Assembly: GCA_949130485.1 (NCBI GenBank)
Contig: OX422203.1
Location: 4,555,178 to 4,619,177 of the forward strand
Source of the DNA: Agelas oroides
Lineage: Eukaryota > Porifera > Demospongiae > Agelasida > Agelasidae
Length of the DNA: 64,000 nt
Reading direction: 5' to 3'
The position numbers were made by a program, and so were the translations under genes. The notes under the pieces were generated by a model. It did no database searches, was not told the origin of the DNA, and was given only the letters and a program-made list of their open reading frames with translations. Below are positions 1-64,000 of the stretch, piece after piece (positions within the stretch are counted from its first letter, which is position 1; each line of letters begins with the position of its first letter).

Positions 1-264
1 CACGTCATGGGTAGTCTCTGGAGCTGCTACTTGGCCTGTCATGAAATTTTTGATGTTTAGGTGTTTTGAATATGGATGAAAAAGCTCTGACTTTGAAATG
101 TTTGCTCGCATTTGTGTGATGTTTTCTTCAACTCTCAAGATTATTTTGGAGGAAGGTGGTGTGATCTTGTATGGGTTAGTAGTTTCTCGTTCTGGAAACA
201 GCTCCTTCACCAAGTTTGATTGAAGGTTGTTGCGAAATGCGAGAAAGTTTGACAGTCTGTGCAT
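1..264 (-). CDS. 5' part of an unknown gene running off the left edge
   Basis: Read on the minus strand, the frame starting with ATG at 264-262 is open for 88 codons to the window edge. It begins MHRLSNFLAFRNN and contains LFPERETTNPYKI and IILRVEENITQMRANI. The composition looks like a soluble protein, with no low-complexity bias and no signal peptide. I do not recognise the family. The start lies about 205 bp from the helicase start at 470 on the other strand, so the two would share a divergent promoter region that now contains a short MITE (about 303-372). The ATG could be an internal methionine if an upstream exon exists. Direct observation: open frame and start. Inference: that it is coding. 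Confidence 0.45.
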   Translation of the reverse strand, partial: MHRLSNFLAFRNNLQSNLVKELFPERETTNPYKITPPSSKIILRVEENITQMRANISKSELFHPYSKHLNIKNFMTGQVAAPETTHDV

Positions 265-302
265 GTTTGTGTTTGTTGGACGCACGATAGCTTGCTTGCT
301 AG

Positions 303-372
303 CCTCGTTCCCAGGCTCGTGCGTGGGTGGGGAGAAAAGAGCCTGGTACACACTGTTTGCGCATGCTCAGTT
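303..372 (+). mobile_element. short MITE, 'tagcctcgttcccaggctc' family
   Basis: The segment starts tagcctcgttcccaggctc and continues to gagcctggtacacactgtttgcgcatgc. The same layout recurs in reverse at about 10336-10406 and in diverged form at 22767-22820, 23265-23330 and 51615-51690. Outer words of this family (cctcgttcccagg or its complement) appear at more than ten sites in the window. Here it sits between the divergent starts at 264 (-) and 470 (+). Confidence 0.7.
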
Positions 373-1689
373 CCACCAGGATTTCTGGGAATTTGGAAAC
401 TAGCGGATATTACGCCGTACACTATACCGTCCATCATCGTATTTTTTGTTCGTTGTACTACAATCGAAGATGGCGGTGACTTTGCAAGGTTTCGATGAAG
501 CGGTGACTTATGCCCTCCGTGCTGTTGGAAAGGAACGCATAGTGTTGAAGACAGAGCAGCTGCAGGCTATTCACCATATTTATGACGGGAAAGACGTGTT
601 TTTGTGGCTGCCTACGGGCTTTGGAAAGAGTATATGTTATGAGACGCTCCCGTTTGTGTTCGACTACAAGCTCGAACGAGTAAGCGGCACTGCTAGCAGC
701 AGCGTAGTAATTGTTGTTTCTCCCCTGGTGTCCTTGATGGCTGATCAGGTCTCGAGTCTGCGGAAGCGAGGTGTCAAGGCTGCAATACTTAGTGGCCATG
801 CTGGTGTCGCCAAGAAATTGCAGGTTACGGACAGGGAGTTACGCAGCTGTGATTTCAGTCTCCTTTTCAGTTCACCTGAAGCCATTGCTGTTGCTGAGAA
901 GTGGAGACAGAAGTTGCTGACCCCACCTTTGTCATCAAGAGTTGTAGCTATAGCCATTGATGAAGCTCATTGCGTTAGCAAGTGGTAAGGAGATACTACA
1001 ACTTGTGTTAATATTATCATGGCGTACGGTAGTACGCCATATGTAGGGATGACCCCGAAAAAAAATGGCCGCCACATTAAAAGTGCACAAATAACACGCT
1101 CGAAATGTCTTCGTTAGATTAGTCAAAGGCCTGTATGAGCCATATCAGGCATTATCGAGTGTTTTCATGAGCAAAGAGACTGTTAAGTTTGCTGGAAAGT
1201 ATCGCTAAGCACCAGACCGGCAAGTCGCCAAAACGGACAAATCGTCTATCTTCTGACTTTCTTTCTTCTTCTTCTTCTGCCTCTCACTGCGATAGCACGA
1301 TAACGGCTGGAGCTTTTACAACGATTCAAACGCAAAACAACAGGATAAATCACTAGGTATTGCACCTGCCACTTATCGGTCTAAAAGAAAGAACTCAAAC
1401 TTGTCGGCGATTCTCAGGTAATCTCACACTTACGCTAGCTGCTACACGCCATTTTGCTCGAATTAAATATTACTCATAATTACGTCACCAGGGTTCAACT
1501 GAGCACGTGGTTCAGTACTTCGTAGAGAAGGTGAGAATTGAGCGTTGCAGTTTGCAAATCTGATTTCGTGGATCAGTTGACGTAGTTGTGCTGCACTTTA
1601 CATCGAACGCAATATGCGTAATGTCCGCAAGAAACGAGCGAAGTACAAGCAGAACTACCTGCGAAACAAAGGGGAAAAAAAAGGCAAGC

Positions 1690-1985
1690 GTCCCGTAATA
1701 ATTACTGGAAGGACCCGGCGAAACACAGGGCATCTTCCCGGGCGTCCTCCCATGCCTGTTATTGGAAGGACCCTGAGACGAAAAGGGCGTCCTCCCATGC
1801 CTGTTATTGGAAGGACCCTGAGACGAAAAGGGCGTCCTCCCATGCCCGTTATTGGGAGGACCCTGAGACCAAAAGGGCATCTTCCAGGGCATCCTCCCAT
1901 ACCCGTTATTGGGAGGACCCTGAGAAAGGAAGGGCAGCTTCCCGCGTATCCTCCCATAGTAATTATTGGAGGAACCCTGACAAAA
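1690..1985 (+). repeat. 45-60-bp tandem repeat inside compound repeat A
   Basis: Six or so units of the type ggaaggaccctgagacgaaa + agggcgtcctcccatgcc, with longer and shorter variants. The homologous array in copy B (36070-36410) has a different unit order and number, so it has expanded or contracted since the copies separated. Confidence 0.8.
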
Positions 1986-2807
1986 AAGAGCAGCAGCTCG
2001 TATGACTAATTTGAAGGCTGCAAAAGCCAAGCTCAAGTGGTATAGACGGTACTATGCCAGCTAGTGTTTTAACCATCAAGTACTTCATATGACTTAGAAC
2101 ACTAGCCACTGATATTCAATTTCAAGTTTTATTGTCAACTTTCACATTTCAAATTTGCTTGTTATAGTCATTTACATGCATATAGTACACATACAATGTT
2201 TACTGCGAGTTGATGGTAGCACTTTGGCTGGTGTCTTCTTAACATCCTCCTTTTGTGTTGTGCCTGAGTCTTCATATTCTTCCAACGAAGCAAGTGGCAG
2301 CCTATTGGTAGCTTGGTATACTCAAACTCTAGTAGCACCGAGTCAACAGTGCATGGCTTCATTCCAAACTTCTGCACTAGAGGTGGCCACAGAACTGGCG
2401 GTTGTTCAGCTCCACAGACCCCTATGCGTTCGTTTCAAACCGATTTAGACTATAGCTACTCACCATCAAACAGTTCTGTAATGGGGTCTTACGACTCAAT
2501 ACTCTGGTGACAGTCTATGGAGAGTTTTTTGGTGAACCCATTAGTAGTTTTGGTGAACCCATTAGTAGTTATTAAACCCATCTGCTTTTCACTTGGTTTT
2601 TATGAGGCTTTGCTTGGACTGTACTTCTAAACCCCCCGAAGTTTGATGTTTGGATTGACGATTCCACTTCAAAGCGTTTGAATTTATGACAATTCTTAGC
2701 TCTTTCTACTATCATACTGTACACACCATGCATCTTCCCCTCGGCCTACCCTCCCATGTCACTTCTCTCTTACCATTCCTAAACCAAAAAAAAAAGCAAA
2801 GCAAACA

Positions 2808-3889
2808 AGTCACAAAAAAGTTTTCTGAATGAAAACAAGCACATGTAGGGATGGAACCCTCAAAAACCAACCAAACAAGATAGGAACACCACCACAATAC
2901 TTTTACACCATCCCTACATCTTGTGCCATTTTGCCAACCACGTACACCACAAAACCCTTCAAATTTAAGTTTTTAGGGTTTGTGCTTTTAGTTTAGTTAT
3001 AGTTAGTTTTTATTTAGAAAATACTTTTGGTTTAGTTTAGTTCTAGTTTCCCGGTTTTACAAAATTTGTTAGTTAGTTATAGTCTCAACCACTGAAACTC
3101 TAAAACCCCTTACTAAAAGGTATTTAGTTACACTTATTGTTGAAAACAGGCTGTATTCTGTTTTAGTACAGTTACGGTTTCTTCTTGTACGTCCTTGGAC
3201 GTTTTAGTTACAGCCCCCAAGTTAGCAAGAAATTTAAGTTGCACTTTTGGTTAACTAAATTTTAAAAAGGCCATACTAAAATATATTTAGTTAAAGTTAT
3301 AGTTAACTAAAACAACACTGCACACCAGCTACACCCACAAACCAACAAACAACCTTTCTCCCTAGAACTAGCTACCTACCCCCACAAACCCTTCAAACAC
3401 ACCACCATGTCGTTAACTACGAACCGACCCAGTACTGCTCACACTACAGCCTTCACTTACAAGACAACCCTTACCTGCCATGCCCAGCAGCTACAAAAGC
3501 CCACAACATACGCAACCCACTCCAACATGCCACACAGACTCAGCACTGATCTTGCACCCCACAGCTTGTACATATTAAACTAGCTAACCATGCCTGCATG
3601 CCACACTCAACCGTAACAAAGTTACAGCCACCCACAACACAACGCACTCTCCATACACAACAACGTGCACTACACACCCATGCAGTACTGCTCGTTCCAC
3701 AGGCTTCCATGCCCAAGACAACCCTTCTGTGCACACAAGTAACAAACACAATGCATAGTCGGCAAAATGGCACAAGATGTAGGGATGGTGTAAAAGTATT
3801 GTGGTGGTGTTCCTATCTTGTTTGGTTGGTTTTTGAGGGTTCCATCCCTACATGTGCTTGTTTTCATTCAGAAAACTTTTTTGTGACTT
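2808..3889 (+). mobile_element. foldback element with about 130-bp terminal inverted repeats
   Basis: The segment 2809-2938 (gtcacaaaaaagttttctga ... cattttgccaac) is repeated as its reverse complement at about 3760-3889. Each arm contains gtagggatgg twice in opposite orientation. The internal part is AT-rich with many tagttatagttag words (about 2965-3320). A second copy with the same arms and different contents lies at 37267-38084. Confidence 0.75.
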
Positions 3890-5168
3890 GGTGATGTACA
3901 ATCTAGTATGACTTAGCTATTAGTCCAGTAGTAACAATTGTTTATGCTATCGCATGTTGGTTCGGTTCCCAGGCATTTCTATAATGTTCAGAGATGAATA
4001 GCTCGGCACTAGCACAAATCCACAGCTTATATTTATTGGTTGTCTGAATCCTGTACCCTTACTTGAACCTTTAACCTTGACCCATCTTCTGCAATCAACT
4101 GTTTGACTCCTGGACCAACGGGCATTTTGTTGTGTGTGGGATTGTCTATAGAAAATGGACCAGAAAGAGTTCAAGTGTGACAATGCTTTTTTTACTGCAA
4201 GCTTTTTTCTCAAGAATTGCTCACAGTTAGTTGCCCCCACTGTTTCGTTTTTGTTTTGCTATGGAGAGGTTGTGGGGTCTAATATTGATACATCTTACTG
4301 TTACCCCTCTCCTTCACTCTCTTATAGGAGTCAGTCGTTCAGACCAGCATATAGCCGTCTAAATGAGCTTCATGCGTTGGTTCCTCCCAGTGTTCCTATG
4401 ATTGCAGCAACAGCCACTGTGACTAAAGCAGTGAGAGATGATGTGATTACAAAGTTGGAAATGCAAGGTTGTAAATTAGTGTATACTTCACCAAATCGTC
4501 CCAATATATATTATGAGGTTCGTCCTCGTACCGACATTAAACTGATTTTGCACCATTGGTGAGCGATTTACAGTGCAACTTCAACAAGGCCAAAAGAGTT
4601 ATTGTGTACTGTCGATCCTATAACGTGTGCAGATCTGTATGAGCACTTCCTGTTTTCGCTTGGGGATAGTTGCTATTATCCCTCTGGTGCTCCACATGTG
4701 AGTGACAATCGCCTGATTGCCATGTATCAAGCTAATACACCATCACATAATAAGGATGTCATCTTTCACAGCATGCAGAAACCTGATGGTGTAGTGAGAG
4801 TTGTGTTCGCCACAGTAGCTCTGGGAATGGGAATTAACTTTGCATCACTCAACACGACCATACACTATGGTGCTCCATCAACCATTGAGGATTATTTTCA
4901 AGAAAGTGGACGTGTGGGACGGTCAGGGGAGCAAGGAATATCAATTGTCTTTTGGAAGCCATCAGATGCACTTAATCACAAAGACATCTGTAAGCCTAGG
5001 CATGCAGAATTGGCGGCTGTCAGGAGATACTTGGAGAACACAGAAGAATGTTGACGTTGCCAACTTTTGCACTACTTTGATCCAGAGTTGGTTGCCTTAT
5101 TACCACCGCGAGATCTTACGCTCTGTTGTGATGTCTGTGCCAGATCTGTCACCACTTCTACTAGCTGA

Positions 5169-5937
5169 ACACTAAAATTGAATATAAACCACAGAATTTG
5201 GGCTGTTGCTTTAACTCTTTAACCATGATAGGCTATTTACTGGAAGTCTTTATTAGGCTATGGATACCTTCCTTGGTCCGTATTTCCACTTCTGCTTGGA
5301 GCTAGCACTGGAAACTTGAGTCAAAGCTTTATTGACACGTTCTCTGTGGGTTCATGACCTTAGCCACACCCACTGATTAGCGAGCATTTAATAGTCAGGG
5401 CATCCGACCAGAGAACGGTCCTCCGGACTAAAAGCTGCCTAAAATGTCAGAAATGGATACCCTACAAGGTGAAAGGAGCGTTTTCTACGCCCGTTTGTGC
5501 AAGAAAGCAGACAAATGGCCCACCCGGCACTGACCAGGGCTTTTCTACAGCCAGCTACAAAAGCTGCCATGCACTGTCACCCAGAGTAGTGCACCCACCC
5601 ACCTCCCTTTGTCCCACCCTTTCCGCTAGTGCAGAACCTATCTTCAAAACGGATTGCGCCAACTGATATGTGGCTAAAGTCAGGCGACGCCAAAAAGCAT
5701 CATCGGTGGTTAATGGCTATCATTGGATGGGATGTTACGTAAGTACCTGTGTTTTACCTAATTACTTGAAAATTTGTTTAACATTTTATATATCACTCCC
5801 TGGGGGGTGTCAAGGAATACCAGTTTCCAGAGGAACATAGCTATATGTGATCTTAGGGTCATATCATCATGTGAATTGTTAAAAATAGTAAGTGTTCTCA
5901 AATGTCTGTGTGCCCCCTTGGTAGTTCATAAAGTATG
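5169..5937. other. intergenic between helicase and DUF6589 gene
   Basis: No recognised gene. A 50-codon open stretch ends at a donor-like site (gtaagt, about 5740) on the + strand and contains DMWLKSGDAKKHHRWLMAIIGW. It may be a stray or 3' exon, but no partner exon was found. Confidence 0.4.
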
Positions 5938-7702
5938 TTAGTGCTCATCACTGTCCTCTTCATCATCAGCTGCATCTGAGTCACTCGTGTTTCCCTCCCC
6001 TCTCACTACCCGAAACTTTACCATCTGTTTTTTCTTTTTAGTAACCCACTGTAGGAACTCTTTTTCCTTGAATTTTGAGAGAGGGGTTAATTTCATCTTT
6101 CTGAAACATGAATGGTTCCTTCCTGGTTTCACATGCAGTGCCTCCATCCTTTGGACAACAGATGCCACCTGACCAACATTGTGCTCATCACTTTTCCTTG
6201 AATGAGCGCTAGTACCAACGGGTACATTACACTGTTTATCAAAAGCTGCAGACATATCTTGCAATGCGGTAACAGATCTTGCAGCTCGCATCACTGACTG
6301 TTCTGTGAGATTGGGACCCATATTCTTCACAATCTCCTTGAACAACTTGTTCATGTGTTCGTTGTGCAAGTCACAGGGGATGTTCTTGCCTAGTCCCCCA
6401 TGAGTGTTAATAAAGCGGTTCCATTTCAGTTGGTGTGAAATTGCTGGAGGGAGAAATACCAACTGAAACTGAAGCAAAAGTGCCTCCCAAGAGTATTTTG
6501 TTCTGCCACCTGTATAGAAGTGCAGCAGGAGCACTCTCCAACACCGAATAATCCGTTCTCCATCTCCCTCAGCCCAACTGTCCAGAAATTCTAACGCCAG
6601 TGATGCAAAGTGACACAACACTCGTGCATAGTTGTAGACACCATCTCCAGCATCTGCTATTTCCTTTCCAAGAAAAGGTTCTTCTATTAAAGAGCAACAC
6701 TGAACAACATGATCAGCCAAGTCATAGAGAAATGCTTTCTTCTCCTCAACTGACACCTTCTTGAAGTCTGGCAGTGATTTTGGAATTTCGTCCAGGCTAC
6801 TGATCCCAAGCATATTGGATGCTGCTGCAATGTAATGGCCCTTCAGCACGGTCATCAAGATATCTGTGCAGGCATTCATATCTTTTTGGGGATCTTTTGC
6901 TGCTGGAAGCCTTCCAAGTAGACTGCAGAACTGGCTCAAAGTGCCATGGTCTCTTGACGAAGGTGCGAAAAGCTGCCTCCAAATTACCTGTAAGTGAAGC
7001 ATTTTTTTGGTTAATTGCAACCCATGTTCCAGCCTAACTAATCTTATTTGCAGACAGAGAGGAGTGGAATTAAGATTTTAACTGAAACAAGTTTTGTCTA
7101 CAAACTAATTGTTTATTTCTCTACCACCATACAGGTCAGTTTACACTTGTCACTTACACCAAGAAAGCACATGAGAGTGTGCCAATCTTCACTCTGTGGC
7201 TCTAGCAGCTGCAATCGATCATGAGGAGTGTCACCATCCATGACGTGGCGTTGTGCACCCGTTTCTCTCTCACAGGTTAGTTGGTCACCCCCTGATAACA
7301 CTTTGAGAGATTCTGGGAATTCAGCACCATCCTTGAGGTAGCTTTGCAGTGATTCCATGATATCCAGCATATCTGCTCCTTTTGCCTCATTTTTCATGAG
7401 TACATCTATGACATGCGCCTCCGACTTTTGAGCCATTTGTTTGGAATATTTATGGAGAATGTGGTCTGGGGGTATGTTAGAAAGTGGTGTTAAGGCCTTG
7501 ATGTACTTGCAAAGTATGCGGCTTACCAGTATCACCAGATTACGTTGTATATGTGCTATGTCCACCTTAGATGGCATGAAGGATGATGGCTGAAGTAAAT
7601 TGAGGTCGTCAATCCTGCTTGATTTTGAGAGGCCAGAGGATGATACACGACTCCTGACAGCGAGCACACTGAACATGTGCATCATTTTACCATGGTGATC
7701 AG

Positions 7703-8223
7703 CAGGGTTGTAGTAATTGAGTTCTAGCATGGTTTTATTGATTACAATTACTTGAGCCTGAATCGTCAATTAATACCCATTACAATTACCAAGGTTGCTT
7801 ACGAGTAATGATTACAATTACAGAAAAATGACAGAATTACAAATTACATTGTTAAATTACAGGTCGAAGTAGTCATGAATTGGTAAATGTGCTGACAAAG
7901 CATGCTCTTGCCACATCTTGAACAGCATGTGGTCAGCTGAGTGTGCTGAGTTTGCCATGTTTACACTCGAGTGTGAAAAAGATGTAGAGATGGAGCTTTG
8001 GCAGTCACACAACAGAACAGTTGGGAACGAGGCACCCAAGTATTGTAATTGAACTTGTAATTGGTATTTTACTACCCGCTGCAAACAATTACATGCCTTT
8101 TGTTCAGCATTACAAATTACATCAGTTGTTGTGAAGTGAAATTACAATTACAAATTACTGTGTTTGAAAACCTGTAATGATTACGTAGTCATTACATTTG
8201 GTTTTTCAATTACTACAACCCTG
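7703..8223. mobile_element. 521-bp hAT-type MITE with 8-bp target duplication
   Basis: The ends are perfect 17-bp inverted repeats, cagggttgtagtaattg and its complement. The flanks are gtgatcag at 7695-7702 and 8224-8231, an exact 8-bp duplication that fits the hAT target pattern nTnnnnAn when read as CTGATCAC. The interior is full of attacaattac words and has no transposase. It lies inside a coding exon of gene B, and removing it with one duplication joins SDH to HGKMMHMF in frame. Confidence 0.92.
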
Positions 8224-9196
8224 GTGATCAGAGCGAAGGTCTCGGACTCCCCTCTTCTTGTCAACATTGTCGCCAACAAATTTGAAGGGGATATCCTCTG
8301 AAATCCACCTACGGATAGGTACTTGGTGCAGCTTGCTGATGGCTCCAACAGCATTGAGAGTGCCGGTATAGCTCAGGGTGACACCAACATGATTCAGCCG
8401 AGCATACACCTATGATTACAACAAACCCAAGTATGTTTAACAACTTACATAGATAAATAAATAAATAGCCTGTTAATACCTGCTTTTGTGCTCTAGATGT
8501 AAAAAGAATTAGGGAGAGCATGGTTTGAATTACCAGGAACGTGTCTTTCACCCAGCTTGTGATCATTTCGATGGTCGTTGTGACTGGCAATTGTGGAAAA
8601 AACTTTCAGAAGAGTGGGTGCATTCACTTCGAGATCCTGGATAAAGTTACTCCACTTGAATTCTGCTAGCTGACTGACTTCGATTTTTCGAAATGGAGAT
8701 GGTGGATCCACCTTTCTCCTGCACAGTGTTGAGCACTCACTGTTGAGAATATCCAGCATCTTCAACTCTACCAACTGTCGCAGCTCCTTGTGACTAAAGA
8801 TGGCACGGACAATAGTTGGAAGGTGACCACCTGCCAGTGCTCGCCCAAGTCTCACTAAAGATGTATCAACCTCAGTGCTATATGGTGTAGGCCGACTTGG
8901 TGTGCTCACAGTTACCTGAAAGGTATGCATACTGTTAACTATTTGGTATGTACTTTCTCGGCAAATTATCCAGTTAACTAACCTTCACAGACTGAGGTGG
9001 TTCCTTCTCTGTGACATCTGCTTGTGTTGATGTACCCTCCCCTAATGTAGATCAGGCAGTGTTTCAAAAAAATCATGAAGGTCGTCCATGTTGTTTAACA
9101 TATCTCCTATGGTCATCTGATGGCTTCCAAAAGACTATAGATGTCCCTATAGGTGTTGCCTAGGTAACACGTTAGGTATCCCTCAATTGGAACATA

Positions 9197-9502
9197 CAGT
9201 GGAGCCCCTCTATAATGGACACCAGTGGGAACCAACATTTTGTCCCTTATTGTGAGGTGTCCCTAACTCAGGGGCTTCCGATATATTTCAGATAGGCGTG
9301 GCACTGCGTAATCGGGCTGTTGAGCACTGTTTGCGTACAATTAGGACCGCGAAAACTGTCCATTATAGGGAGTAGTGGGGTGTCCGCTATTCAGGGGTTG
9401 CTTAAGTATTGAAATAAATGGAAGGACAGTCGGGACTTAGAATTGTCCGTTATAGCATGGGTGTCCGCTGTTGAGGGTTGTCCGTTAAGCGGGATTCCAC
9501 TG
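9197..9502. mobile_element. 306-bp pogo/Tigger-like MITE with TA duplication
   Basis: The ends are cagtggagcccctctataatggac and the complement of gtccgttaagcgggattccactg. TA flanks both sides (9195-9196 and 9503-9504). It lies in intron 2 of gene B and so does not break the coding sequence. A diverged copy starts at 50858. Class assignment rests on the CAGTGGA-type tip and TA target, and is family knowledge rather than a search result. Confidence 0.75.
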
Positions 9503-10335
9503 TAGTCATTTACACTGTTGATTCAGTTACATCTGATGCCAAATAGTTACGTAAAATCACAGGGTTTATCTGTTAATGTGCTGCATTCGATGTCTTGCCA
9601 CACGTAGGCATGAACATACCAGTATCAATTCCAGAAAGTCGAGGTCGGTTGACATCCAACTCGGAGAGTGGAGTGGGGTCGGTGGACAAGTTCAACTCAC
9701 CTGTACGAAGGAATATCAAACTATCAAGCTTGTAGCTCTGTCTTCATGTTGTATTGAGTATGTTAATAATATTATTGTACATCTTTACTTACTTTGTGTG
9801 ACACTAAAAAGACGTTTTGTGCTGAGTTGTTTTTTGGCAGGAGGTTGAACTCGAGCAGTGTGAGGTGAAACAGAAGGTCCACCGCTTGTGTCTTTGGGCC
9901 GCTTCCTACATACACTCGCCGTCGGTAGCGTACGTACAGAACCAGCGTTAGCGTTTTGCATAATCTGGTAACTACGTTGTGCCATACCTTGCAGCTCTTG
10001 AAGCTTCTGTTCCACACAAACAGCTGCGGTTTTGCACTTGCGGCACAAGTGCTTTGAAAGGCAGTCGTCGGGAAGGATCGAAACGAGTAATAAGCTAGCC
10101 AGGCGAGCAGCTAGCTTTTGTTTTATCCCTTGCACAGTAAAGATGCCAACGCTATGATTCGCTTCAACAGATTGCAAGCAAAGATGACAGATAACTCGCT
10201 GGGAAGCCATAACTCCTTATCTCGGTTCTTTCGTAGTAAGCGCTCCGTGAAACTCGACCGATTTTTAGTCCGTATAACAACCACGTGGTCAGACTTCATA
10301 TCCGGCCTAGTTTACTGAAAGTATGGCGGAAAATT

Positions 10336-10406
10336 TGGCGCATGCGCAAACAGTGTGTACCAGGCACTTTTCTCCCCGCCCACGCACGAGCCTGGGAACG
10401 AGGCTA
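10336..10406 (-). mobile_element. short MITE, 'tagcctcgttcccaggctc' family, at the end of gene A
   Basis: Reverse-strand copy of the element at 303-372. It begins exactly where the reading frame of gene A (INKACKQ) turns into repeat sequence, so it marks the truncated 3' end of gene A. It is also about 130 bp upstream of the gene B start. Confidence 0.75.
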
Positions 10407-11749
10407 CTTGCTTGCATGCTTTATTGATCTTTGTTTCATGTGCCTCGTCCAGAGCTACACTGTGCCATCGCCTTTCTGAAAGTGCCACTGCAAAAGATCC
10501 GTCAGCTAAGGCATCAACCATTTCCTTTGGCATCTGTGACAGTGTGTATAGGTGGTGCGGTACTAGCTTCCGGTAAGTGGGTCTATCAAAAACACTAAAG
10601 AGGGGGCCCATCAGTTTGATGTCTATCATTCATAATGGCCAGTTCCTGCTTCTTATAGCTAGGAATAGAGCAATGTAGGCCATGCAGTCAATCATAGTAA
10701 ACCTGACCCAAAACAGCCACATATTATCATTTGAGCACCTGGATTCAATAAACTGGAGGAAATGCTGGTAAACATGTCTCACTGGAGCTGATGACAGCAA
10801 GGTGTTGATTTCTTTGAAGCTTTCACAGATGGTTCTCTCTGATGCAAGTTCCTTGTTGGTACATTGCTCAAGAATGATTACAACTTGATTTGTTATTCCA
10901 GTGAGGGCTGGTTCACATTCAGATTTCATAAAGGTGGAAATCATTTCACGTAGAAATGCTTCATGTAGTTGTAACAAGAAGGTATTTGTGCGTTTGAAAT
11001 TTGAACAGTTGGCAAGGCTCGTTAATGTTTCACCACGATAACCAGTTGCCTCAGCTATCTGTTTAATTCCAGCTTCATAAAATACCTTCATGAGGACAGG
11101 CTGGTAGTTCTTCAGGATATGCCGGTCTCCTGGGAAAGGCACAAAGTTCTTGTATTCCTCGGGGTATGTACTTGCAAGCGATGTTATGTGGAAGTACATC
11201 TTTGCATCTCCAACCACTAGCAGGCTACCTGATTTGTCAAAAATGGACTTGTGGTCCTTGAGGCTGCCTAAGACATTGTACATGGTGATCATGGAGTCTG
11301 CTGGCTCATTCAAAACATCTACATAGACAATTTTTGATGGTTCTTCCGCAATGCTGCCTTCTGTTGTATCAAAGTATTGTTGGATTGTGAATGAAAGCGG
11401 AATGTTGTTATTCTCAATCAGGTTCTTTAGCAAACTGTACTTAAACAGGTCAAACTGAAGGGTACCCAACTCTTCTTGTTCATCAAGCTGTGGGATGTAT
11501 GCATGCATGTTTTTGATGTTTTCATTGAGATTTGTGGATGGGTGCGAAGGTCCAGAGTAGGGATGATGGGCGAAAATGGTGGAGGTGGGGGAGATACATG
11601 TGAAGACATGTTATGAGGTAAGTGTTCAGTATCGGGAGAGAGTGAAGTAACCTCATTGGAGTTGTCAGTGACGTGTAAGGTACTGCGTGTATTTAGGGAG
11701 AGTGATGGCAGCTCCTCATCAGATTTGTCTGTCACAAGTAGTGTACTGA

Positions 11750-12350
11750 GTGTCTCTGTCGAGACAGATGACAGCCCATCATCAGACTTGTCTGTGGTAG
11801 GTAAGACTACAACATCAGGAGAGAGTGAAAGAAGTTCCTCGTGAGACTTGTCTGTGGCAGGTAAGACTACAACATCAGGAGAGAGTGAAAGAAGTTCCTC
11901 GTGAGACTTGTCTGTGGTAGGTAAGACTACAACATCAGGAGAGAGTGAAAGAAGTTCCTCGTGAGACTTGTCTGTGGCAGGTAAGACTTTAACACCAGGA
12001 GAGAGTGACAGAAGTTCTTCGTGAGACTTGTCTGTGGTAGGTAAGACTACAACATCAGGAGAGAGTGAAAGAAGTTCTTTGTCAGACTTGTCTGTGGCAG
12101 GTAACACTTCAACATCAGGAGATAGTGACGGAAGTTCTTCGTGAGACTTGTCTGTGGTAGGTAAGACTACAACATCAGGAGAGAGTGACGGAAGTTCTTC
12201 GTGAGACTTGTCTGTGGTAGGTAAGACTACAACATCAGGAGAGAGTGACAGAAGTTCTTCGTGAGACTTGTCTGTGGTAGGTAAGACTACAACATCAGGA
12301 GAGAGTGACGGAAGTTCTTCGTGAGACTTGTCTTTGACAGACAAGTGTAA
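11750..12350 (-). repeat. 60-bp coding minisatellite in gene A
   Basis: Ten consecutive 60-bp units keep exact register. Each codes for 20 residues of the type TDKSHEELLSLSPDVVVLPT, acidic and Ser-rich with an SP site. Differences between units are few, so the array expanded recently or is homogenised. Confidence 0.9.
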
Positions 12351-14365
12351 AAGCACATCATTGGAATTGTCTGTGACAGGAAAGATACTATGTGTATGAG
12401 TATCGGTGTTTGTGTTACCTGTGACTGTTTGCCCGCATGATGTTTTGCAGGATCTTTTTGCTGATGGCTCAGCACTTGCTCTACGTCCACACTTTCTGGT
12501 GTCTTTGTTTTGGTGAGATGTTGGCCTGGGCTGGACGCATTGGATACTTGTCCCATGCCAGCTCCGATGCTGTACACTATGGTAAACTTGTGCAGCTGAT
12601 TGCAGGATGTCAATATTGTCGATTGAAACGATGCTTAGGGCCTCTTTTTCAAGTTTGGTTTCTATCCCATCCTTTTCTCTTCTTGCAACAACCACGTCCA
12701 CCATTTTCGTGTGTGTATCGAGAGATGCTGCTGCACCCAACCTGTTGAAGATGTTGCACAGTTCTGTGCTTCCACCTTGTGTGATGATAGTGTCTGTTAA
12801 TGTGAGATGAAATGGTACATTGCAGCGAGCATTCATGCAGAAAAGGAGACTGCAAAGACAGAATAGTTGCCTAGTGCTTTTCACATGACTGTCTTCCCTA
12901 ATTCCGTGTCTGTTGTCGTTGAGTGACCTTGTTATGTTCTTCATAAATGACCAAAGTATTGGGTCAATGTTCTTGATGATGTCATTGAGTTTGATGCTTG
13001 GTAGGCTCTCTACATTGCTGTATGTAGCCATCAGCTTCTGTGCTTGTTTCTGCATACGATGGTTGAGGGAAAAACTAGCCTCCTTGATAAGTGCTATGTC
13101 TGAAACTGTGTTCTGTTCTGTTTCCATACCACAGTTGTCTTCTATAGCACTGCTTGAAGATTGGGATGCAACTGCAAATGATAAAGCCTGCAGCAGGTCA
13201 CCGTTCTTTCTGTAAATTAGTGTACCATGCTTTTTCACTTTGCAGCTGAAAGATATGTGTGGGGATAGCTGCTTTGCTAATCTGGCCATGAGCCATCGTG
13301 GAGAAGGAGGATTTGAAATGTCATTACAGCTGTCACTTGGATCTAGAGGAAGTTGTTTCAGCCATTCAACAAAGAGGGAGTGGAGCCTTGGAAGCAACAT
13401 AGCCCTCTGCTTTAAAAGCATTTCAGCTGTCACCAAAGCAGCTTTGGTAGCTGCTACTTCAAATGTTTCTATCACTTTTGCTTTCCTTCAGTTGAGCTAT
13501 CACTACTTTTAGTGCACAGTCTTCACTCTTTTTCTGGTTCACAATCTGAAGGTGAAAGCAGTAGCAGTTGTAGCAGATTTTGTCACATTCTGAAAAGATA
13601 CCTTCAAACTCTGTGTGCTGTTGCAGGTAGCCATTCACAATTGCAGGGTTTGGCGAAAACCGATCGTGACTTGTTCTCCCCTTACAGGGTTTTATTCCAC
13701 AACCTTTGCATGGTACCACAGGATTCATAATTCGGTACTTCAGCATTGAGTGTCTGGAGCATACACCTAGTGGGTTAGGTGCATTCTCTTTAAAATTTAA
13801 TCCATTCTTACTCAGTGCTGCAACTTCAGTAGCTTTTAGGTTGCGGGTTGATTCATTCTCACAGTGTAAAACACTACAAAGTGCTTTTGGATGGTTGTTG
13901 GTAGTTGAAGATTTGAGCCACCTGGGTACATATTAGTGTTACACCAATACTGGCATCGGTATCGGTACTGGCGCCGATATTCAGTGTATCGGTACTGAAT
14001 CGGTATCTGTTGATCTGGTTGTGGCAGTACCGGAACTAATTAGTGATACTAAATTTAATTAGTATGCATGCACGTGGCACGCAGCCCTGACGTTCCCAGC
14101 TAGCATCGTTCGTATGAGCATCGCTTGGTATAGATATCAGAGAGTCGGTAGACTCTCTATGTAGGGATGGCGCCGACGCGCAATATATGCAATACTTAAG
14201 CAAAAGCCGTACAACTTCACCACAAACACGCAAAAAGTTTATTTAAGCATCCAGGCTTCCTCTTTGAGTGCCTTTGTGATCAGCAAGACTCATATAAGTG
14301 GCCAAAAGCCACGCGGAAGACAGCTAAACACAAAAGTGTGCGATAGCAAAAGTGCCATTTTTCGT

Positions 14366-14370
14366 ATTCT

Positions 14371-14410
<40 letters not shown>

Positions 14411-14411
14411 G
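14366..14411 (+). repeat. (ttct)n microsatellite
   Basis: About eleven ttct units in the 5' non-coding part of the hAT element. Confidence 0.9.
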
Positions 14412-14635
14412 TTACGACTTTTGTTCAAACAACAATAACTCAAAAACAGTTCAAGCACTCACCTTGATTTTAGCACGAAACGGATGCTCATCACAGCGCG
14501 CAGCTTCCCAACCACTCAGCGTCTTCATAGTCTCAAATTCACCCTGGTCGATAAAAGCCATTCACAACACTCTGTGGTTGCTGTCCGTTGCGAAGGACGC
14601 CATTTTCTAATGTTGTACGCATGCGCACATGTAGT

Positions 14636-14750
14636 CTCGTTCCCAGGCCAAATACCACGATCACATTGTTTGGGAACGAGGCTAGTGCACGAGCGAAATC
14701 GCGAGTGGACCACGCGCACGGCCGGCACGGTCTCTTCCCGTAGTGGGCAA
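14636..14750 (+). mobile_element. short 'ctcgttcccaggc' inverted-repeat element nested in the hAT
   Basis: The words tctcgttcccaggcc and tttgggaacgaggcta face each other about 30 bp apart, followed by a CG-rich tail. It resembles the MITE family at 303-372. The exact right end is unclear. Confidence 0.5.
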
Positions 14751-15063
14751 GGTTTACGAACGCCACACAGGTAAGATGCTGCATTCAGCTGCTAACTTAT
14801 AGCTACACTAAATAAAGTAGCTACTCACAGCTTTAGTAAACTGTGCTGCAGCTGGTCAGTCGTCAGGCCACACATTCAGGAGATCGGTTTATCGTGCAAA
14901 GCTCCGGAGAGTGGTTGGCCCTCATCAGATTCTAGCTGGCAAAGTTATTATATGCTTGGAACCACTACTAAATTGTCAATCCCGTTTCAAGTTTTGAAAG
15001 AAAAATTTCTTCATAGGCTTAGGTCTAACTGTAACTGAGATTAACATCAAAAAAGTACAGAAA

Positions 15064-15339
15064 CAAGACTTGAAAAAACATTAAAAATGTAAAAGGATGT
15101 AGGGATGGCATGCCAAAAAGCATGCAAACAAGGTAGGGATGATATAATAGTGAAGGTAAATTTACAAAGCCCTATCCCTACATCTTTTTACATTACAGTT
15201 GCAAACTAATGTGAAAAAGATGCAGGGATGAGGCTTTGTTAATTTACCTTCACTATTATATCATCCCTACCTTGTTTGCATGCTTTTTGGCATGCCATCC
15301 CTACATCCTTTTACATTTTTAATGTTTTTTCAAGTCTTG
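15064..15339. mobile_element. 276-bp foldback MITE nested in the hAT
   Basis: The left arm starts caagacttgaaaaaacatta and the right arm is its complement, ending taatgttttttcaagtcttg. Pairing continues through gtagggatggcatgcc and ggtagggatgatataatag for over 100 bp per arm, so nearly the whole element folds on itself. It abuts the first codons of the readable transposase. A worn partial copy is at 60865-60990. Confidence 0.85.
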
Positions 15340-17224
15340 TATATATACTGGTACCAGTCGTAAGAGTTGTATTTGGAACTTCTACTCGATTTGTGCCATT
15401 GACGAATCGAAGGCCATTTGTGCTACCTACGGAGAGAAAATTTCTAGAGGGGGAAAAAGTGCAAAGACATACACAACAACTAACCTCAAGAAGCACCTCC
15501 ACTCCCGTCATCAAGCGCAATTCAAAGAATTTGAACAGCAGGAGGAAGCTAAAACTGGCGAGGAAGCGAATAAGCAGAGCGGAAGTCGACCTAGCCGCCG
15601 GCAAGTTTCCCTTGAATTTGTTGTAGATAAACATCAACCGTTTGGTTTTGACCATCCAAAAGCACATGAAATTAACAGGTTAGTTGCCGAGCTTATTGCT
15701 GTAGACAACCAGCCATTCAGTGTTGTGGATGATATTGGGTTTAATCGCCTGATTCACCACTTGGAACCAAGATACAAGCTTCCCAGTCGGCGGTACTTTT
15801 CAGAAACTTTGATTCCAAGCATATATGACAAGCTGAAGTTGTTAGTTGCTGAGTTAGTACAGGCACAACAATATGTGAGTTGTACAACGGATATATGGTC
15901 ATCTCCAGTTCATGACTCACTGCTGAGCCTTACTGCACATTTTATTACCAAAGAATTCGAAAGGAGGCAGGTTTGTTTACAGGCAGTAAAATTCAACGAA
16001 TCCCACACTGGCGACAACATTGCAAGCATGATAAATTCATGCATACAATCCTGGGGATTAACAGAGAAGCTAACATCCGTAATCCGAGATAATGCTGCAA
16101 ATTATGTGGCTGGTCTGAGAGATGCTGATATTCCCAACTTTGGTTGCTTAGCTCACACACTGCAGTTAATCATAAATGATGGAGTGCTTGTTCAGCGAGG
16201 TGTTCAAGAGCTGCTCGGAGCTGCTCATAAACTAGTTGGGCACTATAAGCACTCAACTGTATCATTCCAAACTTTAAAACAGATGCAAGCTCAGCTTGGA
16301 GTACCACAACACACCCTTCTTCAGGATGTGAGTACTCGATGGAACAGTAGTTTCTACATGCTACAGCGACTAATTGAACAGAGGACAGCTCTCTTGGCTT
16401 CAGGTGCGGAATGTGCATGCATGATTGAATTACGTGCTCAGCAGTGGAATCTGGCTGAAAAACTAGTTCACCTTCTCCAATCATTTGAGGAAGCTACTCG
16501 TGAAGTTAGTGGTGATTATTCTTCTGCAGCGTTAATCATCCCTATAGTTAACTCTCTCCAGCGATCTCTTACCACTACTGCAGAATCTACTACAGATGAC
16601 CATGGTATCACAAGCATGAAGAGGGAAATGCATGCATCACTCAGTAGACGATAGCATAACATGGAGACAAATAAACTGTATGCATTGGCTACAGCCCTTG
16701 ACCCACGATTCAAGTTGTGTGTTTTTGCTTCAGCGTCAGCTTGTGCCTCAGTGCGGCAGATGTTAATGGAAGAATACGAACAGCTAGCTGAAACTGAAGA
16801 TTCCCTTTCCCTTCCTGAAAAACGACCCCGAACTGATACTGAATCTGGTAATGGTGAAAACACATCTAAATCTAAATCCATGCTATGGACCTACTTCGAT
16901 GAAATAGTTAAGGAGCATAGTTCTGAGGGGCCAGGTAGCACTCCGACAGTTGAAGCAGTTGTTGATGCTTACCTACATGAACCTGTATCTGCAAGGAAAA
17001 GTAGCCCGCTTGACTACTGGAAGCAGAAACAATTGCTGTGGCCAATACTGGCAACTATGGCTCGCAAATATCTTTCTATACCCCCATCCTCAGTCCCATC
17101 AGAACGCCTTTTTAGTACAGCGGGTGAAATTGTGAGTGACAGAAGAAACCGTATTGATCCAGAAAAAGTAGAAATGCTCTTATTTTTGAATAAAAATCTT
17201 AAAATATTTCATTTTAAGTACTAA
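15323..17224 (+). pseudogene. hAT transposase, N-terminus cut and one internal stop
   Basis: The frame opens at 15323 inside the foldback MITE without an ATG. From about 15340 it reads a BED zinc finger: CIWNFYSICAIDESKAIC, GEKISRGGK, TTTNLKKHLHSRH. The second Cys of the finger's first CxxC pair is Tyr here (ICATY). The RNase H-like catalytic region follows with CTTDIWSSP, VIRDNAANY, FGCLAHTLQL and DVSTRWNSSFYM. The C-terminal hAT dimerisation segment includes SIPPSSVPSERLFSTAGE and ends at 17224. An in-frame TAG at 16652-16654 separates LSRR from HNMETNKLYALAT. The frame is otherwise continuous. The protein would cut and paste hAT elements, but this copy cannot make a full product without readthrough or an upstream start exon. 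Confidence 0.88.
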
Positions 17225-17586
17225 TTTTGTGTTCTTTGTTGAAACTGGTTTATTGACTCTGCCCATGGATCTCCAGTATCGGTATCGGTATTGGTATCGG
17301 CCAGTACTTAGAGATGAAGTATTGGTATCGGTAGTATCGGTAAAAAGTGGTATCGGTGCAACACTAGTACATATTGTTCATTGCCAATATTTCGTTTGAC
17401 GTCGTCCCCACAGGTTTTGCAAATGCAGGAATTCTCCTCTATGGTGAAAGAAGAATGCTGTTGAAGCCATCCAAGTTGATGCTCAGACCAGTTGATGGTA
17501 TGTGTGAAGTAATATTCTGATTTGCCGCATAACACACATGAATGGCAGGGTCCTGGATGTGGTTTTAGTGACTTCCTGGCATGCAT

Positions 17587-18172
17587 TGTGCTGTGGGGTG
17601 TTATAAATCATCCCATACTAAAGTATACATGTACATGAACAATCCATATAAAGTACAGTTACATGCCATATAAAATCATGACTGTGCAGCATGGAAGCAA
17701 GCTTGTAGCCTTGTTCCCGGGCTCTGGAACCTGAATATGCAGGAAGCCTGTTTTTTTTTTGTTTGTTTTTTTTCCTCACATTAACATGACATAAATGAAA
17801 GGGGCCAGAAATGAAAGGCAACGTTTTAGACACTTCATCAAACTATATATGTGCTCAATGCTCGGTGTGTAGGATATTCGCTCTTCGCTATCCATGTGCG
17901 AAGTAAGCCACCCACTGCCTTTGCTCTTTTAGTTGTTCTGAGTATTCGGATATGCCCGCACACAATTAAGGTCTTTCTACCCCTTTCTATCTTGATGCTC
18001 CTTGAATGAGAAAAAATACCTGCACAACTTTAGTCTTCACGTTCCGGAGTGGGTGAGCCTGGGAAGAAGGCTTAGCAGGCTTGCTAGTTATTGCCAAGTC
18101 ATTCATCATTTTGCAAGTCAATTACAGACTTGCTATGAGCCCAACCCACTATGAATTTTTTCCAGCAATATA
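17587..18172. other. intergenic, no gene seen
   Basis: Contains a poly-T run (about 17751-17770) and partial 'cctgggaa' repeat words. I see no coding exon or RNA gene. Confidence 0.5.
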
Positions 18173-19308
18173 TAGAGTAAGTTAGCAATCATCGGACGAC
18201 AGGTATATTCGGACACTCAAACGCGGAGGGAAAACTGCGTAAACATTCGGCGATACCACAAGACTGTAGCTGAGGTACGTGGTACCTGGTGTACCAAAAA
18301 TGACACCCGCGCATTGTTTCCTGTTGGCGCTAGAAGCGATAAAATGGCCGTCCGAAAAACATCAATATTTGGAAAAGTGTATGTATTTTCAGACACTGTT
18401 GTTTGTGCCTTCTCTGAAGCTGCTTTTGGAGAGATTTTAGCATCGATACGATGCCCCAAGACCTCCCCAATTCGCAATATATTTTGGTAGCGGTAGCTGC
18501 TTTGAACACTCAGGGGCGCAGCTGAACATGGACCAGTCCGATTCGATCGATATCGGACGGTGAAATTTGTCATTTCTTGCTGTGTTGTCTCCAAACAAGT
18601 TGAAGTCTCCACCATATTAGCATCAGTAGAATCTACAGGCTCTTGGCTACATGCTGGTATTTGTCCGGTGTTTGTGCGTTGAGTAGTTCTCGAGATATTG
18701 CACGATATCGTTTGAACTCACCTATTTATGCTGCACATAAATCAACCAGCGTAGTTTACGGAAAGAAACATGAAATATATTTATATCTAGAGAACTACTC
18801 AACGCACAAACTCCGGACAAGTACCAGCATGTAGCCAAGAGCCTGTAGATTCTACTGATGCTAATATGGTGGAGGCTTCAACTTGTTTGGAGACAACACA
18901 GCAAGAAATGACAAATTTCACCGTCCGATATCGATCGAATCGGACTGGTCCATGTTCAGCTGCGCCCCTGAGTGTTCAAAGCAGCTACCGCTACCAAAAT
19001 ATATTGCGAATTGGGGAGGTCTTGGGGCATCGTATCGATGCTAAAATCTCTCCAAAAGCAGCTTCAGAGAAGGCACAAACAACAGTGTCTGAAAATACAT
19101 ACACTTTTCCGAATATTGATGTTTTTCGGACGGCCATTTTATCGCTTCTAGCGCCAACAGGAAACAATGCGCGGGTGTCATTTTTGGTACACCAGGTACC
19201 ACGTACCTCAGCTACAGTCTTGTGGTATCGCCGAATGTTTACGCAGTTTTCCCTCCGCGTTTGAGTGTCCGAATATACCTGTCGTCCGATGATTGCTAAC
19301 TTACTCTA
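18173..19308. repeat. 1.1-kb near-perfect palindrome (526-bp arms)
   Basis: The left arm 18173-18698 and right arm 18783-19308 are reverse complements with only a few mismatches (for example near the centre and at the arm positions of Thr/Ala in the shared frame). The spacer is about 84 bp. Each arm, read from the centre outward, holds the same 132-codon frame (18615-18217 and 18866-19264), starting MVETSTCLETTQQ or MVEASTCLETTQQ. I do not recognise this protein and the frame may be chance. No clear target duplication flanks the palindrome. Confidence 0.9.
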
Positions 19309-21835
19309 ACACATAGAATTTATCATCCGGCTATTTCTTGTCCTACGTTTGTAGCTTCTATAGAACTCAGGATGCAGACGGCACTCGATTGATCATTCCC
19401 AACCCCCATACACCAAAGTAAAGCGCTTGAAACTAACTCATCTCTGAGATGCATTGGCTAATTCCGCGAGATATTTGCCTTGCATATGTATCAGCTTTTT
19501 TCCGGTGTGTATAGCTTGCTTACAATTGGAGTTAAATACCAGCGAAACTTAACCACTACGTTCGAAAGACGAATCAGCAATTCACTTCCGTTTGCATGTA
19601 ACGAGTGCTTTTTATGTGGGGTGCTTATAAATTCAATGTAGTTTTTGTAATCCAAATAGGTGCCTATATTCATGGTACATATTTTTTGTGGGTGCCTATT
19701 ATCCCTGTACGTTCCCCTACCACTGTACCTTGCCATGATTGATTAGAGCCCCATGAAAATAAGCATCCCTCGAAAATAAGCACCCATTTGGTCTGCTAAT
19801 TTCGGGATAGTATGTTGGGTCTGATATTTGTGACTAACATAATTGCTATCAAACTGATTCATCTTCATCAATACCTTGCACAGGACCAGAAGTGTCAAGA
19901 TGCAGGAGATGGTGCTGAAAAAGAGATTTTATAGCATTGTTGTAAAATTTCCTGTATATGAATTGTGGGAGGTGGGGGAGGGAGGGATAATAATTGAGTT
20001 ACCTATTTGCCGTGAAGTAGGAGGGGCTGTGTAACGTGTGGGTACCATCCCAACTTTGGCGCGGAAAGTTTGTTCGACCATCCTACGACCACAATTTTTT
20101 GTGTATGGCCAATTACACCGAATGGCGTCATGAGTACTTTGCGTGTTTCCCCTGGAAGGTAGCGGTTTAGTATGCACTGCCTACACGTGTAACAGTATTC
20201 ATTACACCCACCGGAAGCTAATCATGCACATTTTAATTGAAACTAGTACTTCGCTGAGACTGAAGTTGAACGTAGTGTAGAGTGTCATGCTACCGCAATC
20301 GAACCAGGCCGTGTTTGTCGCGACCGATCTCGAGGAGTATATAAGCTACGAAGATGCGAATATATAGCTAAATGAAAGCTCTAACTTCACTACAGATTTC
20401 AAAGGAAGCAGAACTGTTACAACCGAGTTACAGGTACCAGAACAGACCGAAGGTAGCAACTTCCGGTATAAAAAGTTCGGGTTTATCTCCAAGCTTGTTC
20501 TTTAGTGGTAAGCTTCAGAACTACAGCGAAGCTAGGCAAAGCCTAAGGCTCTCCATTGCTTTTGACCAGAAGTCTGTAGCTGGTTTGCAACTGGAGATAT
20601 AACACGGAGTATACAACGTGTCGTCTAGGCCGCTCCCGCAATTCCTGTGTGGTCATTCACGTAATATTGCAATAATTTGCTACGGTCGGTAAAGAGTTAA
20701 CAGATAGTGGGTGTGAAACATGATTGACACTAGCAGTGCAAGAGTCAAGCGCAGTAAGGCAATGCATGTCGCGAACCGATTGCAAACTTGACCAGTTTGT
20801 AAATGGGCCACCGGTTTATAAACCGGTCATCCCGTTTTTAAACTGGTTGGCCCGCTTTCAATATACAAAGTGAAGTGGTCCCGTTTAGAAACCGGGCCGA
20901 ATGGCTTGGAAGCATGTTGAAAGGTTTACGAGCAGCTCGAATGGCATGAAAGCTGGCCAACGATGTACAGAAGCATACAAGCAAGGTAATCTTCCAAGAT
21001 GGAGACCCAACCAACGCCAGTGCGGATCGCTTTCAGTATCCAATCCGAGCTGGCGTTGGTTGGGTCTTGCTTGCGAGACTAGCAAGTAAAGCTAGAGACT
21101 AACATGAAAAAGAACTGACTAGCCTCGTTCCCAGATTGTGTTTCGCAGCTTCTTTCCAGTAGCTTTTATCGGGACACATGCATGAAAGACCGTTGACCAC
21201 GCGCACGAGGTGGTAAGCCGTCCAGCGCATGCGCGGGCCCGCTTTTTGACAATGCATGCCGGCTTATTGACCCGCTTTTTGACTTCTTGTAAACTTGACC
21301 GGTTTTAAATCCGGCCGACCAGCTTATAATCCGGTTGAACAGTTTAAAAACCGGTCAAAGGTTTGAAATCCGGCTGTAACATATATACTAACCAAGAATA
21401 CAGAGCTTTTTTTGAAATAGACTCCAGTGGCGATAACTAGCAGAATCCTGCCAGAATACCACTTTTCAGACGTGGCAGTATCATTTCTTCAAACTTTACA
21501 GTCAAACAGAAAGGTAACAAATCGATTTGCCAGAAAGGGACGTTGGTAGTCACAGAAACACTTATCTCCTTTCGTACATGGCTTGTAATGCCTCTGTCGT
21601 GAACATGATTGGCCTTTACAACAGAAACGGCGCACGATAAAGCCTTAGCAAACAGCGAATTGCCCAAAGAGGTAGCCACTCTTTCGCCCATTTGCGTGAA
21701 ACGAGCATGCACGTTTCGTATGGGAACTTTATCCTGTTGTAGTGCACCTTACTAGCTCCATTGAGATAAACAGCTGCATATGTAGGTCTGTTTTGGCTAC
21801 CACCCAGCACACAAGTTGTGAACCTCTGCCTGATC
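19309..21835. other. gene-poor stretch with inverted-word clusters
   Basis: No convincing gene. Holds 'aaaataagca' repeat words near 19760, and ccggttt/aaaccgg clusters at about 20790-20900 and 21290-21375. At about 20993-21080 is a hairpin with arms gacccaaccaacgccag and ctggcgttggttgggtc, followed by gcgagacta (a tagtctcgcaagcc-type MITE). A tagcctcgttcccag word is at about 21119. Confidence 0.5.
20790..21375. repeat. irregular accggttt/aaaccggt word cluster
   Basis: At least eight copies of ccggttt, accggtc or near variants occur in both orientations, separated by 10-30 bp of unrelated sequence and split by a hairpin MITE. It has no fixed period, so it is not an ordinary tandem repeat. 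Confidence 0.55.
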
Positions 21836-22766
21836 AACCCAGTGTACTCACCTGTTCAGAAAATGTGCACTGACAACCAAGTGTACTCACCTGTTCAGAA
21901 AATGTGCACTGACAACCCAGTGTATTCACGTGTTCAGAAATGTGCACTGACAACCAAGTGTACTCGCCTGTTCAGAAAATGTGCACTGACAACCAACCAA
22001 GTGTACTCGCCTGTTCAGAAAATGTGCACTGACAACCAAGTGTACTCACGTGTTCAGAAATGTGCACTGACAACCAAGTGTACTCGCCTGTTCAGAAAAT
22101 GTGCACTGACAACCAAGTTCAGAAAATGTGCACTGACAACCAAGTGTACTCACCTGTTCAGAAAATGTGCACTGACAACCAAGTGTACTCACGTGTTCAG
22201 AAATGTGCACTGACAACCCAGTGTACTCGCCTGTTCAGAAAATGTGCACTGACAACCAAGTGTACTCGCCTGTTCAGAAAATGTACACTGACAACCAAGT
22301 GTACTCGCATGTTCAGAAAATGTGCACTGACAACCAAGTGTACTCGCGTGTTCAGAAAATGTACACTGACAACCAAGTGTACTCGCATGTTCAGAAAATG
22401 TGCACTGACAACCAAGTGTACTCGCGTGTTCAGAAAATGTGCACTGACAACCAAGTGTACTCGCGTGTTCAGAAAATGTGCACTGACAACCCAGTGTACT
22501 CAAGATGCATGCAGAAAATGTGCACTGACAACCCAGTGTACTCAAGATGCATGCAGAAAATGTGCACTGACAACCCAGTGTACTCGCGTGTTCAGAAAAT
22601 GTGCACTGACAACCCAGTGTACTCAAGATGCATGCAGAAAATGTGCACTGACAACCCAGTGTACTCAAGATGCATGCAGAAAATGTGCACTGACAACCGA
22701 GTGTACTCAAGATGCATGCAGAAAATGTGCACTGACAACCCAGTGTACTCAAGATGCATGCAGAAA
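21836..22766 (+). repeat. 39-bp minisatellite (about 24 units)
   Basis: The unit is gtgcactgacaaccaagtgt + actcacctgttcagaaaat. In the right part a 42-bp variant with actcaagatgcatgcagaaaat replaces it. One unit near 21985 has an extra aacc and one near 22115 is truncated. Diverged units reappear at 23333-23428 after inserted sequence. All long frames here are by-products of the repeat. Confidence 0.95.
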
Positions 22767-24771
22767 TAGCCTTGTTGTGTGGTGGAAGAGGAAAGAGAGC
22801 CTGGCACACACTGTTCACGCACGTACCAAGTTCCCTTGGTAACCTGCATACTACTCCGCTACACTAAAATTACAGTCAATTTCTGTTTACCTGCTGAAAG
22901 GCCACACTGCATGGTTATACTGCCTGTGAGAAACATACAGGTGGTTTTGAAGTAAAAAAAACAATATCACTTTGATGGTAACGGTCTGCATTGCTTCGCT
23001 CGAGGCGATCAGTGAACTTCAAAGGGAAAGATTGCATCCGCCACATGCTGCAGCATTTAGCTGGAATGGACGATCACGTGGACAATTCCTGCAAGCAAAG
23101 AGCTGAGTACCTTCGTCGCTTCCTCATCATCATCTATGCAGAGTGTGGTCAGTGGCAGGCATCTTTCACACGGGATAAGTCGGCATGCCTCGCGGAAGGT
23201 TAGTGTAATGGAGCAGATTGTACAGAATTAATTTCCAAATTCCCAGAAATCCTGGGGGAACTGAGCATGCGCAAACAATGTGTGCCAGGCTCTTTTTTCG
23301 CCACACGTGCACAAGCATCTGGGAACAAGACATGTTCAGAAATGTGCACTGACTACCGAATGTACTCAAGACGAGTGCAGTAATGTGCACTCACTACCCA
23401 GTGTACTCAAGACGTGTTCTGAAATGTAAATGTACTTTTAGATATTCACTCAGGCTTGCACACATCAATACACATATTCCCTAGCACTGTAGTCTTGCGA
23501 AAGAGCGCCCACTGGCGAAGCACTTTACAAGTCTGTCAAAGAGGGGGGTGGGCGTTCTTTCGAGTGTTTTCACATTTAACCAGGAAAGATCGCCTGTGTC
23601 ATGTTTACAGCAACTCAATGCCCTCGAAGCAAATAACTGGACAAACAATAACAGACAACGGAACCACCAGTGGCTTTGAAGTCGAGTCCTGACGGCACAC
23701 AACACTCTGAACGGCACCATGTCACCGTGAGCATGGTGTAGTTTGCGGTGCGCACCGTATTAGCTACGTCCATCTACGCAAAGATGCCTTGTAGTAACCT
23801 TTGGTGAAGTATTACACAAAGTTTCTTACCTCAGATACGCATAGTGCTTGAGGCTGTGCTACTCAAACTCCACACGAAGCTTGCTCCAGGGTGGGCACTC
23901 ATTCGAGTAAACTTTGACCCTATACAGGAAATTGGGCCAAAAGTAGGGGGTGGGCGCTTTTTCGTGAGGCTATGGTATATAAGTACAAAAGTAATATGAC
24001 TATGCACAGTGCACAGGTCCAGCAAAATGCAAAATTGCATGTACTGCAAATGAAAACTCACCATTAGGTCTACTCTGAGAGAGAAACTCGGGCTTCCAGC
24101 TTGTACTCTCGACTGTGTATTGGAACTATCAGTTGGAAACAACTCCGCCTGATTGGTTGGGAGAAGAGGAGAGGGAGAAGAGGAGGGGGAGAAGAGGAGG
24201 GGGAGAAGAGGAGGGGGAGAAGGGGAGGGGGAGAAGGGGAGGGGGAGAGGAGGGAGAGAAGATGGAAAAGGAAATACAGTATTTGGATAATATTGTTATT
24301 ACACGCTTCTTTGCATTCCTGTTAGTGTTATGCCGAACTATAGCTGACTTCCCTCTGTAGCGATTGGTTGTTCTGGTAGCTTTTTGGTAGGAAATGCTAT
24401 ACAGGCAAGTTCATGACATGCTAATTTCATTCGTGAACATATATACCTGTAACCTTAAGGGAGGAGCCAGACATCAGTTTATCAATTGTGAATAGTATGG
24501 GAACGTCTTCATCTGCTTTATACACCCACAACACACGTATTATTAGCTCAAAGCACAGTAGCATGCTCATATACGTAAGCATATTGAATGTGTGATATGT
24601 CACGTAAGTGTGAAAATCCCTTCTGGCTCCGCTGTGACAGGTGAGGGGTGGTGCAGCTGATGGAGGGAAACTTCTTGGTGTGCCGAAGTTTCATCCCTGG
24701 GTAAGTGCACCATGCCATCAACAAAATCCACTCAGATTCAAATGTCCAATGCTTCCTCTGACCTGTGCATT
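22767..24771. other. repeat-rich stretch without a clear gene
   Basis: Contains MITE ends at 22767-22820 and 23265-23330 in opposite orientation, which together bracket a 560-bp insertion into the 39-bp array. Also gtgggcg-ctttttcg repeat words at 23540 and 23945, and a purine array at 24160-24262. A 70-codon frame at 22991-23203 (RSVNFKGKDCIRHMLQHLAG) might be an exon remnant but has no support. Confidence 0.5.
24160..24262 (+). repeat. gagaagaggaggg purine-only tandem repeat
   Basis: About 100 bases with almost no pyrimidines on the + strand, in units of 12-13 bp. Polypurine tracts of this kind can form triplex or slipped structures. Confidence 0.85.
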
Positions 24772-24960
24772 ATTGGGGTGAGCCTGAGCGAGCCCCACAC
24801 TAGTGGGACTGCATTGCACATGCGTGTGTGTATCTATGCTTGCTTGCAGCCATATACTGTAAATTTTAAATGAGCACATTTAAACTTAAATATTTTACAA
24901 AGATCGAGCTTGTGCACTCGGTGGGTGAAGGCCGTCGGCGACCCGGATCGGAGATGACTG
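24772..24960 (+). mobile_element. partial copy of a 'ggggtgagcctgagcgag' MITE
   Basis: This stretch is a diverged reverse complement of about 27030-27225, covering the tip, the gtgggactgcattgc block and the aaattttaaatgagc block. The other end of this copy was not found. Confidence 0.7.
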
Positions 24961-26928
24961 AAATTGAAGCACGCATGGAAACTTACTTCTGGTTTGTGCT
25001 GCTACTGATCATCAACGGCAGGCTGCTCACAGGCAGTACAAATTTCGGGTACGACGGTGGTTGAGGTAGTTTCAGCTATGGACTATGCATAAACTTTGGC
25101 ACTGTCATAAACACCAGAAAATTCATTCAGCTCATGATTTCAGTGTAATGCTTAAAATCCTTTAGGGCCGATAGCAGATTTATCCGTGCAACTAATGCAG
25201 TACCGTTTTGTGGCTTCTTACTCGGCAGCCATGTGCGACAAAGAACTGACATTATGGTAATTTTTAGTGCTTCCACTCTCTGAAAATGTAGTAATAAGGG
25301 CGGGCAAAGGTACTGAGCATCAGAGCAAGCAGCTGTTTCGACAGAGGTAAGTGTCCAACAAGAATATCGCTCGAACGGTACAAGTAGGAAGGCTTATCTT
25401 GCCTTCGTTTTACGCTTACCTGGAGTAACGCTTCTGATGTGAGTTACTGTAACCCTGTTCTCTTCAGCAGCAAGGCTAACAGTAGCGGTGAATAAGTCGT
25501 TCTATCGAGCCATGATTTGCACGCTTACCGCGTGGCTATCTCGATGATTGCCCCACCCCTTACACCCCACCTCTTCCTGCCTAGGATAATAATCATTACA
25601 AATAACTACCAGGACATACCCCAGAGGTTTGGGCAAGTTCTGACTATTGCCATAGGGCACGATAGAGATTGCTACGTGCAGTTTGAGTACAGTTGCCAGC
25701 AGCTATATCACGAGAAATTTTTCAAAATAAATATAGGCCCTAAAGAGCTATTAGTTAATTAATCCATGCACGTGTAGCCACAGTAGCTGCCCTGGCTGTT
25801 GGTATATGTGATACTTCTGGTGAGGACTTGTCTACTAATGCATCATCAAATTTGGCTTATTACTTGTAACAGTAGCTAGATAGTGACAAATCCTGCTGTG
25901 TGCCATGACAAATTAGTAAGTCAGCAGTTTGCTGCTCACTCAGGTTCATCCCACGATGATGAATCATCTCTTTGCGTCTTGTGAAACCTTCAATAGGCAT
26001 CTTGGAGTGTGATAAAGTACTATATTTCTAAACTTCACTGCGTGGATGCATCTGATGGAACGCATAACTACATCAATTTCTATTATACTCATTCTATACT
26101 AGTTGAGGTGAGCCTGAGTGAGCAATGCAGAACTAGTTGTAAGGCTTTGCCAATGCATTATCCAATCACAGCATACAAAGTATGCGCATGTCTGTATTTA
26201 CCAGGGATTGCCACTCTCTTTACTAGAGACAGTGTAGGGAAATTTCCATGAAAGTAACTTGCCATGAAGAGATACCACATGATACAGCCCATTTGTTCCA
26301 TCTAGGTAGTTCCTCATGCATACACACAGGCTATGTACGTATGACTTCCTACTGACGACTGTCATCTATCTGTATACACACTGCCTGTAACCTAGCCTTG
26401 TTCCCAGGCTCTCTCTTCAAAAATGGGGGGAAGAGAGAGCCAGGTAACATCTGTGGGAAAAGTTGTCGACTTCCGGCGCCTGGCTCTGGCGGTACCAATC
26501 AGATTGCAGAATGAAACCACGTTTATTGCGAATTTGCTACGGCTTAATAGCTCAAAGAATCACTGCCTAGTCTCATGTTTACACGTGACAATTTGTCTAC
26601 TCGGCAAAGAATTGTCTACTTGAAAATGAACTTATAAGCACTGACTACACCTCAAAAGTTGTTGAGAAACAGAATTCGGATGTGCGGAAGGGGCACAAGT
26701 CCAAAGTGTCTAAGATCAAAGCTCACTGTAGTTGGTTAGCAGGCCATACTTTGCAGGTCTGAGTTTACATGTATAAAGTCTGTCACGGAACTTAACAGAG
26801 CTGCGGATGCCTTGAGGACGAAGAGAGAAATTGTACATAGCTTGCACGGCTACCAGGTATAGTACCAATATTGCATGGCAGCTGATTAAATCACATGACA
26901 ATCATTACTAGTAAGATGACTCATCATC

Positions 26929-27226
26929 GTGGGGCGAGCCTGAGCGAGCAATGCATTGCTGATTTAATGCTTTGTCATAGCACACAAACCATGCTTGAGT
27001 TGTCTTCGCTTTGGGTTTCTTTCACACCGATCTGCGTTCTGGCAGTAGCCCTTCACCGACAGCGCGAGACAATCTGAGGTTGGCCATTCAGTCTTCGTGA
27101 AATATTTAAACGCGCTCATTTAAAATTTATGGTATATGGCCGCAAGCAAGCACGTACGTACGATTGTAAACACACTTCCGCAATGCAGTCCCGCTAGTGT
27201 GGGACTCGCTCAGGCTCGCCCCAATT
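26929..27226. mobile_element. about 298-bp MITE with ggggcgagcctgagcgag tips
   Basis: The left tip ggggcgagcctgagcgag and right tip ctcgctcaggctcgcccc are inverted repeats. A one-sided left tip also occurs at about 26107. No transposase. Confidence 0.75.
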
Positions 27227-30200
27227 AAAGTGGGAGCGTCCTGCATTGATCACATGAATGTTGACATGCTGGAAGTTGACAGCTTTTCTTGCGAATGTTA
27301 CCAGGCTCTCTCCTCCCCCGTTTTTGAGGAGAGAACCTGGAAATGAGGCTAGCCTGTAACCATGAACAGTTAAGTACTCAACACAGAGACGTACCTAGAA
27401 GACACTATGTGCATTGTGGCAGGCTCAAGATCAACATTCACTCTCTTTTGGACATCAGGTGTGCATGGTTCACTTCTAGAGGAGATTTCAATAATGCGCT
27501 ATGTACATGAAAGAGCAGTACAAAAACTCAACCTAGTTATAAACAGAGGCTGAACTGTCTGCATCCATTATAGTACATGCCTATAATACACAAGATAATT
27601 AAAATTGGGTTGAGCAACATAAAACACGCTAAAGTGGTATGGTAGGCCTAATAACAGGGGTTCATTTAGTTGATAGTTAAAAAGTTTGGGGGGAGTCACT
27701 AATCTTGTTCCCACGCCTCACACAGTGTTCACAAGTTCCAAGGGGGGGCCAGATTCTGGCAAAGGGAGCCCTCCCCAAATGAAGCCCTGAATAAACACCA
27801 CACATGCGTGGTATATTAACCGATTATACGCGATAGACGCCTATAGGCGTCACTACGTCAAAGCGCGATAGACGCCTATAGGCATCACGGATACACTTGA
27901 GCTTGCTAACAGCCGTGGGCTCTTAGCAACAAGCTTTATATCCGGTCTGTAGTTAGAGTGGGGCCTCCCCTAGTAGTATGTGAGGTTTCATTCAGAAGCC
28001 TTCGAGGGGCGGAGTGTAGTAAGTGTGAGAAGCCATGTAGGTCTTCGATCGACTCGATCGCGAAAGTGACTTATTCGCCACGTTTTCTTCTCAACGCCTA
28101 TGAAGAGAGACACAACGCTAGCTACAGAGGTACAGCGGACCTCAGGCTTCATACCTATCAAGGCAGTTCCGAGGCTACATCTCGCTGTCAACGAGAAAAG
28201 CCAAAAACGGTACACACGGCAAGCAACAAAACAAGCGTTCAGCGAAAACAGCTGCCGTGTGCTTCACAAACACTTACCTAGGTACAAATTAAGCGATAGG
28301 AAGCTTTTAAACCCCCTTTTTAACTCTGGAGAGCTATTTTCAACTTCTCTGATGCTTATATTTTCAGATAAAAGCTTTTATAATTGTTGACCTCACGTGA
28401 CATTAAAAATTCCGCATTGGGGTTAATTAAGGTTACGATATACAGTTTGCTCATTAATATTCATGAGAAAATATTACCTTCCGTTTCTCCGTGCAGGAAC
28501 CAGTTACAGCACACAATAGAAGCGACATATAACAGAACTATGAGTGCCATTTAACCAGTATAGTATTAATTCTTATGTACAACGTACTAAGGCGAGCAGC
28601 GACGACAAAGTTCGTGACTTTCGGCCGCAAATTCGGCGTCAGATTTTGTCTTCAGAGAGGATTGCAGGTACAACTGTTCAACACCTACGGGTAATACTCA
28701 ACTTACTTGAGGGCGGCTCGGAGCGACTTCGTCGCTGTGTGCCAGGGGAAGCGAGTGACACGCGTTTCTATCCAAAACCCCGGTGGTTTTTGACCGACCA
28801 AGCGACTAAATCTAGGCGTATATCTAAAACGGTAAGTCGCCTCGGCGAAAACTCTTCGAGCCGCCCTGTGTCTGTCTTCGTAGAATTCAAATACAGTGTA
28901 ATATACGGTAAGATGTTCTTCCAACAGGAAATAACTGACGCCGAAATCAGTAGTTCGTACGCGGATTGTTAACCGCAGGCACTGCTATCAAATTGCATGC
29001 TCCGCCCACCCAACCAGCACAGCTGTTACAGACTAATGTAACTTTGTTTAGCGGTAAAGTTAAACGCATGCATGCATGGATCCTGCACGAAGAAAAGGAA
29101 GGTAATATTTTACATGAATATTAATGAGCAAACTGTATCCCGTAACCTTAAATTCCAATAAACTTAGCGTATAATTGGTTAAGCTCAAATGCCTGAAGTT
29201 CAAGCTGTGATGAAACCATTCAAGCAGAGGCTGCTCTTACAAACAGTTCATACACAAAAAAGACAAACTTCACTACAATAATACACAAAGCAGTAGTACA
29301 AAGACTCAGTCCCTGGCCTTGGTGCATCTGGAGGTGGGTAGTAAAATTTGGAATGGAACAAAACTAGCGGAATGAATGGTTGAAAAGCAAAGGTACAACC
29401 CTGCCTTCTGATGTTTAGTACCACAAAAGCAAGGTGTTATGTTTGCTCTGCCTCTAGCGCTGCACGCATTTTACCGTATGCCCCTGTATAGTAGCTCTTT
29501 TGCATTCTAAGGACTGCCACACCCACGTGTGGATTTTTATGATGTGGTTGGAGGTTGTCTGACAAAAGCATGGCATCAGTAAAACAAGAAGACAGGTCAT
29601 ATTCAGAAACATGTCAAAAATTCCAGCAGGTTTAAAACCAATCATAAATTGTGTCTAGGGAAGAATTCAAAAGCACTAACAAACCGATTTGCACTCAACA
29701 GAAATTTCAAGTGCAATGGTAATGTCCTGAACTGATTTTCCAGACTTTGCATGGTAAGCATCTCTAAACTATGTCTTACTGTTGACTCAGGCCAGGAACC
29801 GTATGTCCACAAATCCCAGAAAAGTGCTTCACCGCAGTTGCTAGTCTGTGAAGCGCTGCATACTTGTCATCACTGTCTCTTGTCTTGTTGTAAGTATGCT
29901 GCGTTGTCTTTCTCGGCTTTGGCTCAACTTCGGCTCAGCTTCTCTCAGGTGCTTTCTTCCGAAACTAGTTAAGAGGAGACATCTTGGGCCAAAACCTGAT
30001 CAACAGCACTAACGCACAGACTTAGCTACAACGAGGTAAGGACCACGTGGCGAAAACGTTTGCGCATGCGCAATTCAATACGCCTGACATTTGCCCCTCA
30101 TACTGTGGTATGGCGCGTGGCTACCAAAAAAATCTCAGGGTGGTATACATCTAAAATCATGTGCGCATGCGGATGTACATGTCTCGTTCCCAGACTACTG

Positions 30201-30237
30201 GACTAGGGTTAGTAGACGGGACTAAGACAGGCAAATT
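27227..30237. other. repeat-rich stretch, no recognised gene
   Basis: Holds a tagcctc-type element remnant at 27303-27350, a duplicated gacgcctataggcgtc palindrome at about 27830-27885, and an inverted-repeat element at 28430-29150. Frames at 27958-28281 and 28544-28972 are open but unrecognised, and the second lies wholly inside the repeat element. Confidence 0.45.
28430..29150. mobile_element. about 720-bp inverted-repeat element
   Basis: The left end ggttacgatatacagtttgc continues tcattaatattcatgagaaaatatt + accttcc. The right end is its complement (ggaaggtaatattttacatg ... gcaaactgtatcccgtaacc), about 70 bp per arm. The middle holds a ggcggctcgg...gagccgccc pair and a 142-codon unrecognised frame (28544-28972). 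Confidence 0.75.
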
Positions 30238-30591
30238 ATGGCGTCCGTCGACAGTGTCGTTTTTGGTTTTGGAAGGTTGGAGCTAGTACTTTCTTTGGGG
30301 AAATTGCTTGTTTCCTACGTGACTGTGAAAGAAACGAGGATACGACAGACCAAAGGAAGTTGGAATATATCTGTGAGCGTCTGGAGACTGAACTGCATAG
30401 CCCACATTAGAATTTTGTATGCACAGATTGATGAAGAAGTGGCTGACAGTGATGATGGGCTTCGTGAGCTAGACAGTGGCATGTCTGGACTTCTAGTAGT
30501 TCTAAATGAGAAACTTCCCTATTGGCGTGAAAAGCTAGAAGTCAGCTATCAGTCAGAACCAACCACAGTCATCCTCCCACCAGTTTGCTAG
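30238..30591 (+). CDS. N-terminal gene fragment of unknown family, ended by a MITE
   Basis: ATG at 30238 has a good start context (attATGGCGTCC). The 117-residue product starts MASVDSVVFGFGRLELVL and contains VSVWRLNCIAHIRILYAQIDE and VLNEKLPYWREKLEV, which looks like a real helical protein. I do not know the family. The stop TAG at 30592-30594 is the first three bases of a tagcctcgttcccaggctc element, so the original gene probably continued. No intron is needed. No downstream remainder was recognised beyond the repeat. Confidence 0.5.
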   Translation: MASVDSVVFGFGRLELVLSLGKLLVSYVTVKETRIRQTKGSWNISVSVWRLNCIAHIRILYAQIDEEVADSDDGLRELDSGMSGLLVVLNEKLPYWREKLEVSYQSEPTTVILPPVC

Positions 30592-31131
30592 CCTCGTTCC
30601 CAGGCTCTCCCCTCGCCCCGACGAAAAATAGAAAAGGAGGGGGAGAGCCTGGTATCGATTCGCACGTGATACCGCGGCACGCACGTCACTAGTATTGTCT
30701 AGGAAATGGCTTGACGTCAGTCACGTGCAGACCGCGAAGTACCCGCCGGCCGGGTTCAGAGTTACATATACTTGTAACGACTAAAATTGCAAGTTACAGG
30801 TCTTGTAACGAGCCCATTAAGCTGAAGATCGCTAGCGAGTGGAAAGTCTGGGAACGGGGCTACCAGCTGTACTTGTACTAGTACAAAATGTGAACAGACG
30901 CTACACACCAGGTGGCTTTCTCCTTCGTGGTTGCCGTTTGGGCCATAACAGGTCTTCAGACTCACAGTTGACGGTTGAACAGTCATCCAGCTTCGCATTC
31001 ACAACTGTCGGTTGACTTGAAAGCCGCTAGCGCACGATCACGAAGCCAAGTGAAAACGTCACGGCTTAAGCAATTATTGCCGTGACGTCGTCGTGCCGCG
31101 GTATCACGTGCGAATCGATACCAGGCTCTAC
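30592..31131. mobile_element. inverted-repeat element, 'tagcctcgttcccaggctctcccc' family
   Basis: The left end is tagcctcgttcccaggctct. The block gagcctggtatcgattcgca + cgtgataccgcggcac near 30642-30690 is repeated inverted at about 31085-31131. The right outer tip is missing and the element runs into the acaacc word array. A nested ctgggaacggggctac tip is at about 30845. Confidence 0.7.
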
Positions 31132-31280
31132 AACCATGTCACAACCATGTCACAACCTTGCCAGTACCTTGTATATGAAACTGTAAACAGACTTAGACAA
31201 CCATGTAATAAGTATGTACAACCTTGTCACAATGTTGTTACAAGGTTGTTGAATTTCGTTGTGACAAGGTTGTACAACTT
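31128..31280. repeat. acaaccttgtcac word array
   Basis: The words acaaccatgtcac, acaaccttgtcac, caatgttgttacaagg and tgacaaggttgtaca occur repeatedly in both orientations without a fixed period. A similar array is at 56290-56480. Confidence 0.7.
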
Positions 31281-31725
31281 AATTTCAAATTCAAAAATCC
31301 AATACTCTGATTGATCCAATGATCAACAATTATAGTGTTACAACACATACACATAATATGCATACTGACTCAAGTTCAGAAAGTCTAAGACAGCAACACT
31401 ATCAGGAAAGCTGTGTTCATTAGGTTAGAATTCCATGAAGCAGCTATAATTAAGTGTAACATTCAGTATTCTTCATCACACTTGCTGGTAAGCTGGTTTC
31501 GTTGCAGCTTGTCCATAGACCCTTAGATGGCCAACTTCTTTGACAACTCTGAAAGAAAGGATTTGGCACAACATGTCACCATAATGGACACTGTCCTGAA
31601 GCATGCTTGCGTATATGAATGAATGAATTGGTTTTTTAGGTCACGCCACATTAGCAGCAGGCCAAATTTGGCCCATGAGACCACACACACAACATCAAAT
31701 GGTTACATGATGAACTAATCTTGTC

Positions 31726-32541
31726 CTAGGTTATCTTAGATCTTGTCCTCTGGGCTATTGGTGTGGGAAACTTAAGACGTCCTGTTGCGATACTCAGTGC
31801 AGGATTTCCATTTTTGCTTTTGAAGTAGCGTAGCCTCTTACAGTTCTTTAAGTATTCATGGCTATACTCCTCTTCTGGGCCACTCTCACTATCATCAGAC
31901 AGACATTCCTCTGGCTGCTCAAACTTCTTCCAGTACTTCGACTTTAACACTCGAATGGGGATCCAATCATGCTTATCACACTTCACACACAAGAGACCAG
32001 GTACACCATCTCTCATTTCATAGGACACATCTGCACCATCCAGTTCCTGTTGAAAATCAACCTTCTCAGTTGCTAGATGTGAAGGCTGCTGCTCTGGGGT
32101 CACTGGGCGAGGATGCTGAGAGCTTGTTGGTGTTTGTTCAGCTGTAATAGACCTAGCAGAGGTTTTGGAAATCGGCTTGGGTAGTGAGTGAGGCAAAGGC
32201 TCATCAGCACTAGTTGGCTGGACGTCCGCTAGAGACTTCGCGGCATTCTTCCCCTCAAGGTATGCCTGAAGGCGCTTGGCGTCTCTTCGGATCCTGGAAG
32301 GGTTCTTTTTCTTTTTCTGGTAGGGCTGCTGTATCCTGCACGCCGGTGTCTCCGAGTTTGCAGGTGCGATACTCCAATTAGTGCCCACCACCTCACTGGC
32401 GTTTCCAGTGTTAACGGCGTTGGATTTCCAAACTAACTGGATCAGAGTTCCCTTGGGACCCTCCTGGATCTTCCAGGAAAGCTGCCTACGCGTAGAACAC
32501 GCAGACTCAATAGCTTTTAGAAGCAAATCCGGGAGCTCCAT
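31726..32541 (-). CDS. uncharacterised 271-aa protein, single exon
   Basis: ATG at 32541, stop TAA ending at 31726, no intron. The N-terminal 35 residues (MELPDLLLKAIESACSTRR, QLSWKIQEGPKGTLIQLVW) look like a small folded domain. A basic segment KKKKNPSRIRRDAKRLQAYL at about residues 76-95 follows. Then comes a Ser/Thr/Pro-rich linker, a CVKCDKHDW pair of cysteines, an acidic stretch (CLSDDSESGPEEEYS) and a basic C-terminus. I recall similar 'SPSxxRRDxxRLxxYL' proteins in cnidarians and sponges, often multicopy, but cannot name the family. A mobile-element ORF is possible. The frame is clean, unlike most of its neighbours. Confidence 0.65.
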   Translation of the reverse strand: MELPDLLLKAIESACSTRRQLSWKIQEGPKGTLIQLVWKSNAVNTGNASEVVGTNWSIAPANSETPACRIQQPYQKKKKNPSRIRRDAKRLQAYLEGKNAAKSLADVQPTSADEPLPHSLPKPISKTSARSITAEQTPTSSQHPRPVTPEQQPSHLATEKVDFQQELDGADVSYEMRDGVPGLLCVKCDKHDWIPIRVLKSKYWKKFEQPEECLSDDSESGPEEEYSHEYLKNCKRLRYFKSKNGNPALSIATGRLKFPTPIAQRTRSKIT

Positions 32542-33599
32542 TTTAGCACATCATTATCATTTTAGCACGTCACCATTATGTATATATGTAAGTGAGTAAC
32601 GAGACTCAAACTGCATCTTTGTTGCTGTACCTTGAGTTAACTCATTGTACGCGGGAGGCAGGAAGACACGGTGCTAGTTCAGGTGATCGCGAGTTTAGCC
32701 GAGGTAGTCAGATATGAAGCTTTTACTCAAACATAGCAAGCAAACAGCCTCCAGTTTTCACTTGAGGTAGGAGTTCTACCTTCAAATAACTTGGAAACTG
32801 GCTTATAAGTTGGAGCTGTAAGTATCCAGTGGTAGAATCATGCCGTTTCAAATTGAGAGTCAGCTACGATGTATAGGGAGTAGAGAAGGGCTTCAAACAA
32901 GTTGAAACAGCTCACTTGGCAGCGATACGCCACTTAGATAAACTAGTCCAGCCTAGTTACGCGCTATGTACACAATTCAAGCCACTGCCCAGGGCTTGCT
33001 AGCACGCTTGTCGACTTTGACCTTCAGACCTGACAACGCTGATTATGGGCAATTTCCGCTTTGCTAAACTGAACGTGTAAATTATTTGCGCGTGCAATGA
33101 GTTAAGATAGCTAGCTAGATGTTTAGCTGATACAGAGTAGCCTCGTTTCCAGGCTAATTGCATATCTCATAACAAGAGAAAAGGAACAGCCAGCTGTGAG
33201 ATAGATCACATGATGAGTAGTTCCCAAAATTGGTTCGAGCCAGTAGAGAAACTATAGGCATGTGCCAAATGTACTTTGATTAGCCTAAGATGGTAACAGA
33301 GTGACCCACTGTATACAGCCTAGATAATGATACTGTACAGGCTCATTGCTACATCTGACATATGATGCACGATTTTAGGACAACCAATCAGTGCAACATA
33401 TTTTGTGAACGTTTACGTGAACACGTAACGTTATCGCACTCCAGGATGTATTTTGTGAACGTTTACGTGAACAAGTAACGTTATCCGGCACTCCAGTATG
33501 TATTTTGTACGTGACATGGGCTATTGTAAACACTTCTACTCATTCCAAGATTGAGCTTCCAACTTGCAGTCTGGGAACGAAACATACTCCACCGTGGCC
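32542..33599. other. intergenic / promoter side of the KDZ gene
   Basis: No coding signal apart from the two flanking starts (32541 on -, 33600 on +), which are divergent. A tagcctcgttt repeat word is at about 33138. A duplicated block at 33389-33505 is listed separately. Confidence 0.5.
33389..33505 (+). repeat. tandem duplication just upstream of the KDZ gene
   Basis: The block tattttgtgaacgtttacgt + gaacacgtaacgttatcgcactccag occurs twice in tandem (about 33399 and 33449), and its first ten bases occur a third time at about 33500. Each unit holds near-palindromic acgttt/acgtga/aacgtt words. It lies about 95 bp before the ATG at 33600. Confidence 0.8.
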
Positions 33600-36500
33600 A
33601 TGGCGGAACCACTCCCGAAGAAGCCGAGACGCAGTTTGCTGCCAGAGTTGGAATCGATGGCCGCCCAGCGAAGTTCCGACAAGCAGGCGATCGGGGTTGT
33701 GAAGTCGAAGCACGAGGAAATGAAGCGTGTTAATCTGGATGTCGTGAGCGGGGAGAGGTTGGAGAGATTGGATGATGAAATTAAAATGTCTTGGCTGATG
33801 GCCAAGTACGGGGTGATGCCTTGTCTCAAGGTCATGGTTGCCATGAAAACGACGTCACCATCACTAACGGAAGGGCAGGCCTGCAAGTATGTATGCAGCA
33901 TGGTTGAGGGTGAGGTGACAAGAGGTGATGCAGCGGCTGTTCATAAGTTCCTGTTAAACTATTGTGCAAGTTCTATATTGGAACAAGTTGAATCCTGTTT
34001 TAGAATGGAAAGAAGGGTGTTGGGGCCTCCAGCCATTAAGTGCTACAGTTGCAGTAGGAGGCTTGTGTCCTACCTCACTACAAATGTGAAGCTGTACACA
34101 TGTGAGGGCGTGAAACAAAGGGAAAAAGTCGCTTTGCAGTGCAAAGAGTGCAATTTGATTTATACTCCGACACAATTTGGCAACAAACACACACTTGGAT
34201 TTGAGTATTATCCTGAGCAGCAACCAGTTGTTGAAGTCACTGATGCAGTTTATTTTGAGAGGAATTTGCTGGAATGGCAGTGCTGTCTGGCGTAAGTGTA
34301 CAGACTAAAGCCAACAGGCTTGGTTTATGCATGCTTGGGTGATCAAAGAGCAAGTGATGATCAATTTAACCCTATTGTGAGTATCTGACTTTGACAAGGT
34401 AGCTTGCTTATCACATCAGTCACTTACCATGATTATTCCATGATAGAAAGTATAGGAAATCAAATCTCGCTTCTGCTAAAACAGATATAGATAAAAATGG
34501 AATTTTTTCTTTTCGAAAAGAGCCTCATAATAGAAGCATTGCAGTCTGACTAGGCTTTCTCAAAAGTGACCTTCGACAGTCTGATCATCTCCCTGTCTGC
34601 CAGTCCTAGTTGTTTTGATATATATACACTCTGACTTACTGACTTATCATGGCGTACGGTAGTACGCCATATGTAGGGATGACCCCGGAAAAAAATGGCC
34701 GCCACATTAAAAGTGCACAAATAACACGCTCGAAATGTCTTCGTTAGATTAGTCAAAGGCCTGTATGAGCCATATCAGTAGTGATGTCAGAGTTTCCAAA
34801 AGTATGTAAATATTCTTCTACACAGGCCATTTCTCCACAATGTCTTAATGTATTCACATCAAATTTGATATAGAGGCTCTTTAGAGGCTTGGGTATATTT
34901 CCTTGCACAGTTTTGTTAAAAATATCTGCCTCGATCAAAACTACACACAATTTTTTGTCACATCTCGCTACTTTTCTGCAAATTGTTGAAGTATTAAGAC
35001 ATTTTGTGATGCTGCTCACAGTTACTTCAATATTCAACAAAGCACAACCAGTTCTGTATACTACAGTAGTTGTCCAATGGGATGGTACAGGTTTTTGATT
35101 GGAACCTTGCTCCAACTTCCCCGGAAATGCAACTATTTATGGCCACAAAATGCCGTTTTTTAAGCATTTATCAAGCCTAGTGCAAGGATTATACTAGATA
35201 TCTAAAAGCCACAACCTTCATTGGACTGAATAGGTACAGACTATCCTTCACAGCGAGTTTCGTTCTGATCGGGCTTACAGCGGCTTCCGGAATGGTAGTG
35301 ACCGGAATATTGCGCTAAAATGACGTAGAAAAAATTTGGCAAACCGGTTACATTTCGAAGACCGTACCGCTTGCTGTATTCACCCAATCTCATTGATATG
35401 GGTACCGTTGGAATCGCCATTTTATGCTCTTTTCGAAAATAAAGGTTGTTGTTGTGATAAACGAATTTTGATTTTCACCCCGACATCGCTAATATCAGGC
35501 ATTATCGAGTGTTTTCATGAGAAAAAAGACTGTTAAGTTTGCTGGAAAGTATCGCTAAGCACCAGACCGGCAAGTCGCCAAAACGGACAAATCGTCTATC
35601 TTCTGACTTTCTTTCTTCTTCTTCTTCTTCTTCTTCTTCTTCTGCCTTTCACCGCGATAGCACGATAACGGCTGGAGCTTTTACAACGATTCAAACGCAA
35701 AACAACAGGATAAATTACTAGGTATTGCACCTACCACTTATCGGTCTAAAAGAAAGAACTCAAACTTGTCGGCGATTCTCAGGTAATCTCACACTTACGC
35801 TAGCTGCTACACGCCATTTTGCTCGAATTAAATATTACTCATAATTACGTCACCAGGGTTCAACTGAGCACGTGGTTTAGTACTTCGTAGAGAAGGTGAG
35901 AATTGAGCGTTACAGTTTGCAAATCTGATTTCGTGGATCAGTTGACGTGGTTGTGCTGCACTTTACATCGAACCCAATATGCATAATGTCCGCAAGAAAC
36001 GAGCGCAGGACAAGCAGAACTACCTGCGAAACAAAGGGGAAAAAAAGGCAAGCGTCCCGGGCCGTAATAATTACTGGAAGGACCCGGCAGGGCATCTTCC
36101 AGGGCGTCCTCCTATGCCTGTTATTGGAAGGACCCTGAGACGAAAAGGGCGTCCTCCCATGCCTGTTATTGGAAGGACCCTGAGACAAAAAGGGCGTCCT
36201 CCCATACCCGTTATTGGGAGGACCCTGAGACCAAAAAGGCATCTTCCAGGGCATCCTCCCATACCCGTTATTGGAAGGACCCTGAGAAAGGAAGGGCAGC
36301 TTCCCGCATATCCTCCCATACCCGCTATTGGGAGGACCCTGAGAAAGGAAGGGCAGCTTCCCACGTATCCTCCCATAGTAGTTATTGGAGGAACCCTGAC
36401 AAATAAAGGGCAGCAGCTCGTATGACTAATTTGAAGGCTGCAAAAGCCAAGCTCAAGTGGTATAGACGGTACTATGCCAGCTAGTGTTTTAACCATCAAG

Positions 36501-39500
36501 TACTTCATATGACTTAGAACACTAGCCACTGATATTCAATTTCAAGTTTTATTGTCAACTTTCACATTTCAAATTTGCTTGTTATAGTCATTTACATGCA
36601 TATAGTACACATACAATGTTTACTGCGAGTTGATGGTAGCACTTTGGCCGGTGTCTTCTTAACATCCTCCTTTTGTGTTGTGCCTGAGTCTTCATATTCC
36701 TCCAACGAAGCAAGTGGCAGCCTATTGGTAGCTTGGTATACTCAAACTCTAGTAGCACCGAGTCAACAGTGCATGGCTTCATTCCAAACTTCTGCACTAG
36801 AGGTGGCCACAGAACTGGCGGTTGTTCAGCTCCACAGACCCCTATGCATTCGTTTCAAACCGATTTAGACTATAGCTACCCACCATGCATCAAACAGTTC
36901 TGTAATGGGGTCTTACGACTCAATACTCTGGTGACAGTCTATGGAGGGTTTTTCGGTGAACCCATTAGTAGTCCACGTGAAATGAGCACAGGATTTATAA
37001 GCTTGCATGCAAAGCCTTATTAAACTCATCTGCTTTTCACTTGGTTTTTATGAGGCTTTGCTTGGACTGTACTTCTAAACCCCCCGAAGTTTGATGTTTG
37101 GATTGACGATTTCACTTCAAAGCGTTTGAATTTATGACAATTCTTAGCTCTTTCTACTATCATACTGTACATACCATGCATCTTCCCCTCGGCCTACCCT
37201 CCCATGTCACTTCTCTCTTACCATTCCTAAAAAGCAATACAAAAAAAAAAAAAAAGAGCAGGAACAAGTCACAAAAAAGTTTTCTGAATGAAAACAAGTG
37301 CATGTAGGGATGGAACCCTCAAAAACCAACCAAACTAGATGGGAATGACACCACAACAATTTCACACCATCCCTACATCTTGTGCCATTTTGCCAACTAT
37401 GCACACCAGTAAACTCTCTAGCCTATTCACACCCACTAAATGAATACTAGCTGTAGTTAGCGCTGCTCATTCCACAGCCTTTTACATAAAGACAATCCAT
37501 ATCTGCCATGTTCAGCAGCAATAAAATTTCACACCATAACTTACTCCAACAGACCCAGCTCATGCACTCGACAGTTTCTGCATTCAAGACTAGTCTCACA
37601 AGCCAGACCCTTTCCGTTCCACAGTGCAGATCGCTTTCAGTATCGGCACGCAGAGGAAGGCACTAAGAATCGTCATAAATGCTTTGAAGTGAAATTGTAA
37701 ATCCAAACATCAAACTTCTTCCCTCTGTGTGCCGCATACTGAAAGCGATCGGTGCTGCGCAGAAAGGGTCTGGCTTGCAAGACTAATTCAAGACAGACCA
37801 TACCTGCCATTCTCAGCATAGCAACTACATCACAGCCACCCACAACATAACTCACCCCCCATGCACATCAACATGCACTCCACACCCAGCACTACCCATC
37901 CCACTGCCTTCCACAACCCTCCTATGAACACAACTAACAAACACAAAGCATAGTTGGCAAAATGGCACAAGATGTAGGGATGGTGTGAAATTGTTGTGGT
38001 GTCATTCCCATCTAGTTTGGTTGGTTTTTGAGGGTTCCATCCCTACATGCACTTGTTTTCATTCAGAAAACTTTTTTGTGACTTTATATATGCACTTTGA
38101 CTTAATGACTTACAAGAGCTTCCTGGTGTACTCATAAGTGATCCCAGACCATCAAATTTCATATAGTGCCATGGTGATGGTTTTGCCAACTCTGACCTAC
38201 TCTGCTCTTATTTTGTAGCAACCGCTCATGGGTTTCTTTCCAGGGATTTGCAGAGGCATACAATGACACCTTCATGTTACCCAAGGAAACAGGTAAGGTT
38301 TATGTACATTTCAGAACTATAGATCGATATGACTTAGTTTTTTTGTTGCTGGTTTCAATACAGAACTGAGTCCAAAAGTGGTTGCAACGGCATTTTGGAG
38401 AGGGGAAGTAGAGAATGAGCTTCGAAGAGTTGGGATGTGTGATTTCAAATTTAAGGCAGACACTGACTATGACAGGTGTATGTCAGTGATTGATGAGTTA
38501 CGTCGAGAGTCTATTTATCCCCATCCACCTTCTGATTGCACTGATGACTGCAAGAAGAGAGGTTAGTAAAAATAATATCATGTACACCCTTTCATTTGAT
38601 TGTATTGTTTACTAGTCTAAACTCCATCCAAGATGCTCCCAAGTTAGCTACACAAGAGTTTAGTGCTACAGGTAGTTTAGCTTAGCTAGAAGGTTGCCAT
38701 ATAGAGTTTAAGGGTGGTGCCAAACACGGTCGACCATTAAGAGAAGTAAGACATGCCTTCACACAATAGTAAGGTGGCGTCAACACTAGTGTCAAGCCTG
38801 GGAACAAGGCTAGGTGTCGCTAGCACAAAATCACTGCCTACACTAACAAATGAATAAACAGTAACATCACTTTCTTGGTAAGACCACATGACCATGACAC
38901 CACTCATGCAGTTCTCATCAGCACCTATATTCATGAACCTTTTATTTACATGTTGAGGTGTACAGTGTAATATGGTATTTGGTTTGGTATTCAGTTACAG
39001 TGCACAGCAGGGAGCTTGTGGTTATAGTTGTATGGCCATTGCTGCCCTTGATTTAATTAGTACCCTGTAACCATAAACTCTGAAATTGACAGTTCACACT
39101 TACCAGGAGTTTACACTTATTCATAGGATGTGGGAAGCTGTGGGTGACAGATGGGCTGTGGAAGTTGAACTTTTCCCACTGCATGTACCAAGTCCAGGTG
39201 CGCCCTTTATGTTTTCTTAGTTTATTTTTGATTGAGAAGAGTACCTAAATCTACAGCACACAGTGGAAGGATTGCCAGTGTTGAATCTCCCAGATGTGTG
39301 TACCGAACACCCTGCTCATGGTCAGGCCTTCTGTCATGAGCATTGTGAGTTCCTACAGCAACAAGCTCCAGATGTTCCCACTGGTTTGCGTGACTTCCTG
39401 CGGTTCTGTGGAGCTCTAAATGATGGTAAGTACTTGATTGTAAACGTTTAGAGTGAATATGGTGATGGCATCCACAAAAGTAACCCAGCAAGAAAGAAAT

Positions 39501-40669
39501 GACATCCCCCCTTTTTCGTCATCCCTATATCTTGTGCCTGTTTTCCACTTGTTACTGTCATTTTTTGTTGTTGGGAAGGAGTGGGCTTTACCATTATCAG
39601 CTGCAACAGATTGTGCTGTATTGCCTTCACATAGAGTTTTACAGTGGTCTTAGCTACATATATAACTGCTTCTCCTGATGTGGTTGGGAATGTTTGCACA
39701 CTCTTAACATATTGACAATGCTGACCAAACAAGTGTTCCCATGGTAACAAGTTATGTTTCATGCATGATGTGGTTGGGAATGTTTGCAGCTTCTGAAGAC
39801 ATTGACCATGCTGACCAAGATAAAGTAGATACAGCCACTACCTCTTTGCCAACAAGTACTGGGATTGGAACAACAGCTGCTACTTCTCAAGGTATTGTAA
39901 TGGTTCTCTGTTACCACCTTTAAATGGGAAAAGTTTTGCCAGGCTACTAAGGCAACTGAACATTTGTTAAATGTTGCAGGCATTTCACAGCTGGTGAATC
40001 CAGAGATCTTGCCTATGGCTTCTTTGTCTGATCAGTCTGGAGAGCTATGCCGCAAAGACACAGGTTCCAAGAAGTTGAGAAAATGGTCACGGGGACATCA
40101 GTTTGTTGTTCGTGGAGGGGGTCATATTGATGCCTGGCAACCCTTGTACAAGTGAGTATGTAGTCGTTACATCATTGGTGACCCCTTCACATTTTGACGC
40201 TAGATTTGGTTATTAATTTAGTAATTCATTTCACAGATCAGAGTCACCTTCTCAGGTCTTTTACATACTTCTACAATGGCTACTGTCACTTGTTCAAAGC
40301 ACAGGGGACACTCATAACATGCCTGAAGTGATCTTAGCATATGACAACATGTGTAATCTTGCCAGACTAAATGCTGCCAAAGCACCACTTCCCTTCCCTG
40401 CACCACTGGACCAAATGTGGTTGAAGATAACAAAGATTATTGACACATTTCATTTAAAGAACCACATTAGTGAGAGTTGCAGACGTCAATTTTCACCTGA
40501 AAGAGTGAAGCAGCAATATCCTCACATGAATACACAAGTAGGTGAACAGACCTTTACATGGTTGTATCACTTTAAGCATATTTTATGTTCCATGCCAAAA
40601 GTTCACCATTTGTTTTATTTGCATCGGATGGTTGTACGGCGAAACCCAGTATACTGCAAAATGCTATAA
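33600..40669 (+). CDS. KDZ-type transposase gene with cysteine cluster, 8 exons
   Basis: Exons 33600-34291, 38219-38292, 38364-38561, 39127-39197, 39257-39425, 39790-39891, 39980-40151, 40237-40669; all GT-AG, all phases match, 636 codons. The start is chosen at ggccATGGCGG. Residues 148-184 form a Cys cluster (IKCYSC, TC, LQCKEC) like the CxC modules of KDZ (Kyakuja-Dileera-Zisupton) transposases. FANRSWV-like and GFAEAYND segments follow across exon 2. The catalytic triad is visible: D330 in WVTDGLWKL, D529 in LAYDNMCNL, E596 in NTQVGEQTF, with DTFHLKNH in between. KDZ enzymes are RNase H-fold DNA transposases. The last codons look frameshifted: one extra A near 40660 gives KML-stop, whereas the other frame reads KCYKYGKKP to a stop about 30 bp later. 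No terminal repeats were found, so it may be domesticated. Confidence 0.85.
34779..35491. mobile_element. 713-bp insertion nested in repeat copy B
   Basis: Copy A shows the empty site (gccatatcaggcatta). In copy B atatcag is present on both sides (34772-34778 and 35492-35498). The tips tagtgatgtc and gacatcgcta are 9/10 inverted repeats. It carries a 120-codon minus-strand frame of unknown nature (from about 35115, SNQKPVPSHWTTTVVYRTG). It resembles a non-autonomous hAT-like element, or captured sequence. Confidence 0.8.
37267..38084. mobile_element. foldback element, second copy
   Basis: Same roughly 130-bp arms as 2808-3889 (gtcacaaaaaagttttctga ... and the complement ending ttttttgtgac). 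The middle is shorter and includes the nested element at 37591-37785. Confidence 0.75.
37591..37785. mobile_element. 195-bp MITE with 9-bp target duplication
   Basis: The tips tagtctcacaagccagaccc and the complement gggtctggcttgcaagacta face each other. attcaagac occurs at 37582-37590 and 37786-37794, an exact 9-bp duplication. That length suggests a Mutator-like family. A second member is at 52505-52788. Confidence 0.88.
39676..39735 (+). repeat. duplicate of an exon boundary in a KDZ intron
   Basis: The stretch gatgtggttgggaatgtttgc + acactcttaacatattgac is a diverged copy of 39767-39826, which spans the acceptor and start of exon 6. In the copy the acceptor cag is cac, so it cannot be spliced the same way. 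Confidence 0.75.
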
Positions 40670-41991
40670 GTATGGCAAGAAACCTATTTTACCTAAAAAA
40701 TAAACATTGACTACAGTTTGGCAATGCAAATCATTTCATCCGTATATATACATCACACTGTGTTCACATCGTAGTTCCAGATTTCCCTGACTTTCGTGAT
40801 ATGAATTTTTGCATGACTATACTTAATAATGTGTGGCTCATCCCATTGGCCCTTAGGCCCAGGGCGCAGCGCGCACGGTACGACGCCGTTCCACATGCAA
40901 GTCGCACAAGAGAAAGATAGCTGGCGACTGTTGCCCTCAAGCCAGAAGAAAGTCTGAAAGGGGATACATGATTTACAGTGTGTTGTCCGGTCGTTCTGCG
41001 ATTGAAGAACAGGTACGTACGTCGTAGTAGTTACAATTACAGTCGTGTGCATTGCTGTAATAATGCTCTTTCATTCATGATGGCTGGTAAATGCCAGACA
41101 TCGTAGCCCGAACAATGTAGCATAAATAACAGATCAGTGTACACATGTAACTCTATAGCATGACTCGTGCATGGAAAACAAATATGACAGCCGCAATCGA
41201 CAGCCGTACACACAACGTGTGAATGTTCTAACGCTAGCCGGTGGGGATAGATGCGCGGATGCTGACCCAATAACTGTCCTGCATGTTCTCGGGATGCAAA
41301 GTGAAACAGCTAGCTACACACGGCATGGACAGAAGGATACTAAGAGAATGTTTACTTAGCTATGTGGCCCGTTCACAGCTAGTTGCGCGACCGTATAGCT
41401 ATAGGTGCGCGGAAGGACTAATTTAGTAAAGTGACTAAGTATGGTCGCAACCGATGCTCGAAAGCACTTACAGGATTTGTGATCAACAAAAATTAGTACA
41501 AGTAGTAGTAGTAGGAGAAAAGTATACTCAGTAAAGAGAAGCGGACTTTTACGGACGATACAGAAATTGTCCTAGTAGCTAGCTAGCATGCAGTTGGTAT
41601 CTGTTCTGTAGATATTGAGATTTGCAACACCAAAGCCTGTTGAAACTTGCCAGTAACCTATTTCATGCTGGTACATGCAGACGTCATGGCACAGCCACAG
41701 TTGAAAGTGTAGTGCCATGCAATCATATGCAACGACAACAGATTATGCACAAACCACTAATCTGTGATTGTGAGATACTATTGTAGCATAACTTATACAG
41801 ATGATGTAGCTATATGACATATCCTTATAACTATCAACATACAGTGACATGGCATCAGTGCATGATAAAAATGTGCTAACAAGTGCATGTACCAGGTTGT
41901 ATTATAGAGGTTCAATCACTAGTGCACAACAGGGCTAGGTGGTCTAATAACTCAACCCCCCCCCATAATGTGGTTTTGTGATAACAATAGG
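40670..41991. other. spacer between the KDZ and P-loop/PHD genes
   Basis: Apart from a candidate minus-strand exon (40753-40995) no coding signal is seen. There is a short tag-rich run (agtagtagtagtagg) at about 41500 and a c-run at 41955. Any promoter of the downstream gene should lie here. Confidence 0.45.
40753..40995 (-). CDS. possible terminal exon with CxxC pairs
   Basis: The minus strand has an acceptor-like tcgcag before AACGACC at 40995, then 80 codons to a stop. It reads THCKSCIPF, SFSCATCMWNGVVPCALRPG and IHITKVREIWNYD. The spacing of two CxxC pairs and a later Cys recalls small zinc-binding domains next to transposon proteins (DUF3716-like, uncertain). No upstream exon was found. 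It would converge with the KDZ gene. Confidence 0.35.
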   Translation of the reverse strand, partial: NDRTTHCKSCIPFQTFFWLEGNSRQLSFSCATCMWNGVVPCALRPGPKGQWDEPHIIKYSHAKIHITKVREIWNYDVNTV

Positions 41992-44900
41992 ATGTCTCAC
42001 AGAAGGAGGCTGTCAGTCCATAAACACCAAGTTGGGTATTGGAAAGGATATGGAGACAAAAGCGAGTTTGTGGGTCTGACAAACTTCAACTTGGAGTTGT
42101 GCAAATTTGTAGAGGCTCCTCCTGCTCTGCCAACATTCAAAGGGTACATTGCAAAGGCAATGCAACTTGGACGCAAGCACCGCCTTTGTGAAGGGTACGT
42201 TAAATATCAATTCAATAGTATGTTATCATAGATGATGCATGAATAAATGCACTAATGTGGTGTTTGGAACTGAAGCCTGTTTCTAAGTATAGGATACGCC
42301 AGAGGACCCAAACTTGTAGCTATCTCTTATAACTGCAACTGCCTGAGGAAGAAGCACCCTCTTACCTGTTAAAGCAAGTGTTAATCAAGCTTGCTCTAAG
42401 AATTAAGTAACCAGTAAAACCAAAGCTTCAAATTGGCTTTTGTAAAAGCCACAACACTGGCATTTAAAGCGTGTTCTAGGATTAATTTAATTTATACTTA
42501 TACATGTAAGGACTAGGGCAATACCAAAGGGGGTGCATCAGTGAGTGTTAGTGGTACATGCAGCATGAATGAGGGAAATGTGCATGCAGGGGAATTTTCC
42601 CCATACACCACCACCACACAATCCCATCACATAGAATCCTGTTGTAGTTCCCAAGAAGCTATACAGTTCAACTTGGTCATATAGCACTTTGCTATTGTAC
42701 ATAGGGAATGCTTTCTGCCATGGTATCACATTGAAAACTCCAGAGACCTCATCAGGCATGTTGGGGTTGCATTCCCTCAAAGTACACTATTCTGCAGGCT
42801 TTCAAATAGTCAGCTCCAGACATACATGCAGATGATATGGGAAGAGTAAGTTTCCATGCGTACAGGATTATTGCTTGTATATATGTGTTCATCTGAGGTG
42901 CTAATGCCTTTCAGATTCAAGGACAACTCACTTTCATCATCCTCTGAGTCCGATTCAGATGGGGAGGATACTCAGTATGCTGGTTCCAATGCACTCAAAC
43001 CTGTTGTGTGCTTGGGCTGGCAACCTGGTTCAGATGTCTTTGTCCTGGGAGAAACGCTTCAGTTTCGCAGCACTGGAGAAATCATTTCTCCAGATGAGCA
43101 ACAATACGTTTTCATCCGTCTCATTTTGGAAAAGCTAGGAATGGCCAACACAATCCGCCCCATCAATACACTCCCAGATATTCCAAACCCTCTCTACACT
43201 GTCATGGAGGGTATACATAAAGTTGCCGGAGATAATCACATCTGTGCTCTTTTCTGTCTTGGTAGGTATTGGAATTGCTCTGTTACTAAATACAGTAACA
43301 TATGCTGAACAGCATAATGATAGAAACCAGAGTAATATTTATGTACACACAAGCTATAAAATTCTCCATTTAAAAACTACAAGGTTTCCATCCGTTTTGT
43401 TCAGAATATCTTGTTTCAGGTAGAAATAAAGACATATTGATGCTATGATGCAAGAATAGAGTAGTGAAAACCCAGCAGTCGCTGAAAATGGAACCCAGGA
43501 TAGAGATACCAGTGCTCTACAACTAACCTACAACAACCAGACAACCATGACACACACCAACTTTCTCAATGTGCTGCACAGGTGGTACTGTATGCTTCAG
43601 TTGTGAACTCGGTAGCGTGGCATCAGAACTCTGTTAAGGGTTCACTGGGAAAAATGTCTTCACCAGAAATGTCCCTTTTTCCAAATTTAATAAACCACTC
43701 AGCATGGGTTGTCTCCTGATGGAGAGAATTTTCCAGTCGAAATCAGCACATATTTGTTGCATGTAGTTTCACTGTCAACTTCTATCACGGCTTTTAATCA
43801 GGTGTAAACATGATGCAACAATAATCATAGATTACACCCTCCTTGCAGGTTGAGTGCAATTAAAGTGTATGTGATTTCATCTAGGTAACATACTACAGTA
43901 ACCACTCAGGATATAGTCCATATGTTATTCACGTTGACACTGTTTGTATACTTCAGCTGGGGCTATACTCTCCTTACACTATGAGTCGGTTAGCAAGCGG
44001 TGTGGGAGTGTTGCAGTACCCGTTGTCTATGGCCGTCACAGCCGGGGAAAGAGCAATTTTGTGAAGATTGCGTTGGCTGTCTGTGGCAACCTAGAGAAGG
44101 GTGTGGCTACTTACCTGAGTGCCAGCAGTACTCGTACGAAAATGGGAGCATCACTTCCGTTTGCCTATGACGACCCAAGCAATAGTGAAGCCAAGTTTAA
44201 ACAAATGATAATCGAGGCATTTGGCGGAGCATCAGTTGAGCATGCAAGGCATCAGATGACAGCTCGATGTGTCCCACTGATAACAGCAAATGAGTTCATC
44301 ATAGATAAACTCACTGCGGATGAACCAAGGTAAGTGTAAAATCTCACACTGTACTTCAATGCCATGTCATAAACATGGAAGCTTTTAATGTATCACCGTG
44401 CATAGTTGTACATTACAATCCATTTGTCTCTCATCTAAGGTACCTGAGTAGGTGTCTCTTGCTACCATGTGTCACTGATTCACCAGATGTTGAACTAGAT
44501 GTGCTGAATGGAATACTGAACAAAGCAGTGGCAGCTCTCCCACATGCCCTGCGGGTTGGGAAAGCAGTACTGGAAATGGAAGCAGATGACATCTATCACA
44601 TTCGTGACCGCATACAGGAATTATGCACCGTGAAGCTCACAGACTCACGTCTCACTACTCACTATGCCATCATAACAGCCTGCACCTTGCAAGTAGGTGG
44701 TTCTTTCAGTTATGTTGGATGCAAATTTGTGCTTTAGCTACATATTATTCCCTTGTGTAATGAAGTGACTACTTGCATTGCTGCCTTTGTAGATCATTGA
44801 TGAAGTCCCAAATGCTAGCGTGTCCAAGGAAGATGTGTGGGAATACCTACAGGAAGCTTTGCTGCCCGAAGTTGCAAGCAGACAGGTGCAGCAAACCAAG

Positions 44901-47900
44901 CCAACATCATTGGAGAACATGTTGGGGGTGGTAGCAGATCTTGTGGATGACAAGCATGCCACACTTTCCCTCCCCGAAGTGAGATCCTACTTGTACTAGT
45001 TACTGCCACATTATGTATGATTGTGCATTGGATTTCCACTTGACCACCTTGGTGCAAACAGGGCATAGTACTTCAATGTATCCTCCCAAAGCATGACTGC
45101 ACTACATAACATGGACTAATGCCCACTTGTAGGTTTTGACAGTTGTGAACCCTCGCGTGAGATTTTCCCCACGTCGAGGCATGCCCTTGATAAAGGGTGT
45201 GGCTGTGTCTCTAAAGTTGTTTCTGAAACTGCTGGAGAAGCATGGTATTGAACACCCAGAGGAAAAGGTTATTCGTCAACAGCTTAGCCCCCGCCAAGAT
45301 GCCACCACGAGGTCAAAATCATTCTTCTTGAAGAAAAATGTTAACCTCACAAGGATTGACAGAGGTGTGGCTGCGGGTGGATCAACTGTACCCCTGACAT
45401 GTGTATGTGTCTCGCGACAATGCATTTCACAGAACACGTTGGACATACTGATGGATAATAAAGGTATTATGTGGTGAATACAAGTAAAAAATTTCCTTCT
45501 CCAATGCTGATCATGTTATGACTACATGGCAGAGGTGTATTAGCTACTTCTGTTACAAAGCAATTCTTCTCACTTATAGTGCAAACTGCTGCTGATGATG
45601 ATGATCTTGAAAAGAATCTAGGAGGTGATAGTGAAGATGAGGATGGTTCCATGTCAGGTATTTGAATAAGAAACATGTGGCTTAGGGAGGGAAGGGTGGG
45701 AGGGGGGGGGGGGGGGGGGGGGGGTTGTGTTATGCTTAACTAAGGTGTACACATGTAGCTATGTGCTTTGTAATTATGCACACACAATGATTTTAATATT
45801 TTGAGCGTACAATGAACAATATGAGAAATCTTCGAACTTCATCATACTTTTTTCAACATTTTGACCCTGAGGGGCCTTCTTCAGGCAATACAATACTGGG
45901 CACGCATTTTACTAAACATATGTGAAAGGAAATACACTAAGTATGATGAAGTTTTGTGCATTCAAAGATTGCTTACTCACAAATATCTGTGCTTACATAC
46001 CCGTACAATCTTCAGCCTGAGAGACTGGTTGTTTGAGGTCTAGACAAATTGGAGAAGTTTGTGTTCTGTGCTCTATTTGGTCAATGGCAACCAAAACACT
46101 GCAACAACTGCTTGTTGTCACATTCATGAAAACTGAAATATGTAGCCCTTGTATGTAAATCTGTTTTTTACTGTGCATGCTATATAAACTATAGGGCAAT
46201 ACAGGAGAAGGAAAATCTCTCTAATTTCTGATGAAGGATTGACTGAAAATGAAGCTGGAGACACTGATTATTCAATGACAGGTACTACAGAATGCATGCA
46301 TAGTTACGTATATTTATACACTACACCTCATGAAGTTGTTGCTCTTGCAGAACATGATAGTGATGGTGAGGAGAGCGGACAATCAACTTTGACCAGCCAC
46401 AATCAGCCCCAGGTGACCAGTAGCAACTGGTTGCTCACTTCTCATGCTCAGTCAGCCAGCCAAGCCTCTACATCAAAGTCATCTACTCAGTGCACACTAC
46501 AAACCTTCTCTCCTAAACATACCAAACAGAGGAGATATTTAGTGTCATCTCCATGCAGGAGGGGTTTGATAAGGTACACTGTTAATCTGCAAGTACGTGT
46601 AAAGGTGCATGCACTACCTTAAGATCTATGTTACATTTTTGACTTTGTCAGGCAACGGACTTCACCTATGACCAAACAGTTGTTCAAACCTGTTCAGCGG
46701 CACCTAAAGAGGAGAACTACAACCGGTATGACCACATCTGTATTGATTAAATTGTTTTTGATGGACGTAATGGGTACATTAGTTACACCTAGCAATTCTT
46801 CTGTCCTGTGTGCCCAGGAAAACCATCACCGAAAAAGGTTCCAAATAATTCCAGTGGAGCTGGCACTGGCTCAATGGCAGGTACCAATAACCAGTAATAT
46901 TTAGTATCTCTTGTAACTTTTATTAACGTTTCCTTTCTCACACAGCTTTGGATCATGGCAAGTCAACCACCTGTGCCCAGATGACAGTAGAGGCAACCCA
47001 ATCAATCCAGTGCCAGGCCCTTGAATTTCTACCAGCCAGTTGCTCTCAGCCTCAGACTCCTCCACCTCCGCTGACTAGCAACACTCAGCCCCAGACTCCT
47101 CCATCTCAGTTCACTAGCAACGCTCAGCCCCAGACTCCTCCACCATCGCTGGCTAGCAACACTCAGCCCCAGACTCCTCCACCATCGCTGACTAGCAACA
47201 CTCAGCCCCAGACTCCTCCACCATCGCTGACTAGCAACACTCAGCCCCAGACTCCTCCATCTCAGTTCACTAGCAACACTCAGCCCCAGACTCCTCCACC
47301 ATCGCTGGCTAGCAACACTCAGCCCCAGACTCCTCCACCATCGCTGGCTAGCAACACTCAGCCCCAGACTCCTCCATCTCGGTTCACTAGCAACACTCAG
47401 CCCCAGACTCCTCCATCTCCAATGGCCAGTACCACTCTTCCCAGTTTTCGTAAATGTAGCAAGAAGGTGACGTCATATGTGATTGCATCTCCATCTAGGA
47501 AAGTGCTCATGAGGTATGCATACAGAATAGTGATTGATGACAACAATACAAAGGTTTGCATATACATAACTGGGTTTTTTTGTGTGTAGACAACGACTTT
47601 CTCCAAAGAAGGCAACACCCACAAACACCATAGTCCATCCACTGCGCCGTCGCCTTAGATTCACAAAGAAGAATGCAGCAGGTAAATATTCAGCGGTGTA
47701 CAGTTACTATAGGGCATGCTGATTTCCTTGCATTAGCAGTATGGATTTGTCTTCACAATAATCACAAACTGCAGTGCATGCGTGTGCCTGAATTAGCACT
47801 AAGTCTTCTTAAGATAGATTTCAAAATACGTTTGCTGCCTTTTTTTTTTCTTATTTAGCATACCTGAATAAACTACGAAACACTGCGAAGGACTTGGATA

Positions 47901-48138
47901 ATGGGAATGATGGTAAATAAATTTAATATCCATGTATAATACAGTATGATTGTCCTTCACTGTGTATTACATAGAAATCTGGCACTGTGGGATGTGCCTG
48001 GCCACATATGATGCAAGTGAAGAAGATTGGTGGGTGGAGTGTGACAAATGCTCCTGCTGGTATCATTCTATGTGTGTGAGGCTAAGAAGAAATCCAGGAG
48101 CTCGGAGGTGGTTTTGTCCAGCCTGCAAGAGACATTAG
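41992..48138 (+). CDS. P-loop ATPase with C-terminal PHD finger, 16 exons
   Basis: Exons: 41992-42194, 42798-42845, 42915-43261, 43957-44329, 44440-44692, 44793-44978, 45133-45463, 45580-45657, 46195-46281, 46351-46573, 46652-46725, 46818-46880, 46946-47513, 47590-47681, 47859-47912, 47975-48138. Every junction is GT-AG and in phase; 3144 nt, 1047 residues. The start MSHRRRLSVHKH leads into FNLELCKFVEAPPALP, as in coral proteins I remember. Walker A is GRHSRGKS (225-232), followed by LPFAYDDPS as Walker B-like acids (271-272), PLITAN (306-311) and RYLSRC with a possible arginine finger. This layout is like DUF927/superfamily 3-type helicase ATPases. The middle is acidic, then basic, with a 13-aa TQPQTPP-type repeat. 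The last exon is a PHD finger (WHCGMC, CDKC, WYHSMC, WFCPAC), a histone-tail reader fold. A chromatin-targeted replicative or transposition ATPase is an inference. Confidence 0.8.
45702..45724 (+). repeat. 23-base G run in an intron
   Basis: An uninterrupted G homopolymer preceded by gggagggaagggtggga, in the intron after exon 8 of the P-loop/PHD gene. Length may be unreliable in the assembly. Confidence 0.85.
47041..47430 (+). repeat. 39-bp coding repeat in the P-loop/PHD gene
   Basis: About ten units of actcagccccagactcctcc + accatcgctggctagcaac, each coding 13 residues (TQPQTPPPSLASN type). Every unit keeps TQPQTPP with one TP site. Two alternating variants (PSL and SQF) occur, so blocks have been copied. 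Confidence 0.92.
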
Positions 48139-48871
48139 TTCTAGTGCGTAGCTACATAACTAACTGCGTTTTTTCCTTGAGTTGTGTTCTGCTATAGTTA
48201 CCATGTTAATGTCACAGCATATATTGTTTACTCATCTATATACCCATAAAGCAGGACATGCGCTTCTTCATATTTACATAATGGTTTTGCAGTTTCCCTC
48301 AATGTCATGAGATACTGAAGAAATGTGGAATAACGGAATAATTGAACAATGGAATAAAAAAGTTGCAACGTTATTGCTGCTGAGAAGAGCAAGTATGCAC
48401 ATTACAGAAGTGAGTGACAATCTGTTGAATACAAAAATACTGTATCGACTGCGCACATGCAGAGTATCCACATGTCAAGCCACACCCCTTCACTGAACTT
48501 CAGTCTATGGTCGTCAGTTGCTAACTTGGTATCAGTTTGCCTTGGTGAGTTCACAGAGAGAAGCTATACTCATGCCAACTGGTACACTAAAGTTAGATGC
48601 GGCTCTGAAAGCCTGACTGATGCAAATCTGTTGTGGGCTAAGAATTCTTGCTGGCAAAACTTTTATGTAGGATGCCGCCAATCTGTCCACTGCTGTTTAC
48701 CTGGGTAAGTGGTAATTGTCGAGGACCTTAATAGAACAAGGGTACTAACCTTACAGCACAGGCGAGTAATGCAGACTTTGATAGGCAGTTATGTAGCTAG
48801 CTAGATATGTATAATTGATGAATTAATGTTATACTGTTGTCCTAAAAGCTTGACGACTTACCCTCGATATA

Positions 48872-49350
48872 TTCCCTTGATGTGAACACATTCGCTTCAT
48901 GTGAACACATTTGCTTCATGTGAACATATTTCCTTCATGTGAACATATTTGGTTCATGTGAACATATTTGGTTCATGTGAACATATTTGGTTCATGTGAA
49001 CATATTTGGTTCATGTGAACATATTTGGTTCATGTGAACATATTTGGTTCATGTGAACATATTTGGTTCATGTGAACATATTTGGTTCATGTCAACATAT
49101 TTCCTTCATGTGAACACATTTGGTTCATGTGAACATATTCCCTTCATGTGAACGTATTCCCTTCATGTGAACACATTCACTTCATGTGAACGTATTCCCT
49201 TCATGTGAACATATTCCCTTCATGTAAATGTATTCCTTTCATGTGAACGTATTCCCTTCATGTGAACATATCCCCTTCATGTGAATGTATTCCCTTCATG
49301 TGAACGTATCCCCTTCATGTGAACATATTTGATTCAAGTGAATACATTGT
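48872..49350 (+). repeat. 19-bp tandem array (about 25 units)
   Basis: The unit is ttcatgtgaacatatttgg, with blocks of variants (…atattccc, …gtattccc, …acattcgc). The centre (48950-49090) is almost pure, the edges are diverged. Confidence 0.95.
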
Positions 49351-50403
49351 GAGAACACATTCCACTTACATAACTATGTTGCCGTCATGTGAACGTATTA
49401 TTTCAACATGTTTTCTTCATGTTAAGATGGTCTACATTACATGTAGCTTTCTGAACAAGAACTGTTAACATGTTCTGGCCATGTATTTCAAGTTACACCT
49501 CCTAGAAATGTCCTGCATAGTACACAATTTTGATGAACACTCTGCAGTGCATTTGAATCAGAACATCATTGTTCACGTGAACGTTCACATCGTGTATACT
49601 GCAGAAAACGTCTCCTAAAATCGTGCATTGTATCACATCTGAATATAATAATCCACTTACATAGCCTATATAGGTCACGCACAATGTAGCTGGTACGACA
49701 GCTTGCAGCATATGTAATAAAAAAAATCACAATGATAGGCAGCTGTACCTGAAACAGCAAAGATGAAATACCCCTTGGGCTTGACTTGCTCCCAGAAGCA
49801 TACTCTCTTCACTAGTAGGGCAGCACTGGGCGTGTAGGCTCAAGCCATTATGAGCAAAGTATGGTGGACACTCTGTCTTCTTCCAGCCACTGCACGCATA
49901 CCATTTTCAAACCCGTCTTTACGCAGCTGCTTTTAATCTTCAGTACACAGCCGTTTCGCCAGCGTACAACTTCCGCCAATTTTAATTTAGCCACGCCCAC
50001 CCATATTGAGTCACCAAACGAACGCCTGAAATGAGCAAGATTCTTCGTGCGACTGTGATGTACTATATCTCGGTGGTGGCACCACTTACTGCTGCTTTAC
50101 ACGCAGGGCATATGAAGGCGGGTTTCTACAGTCCAACAAAGCAGGTACAATTTTGCTACCCACCTCATAGTTGATACCACTGCCGATCTCGTACAGCTCC
50201 TACGAATCACAGCTAAAAAACATAGTGTAAACTGTCCTCTCCAACAGCGTTTCGCCAGCTGCATTCAAGTCAAAATTTTGCATACTGACAGTAGATTGTT
50301 AGCTCAATTCTCATCCTCAGAAAGTTGTTGTTCTGGCCATTCTTCGGGTCGTTTCGTTCGCTCAAAGTTGACCCCAAAATTATCACACATGAACCACACA
50401 AAT

Positions 50404-50472
50404 AGCCTTGTTCCCAGCCTCCTCTCCCCGCTTTTCAGTTATTAATGTTACAGGAGCCTGGGAATGAGGCTA
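50404..50472. mobile_element. 69-bp 'tagcctcgttcccag' hairpin MITE
   Basis: tagccttgttcccagcctcc faces gagcctgggaatgaggcta across a 30-bp AT-rich middle. Confidence 0.75.
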
Positions 50473-50857
50473 CTACATCAATACAAGCAAAACAAAAATC
50501 AAACACCTATTTGTATAAGCATAGACATGCAGTAGAGTGACATCTATGGTATAAGTTAGTGTGCTGTTGTGGGTATCAGAAGTTCAGCAGTAATGCAAAC
50601 TAGTGTACTAGTATACAACAATTCAATGCAAAGCCTGTGGGCACTGGTTATTCATCAAAGACGGAAGCAGTCTCCCTACAGAGAGAAGTAAGTGAACAGA
50701 AGCAAGATTAAAACACATCATTATATATTGCAAAGCATCAGTGGCAGTGTTGCCACTCTGGCTGGTCCAGTTTTGGCTAGATGACTTTCCTGCAAAGGTT
50801 TATCATCAAAGCCTCGCCACACTACGAATGGTGGCAAGAGGGCATGCAACTAGTATA

Positions 50858-51572
50858 CAGTGGAACCCCGCTTAACGGACATCCTTCAACAGCGGACACC
50901 CACGATATAACGGGCAATTCCGAAAGTCCCGACTGTTCTTCCATTCACTTCAATACTTAAGCAACCCCTGAACAGCGGGCACCCTGCTACTCCGTATAAC
51001 AGACAGCTTTCGCGCCCCCAATCGTATGCAAACATTACTTAACGACCCCGATTTAGTGGACACTTGTCAACCTTTTCAGCAATATTGTCCATCACGCTGC
51101 TGGAGCTAACAACTTGACATTAGATTAGTGCTATTACTCATAGTACTAGCCTCTGCTTAGCCTTCCCCTACAGCATATAGCAAGAGAAAGCTCAGAAAAC
51201 CCAGCCACATTGTGCTCTATTAGGTACACTACACCTACCGGAAATATACCGGAAGCCGCTGAGTTAGGGACACCTCGTTATAAGAGACAAAATGTTGGTT
51301 CCAAATGGTGTCTGCAAGAGCACATAAGAATGGGCGGCTAGAGTAAGAGCATGTAACTCCAATAGAAGCCCACAGTCCGGTCAAAATTATTGAACTTACT
51401 AAAAATAGAACACCCTGCACATGCTTAGCAACAATGGCGCAGCTGCACGTAGACGTGTTACACAAGTACGGTTCAATAATTCCGACCGGTTTCAAAATTA
51501 CGTAGTACACGCTCTTACTCTAGCCGCCCATTCTTATGCGCTCTTGATGTCTGCTATAGAGGGGCTCCATAT
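50858..51572. mobile_element. pogo/Tigger-like MITE carrying a nested element
   Basis: The left end cagtggaaccccgcttaacg follows TA. The right end gctatagaggggctcca is worn at the tip. Similar in content to 9197-9502, but split by the element at about 51313-51544. Confidence 0.65.
51313..51544. mobile_element. nested inverted-repeat element
   Basis: The arms agcacataagaatgggcggc + tagagtaagagc and the complement ending gcccattcttatgcgct enclose about 165 bp. tggtgtctgc lies to the left and tgatgtctgc to the right, consistent with an 8-10-bp target duplication. A second inverted pair (gtcaaaattattgaac / gttcaataattccgac) sits inside. Confidence 0.7.
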
Positions 51573-51614
51573 GTGAACAACACATGGCCTGGGAACGAGG
51601 CTATATCGTACCCA

Positions 51615-51690
51615 GCCTTGTTCCCAGGCACTCAAAAATCGGAGGGAGCACCTGATACACACTGTTCATGCATGTGCAAAGTCTCCTTGG
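51615..51690 (+). mobile_element. short MITE, diverged 'tagcctcgttcccaggctc' copy
   Basis: agccttgttcccaggcactc ... cacctgatacacactgttca, the same layout as 303-372. Confidence 0.55.
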
Positions 51691-51871
51691 TAATGGTTAG
51701 AATAGTTTTTGACTATGCAGGGAGGACCTAGCTGCACACCAACCAAAGGAGAGTTAAGTGTATTGCTACTGCACCCTATTACAGTTTCCGTACTCACACA
51801 TTGTTAAGTGCATACACCTACATCTCCACAGGAAGGAACTGAGTACCTTACAGCGAAGTGTGCCTAACAGC

Positions 51872-52461
51872 TAGCCTCGTTCCCAGGCTCTCCCCGCTAA
51901 GGAGGGAGCAAGCCTGGTACATTTTATCACATGCATGACGTCAAGGGTAGGCATGACTTTAATTATGCGGGGGTGGACTAAGCTGGGCACCCACGCACAT
52001 TCAAGCACAAGTGTTTTCAAGACTACTACAGTCTTCTTTTCGGGTAAATATGGCTTTTATGTGTTACCTTCATCTTTGCAGTCAGCTATATATAGTTGTC
52101 CACATAGAACTAGTCGATATCTTGACTCAGTGGTGACAACTCAAACAACAAAGACGCTTACAACACACAACAATCATGAAATTTCTTGCCATTCAGCCGG
52201 TCAGGTGCCGTGTCTGACACTCTGAGAATCTACTACACCGGTCTACCTTGCGATTTACGGCTACTATAGCCAGCGTTTCTTTGCCATCGTAGCTACACAT
52301 GTACTTGCCTCAATCACAAGCTCCAAACTATATATGTGGGCTGGATTCCGTGCATACCCACGCACAATTAAGTCATGTCTACCTTGTGTCTACCCTTGAC
52401 GTGATAAAAAATGTACCAGGCTTTCCCCCTCCTTAGCGGGGAGAGCCTGGGAACGAGGCTA
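51872..52461. mobile_element. 590-bp inverted-repeat element, 'tagcctcgttcccaggctc' family
   Basis: Both ends read tagcctcgttcccaggctct + ccccgctaaggaggg inward, and pairing continues for about 100 bp (aagcctggtacattttatca, gtcaagggtag, catgactttaattatgcg). No clear target duplication. Confidence 0.85.
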
Positions 52462-52504
52462 AAGATATGTCACTGTACATAACCAGTTTTACAAGGCCCT
52501 CCTG

Positions 52505-52788
52505 TAGTCTCGCAAGCCATACCCTTCACAAAGAGGAAGGGTCTGGTCACACTGCAACTACCGAGTTGTCGCCGAGGAACGCAATTATCGAACATTGCGG
52601 TTAGGTAATAAGATGCTGACATCCGCTAAACACGTTGTGACGTAATTGTACTCCATGACAACGGATGCGATCTACGAAGAGCGCGGATCTGATTGGTCAC
52701 GACAAGTTTCTGTCGTGGCGACAACTCGATGGTTGCAGCGTGACCAGATCCTTCCTCTCTCCTGCGAAGGGTGTGGCTTGCGAGACTA
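52505..52788. mobile_element. 284-bp MITE with 9-bp target duplication
   Basis: The tips tagtctcgcaagccataccc and its complement face each other. Inner parts also pair (gtctggtcacactgcaacta, gttgtcgcc). gccctcctg occurs at both flanks (52496-52504 and 52789-52797). Same family as 37591-37785. Confidence 0.9.
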
Positions 52789-55148
52789 GCCCTCCTGGCA
52801 TATCAAGTAACAAAAGGTGAAAGTCTGGACATAAGGCCTACAGAAGGTTTTGAAGCATGCACCATCCATAGTCTAATAAAATAGAGGGGGTGCAAGGTGA
52901 GTGCTGCACAACCTAGCCAGGTCACACTGCTTAATTATTGCAAGTTTTTGGAGCCTCAAATACACAAAAGTATGTATGGGAACAACTTACTATTCACTTG
53001 GTGGAAAGTTGCACCAAAGGACAACATCCACAGCAAAAATCGTCATCTCTGCTATTGGCGAAACGCTATTGGGGAGGCGATCGTGTCCCTCATTCAGAAC
53101 CAGCAAAACGGAGGATACCTTGAAGACGACGCGATTTCTCTACTGTTCCAAGGCGTAGGAATACCGGACTTGTTCAGTTACATAGCACAGTCCTTGCTCT
53201 TCCTCCAAGGCCCGATCGACTGCTGCGTGCTCACACACGCACGACTCCAGCTGCCCTCCAACGAAGAGCTCCAAATGGAGTCTGCCACGTGTCGGTGAAT
53301 TCATGACGTATTCGTGTTTACGCCAAAAATTAAAAAATGACCACTCCTATTGCACTTCCGGTCGCTGGCGAAACGGCTGTACACGGACTTTGCATGCGCA
53401 TTGCGCAATTCTATTTGAAGCACACTCTAAGTCGGTCTGTTCTACGTGGCTGGGTTCCTATCAAAATTCAGTCAATCCGCAAGCGTACAGACACGCCCAA
53501 CTTTTAATTACATGGGCGGTAACATCCGGTTAGGGAGAAATGGCGCTGGCGAGTTCATTGGAGAGTGTTACAGACATGTCTTTAGTTTTCGGCTGTTCTG
53601 CCGATTTGTCTAACATAAGCGACTTTGAAATACTTCAGTGGTTTGTATCTACGCAGGGATGGACTTAGAACTGAATCAAGCGGCTTTAGCGTCGTCACGA
53701 GAAGTGTTTTATGAAGGAAGCGAACGCCCACGAAGTGTGCTGGATGGGTGTTGCCAGCGCTAGCCCAAGGAACAGAGGTCAGACACAAAGTTTGGTGAGT
53801 TACACAAGGGGTATGATGACTTAGCTACATAACGAGCACAAAATGTTTGCTGGATAGATTGTAAAAATAGAATGTCCCAAGGTTTTGTGCAGCCATCCAA
53901 CTATCGCTCTATGGGGTAAGAGCAAACTCACCCACTGGTATGATTAGTAGATACACTGTTGGTTTCCTTAGTGTACTGGCATGTTGTGCATAGGCATCTG
54001 CTCTGATCTGTGGGTGTAGAGTGGGTTGGAGTAGTTTTTGCTGGGAACTGAAACAGCAAATGAAGGTGCTGTGAAGCACGAGGGTGGAATATTGACGAAA
54101 CTTTGCAGAGCAATCTGTTGGGGGGATTGGAGTATTATGTATGGACTTTGGTAAAGTAGGAATGGAGGAAGGAGGGTTAGATAGCTTCGTACCCAACTGG
54201 GTACAAGGCAAGAGTGCATGATGACATCAAAAAATGACATCATCATGCGCGCTTGGTACAAGGCTGGGCGGTAGAGGGCAGACCAGCGACAGGTTTGAAT
54301 GAACAGTAAAATGATTGAAATTCACTGAATGGATATCGCCAGGTGAATTCTATATGGTCACTTATTTAATGTGCACCTTTATGCACCTTGAATCACGAAG
54401 TAAGAACAATAACTGTCCATCTAGAACTCACCTGGTACCCAGGCTGGTGGTATCCACAGAGCAAATGAGGACCAGCTATGTAAATTGAGTTTACTTTTCA
54501 CTATGGTCGCTATGGCAGTCTACATCATTTATTTTATTGTTAATTTTTCACTCCAGCGAGTTGCAATGTCATGCAGAGGAACCAGGTGTTGTGCTGACTG
54601 ATGATATTCTGCCATTGAAGTATCTGGTGACGATGTCATAGCATTAACTGAGTTTGCAGACTGTCAACTGAAAGGACATGATCGTTAAAACCCACCACCC
54701 TCTACAAGTATGTAGTTATTCTTGTTGGAATTGGCTTTATTTGTGCGATATCCACCATACCATAGCTGCAATGAACATGTCGCACATGATGCACAACGCG
54801 CATGGAAGTAGAACTTGACCTCCTGTATGGCTGCTGATAATTGGTGCTGCAAGGGCTTAAAGGACTACTCGTATCAGTGACAAAGAATGTAATGCCTTCT
54901 CAAATCGTTCTACTGTACGTCACATGCCTCTTTGTTACCTGTCATGGGACAACACCTGTCTTGGGACAACACCTGTCTGTGACTCTTTACAACACCCACT
55001 TTCACATGCTCAGACATCTATTTTGGACTTTGTGAAGCGTGAACTTGTTAGTTCAGTATTTCTGGTGGATGGCAGAGGTGACTCTGATGAAAACTGATGG
55101 AACCTGACCAAATTCTGCCACATTTTCATGCTTTGCTTCATCCACTTA

Positions 55149-55204
55149 GTCTCGCGGAGCCAGACTCTCACATGAAAAGTGTGAGAGTCTGGCTCCGCAA
55201 TACT
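55149..55204. repeat. short perfect hairpin tagtctcgcggagccagac
   Basis: cggagccagactctcaca pairs with tgtgagagtctggctccg across a loop of about six bases. Likely a very short relative of the tagtctcgc MITE family. Confidence 0.75.
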
Positions 55205-56119
55205 ATTCATCACTAGCTCTCTTTTGTATATTATTCTCTGCAGTACATTCATCTGCTCATGTGCTTTCAAAGCCCTAGCACACACGCACACTTACACCTG
55301 ACACAGGGTCATCATAGTGTCAGTTAACAATTATGACGTGTGGGTGGTCACAGGTTTCACTAGCCTGTGCCAAAGCACCAAGGTGCTGACACAAGTTTTA
55401 ACCTGCCAGCAGTAAAGTCTACCATAGTGGAAAACTATGCTCACCCTCACTTGCCTTGCAGTTGTGTAAAAATATAATGTCCCAGACATCTTTAAGGGGT
55501 ACAAAATACCAGTTATTCCGTAACTTAGGCGCAGAGTAACCGTTTTCAACGCTTCAAGCGCGATTTATACAGCCTTCCACCCTTGCACTACACCTACAAA
55601 TCGAAGGAAAGATGAGAAAACTCGCAGTATTAGAAATATGAGCTCTTCCGGTACGCTGGAAGTACTTCCGCATTCACGCGGGAAGCTGCTGCGCGTGTAA
55701 TTAACTCCTTCCATATATGGAAGCGCGTGTACGCTTGCGGATTGACTGAATTTCACGCGTTTGTGGGACAGTGCGTTGTTTGATAAAGGCTTTTTGAAGA
55801 AACCATAAAACGTGGCTGTCATAGCCCTTGAGTAGTATGAAGCCACTGAATGACCAGGTAAACCACGTTTACTCAGCAACACAATGCTGCAGGTGACAAA
55901 AAAAAAAAAAAAACAGGGAAGCTAGAGTACAAGACTACCAAACAGGGAAGCTGGGTACAAGACTACCAGCTCGCTGCATGCAGCTTGATTCTCTCCCACT
56001 CCCTAAATGTGGCAAGACGGTCGGTGTTCTGAGCATCACACAGGGCAGGCCCTTGTCATAAAAATGTTATAGTTGTAGGGAAGAGCATAACAGATAGCCA
56101 CATGAATGAGCAACTCATA

Positions 56120-56480
56120 TACTACGTGCATGCAACATGCACGTAACATACAACACGCATGTAGCACACAGTGTGCATGTTGCATGTCGATACTTGCCAG
56201 GAAACATGTTGCATGCCTGTTGCCAAAAATGCAACATGCATGTCACATGCAGGTACCTGGTAACAACAACAACAGCAAAAAAAACCCAGGTTTTGTAGCA
56301 GTTTGTCTCAAACTTGTGTAGGGTCTTGTGACAGCTTGTCACAACCTTGTACAAAGATACCAGTTTGTGACAAGGTTTTACCAGATTGTCATAACCTGGA
56401 AACAAGGTTGTTGATAGCATGTTTCTTGTATACAAGCTTGTTACAACCATGTCACATGCTTGTGCAACCTTGTCATTTTT
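56120..56480. repeat. gcaacatgcatgt and acaaccttgtcac word arrays
   Basis: From 56120 to 56260 the words gcaacatgc, acatgcatg and gcatgttgc recur in both directions. From 56290 to 56480 acaaccttgt, ttgtcacaacc and acaaggtt recur. The second part resembles 31128-31280. Confidence 0.65.
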
Positions 56481-56489
56481 GTATGGGAA

Positions 56490-58320
56490 AACTTATGTTC
56501 TGCCAGCTCCATGTCCCTGTCCAATGCACTTAACACCATGATACTGGCCTGCAAGTGATTTTGGAATTAGTCATGTGAAAAAACGGTTTCCACAACTTTT
56601 ATTTTGTAAAGGGTACACGTTTTTACACCTTCATGCACGAAAATGTTTTCTGGTGTAACGCAAGGCTTACAGCGGCGCTGGCGTTGGTGAGGTGAAATAG
56701 TTTCCCATGGTACCAAGAATACAGCACGCATGCAGTATTTAAATCAAGTACTCTGTTAAAATTGTTGTGCAATATTTTAGCGTACGCTTATATAGACCAG
56801 TACACATATCGATATACGTACGTATCTCGACTATTTAACATGTGATCTTAACATGTGATCTTACTAGCGGGAATTTTTGCAAGCATAAGTTTTTGGAACA
56901 ATGTGCCAGCCGGAGTGGTGCTCCCCCATTCAACACACAACTTCTTAGTTATCTGTAACTGTAATAGGGAAGTGCCGCAAGAGGAAGCGGATAAAAGAGC
57001 ACTCAGTCCGTTATAGATGAAACATCATCACCATGTAGATACTTCTAATGGGTGCTATAACCTTTCTCTGATACAAATACAAAGTGAGATATATAAGACA
57101 ACAAAAATAAATGCTGACTAAATGCAGTAAGTAATTTTTTCAAGACAGTTCATTCTGGTACAGTCTGTTTTATACATGTGGTAACCAGGTAAATTACATG
57201 CATGAACCCCAATCTCTCCTGCACTTTCCACCTGGTGGTCATAGCAATAGGCATATATAGCTGGACATATGATTGGCGCTTACAACAAGTGGTCCATCTC
57301 TGTGTCTGGTACTCCATATCTTCTATGTAGCAGTGTGAAATAGCATGGGAGCTTGAATTTCCACCTGGAGCCTTACAGATAGACCACCCTTCGCTAGCAT
57401 TCACTGTCTGTGTCACAGCATTCCATTTCTGTTTGGAATGATCCAGCCGGCAAGCTGTTAGTGACACAACCATCGAACTGTGGTCTTCTCTGTCCTCTAA
57501 TGTTTGGTTATTCAGTAATCTCTCAAGTAGTTCTTCCCAGTGAGATTGATTGTGTGCTGTGACACAGTCTGCCGATTGTGGTTGTTTTATGTACCGTCCG
57601 GCACGCAGCCATTTGTGGTCACCCTCCTCACGATTACAAGGCTTTAGTTTCAGGGGTCTTCCAACTTGATTGGATGATAGGCAGAGGGAGGACTGTACAT
57701 GCATGATTTGGTTCTGCTTGGTCCACTGCCAGTACTTCCCAAGTACACAAGTCTTGCACTCCGTCAGTACAATCTTGTACAGTCCCTCCCTTAGCTGGTT
57801 ACTGTTTCTGTTTGTTCTCCCGTCTGTTGCGCTTTGCACACCCATACACAAGTCAGTTTTGCTGTTGTGGATGAGAAACGCTCCAATAGGAATGGTTTCC
57901 TTGGTGGTGTTATTCTTGATGCTCGATTCAGGTTCAGGTGCTATAGGAAAGTGAAATCAAAAATGTATAAATGTTTATTGCTTGTGCACATTCTCAAAAC
58001 AGTAAATTCTTTTAGGCAAAGCTAAAGACATGAGTTGCTCATGCAGATGCAGACTATTTTAGTACAGCTGTATTGCACTTACTCAAAAACCTATCAAATA
58101 CATAAGGCACTCGAGCATTTGGCCACATCAGTTGAGAGTACCATCCTTCTCCTACCCTCATGACTGCCCTTCGCAGTTTGTACTCAGAGCTATCTCTCTT
58201 GATATCTGGAGAGGAGGATCCTGGAGGGCGCCCCAGACCCGTCCTCAGCAGCTCCTCTACTTGACTGTTGCTAATAATGTCCATTTCCACCAGACAACTG
58301 TTCATCTCTGGAGGCAAGGC
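56490..58320. repeat. segmental duplication, copy 1
   Basis: Matches 61550-64000 in the same orientation, including non-coding sequence (ttctgccagctccatgtccc at 56497 and 61560). Copy 2 holds about 700 bp (about 61810-62660) that copy 1 lacks. Confidence 0.85.
57150..58319 (-). pseudogene. astacin-like start plus R-type lectin domain, copy 1
   Basis: Exons 58319-58083 and 57940-57150 join in phase (A + CA). The first carries a propeptide-like part (LVEMDIISNSQVEELL, possibly the aspartate-switch region) and RRAVMRVGEGWYS then WPNARVPYVFDRFL, the usual beginning of an astacin (M12A) metalloprotease domain. The zinc-site HExxH region is not encoded. The second exon reads GAFLIHNSKTDLCMG, LGKYWQWTKQNQIMHV, SSLCLSSNQ, LKLKPCNREEGDHKW, like the ricin-B/R-type lectin trefoil seen in mannose receptors, then a Cys-rich tail. 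Compared with copy 2 there are two extra bases near 57270, so the last about 45 codons are in a different frame. A possible signal-peptide exon (MKATLLFATRVFLL) starts at 58592. Function as a secreted lectin or protease is inferred only. Confidence 0.6.
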
Positions 58321-59639
58321 TGATAGTGAAGAAAATGTGAGAATTGGAATTAGATGACAACCATAGCTGTCCTCCGAGCATGCAATGTGTACCTTAATTC
58401 ACAGTTTGTCTCACAAATCAACTCTCCAACCATTTCTTCACTTCCTTGTGCTGATCTCCTCTCCAGCTCTCTTCCTTTTGACGGCTCTTTTTAATCTCTT
58501 GTAGCATCCTCCACATCAGCAGTTACCACTGGGAAACAGCTGGCTTCCTTCAGCAAGAACACCCGGGTGGCGAACAACAGTGTTGCTTTCATCTTAGGTT
58601 TGCCAGTGTTTGGAAATATAACTCCTAAAGCCACTCTACCAGTCTGAAGATACTTTTAAACAATGCTGAAAGCCTATAAACCAGAATGTTTGGAAGGCAA
58701 GTGTAATACACAGGTATGCAGAAGAAGAAGAATCGAAGAGAAGTGGTGTCATTGACACTTGAGCACCTGGTGAGTTTGTGAAACTGACAAGTTGAAGACC
58801 TCCTAAACCCTTTCTTTGTTTTCAGGAAATAGATACATATGTGAGACATTCTTGTACAGTGTAAGGAAGCAGTAACAGTTCTATGTTTTGACTGCCATAG
58901 CAACAGCACCACCTTCCACCCAATGGTCACCCACCATGTGTCTGGGCCATGTCTCAGTAAGAATCTATGCCTGTGCAAATTACTAAGAATTTGCAGTTTC
59001 CCCACAGGTAATAATAAAAAGCATTATACTACACACTATAAATTTGAATTCTCTTGAGATGGCTGACCTATATCTTGTTGCGATTTCTGCAGACTCTTAG
59101 TATAATTCTCTCTTTTCTTATGATCACCAGTGGTTGATTTTCTTCTGAAGAGTAGAATCTGAATCTTTCCTCTAGCAGAGTAAATGTGAAACTGATCACA
59201 TGCAAGCGTTTTCCAACGTTTGTGCTGTCACCTGATAGCTTGCTTAACATGGAGCTTAAGACTCTGGGGCTATGTCTCCACATATGCTATACATTTCCTG
59301 CTGTGCTTGATGATCACTCTTGACACTTTTTGATAATTTTATGGCAGGGGCCTTATACCATGCATAAGATACCAAGGAATGTACATGACATCACTACACA
59401 TTATATACCTCCAATACCTATCCATTTACATCTTACCACTTTTTGCGACTATAACATCAGCTGGACCTTCAAACCTAAGCACGTGGCATTGTGTTCAAAC
59501 AATAAATAATTACAAAGATTATGACAAGTAAATACTACTGACTCCGACTCCATTATCTGAGCTACATATAATAAACTTATTGAAAGAGAGGTGCACAAAC
59601 CCTACACACACAGGGAGATAAAGTGGCTAGCTACTTTAA

Positions 59640-60099
59640 CCTGGCCTCCATCCAGAGTATCTACCAGTACCTCCTCCCATATTCGATAGTTCTTCTCTTC
59701 TTCTGGAATGGATGCCCTTACTGAAGCCCAGTCTATCATCTGGGATGGAGATGGTCAGGGTACAGGTGGCCATCTTAAATTCTGGGGTGGAGATGGTAGG
59801 TGTGCAGGTGTCCTGGTTACCCAGGTTTTAACCTGGGGTGGAGATGGTTGGGATGCTGGTGGGCGAGATGCCCAGTTCACAATCTGGGGTATAGGTGGTC
59901 GGCATGCAGATCCTGGTGAGCAAAATGCCCAGTTTACAATGTGGTGTAGAGGTGATTGGGATTCTGGACGTTGTGAATCTGTAGCAGAAGCTTCTCTTTG
60001 CGCTGTAGCTGACAGAACAGGGAGGGAATGTGACTTACGTATGTCTGAGCTAATAGCTACGATGGGAAATCTAAAATTCGTAGCCTTCTTTGACTCCAT
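59640..60099 (-). pseudogene. unknown Pro/Trp-repeat ORF with internal TGA
   Basis: ATG at 60099 gives MESKKATNFRFPIVAISSD. About five imperfect repeats of the type PPIPQIVNWASRPP follow (VNWAF, VNWAS, KTWVT, LRWPP, IDWAS). An in-frame TGA at 59757-59755 falls between the fourth and fifth repeat, after which the frame continues through IPEEEKNYRIWEEVLVDTLD. Repeats are 42-57 bp in DNA. The plus strand is also open here, so coding direction is not certain. Confidence 0.35.
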
Positions 60100-60864
60100 G
60101 TAAAGTGGTACGATTTTAGATTTAGCCGTGAAAACAGAGCCATTGCTTTTGGACTAAAGTAACTGCATGTATGTTTGGGCGTGGGTTGGCAACTGACGTA
60201 TGGTAACACTAGCTGAAATCATACAAATACAGTTGAAGCAAAATGGCTTTTCTAAAAGCCATGACACTCTGCATAATGAGATTGCATGTAGCTACACAAA
60301 ATGTATGCAGTCTGCCAACAAAGGGACCTAAATAATGTACATATGTGCCACACTCTATAGATCTGAATGGTGAGACATTCCACATTCTTTTGCATGCTTG
60401 GTCACATCATACTTGAGTTTCAACCTTCTAGCTAACAATGCCTTCGCCACACCGTTTTGCCATTCCTTGGCATGAAGTGAGTGGCAATTAAATCATTACA
60501 TCATAAGTTTGCACACATGGTAGTTTAACACAAGTAGAGTGCGTGCTTCATATCTGAACCATTCTATCTAAGGTTCACTAGCTACATTTGTTTGTACCTT
60601 CCGTATTTCTTTTTCCATTTTTCTTCCTGGCTGCTTTCAGTACCTCCATGATATAATCAGTTCAATGACACCATAGTAAAGGTGAGTAACTTTACATAGC
60701 AATTGTAGCCACTCAGGTACGCACTTCACATTTATCTATAATTTGACAATCACGTGCAAAATTCAGTACATTTTGTATGAAGTCCCTTAGCAAATGTATA
60801 GCTAACCTATAAAGTTTTAGCTACAAGTAAGCTACTACACCTGACCAAACCATAGTACAAGAAA

Positions 60865-60990
60865 TAAAAAAACATTAGAAATGTAATAACATGCAGGGAT
60901 GACATGCGAAAATGTATGGAAACAAGGTAGCTATGATACGAAAGTAAAAGTAAACATACAAAGCCCCCTTCCTGCATCTTTCTACACTAG
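60865..60990 (+). mobile_element. worn partial copy of the caagacttg foldback MITE
   Basis: acattagaaatgtaataaca + tgcagggatgacatgc and aaacaaggtagctatgatac match the left half of 15064-15339 with many changes. Confidence 0.6.
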
Positions 60991-61549
60991 AGTCTTAACT
61001 GATAAACACCCAGGTAAGGGAATAGCATGAACATCAGCAAAGCAATTGATGGAGTCAACCACTCAAGTATTTTTTATGAAATTTCATCGAATTCTTTGAG
61101 TATGGGGCACTATACCATTGGTACAAAGGTGTTTAACAAGTTAGCCTTGACCTACTTATCCTGTTAACATTTCCCAGCAGTAGGCATTCCATTCAGCACA
61201 TATTAAACGGTAACAGTGATTAATGCAGGGCCTTGCAGAGCCTCTTGTGTTGGTAAGCAGTTTACCATCCAGATTCCAGTGTGCGGTTGAGTCAAAATAA
61301 CCAGATCCAATTCTGAGCTGTCTATCTCAGTGATAGCCAAGCATTAGTCGGTAACAATCTCACCTCATGAACAAGGGTCATTAAAACGTTTTGTGTATTC
61401 TTGACCATTCGCTAAGAAATCAGCAACTTCGTTGCCACTAAAGGCACTACCAGTATGCAAGATGATCTCTCCAACTAGTTCAAATTGTGTGTCAAACTGT
61501 GGTCATCATCAGTTGTCCTATCTCTTCATCATCAACAAGTGCTTCTTAC

Positions 61550-64000
61550 AAAAACTTGTGTTCTGCCAGCTCCATGTCCCTGTCCAATGCACTCAACACC
61601 ATGATACTGGTCTGCAAGTGTTTTTGGAATTAGTCATGTGAAAAAACGGTTTCCACAACTTTTTTTTGTAAAGGGTACACGTTTTTACACCTACAAGTAC
61701 TCTGTTAAAATTGTTGTGCAATATTTTAGCGCACATTTATATAGACCAGTACACATATCGATATACGTATCTCGGTTAAAACTATTTAACATGTGATCTT
61801 ACTAATGATGACTCCAAAATGTGTTCATTTGGATTGAGCTTGAGTATTCCCAGAAGCTGAGGACCTCAAGCTCAGTCAATGTGTGGGTGTGCAGTTAAAA
61901 TTCTACCTTCTGAGGAGTAAATGACTCTGTACTGCCAAAATTGTTAGGTAGGATGACACTCTTGCATACAGTTCTCCTTTCTTGGGTGGACTTTGTCTAA
62001 TTTTCATCACTCATGGCAAACAGCCTTGTGCAACAAGAAGCTAGAGAGAGTGCAGAACTGACATTGCATTGATTCATTTACAGCATACTGATGCATATAC
62101 TGTATAGCGGGAATTTTTGCAAGCATAAGTTTTTGTGAATCACCAACAAACACACAAAAAGATTTCACGATTTTTAATTTCCCAACAAGCTCACAATCTC
62201 TGACAACACCTACAATTTCACACTTAGAAATGGCGACCTTGCCAGGAACTCACACTTATCAATGCGCATTGATCGCTGTCAGCGAAGAACTGCCATGCCA
62301 AAGGGAGTAAGCTAACTCCTGGGATTCATTTGCAGTTGGCGGGGATGACAGGCGAGTCAATCGTAATCACAAAATATTTCTGCGGTTTACTCGATGTTTC
62401 TATGACGAAGTGAGTTGAATTTCTGTTAATTGAGTTACTTAATCTGGAGCTTGATGTCATTGTGCTTGGCTTCCTCAAATTGTCGTCAGCATAAAATTTT
62501 TGGAGGAAGAAATTTTTATGGCTCAAATTGGGTGGGACAGTTATGGCAAAGTGAGTTAAATGCCCCTCCCATTTAAGCCTTGAATGCCCATTCCCATATC
62601 TCATTATGTTTAACTTCACACTTTGTGTGGAAATAATTTTCACATAATGAACATCAATGTGCCAGCCGGTGTGGTGCTCCCCCACTCAACACACAACTTC
62701 TTAGTTGTCTGTAACTGTAATAGGGAAGTGCTGCAAGAGGAAGCGGATAAAAGAGCACTCAGTCCGTTATAGATGAAACATCATCACCATGTAGATACTT
62801 CTAATGGGTGCTATAACCTTTCTCTGATACAAATACAAAGTGACATATATAAGACAACAAAAATAAATGCTGACTAAATGCAGTAAGTAATTTTTTCAAA
62901 ACAGTTCATTCTGGTACAGTCTGTTTTATACATGTGGTAACCAGGTAAATTGCATGCATGAACCCCAATCTCTCCTGCACTTTCCACCTGGTGGTCATAG
63001 CAATGGGCGTATGTAGCCGGACATGATTGGGGCTTACAACAAGTGGTCCATCTCTGTGTCTGGTACTCCATATCTTCTATGTAGCAGTGTGAAATAGCAT
63101 GGGAGCTTGAATTTCCACCTGGAGCCTTACAGATAGACCGCACTTCACTAGCATTCACTGTCAGTGTCACACCATTCCATTTCTGTTTGGAGTGATCCAG
63201 CTGGCAAGCTGTTAGTGACACAACCATCGAACCGTGGTCTTCTCTGTCCTCTAATGTTTGGTTATTCAGTAATCTCTCAAGTACTTCTTCCCAGTGAGAT
63301 TGATTGTGTGCTGTGACACAGTCTGCCGATTGTGATTGTTTTATGTACCGTCCGGCACACAGCCATTCGTGGTCACCCTCCTCATGATTACAGGCTTTAG
63401 TTTCCGGGGTCTTGATTGGATGATAGGCAGAGGGAGGACTGTACATGCATGATTTGGTTCTGCTTGGTCCACTGCCAATACTTCCCAAGTACACAAGTCT
63501 TGCACTCCGTCGATCCAATCTTGTACAGTCTCTCCCTTATCTGGTCACGGTTTCTGTTTGTCCTCCCGTCTGTTGCACTTTGTACACCCATACACAGGTC
63601 GGTTTTGCTGTTGTGGATGAGAAACGCTCCAATATGAATGGTTTCCTTGGTGGTGTTATTCTTGATGCTCGATTCAGGTTCAGGTGCTATAGGAAAGTGA
63701 AATCAAAAATGTATAAATGTTAATTGCTTGTGCACGTTCTCAAAACAGTAAATACTTTTAGGCAAAGCTAAAGACATGGGTTGCTCATGCAGATGCAGAC
63801 TATTTTAGTACAGCTGTATTGCACTTACTAAAAATCTATGAAATACATAAGGCACTCGAGCATTTGGCCACATCAGTTGAGAGTACCATCCTTCTCCTAC
63901 CCTCATGACTGTCCTTCACAGTTTGCGGTATCTCTCATGGTATCAGGAGAGGAGGATCCTGGAGGGCGCCCCAGACCAGTCCTCAGTAGCTCCTCTACTT
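61550..64000. repeat. segmental duplication, copy 2
   Basis: Second copy of 56490-58320. It continues to the right edge of the window. Confidence 0.85.
62874..64000 (-). pseudogene. astacin-like start plus R-type lectin domain, copy 2 (partial)
   Basis: Exons 64000-63829 (runs off the window) and 63686-62874. Against copy 1 it has three lesions. A short deletion removes the KRDSSEY region of the first exon (about 63925). One base is missing beside the donor, so the exon junction is out of phase. One base is lost near 63390 (acagg for acaagg), splitting the lectin frame after SSNQ. It also has a 6-bp in-frame loss near 63411. Its C-terminal frame (CPATYAHCYDHQ, YKTDCTRMNCFEK) is Cys-rich and may preserve the ancestral ending that copy 1 has lost. 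Confidence 0.6.

Follow-up and report, generated by a model that had tools for sequence, protein, structure and literature searches.

Features of the locus

The window, by which we mean the whole 64,000-nucleotide stretch of Agelas oroides DNA analyzed here, carries two multi-exon genes that share the + strand and lie 1.3 kb apart. The upstream gene encodes a KDZ transposase (8 exons, 33600-40669, 636 aa), and the downstream gene a protein that combines a P-loop ATPase core with a PHD finger (16 exons, 41992-48138, 1078 aa). In both genes the introns are of the GT-AG type and the frame is open to the stop codon, in agreement with a sequence-only reading that had reported 24 exons in two neighboring genes. 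Both genes are enclosed by one pair of terminal inverted repeats (TIRs) and a target site duplication (TSD), and the element so delimited spans 33359-49634 (16,276 bp). The features are as follows.

33351..33358, no strand: target site duplication, left copy (ACATCTGA), exact 8-bp match to 49635-49642
33359..33380, +: left terminal inverted repeat, 19/22 positions matching the right end
33399..33508, +: left subterminal 50-bp direct repeat, 2.2 copies, with four GTGAAC sites (repeat scan)
33600..34291, +: KDZ exon 1, with the CxC5 cysteine cluster (gene rebuilt from sequence; Pfam)
34648..38093, no strand: nested repeat DNA in KDZ intron 1, unalignable with copy C1:5785 (copy alignment)
38219..38292, +: KDZ exon 2 (gene rebuilt from sequence)
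38364..38561, +: KDZ exon 3 (gene rebuilt from sequence)
39127..39197, +: KDZ exon 4, with the first D (VTDG) (gene rebuild; motif check across copies)
39257..39425, +: KDZ exon 5 (gene rebuilt from sequence)
39790..39891, +: KDZ exon 6 (gene rebuilt from sequence)
39980..40151, +: KDZ exon 7 (gene rebuilt from sequence)
40237..40669, +: KDZ exon 8, with the second D (AYDN) and the E (GEQTF), last ~19 codons out of frame relative to 10/10 relatives
41992..43261, +: ATPase exons 1-3 (41992-42194, 42705-42845, 42915-43261), conserved N-terminal part (gene rebuild; genome search)
43957..44329, +: ATPase exon 4, with SRGKS, YDDP and TANE (gene rebuild; alignments)
44440..47912, +: ATPase exons 5-15, with a coding 39-bp minisatellite near 47045-47415 (gene rebuild; repeat scan)
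47975..48138, +: ATPase exon 16, C-terminal PHD finger (gene rebuild; Pfam)
48869..49329, +: tandem array, iteron-like, 19-bp unit with ATGTGAAC, ~24 copies (repeat scan; cross-family motif comparison)
49613..49634, -: right terminal inverted repeat (repeat scan; end comparison)
49635..49642, no strand: target site duplication, right copy (ACATCTGA), exact 8-bp match to the left copy

The KDZ transposase gene

We take the motifs VTDG, YDN and GEQTF to be the catalytic D, D and E of a KDZ transposase. YDN and GEQTF occur in all 11 copies compared (the window and 10 relatives) and VTDG in 10 of the 11, its exon not being found in the C13 copy. The cysteine cluster of exon 1 is CxC5 (PF18718, E 3.9e-12), a KDZ-associated cluster, and the D-D-E triad and Cys cluster proposed from the sequence alone are thus both confirmed. 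The window protein belongs to the KDZ core family PF18758 by way of intermediates only: four relatives (C2:16485508, C5:501314, C9:2770 and C21:4698628), 45-51% identical to it, pass the cut-off, and the window protein itself lies below it, with no window exon among the 34 genome hits. A search with the KDZ exon against viral contigs found no relative.

The earlier claim that both genes splice without a single phase error did not hold. The last KDZ exon is frame-shifted after the ...LHRMV.RRN block, and its last ~19 residues differ from those of all 10 fetched relatives, in which the protein ends in a conserved ...CY..G[KR]KP[IV]LPK and not in the short unrelated tail found here. The catalytic motifs sit upstream of the shift. 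In intron 1, ~3.4 kb of the window cannot be aligned with C1, where ~0.5 kb of different DNA takes their place; the extra DNA contains inverted repeats (37266-37402/37948-38084), and the C2 copy likewise has extra DNA in this intron. The other large transposon-type genes of the window had been described as broken, and this was borne out for the hAT transposase gene, whose frames (15323-16654 and 16655-17224) are the same frame parted by a stop codon; for DUF6589 we can say that matches fall on two pieces.

Element ends and target site duplications

The inverted-repeat pair flanking both genes was picked up by a repeat scan. Each TIR is 22 bp long, and the 19 of 22 matching positions compare with a best repeat of 15 beside an exact 8-bp match among 267 pairs of segments drawn at random from the window. 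Three large members of the window's family share their termini (CATATG.../...GTATC) and carry three differing exact 8-bp TSDs, namely ACATCTGA in the window, AAATCGCC in C1 and AAACACGA in C2. A second family has other termini, the left one being CAATTGCTCCCGGATTTGCGAACG, and its 3.97-kb deletion copy in C13 has GCCGCGAG at both sides. The fuller copy of that family, C3, has both termini around both genes and no TSD, and a 1.4-kb copy with window-family ends (C1:29370602) also lacks one. The unit proposed earlier is in this respect supported, shared TIRs and TSDs lying outside both genes and recurring in C1 and C2, and the two genes almost certainly form one two-gene mobile unit.

According to PMC12730594, 8-bp TSDs are on record for Zisupton, and Kyakuja has 7-bp TSDs with CA..TG termini; PMC12810828 likewise gives 8-bp TSDs for Cryptococcus KDZ1. 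TIRs with an exact 8-bp TSD, which fit the Zisupton or Dileera branch, were found in four of the six copies with both termini seen. The Kyakuja combination was not found, since the duplications here are 8 bp long and the termini are CATATG.../...GTATC. We read the unit as a KDZ transposon of the 8-bp-duplication type, probably moving by Zisupton-type cut-and-paste. Rfam gave no match in the window or in two C13 loci.

Arrays near the ends

In the stretch from the stop codon of the ATPase gene to the right end, the 19-bp unit is repeated ~24 times in the window, 39 times in C1 and 50 times in C2. In the C3/C9 family the unit at the equivalent place is 60 or 52 bp long, and in C5, of which the right end was not found, a 49-bp unit is present in 4.2 copies downstream of the PHD exon. 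The motif TGTGAAC is common to the arrays of these three families and has the same orientation in six copies (window, C1, C2, C3/C9, C5). The shared stretch is 8 bases long when the window unit is used and 7 when the C1/C2 consensus replaces it; shuffled units shared at least 7 bases in 25 of 20,000 trials on the same strand and in 52 on any strand. C23 is closely related to C5 and also has an array of the 49-bp unit; there it is inverted and directly follows a broken ATPase core, from which we conclude that this copy is rearranged. No such array was found in the C20, C22, C17 and C13 stretches, of which only that of C13, a deletion copy, reaches the right end.

The ATPase/PHD gene

In exon 4 of the second gene, SRGKS is presumably Walker A, YDDP a Walker B-like motif and TANE the site of a sensor-like Asn. 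The KDZ-linked ATPase cores of five families are 42-46% identical to that of the window and in alignment keep RGKS, YDDP and the Asn following a hydrophobic stretch; invariant in the five KDZ-linked sequences are the Lys and Ser of RGKS, the DD pair and the Asn. The predicted structure of the window's exon 4 alone had a mean pLDDT of 37.

An SF3/DUF927-like core and a PHD finger had been assigned to this protein from the sequence alone. The finger matches PF00628 in the window (E 3.9e-5, 24.0 bits against a cut-off of 24) and also lies above the cut-off in the C3 and C5 families; in C22, PHD-1st_NSD is above and PF00628 just below its cut-off. As the finger is kept in four families (window, C3/C9, C5 and C22), the proposed tethering to chromatin through it is plausible. 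The DUF927-like P-loop match is weak (E 0.062 in the window and a second value of 0.36, both below the Pfam cut-off); Pfam gave no DUF927 match for the C3 core or for L049 and L058, two remote homologues that have a similar core and no KDZ exon within 25 kb. None of the core members tested reached a Pfam or NCBIfam cut-off.

Searches against all PDB chains placed 5dgk ("Active helicase"), which we take to be the Cch helicase of a staphylococcal cassette element, at the top in all three alignments used. Its E value was 0.054 with the five KDZ-linked rows only, 3.3e-5 after one remote homologue was added and 0.004 with two, and it aligns with the P-loop core from Walker A through Walker B into the region beyond; L049 alone had no PDB match up to E 10. 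PMC7581432 describes Cch as a DUF927-containing protein related to a SaPI Rep, which recognizes short repeats (iterons) directly downstream of its own gene as origin. A relationship of the ATPase core to the Cch/DUF927 helicases is likely but not proven: when no remote homologue is included the helicase link is weak (E 0.054), and DUF927 always fell below the Pfam cut-off. Outside this genome, no relative was found among viral contigs with the ATPase alignment, among phages, in PHROGs (best E 0.66) or in prokaryote genomes with two peptide patterns.

Copies, selection and partnership

Searched against the genome, the KDZ exon gives 94 matches at 75 loci, two of them beyond the window at 97% identity and the remainder at 33-68%. 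The window, C1 and C2 copies are ~1% apart in coding sequence, which suggests recent activity. In C1, KDZ exons 1, 3 and 4 carry insertions of 1, 4 and 4 bases, respectively, and in C2 exons 3-6 of the ATPase gene and the beginning of exon 7 are missing. Of ten pairwise comparisons, each based on a handful of changes, nine gave a dN/dS below 1 (0.19-0.73 for KDZ, 0.24-0.58 for the ATPase), and a single KDZ pair gave 1.4. The persistence of reading frames and active-site residues at 30-60% protein divergence is the stronger argument for selection.

Ten of the 75 KDZ loci, picked by identity and not at random, were fetched with 20 kb around them. All 10 have ATPase sequence downstream on the same strand, which in C13 is exon 1 only. 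Approached from the other side, the ATPase core has 78 genome matches in 51 loci. Among the 16 loci at least 36% identical, 12 have a KDZ exon upstream on the same strand within 15 kb, compared with an average of 0.048 and at most 2 in 2000 trials of random placement, so that the two genes, as scored within this one genome, are neighbors far more often than chance would give, a count that the earlier reading had called for; the remaining four have no KDZ exon within 25 kb. Weaker core loci have KDZ upstream on the same strand in only 2 of 35 cases. The N-terminal part of the ATPase protein (115 aa) has 23 matches at 16 loci, every one of them on the same strand as a KDZ exon and 0.26-9.9 kb downstream of it. 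Six of these loci are 98.5-99.6% identical with a common right flank and therefore stem from one insertion, which leaves 11 loci when the six count once.

In the eight copies that could be compared (C2, C17 and C13 were left out, the ATPase core being absent or out of range), the correlation between KDZ and ATPase distances is r 0.91, a value to which near-identical copy pairs contribute and which 19 of 40,320 permutations reached. A head-to-head arrangement of the two genes at five loci (C4:4005831, C10:4603467, C1:9840174, C7:3848280, and C5:506318 with C5:496025) was also considered and was dropped because at two of the five one partner already has a same-strand partner. As judged from the sequences, the pair is shown to be retained across families whose proteins differ by 30-60%. 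An ATPase was detectable downstream at 21 of the 75 KDZ loci, and at 18 of the 31 with at least 54% identity; with the queries used it was not found at 54 of the 75 and 13 of the 31, respectively. The partner may be dispensable, diverged or lost at these loci, and this limits any claim that it is needed.

Discussion

Known KDZ transposons of fish, fungi and algae, including Zisupton, differ from the window element, which adds a conserved P-loop ATPase/PHD gene and TGTGAAC arrays. The fungal KDZ elements that carry TET/JBP resemble it insofar as a KDZ transposase and a partner gene lie within one element, but the partner here is no dioxygenase, and neither protein has a TET/JBP Pfam match. With the Cch/DUF927 helicases (5dgk) the second protein shares an alignable P-loop core and tandem repeats downstream of its gene; in contrast to them it is eukaryotic, intron-rich, fitted with a PHD finger and encoded beside a DDE transposase, and the similarity, known from sequence alone, is marginal. 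Tn7 (TnsC), Mu (MuB) and IS21 (IstB) likewise join a transposase and an ATPase partner in one element, whereas the ATPase studied here is eukaryotic, has a PHD finger and has no detectable homology to theirs. Among the papers listed for Zisupton, KDZ and DUF927, no title or abstract opening describes an ATPase/PHD partner, and an earlier description elsewhere, for instance in Repbase reports, is possible; a word search found "ATPase" in none of PMC12730594, PMC12477816 and PMC12810828.

Overall, we consider it probable that the locus is a Zisupton-type KDZ transposon with a dedicated P-loop ATPase working at the element ends. According to this hypothesis the DDE transposase would cut at the terminal repeats and insert with an 8-bp stagger. 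The DUF927/Cch-like ATPase would gather on the TGTGAAC arrays near the ends, spend ATP to remodel or unwind the DNA there, and help the transposase pair and process two ends lying 13-20 kb apart, and the PHD finger would hold the complex on chromatin with a particular histone H3 mark. The separate steps should be viewed with more caution: the chances that the ATPase acts at the element's own ends or arrays seem about even, and PHD-guided targeting is a tentative proposal, somewhat more doubtful than that. From the alternatives offered earlier, transposition or silencing, the first is supported by the TIRs, the TSDs, the independent insertions and the regular neighborhood; silencing found no support.

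That two host genes became neighbors by accident might be argued from their many exons and open frames, but TIRs and TSDs enclose them in three insertions and they are multicopy, and these independent insertions refute the idea, to which we give next to no credence. Another alternative to our hypothesis is that the ATPase gene could be a passenger, dispensable for movement, as may hold for TET/JBP in fungal KDZ elements. KDZ elements do carry accessory genes such as TET/JBP, according to PMC12730594 and PMC12477816. The majority of KDZ loci lack a detected downstream ATPase, and the C13-type copy has lost the core and still has an exact TSD. Yet this copy may have been mobilized in trans, or may have lost its core after insertion, and a mere passenger accords poorly with invariant ATPase residues and with retention under parallel divergence across five families; we regard it as distinctly unlikely.

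In a further alternative, the second protein could be an initiator helicase with the array as its origin: as has been proposed for staphylococcal islands, it would bind iterons directly behind its own gene and open the excised element, which host polymerases would then copy before reinsertion. Its closest solved relative is a helicase, and in three families an array follows the ATPase gene, reminiscent of the iteron origin of SaPI Rep as described in PMC7581432. However, the helicase similarity is marginal, neither protein has a primase or polymerase match in Pfam, the array of C23 is inverted, and the left-end repeat (33399-33508), which has the same motif, fits end binding equally well. Arrays close to the ends of a transposon may also serve its transposase as binding sites, which counts further against replication, and we hold such copying to be unlikely. 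Alternatively, the ATPase might choose and mark target DNA for the transposase in the manner of TnsC, MuB or IstB, insertion being biased by a PHD finger that reads histone H3. The ATPase does adjoin a DDE transposase and a conserved chromatin reader, and dedicated AAA+ partners of transposases are described, with IS21 as model, in PMC11208146. Against this, none of TnsC, MuB and IstB was among the PDB matches of the core up to E 10, and the four insertion sites with a TSD are too few to reveal a bias; target selection of this kind is rather unlikely. A further possibility, to which we give the same low weight as to replication, is a eukaryotic cut-and-paste transposon that has a replicon-like module. 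This module would consist of an initiator-type helicase, equipped with a chromatin-reading PHD finger, and of an iteron array beside the helicase gene, such that the excised element may be copied, or its ends remodeled on chromatin, before reinsertion. If true, a DDE transposon of eukaryotes would have its own motor protein as partner, following the logic of Tn7, Mu and IS21 with unrelated parts.

The core described here points to an ATPase domain family whose tested members lie below every Pfam and NCBIfam cut-off. To our knowledge, the division of labor between a DDE transposase and a dedicated motor ATPase is known only from bacterial elements. If the ATPase belongs to the machinery, this would be a eukaryotic DDE transposase working with a dedicated motor ATPase, and, through the PHD finger, a choice of targets by histone mark could be tested directly.

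KDZ copies and their rearrangements

Extra DNA lies in intron 1 of the KDZ transposase gene of the window element:

34648-38093: the extra DNA as a whole
37266-37402/37948-38084: the two arms of a perfect inverted repeat inside it, 137 bp each

No alignment of 34648-38093 with the large copy on contig C1 was found, and at this position in the intron the C2 copy, too, carries additional DNA. Copy number also varies among the three large window-family members in a 39-bp coding minisatellite of ATPase exon 13 (window 47045-47415), which encodes repeated QPQTPP units.

A 1.4-kb stretch (C1:29370602-29371986) bears both ends of the window family and is likely a non-autonomous derivative of it; no matching target duplication was found at its ends. 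In the C23 copy (stretches L037/L038), the ATPase core is broken off, and a 49-bp TGTGAAC-type array comes right after it in inverted orientation; in the near-identical C5 copy, by contrast, the array lies downstream of the PHD exon.

Six deletion-type KDZ copies (C20:62022, C10:50401, C12:9424083, C5:11625272, C18:50793 and C13:9157066) are 98.5-99.6% identical and have a common right flank. Five of them lie within ~65 kb of a contig end, and the C13 copy at ~92 kb. The pattern is as if a single insertion had been spread via exchange between chromosome ends.

Other genes and remote ATPase homologues

The window also contains:

5938-7769, reverse strand: two open pieces, one after the other, that match DUF6589
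15323-17224: hAT transposase in a single frame interrupted by a stop, with a BED finger and a hAT dimerisation domain
57150-57956, reverse strand: open frame encoding a Ricin-type beta-trefoil lectin domain (PF00652)

Elsewhere, the genome search gave five near-equal matches that are remote homologues of the ATPase core and lie in long open frames (L049 at C6:10166300-10167450; C19:697473; C19:1222144; C7:10403215; C11:8711062). No KDZ exon was found within 25 kb of any of the five, which are possibly the motor of a different mobile element.
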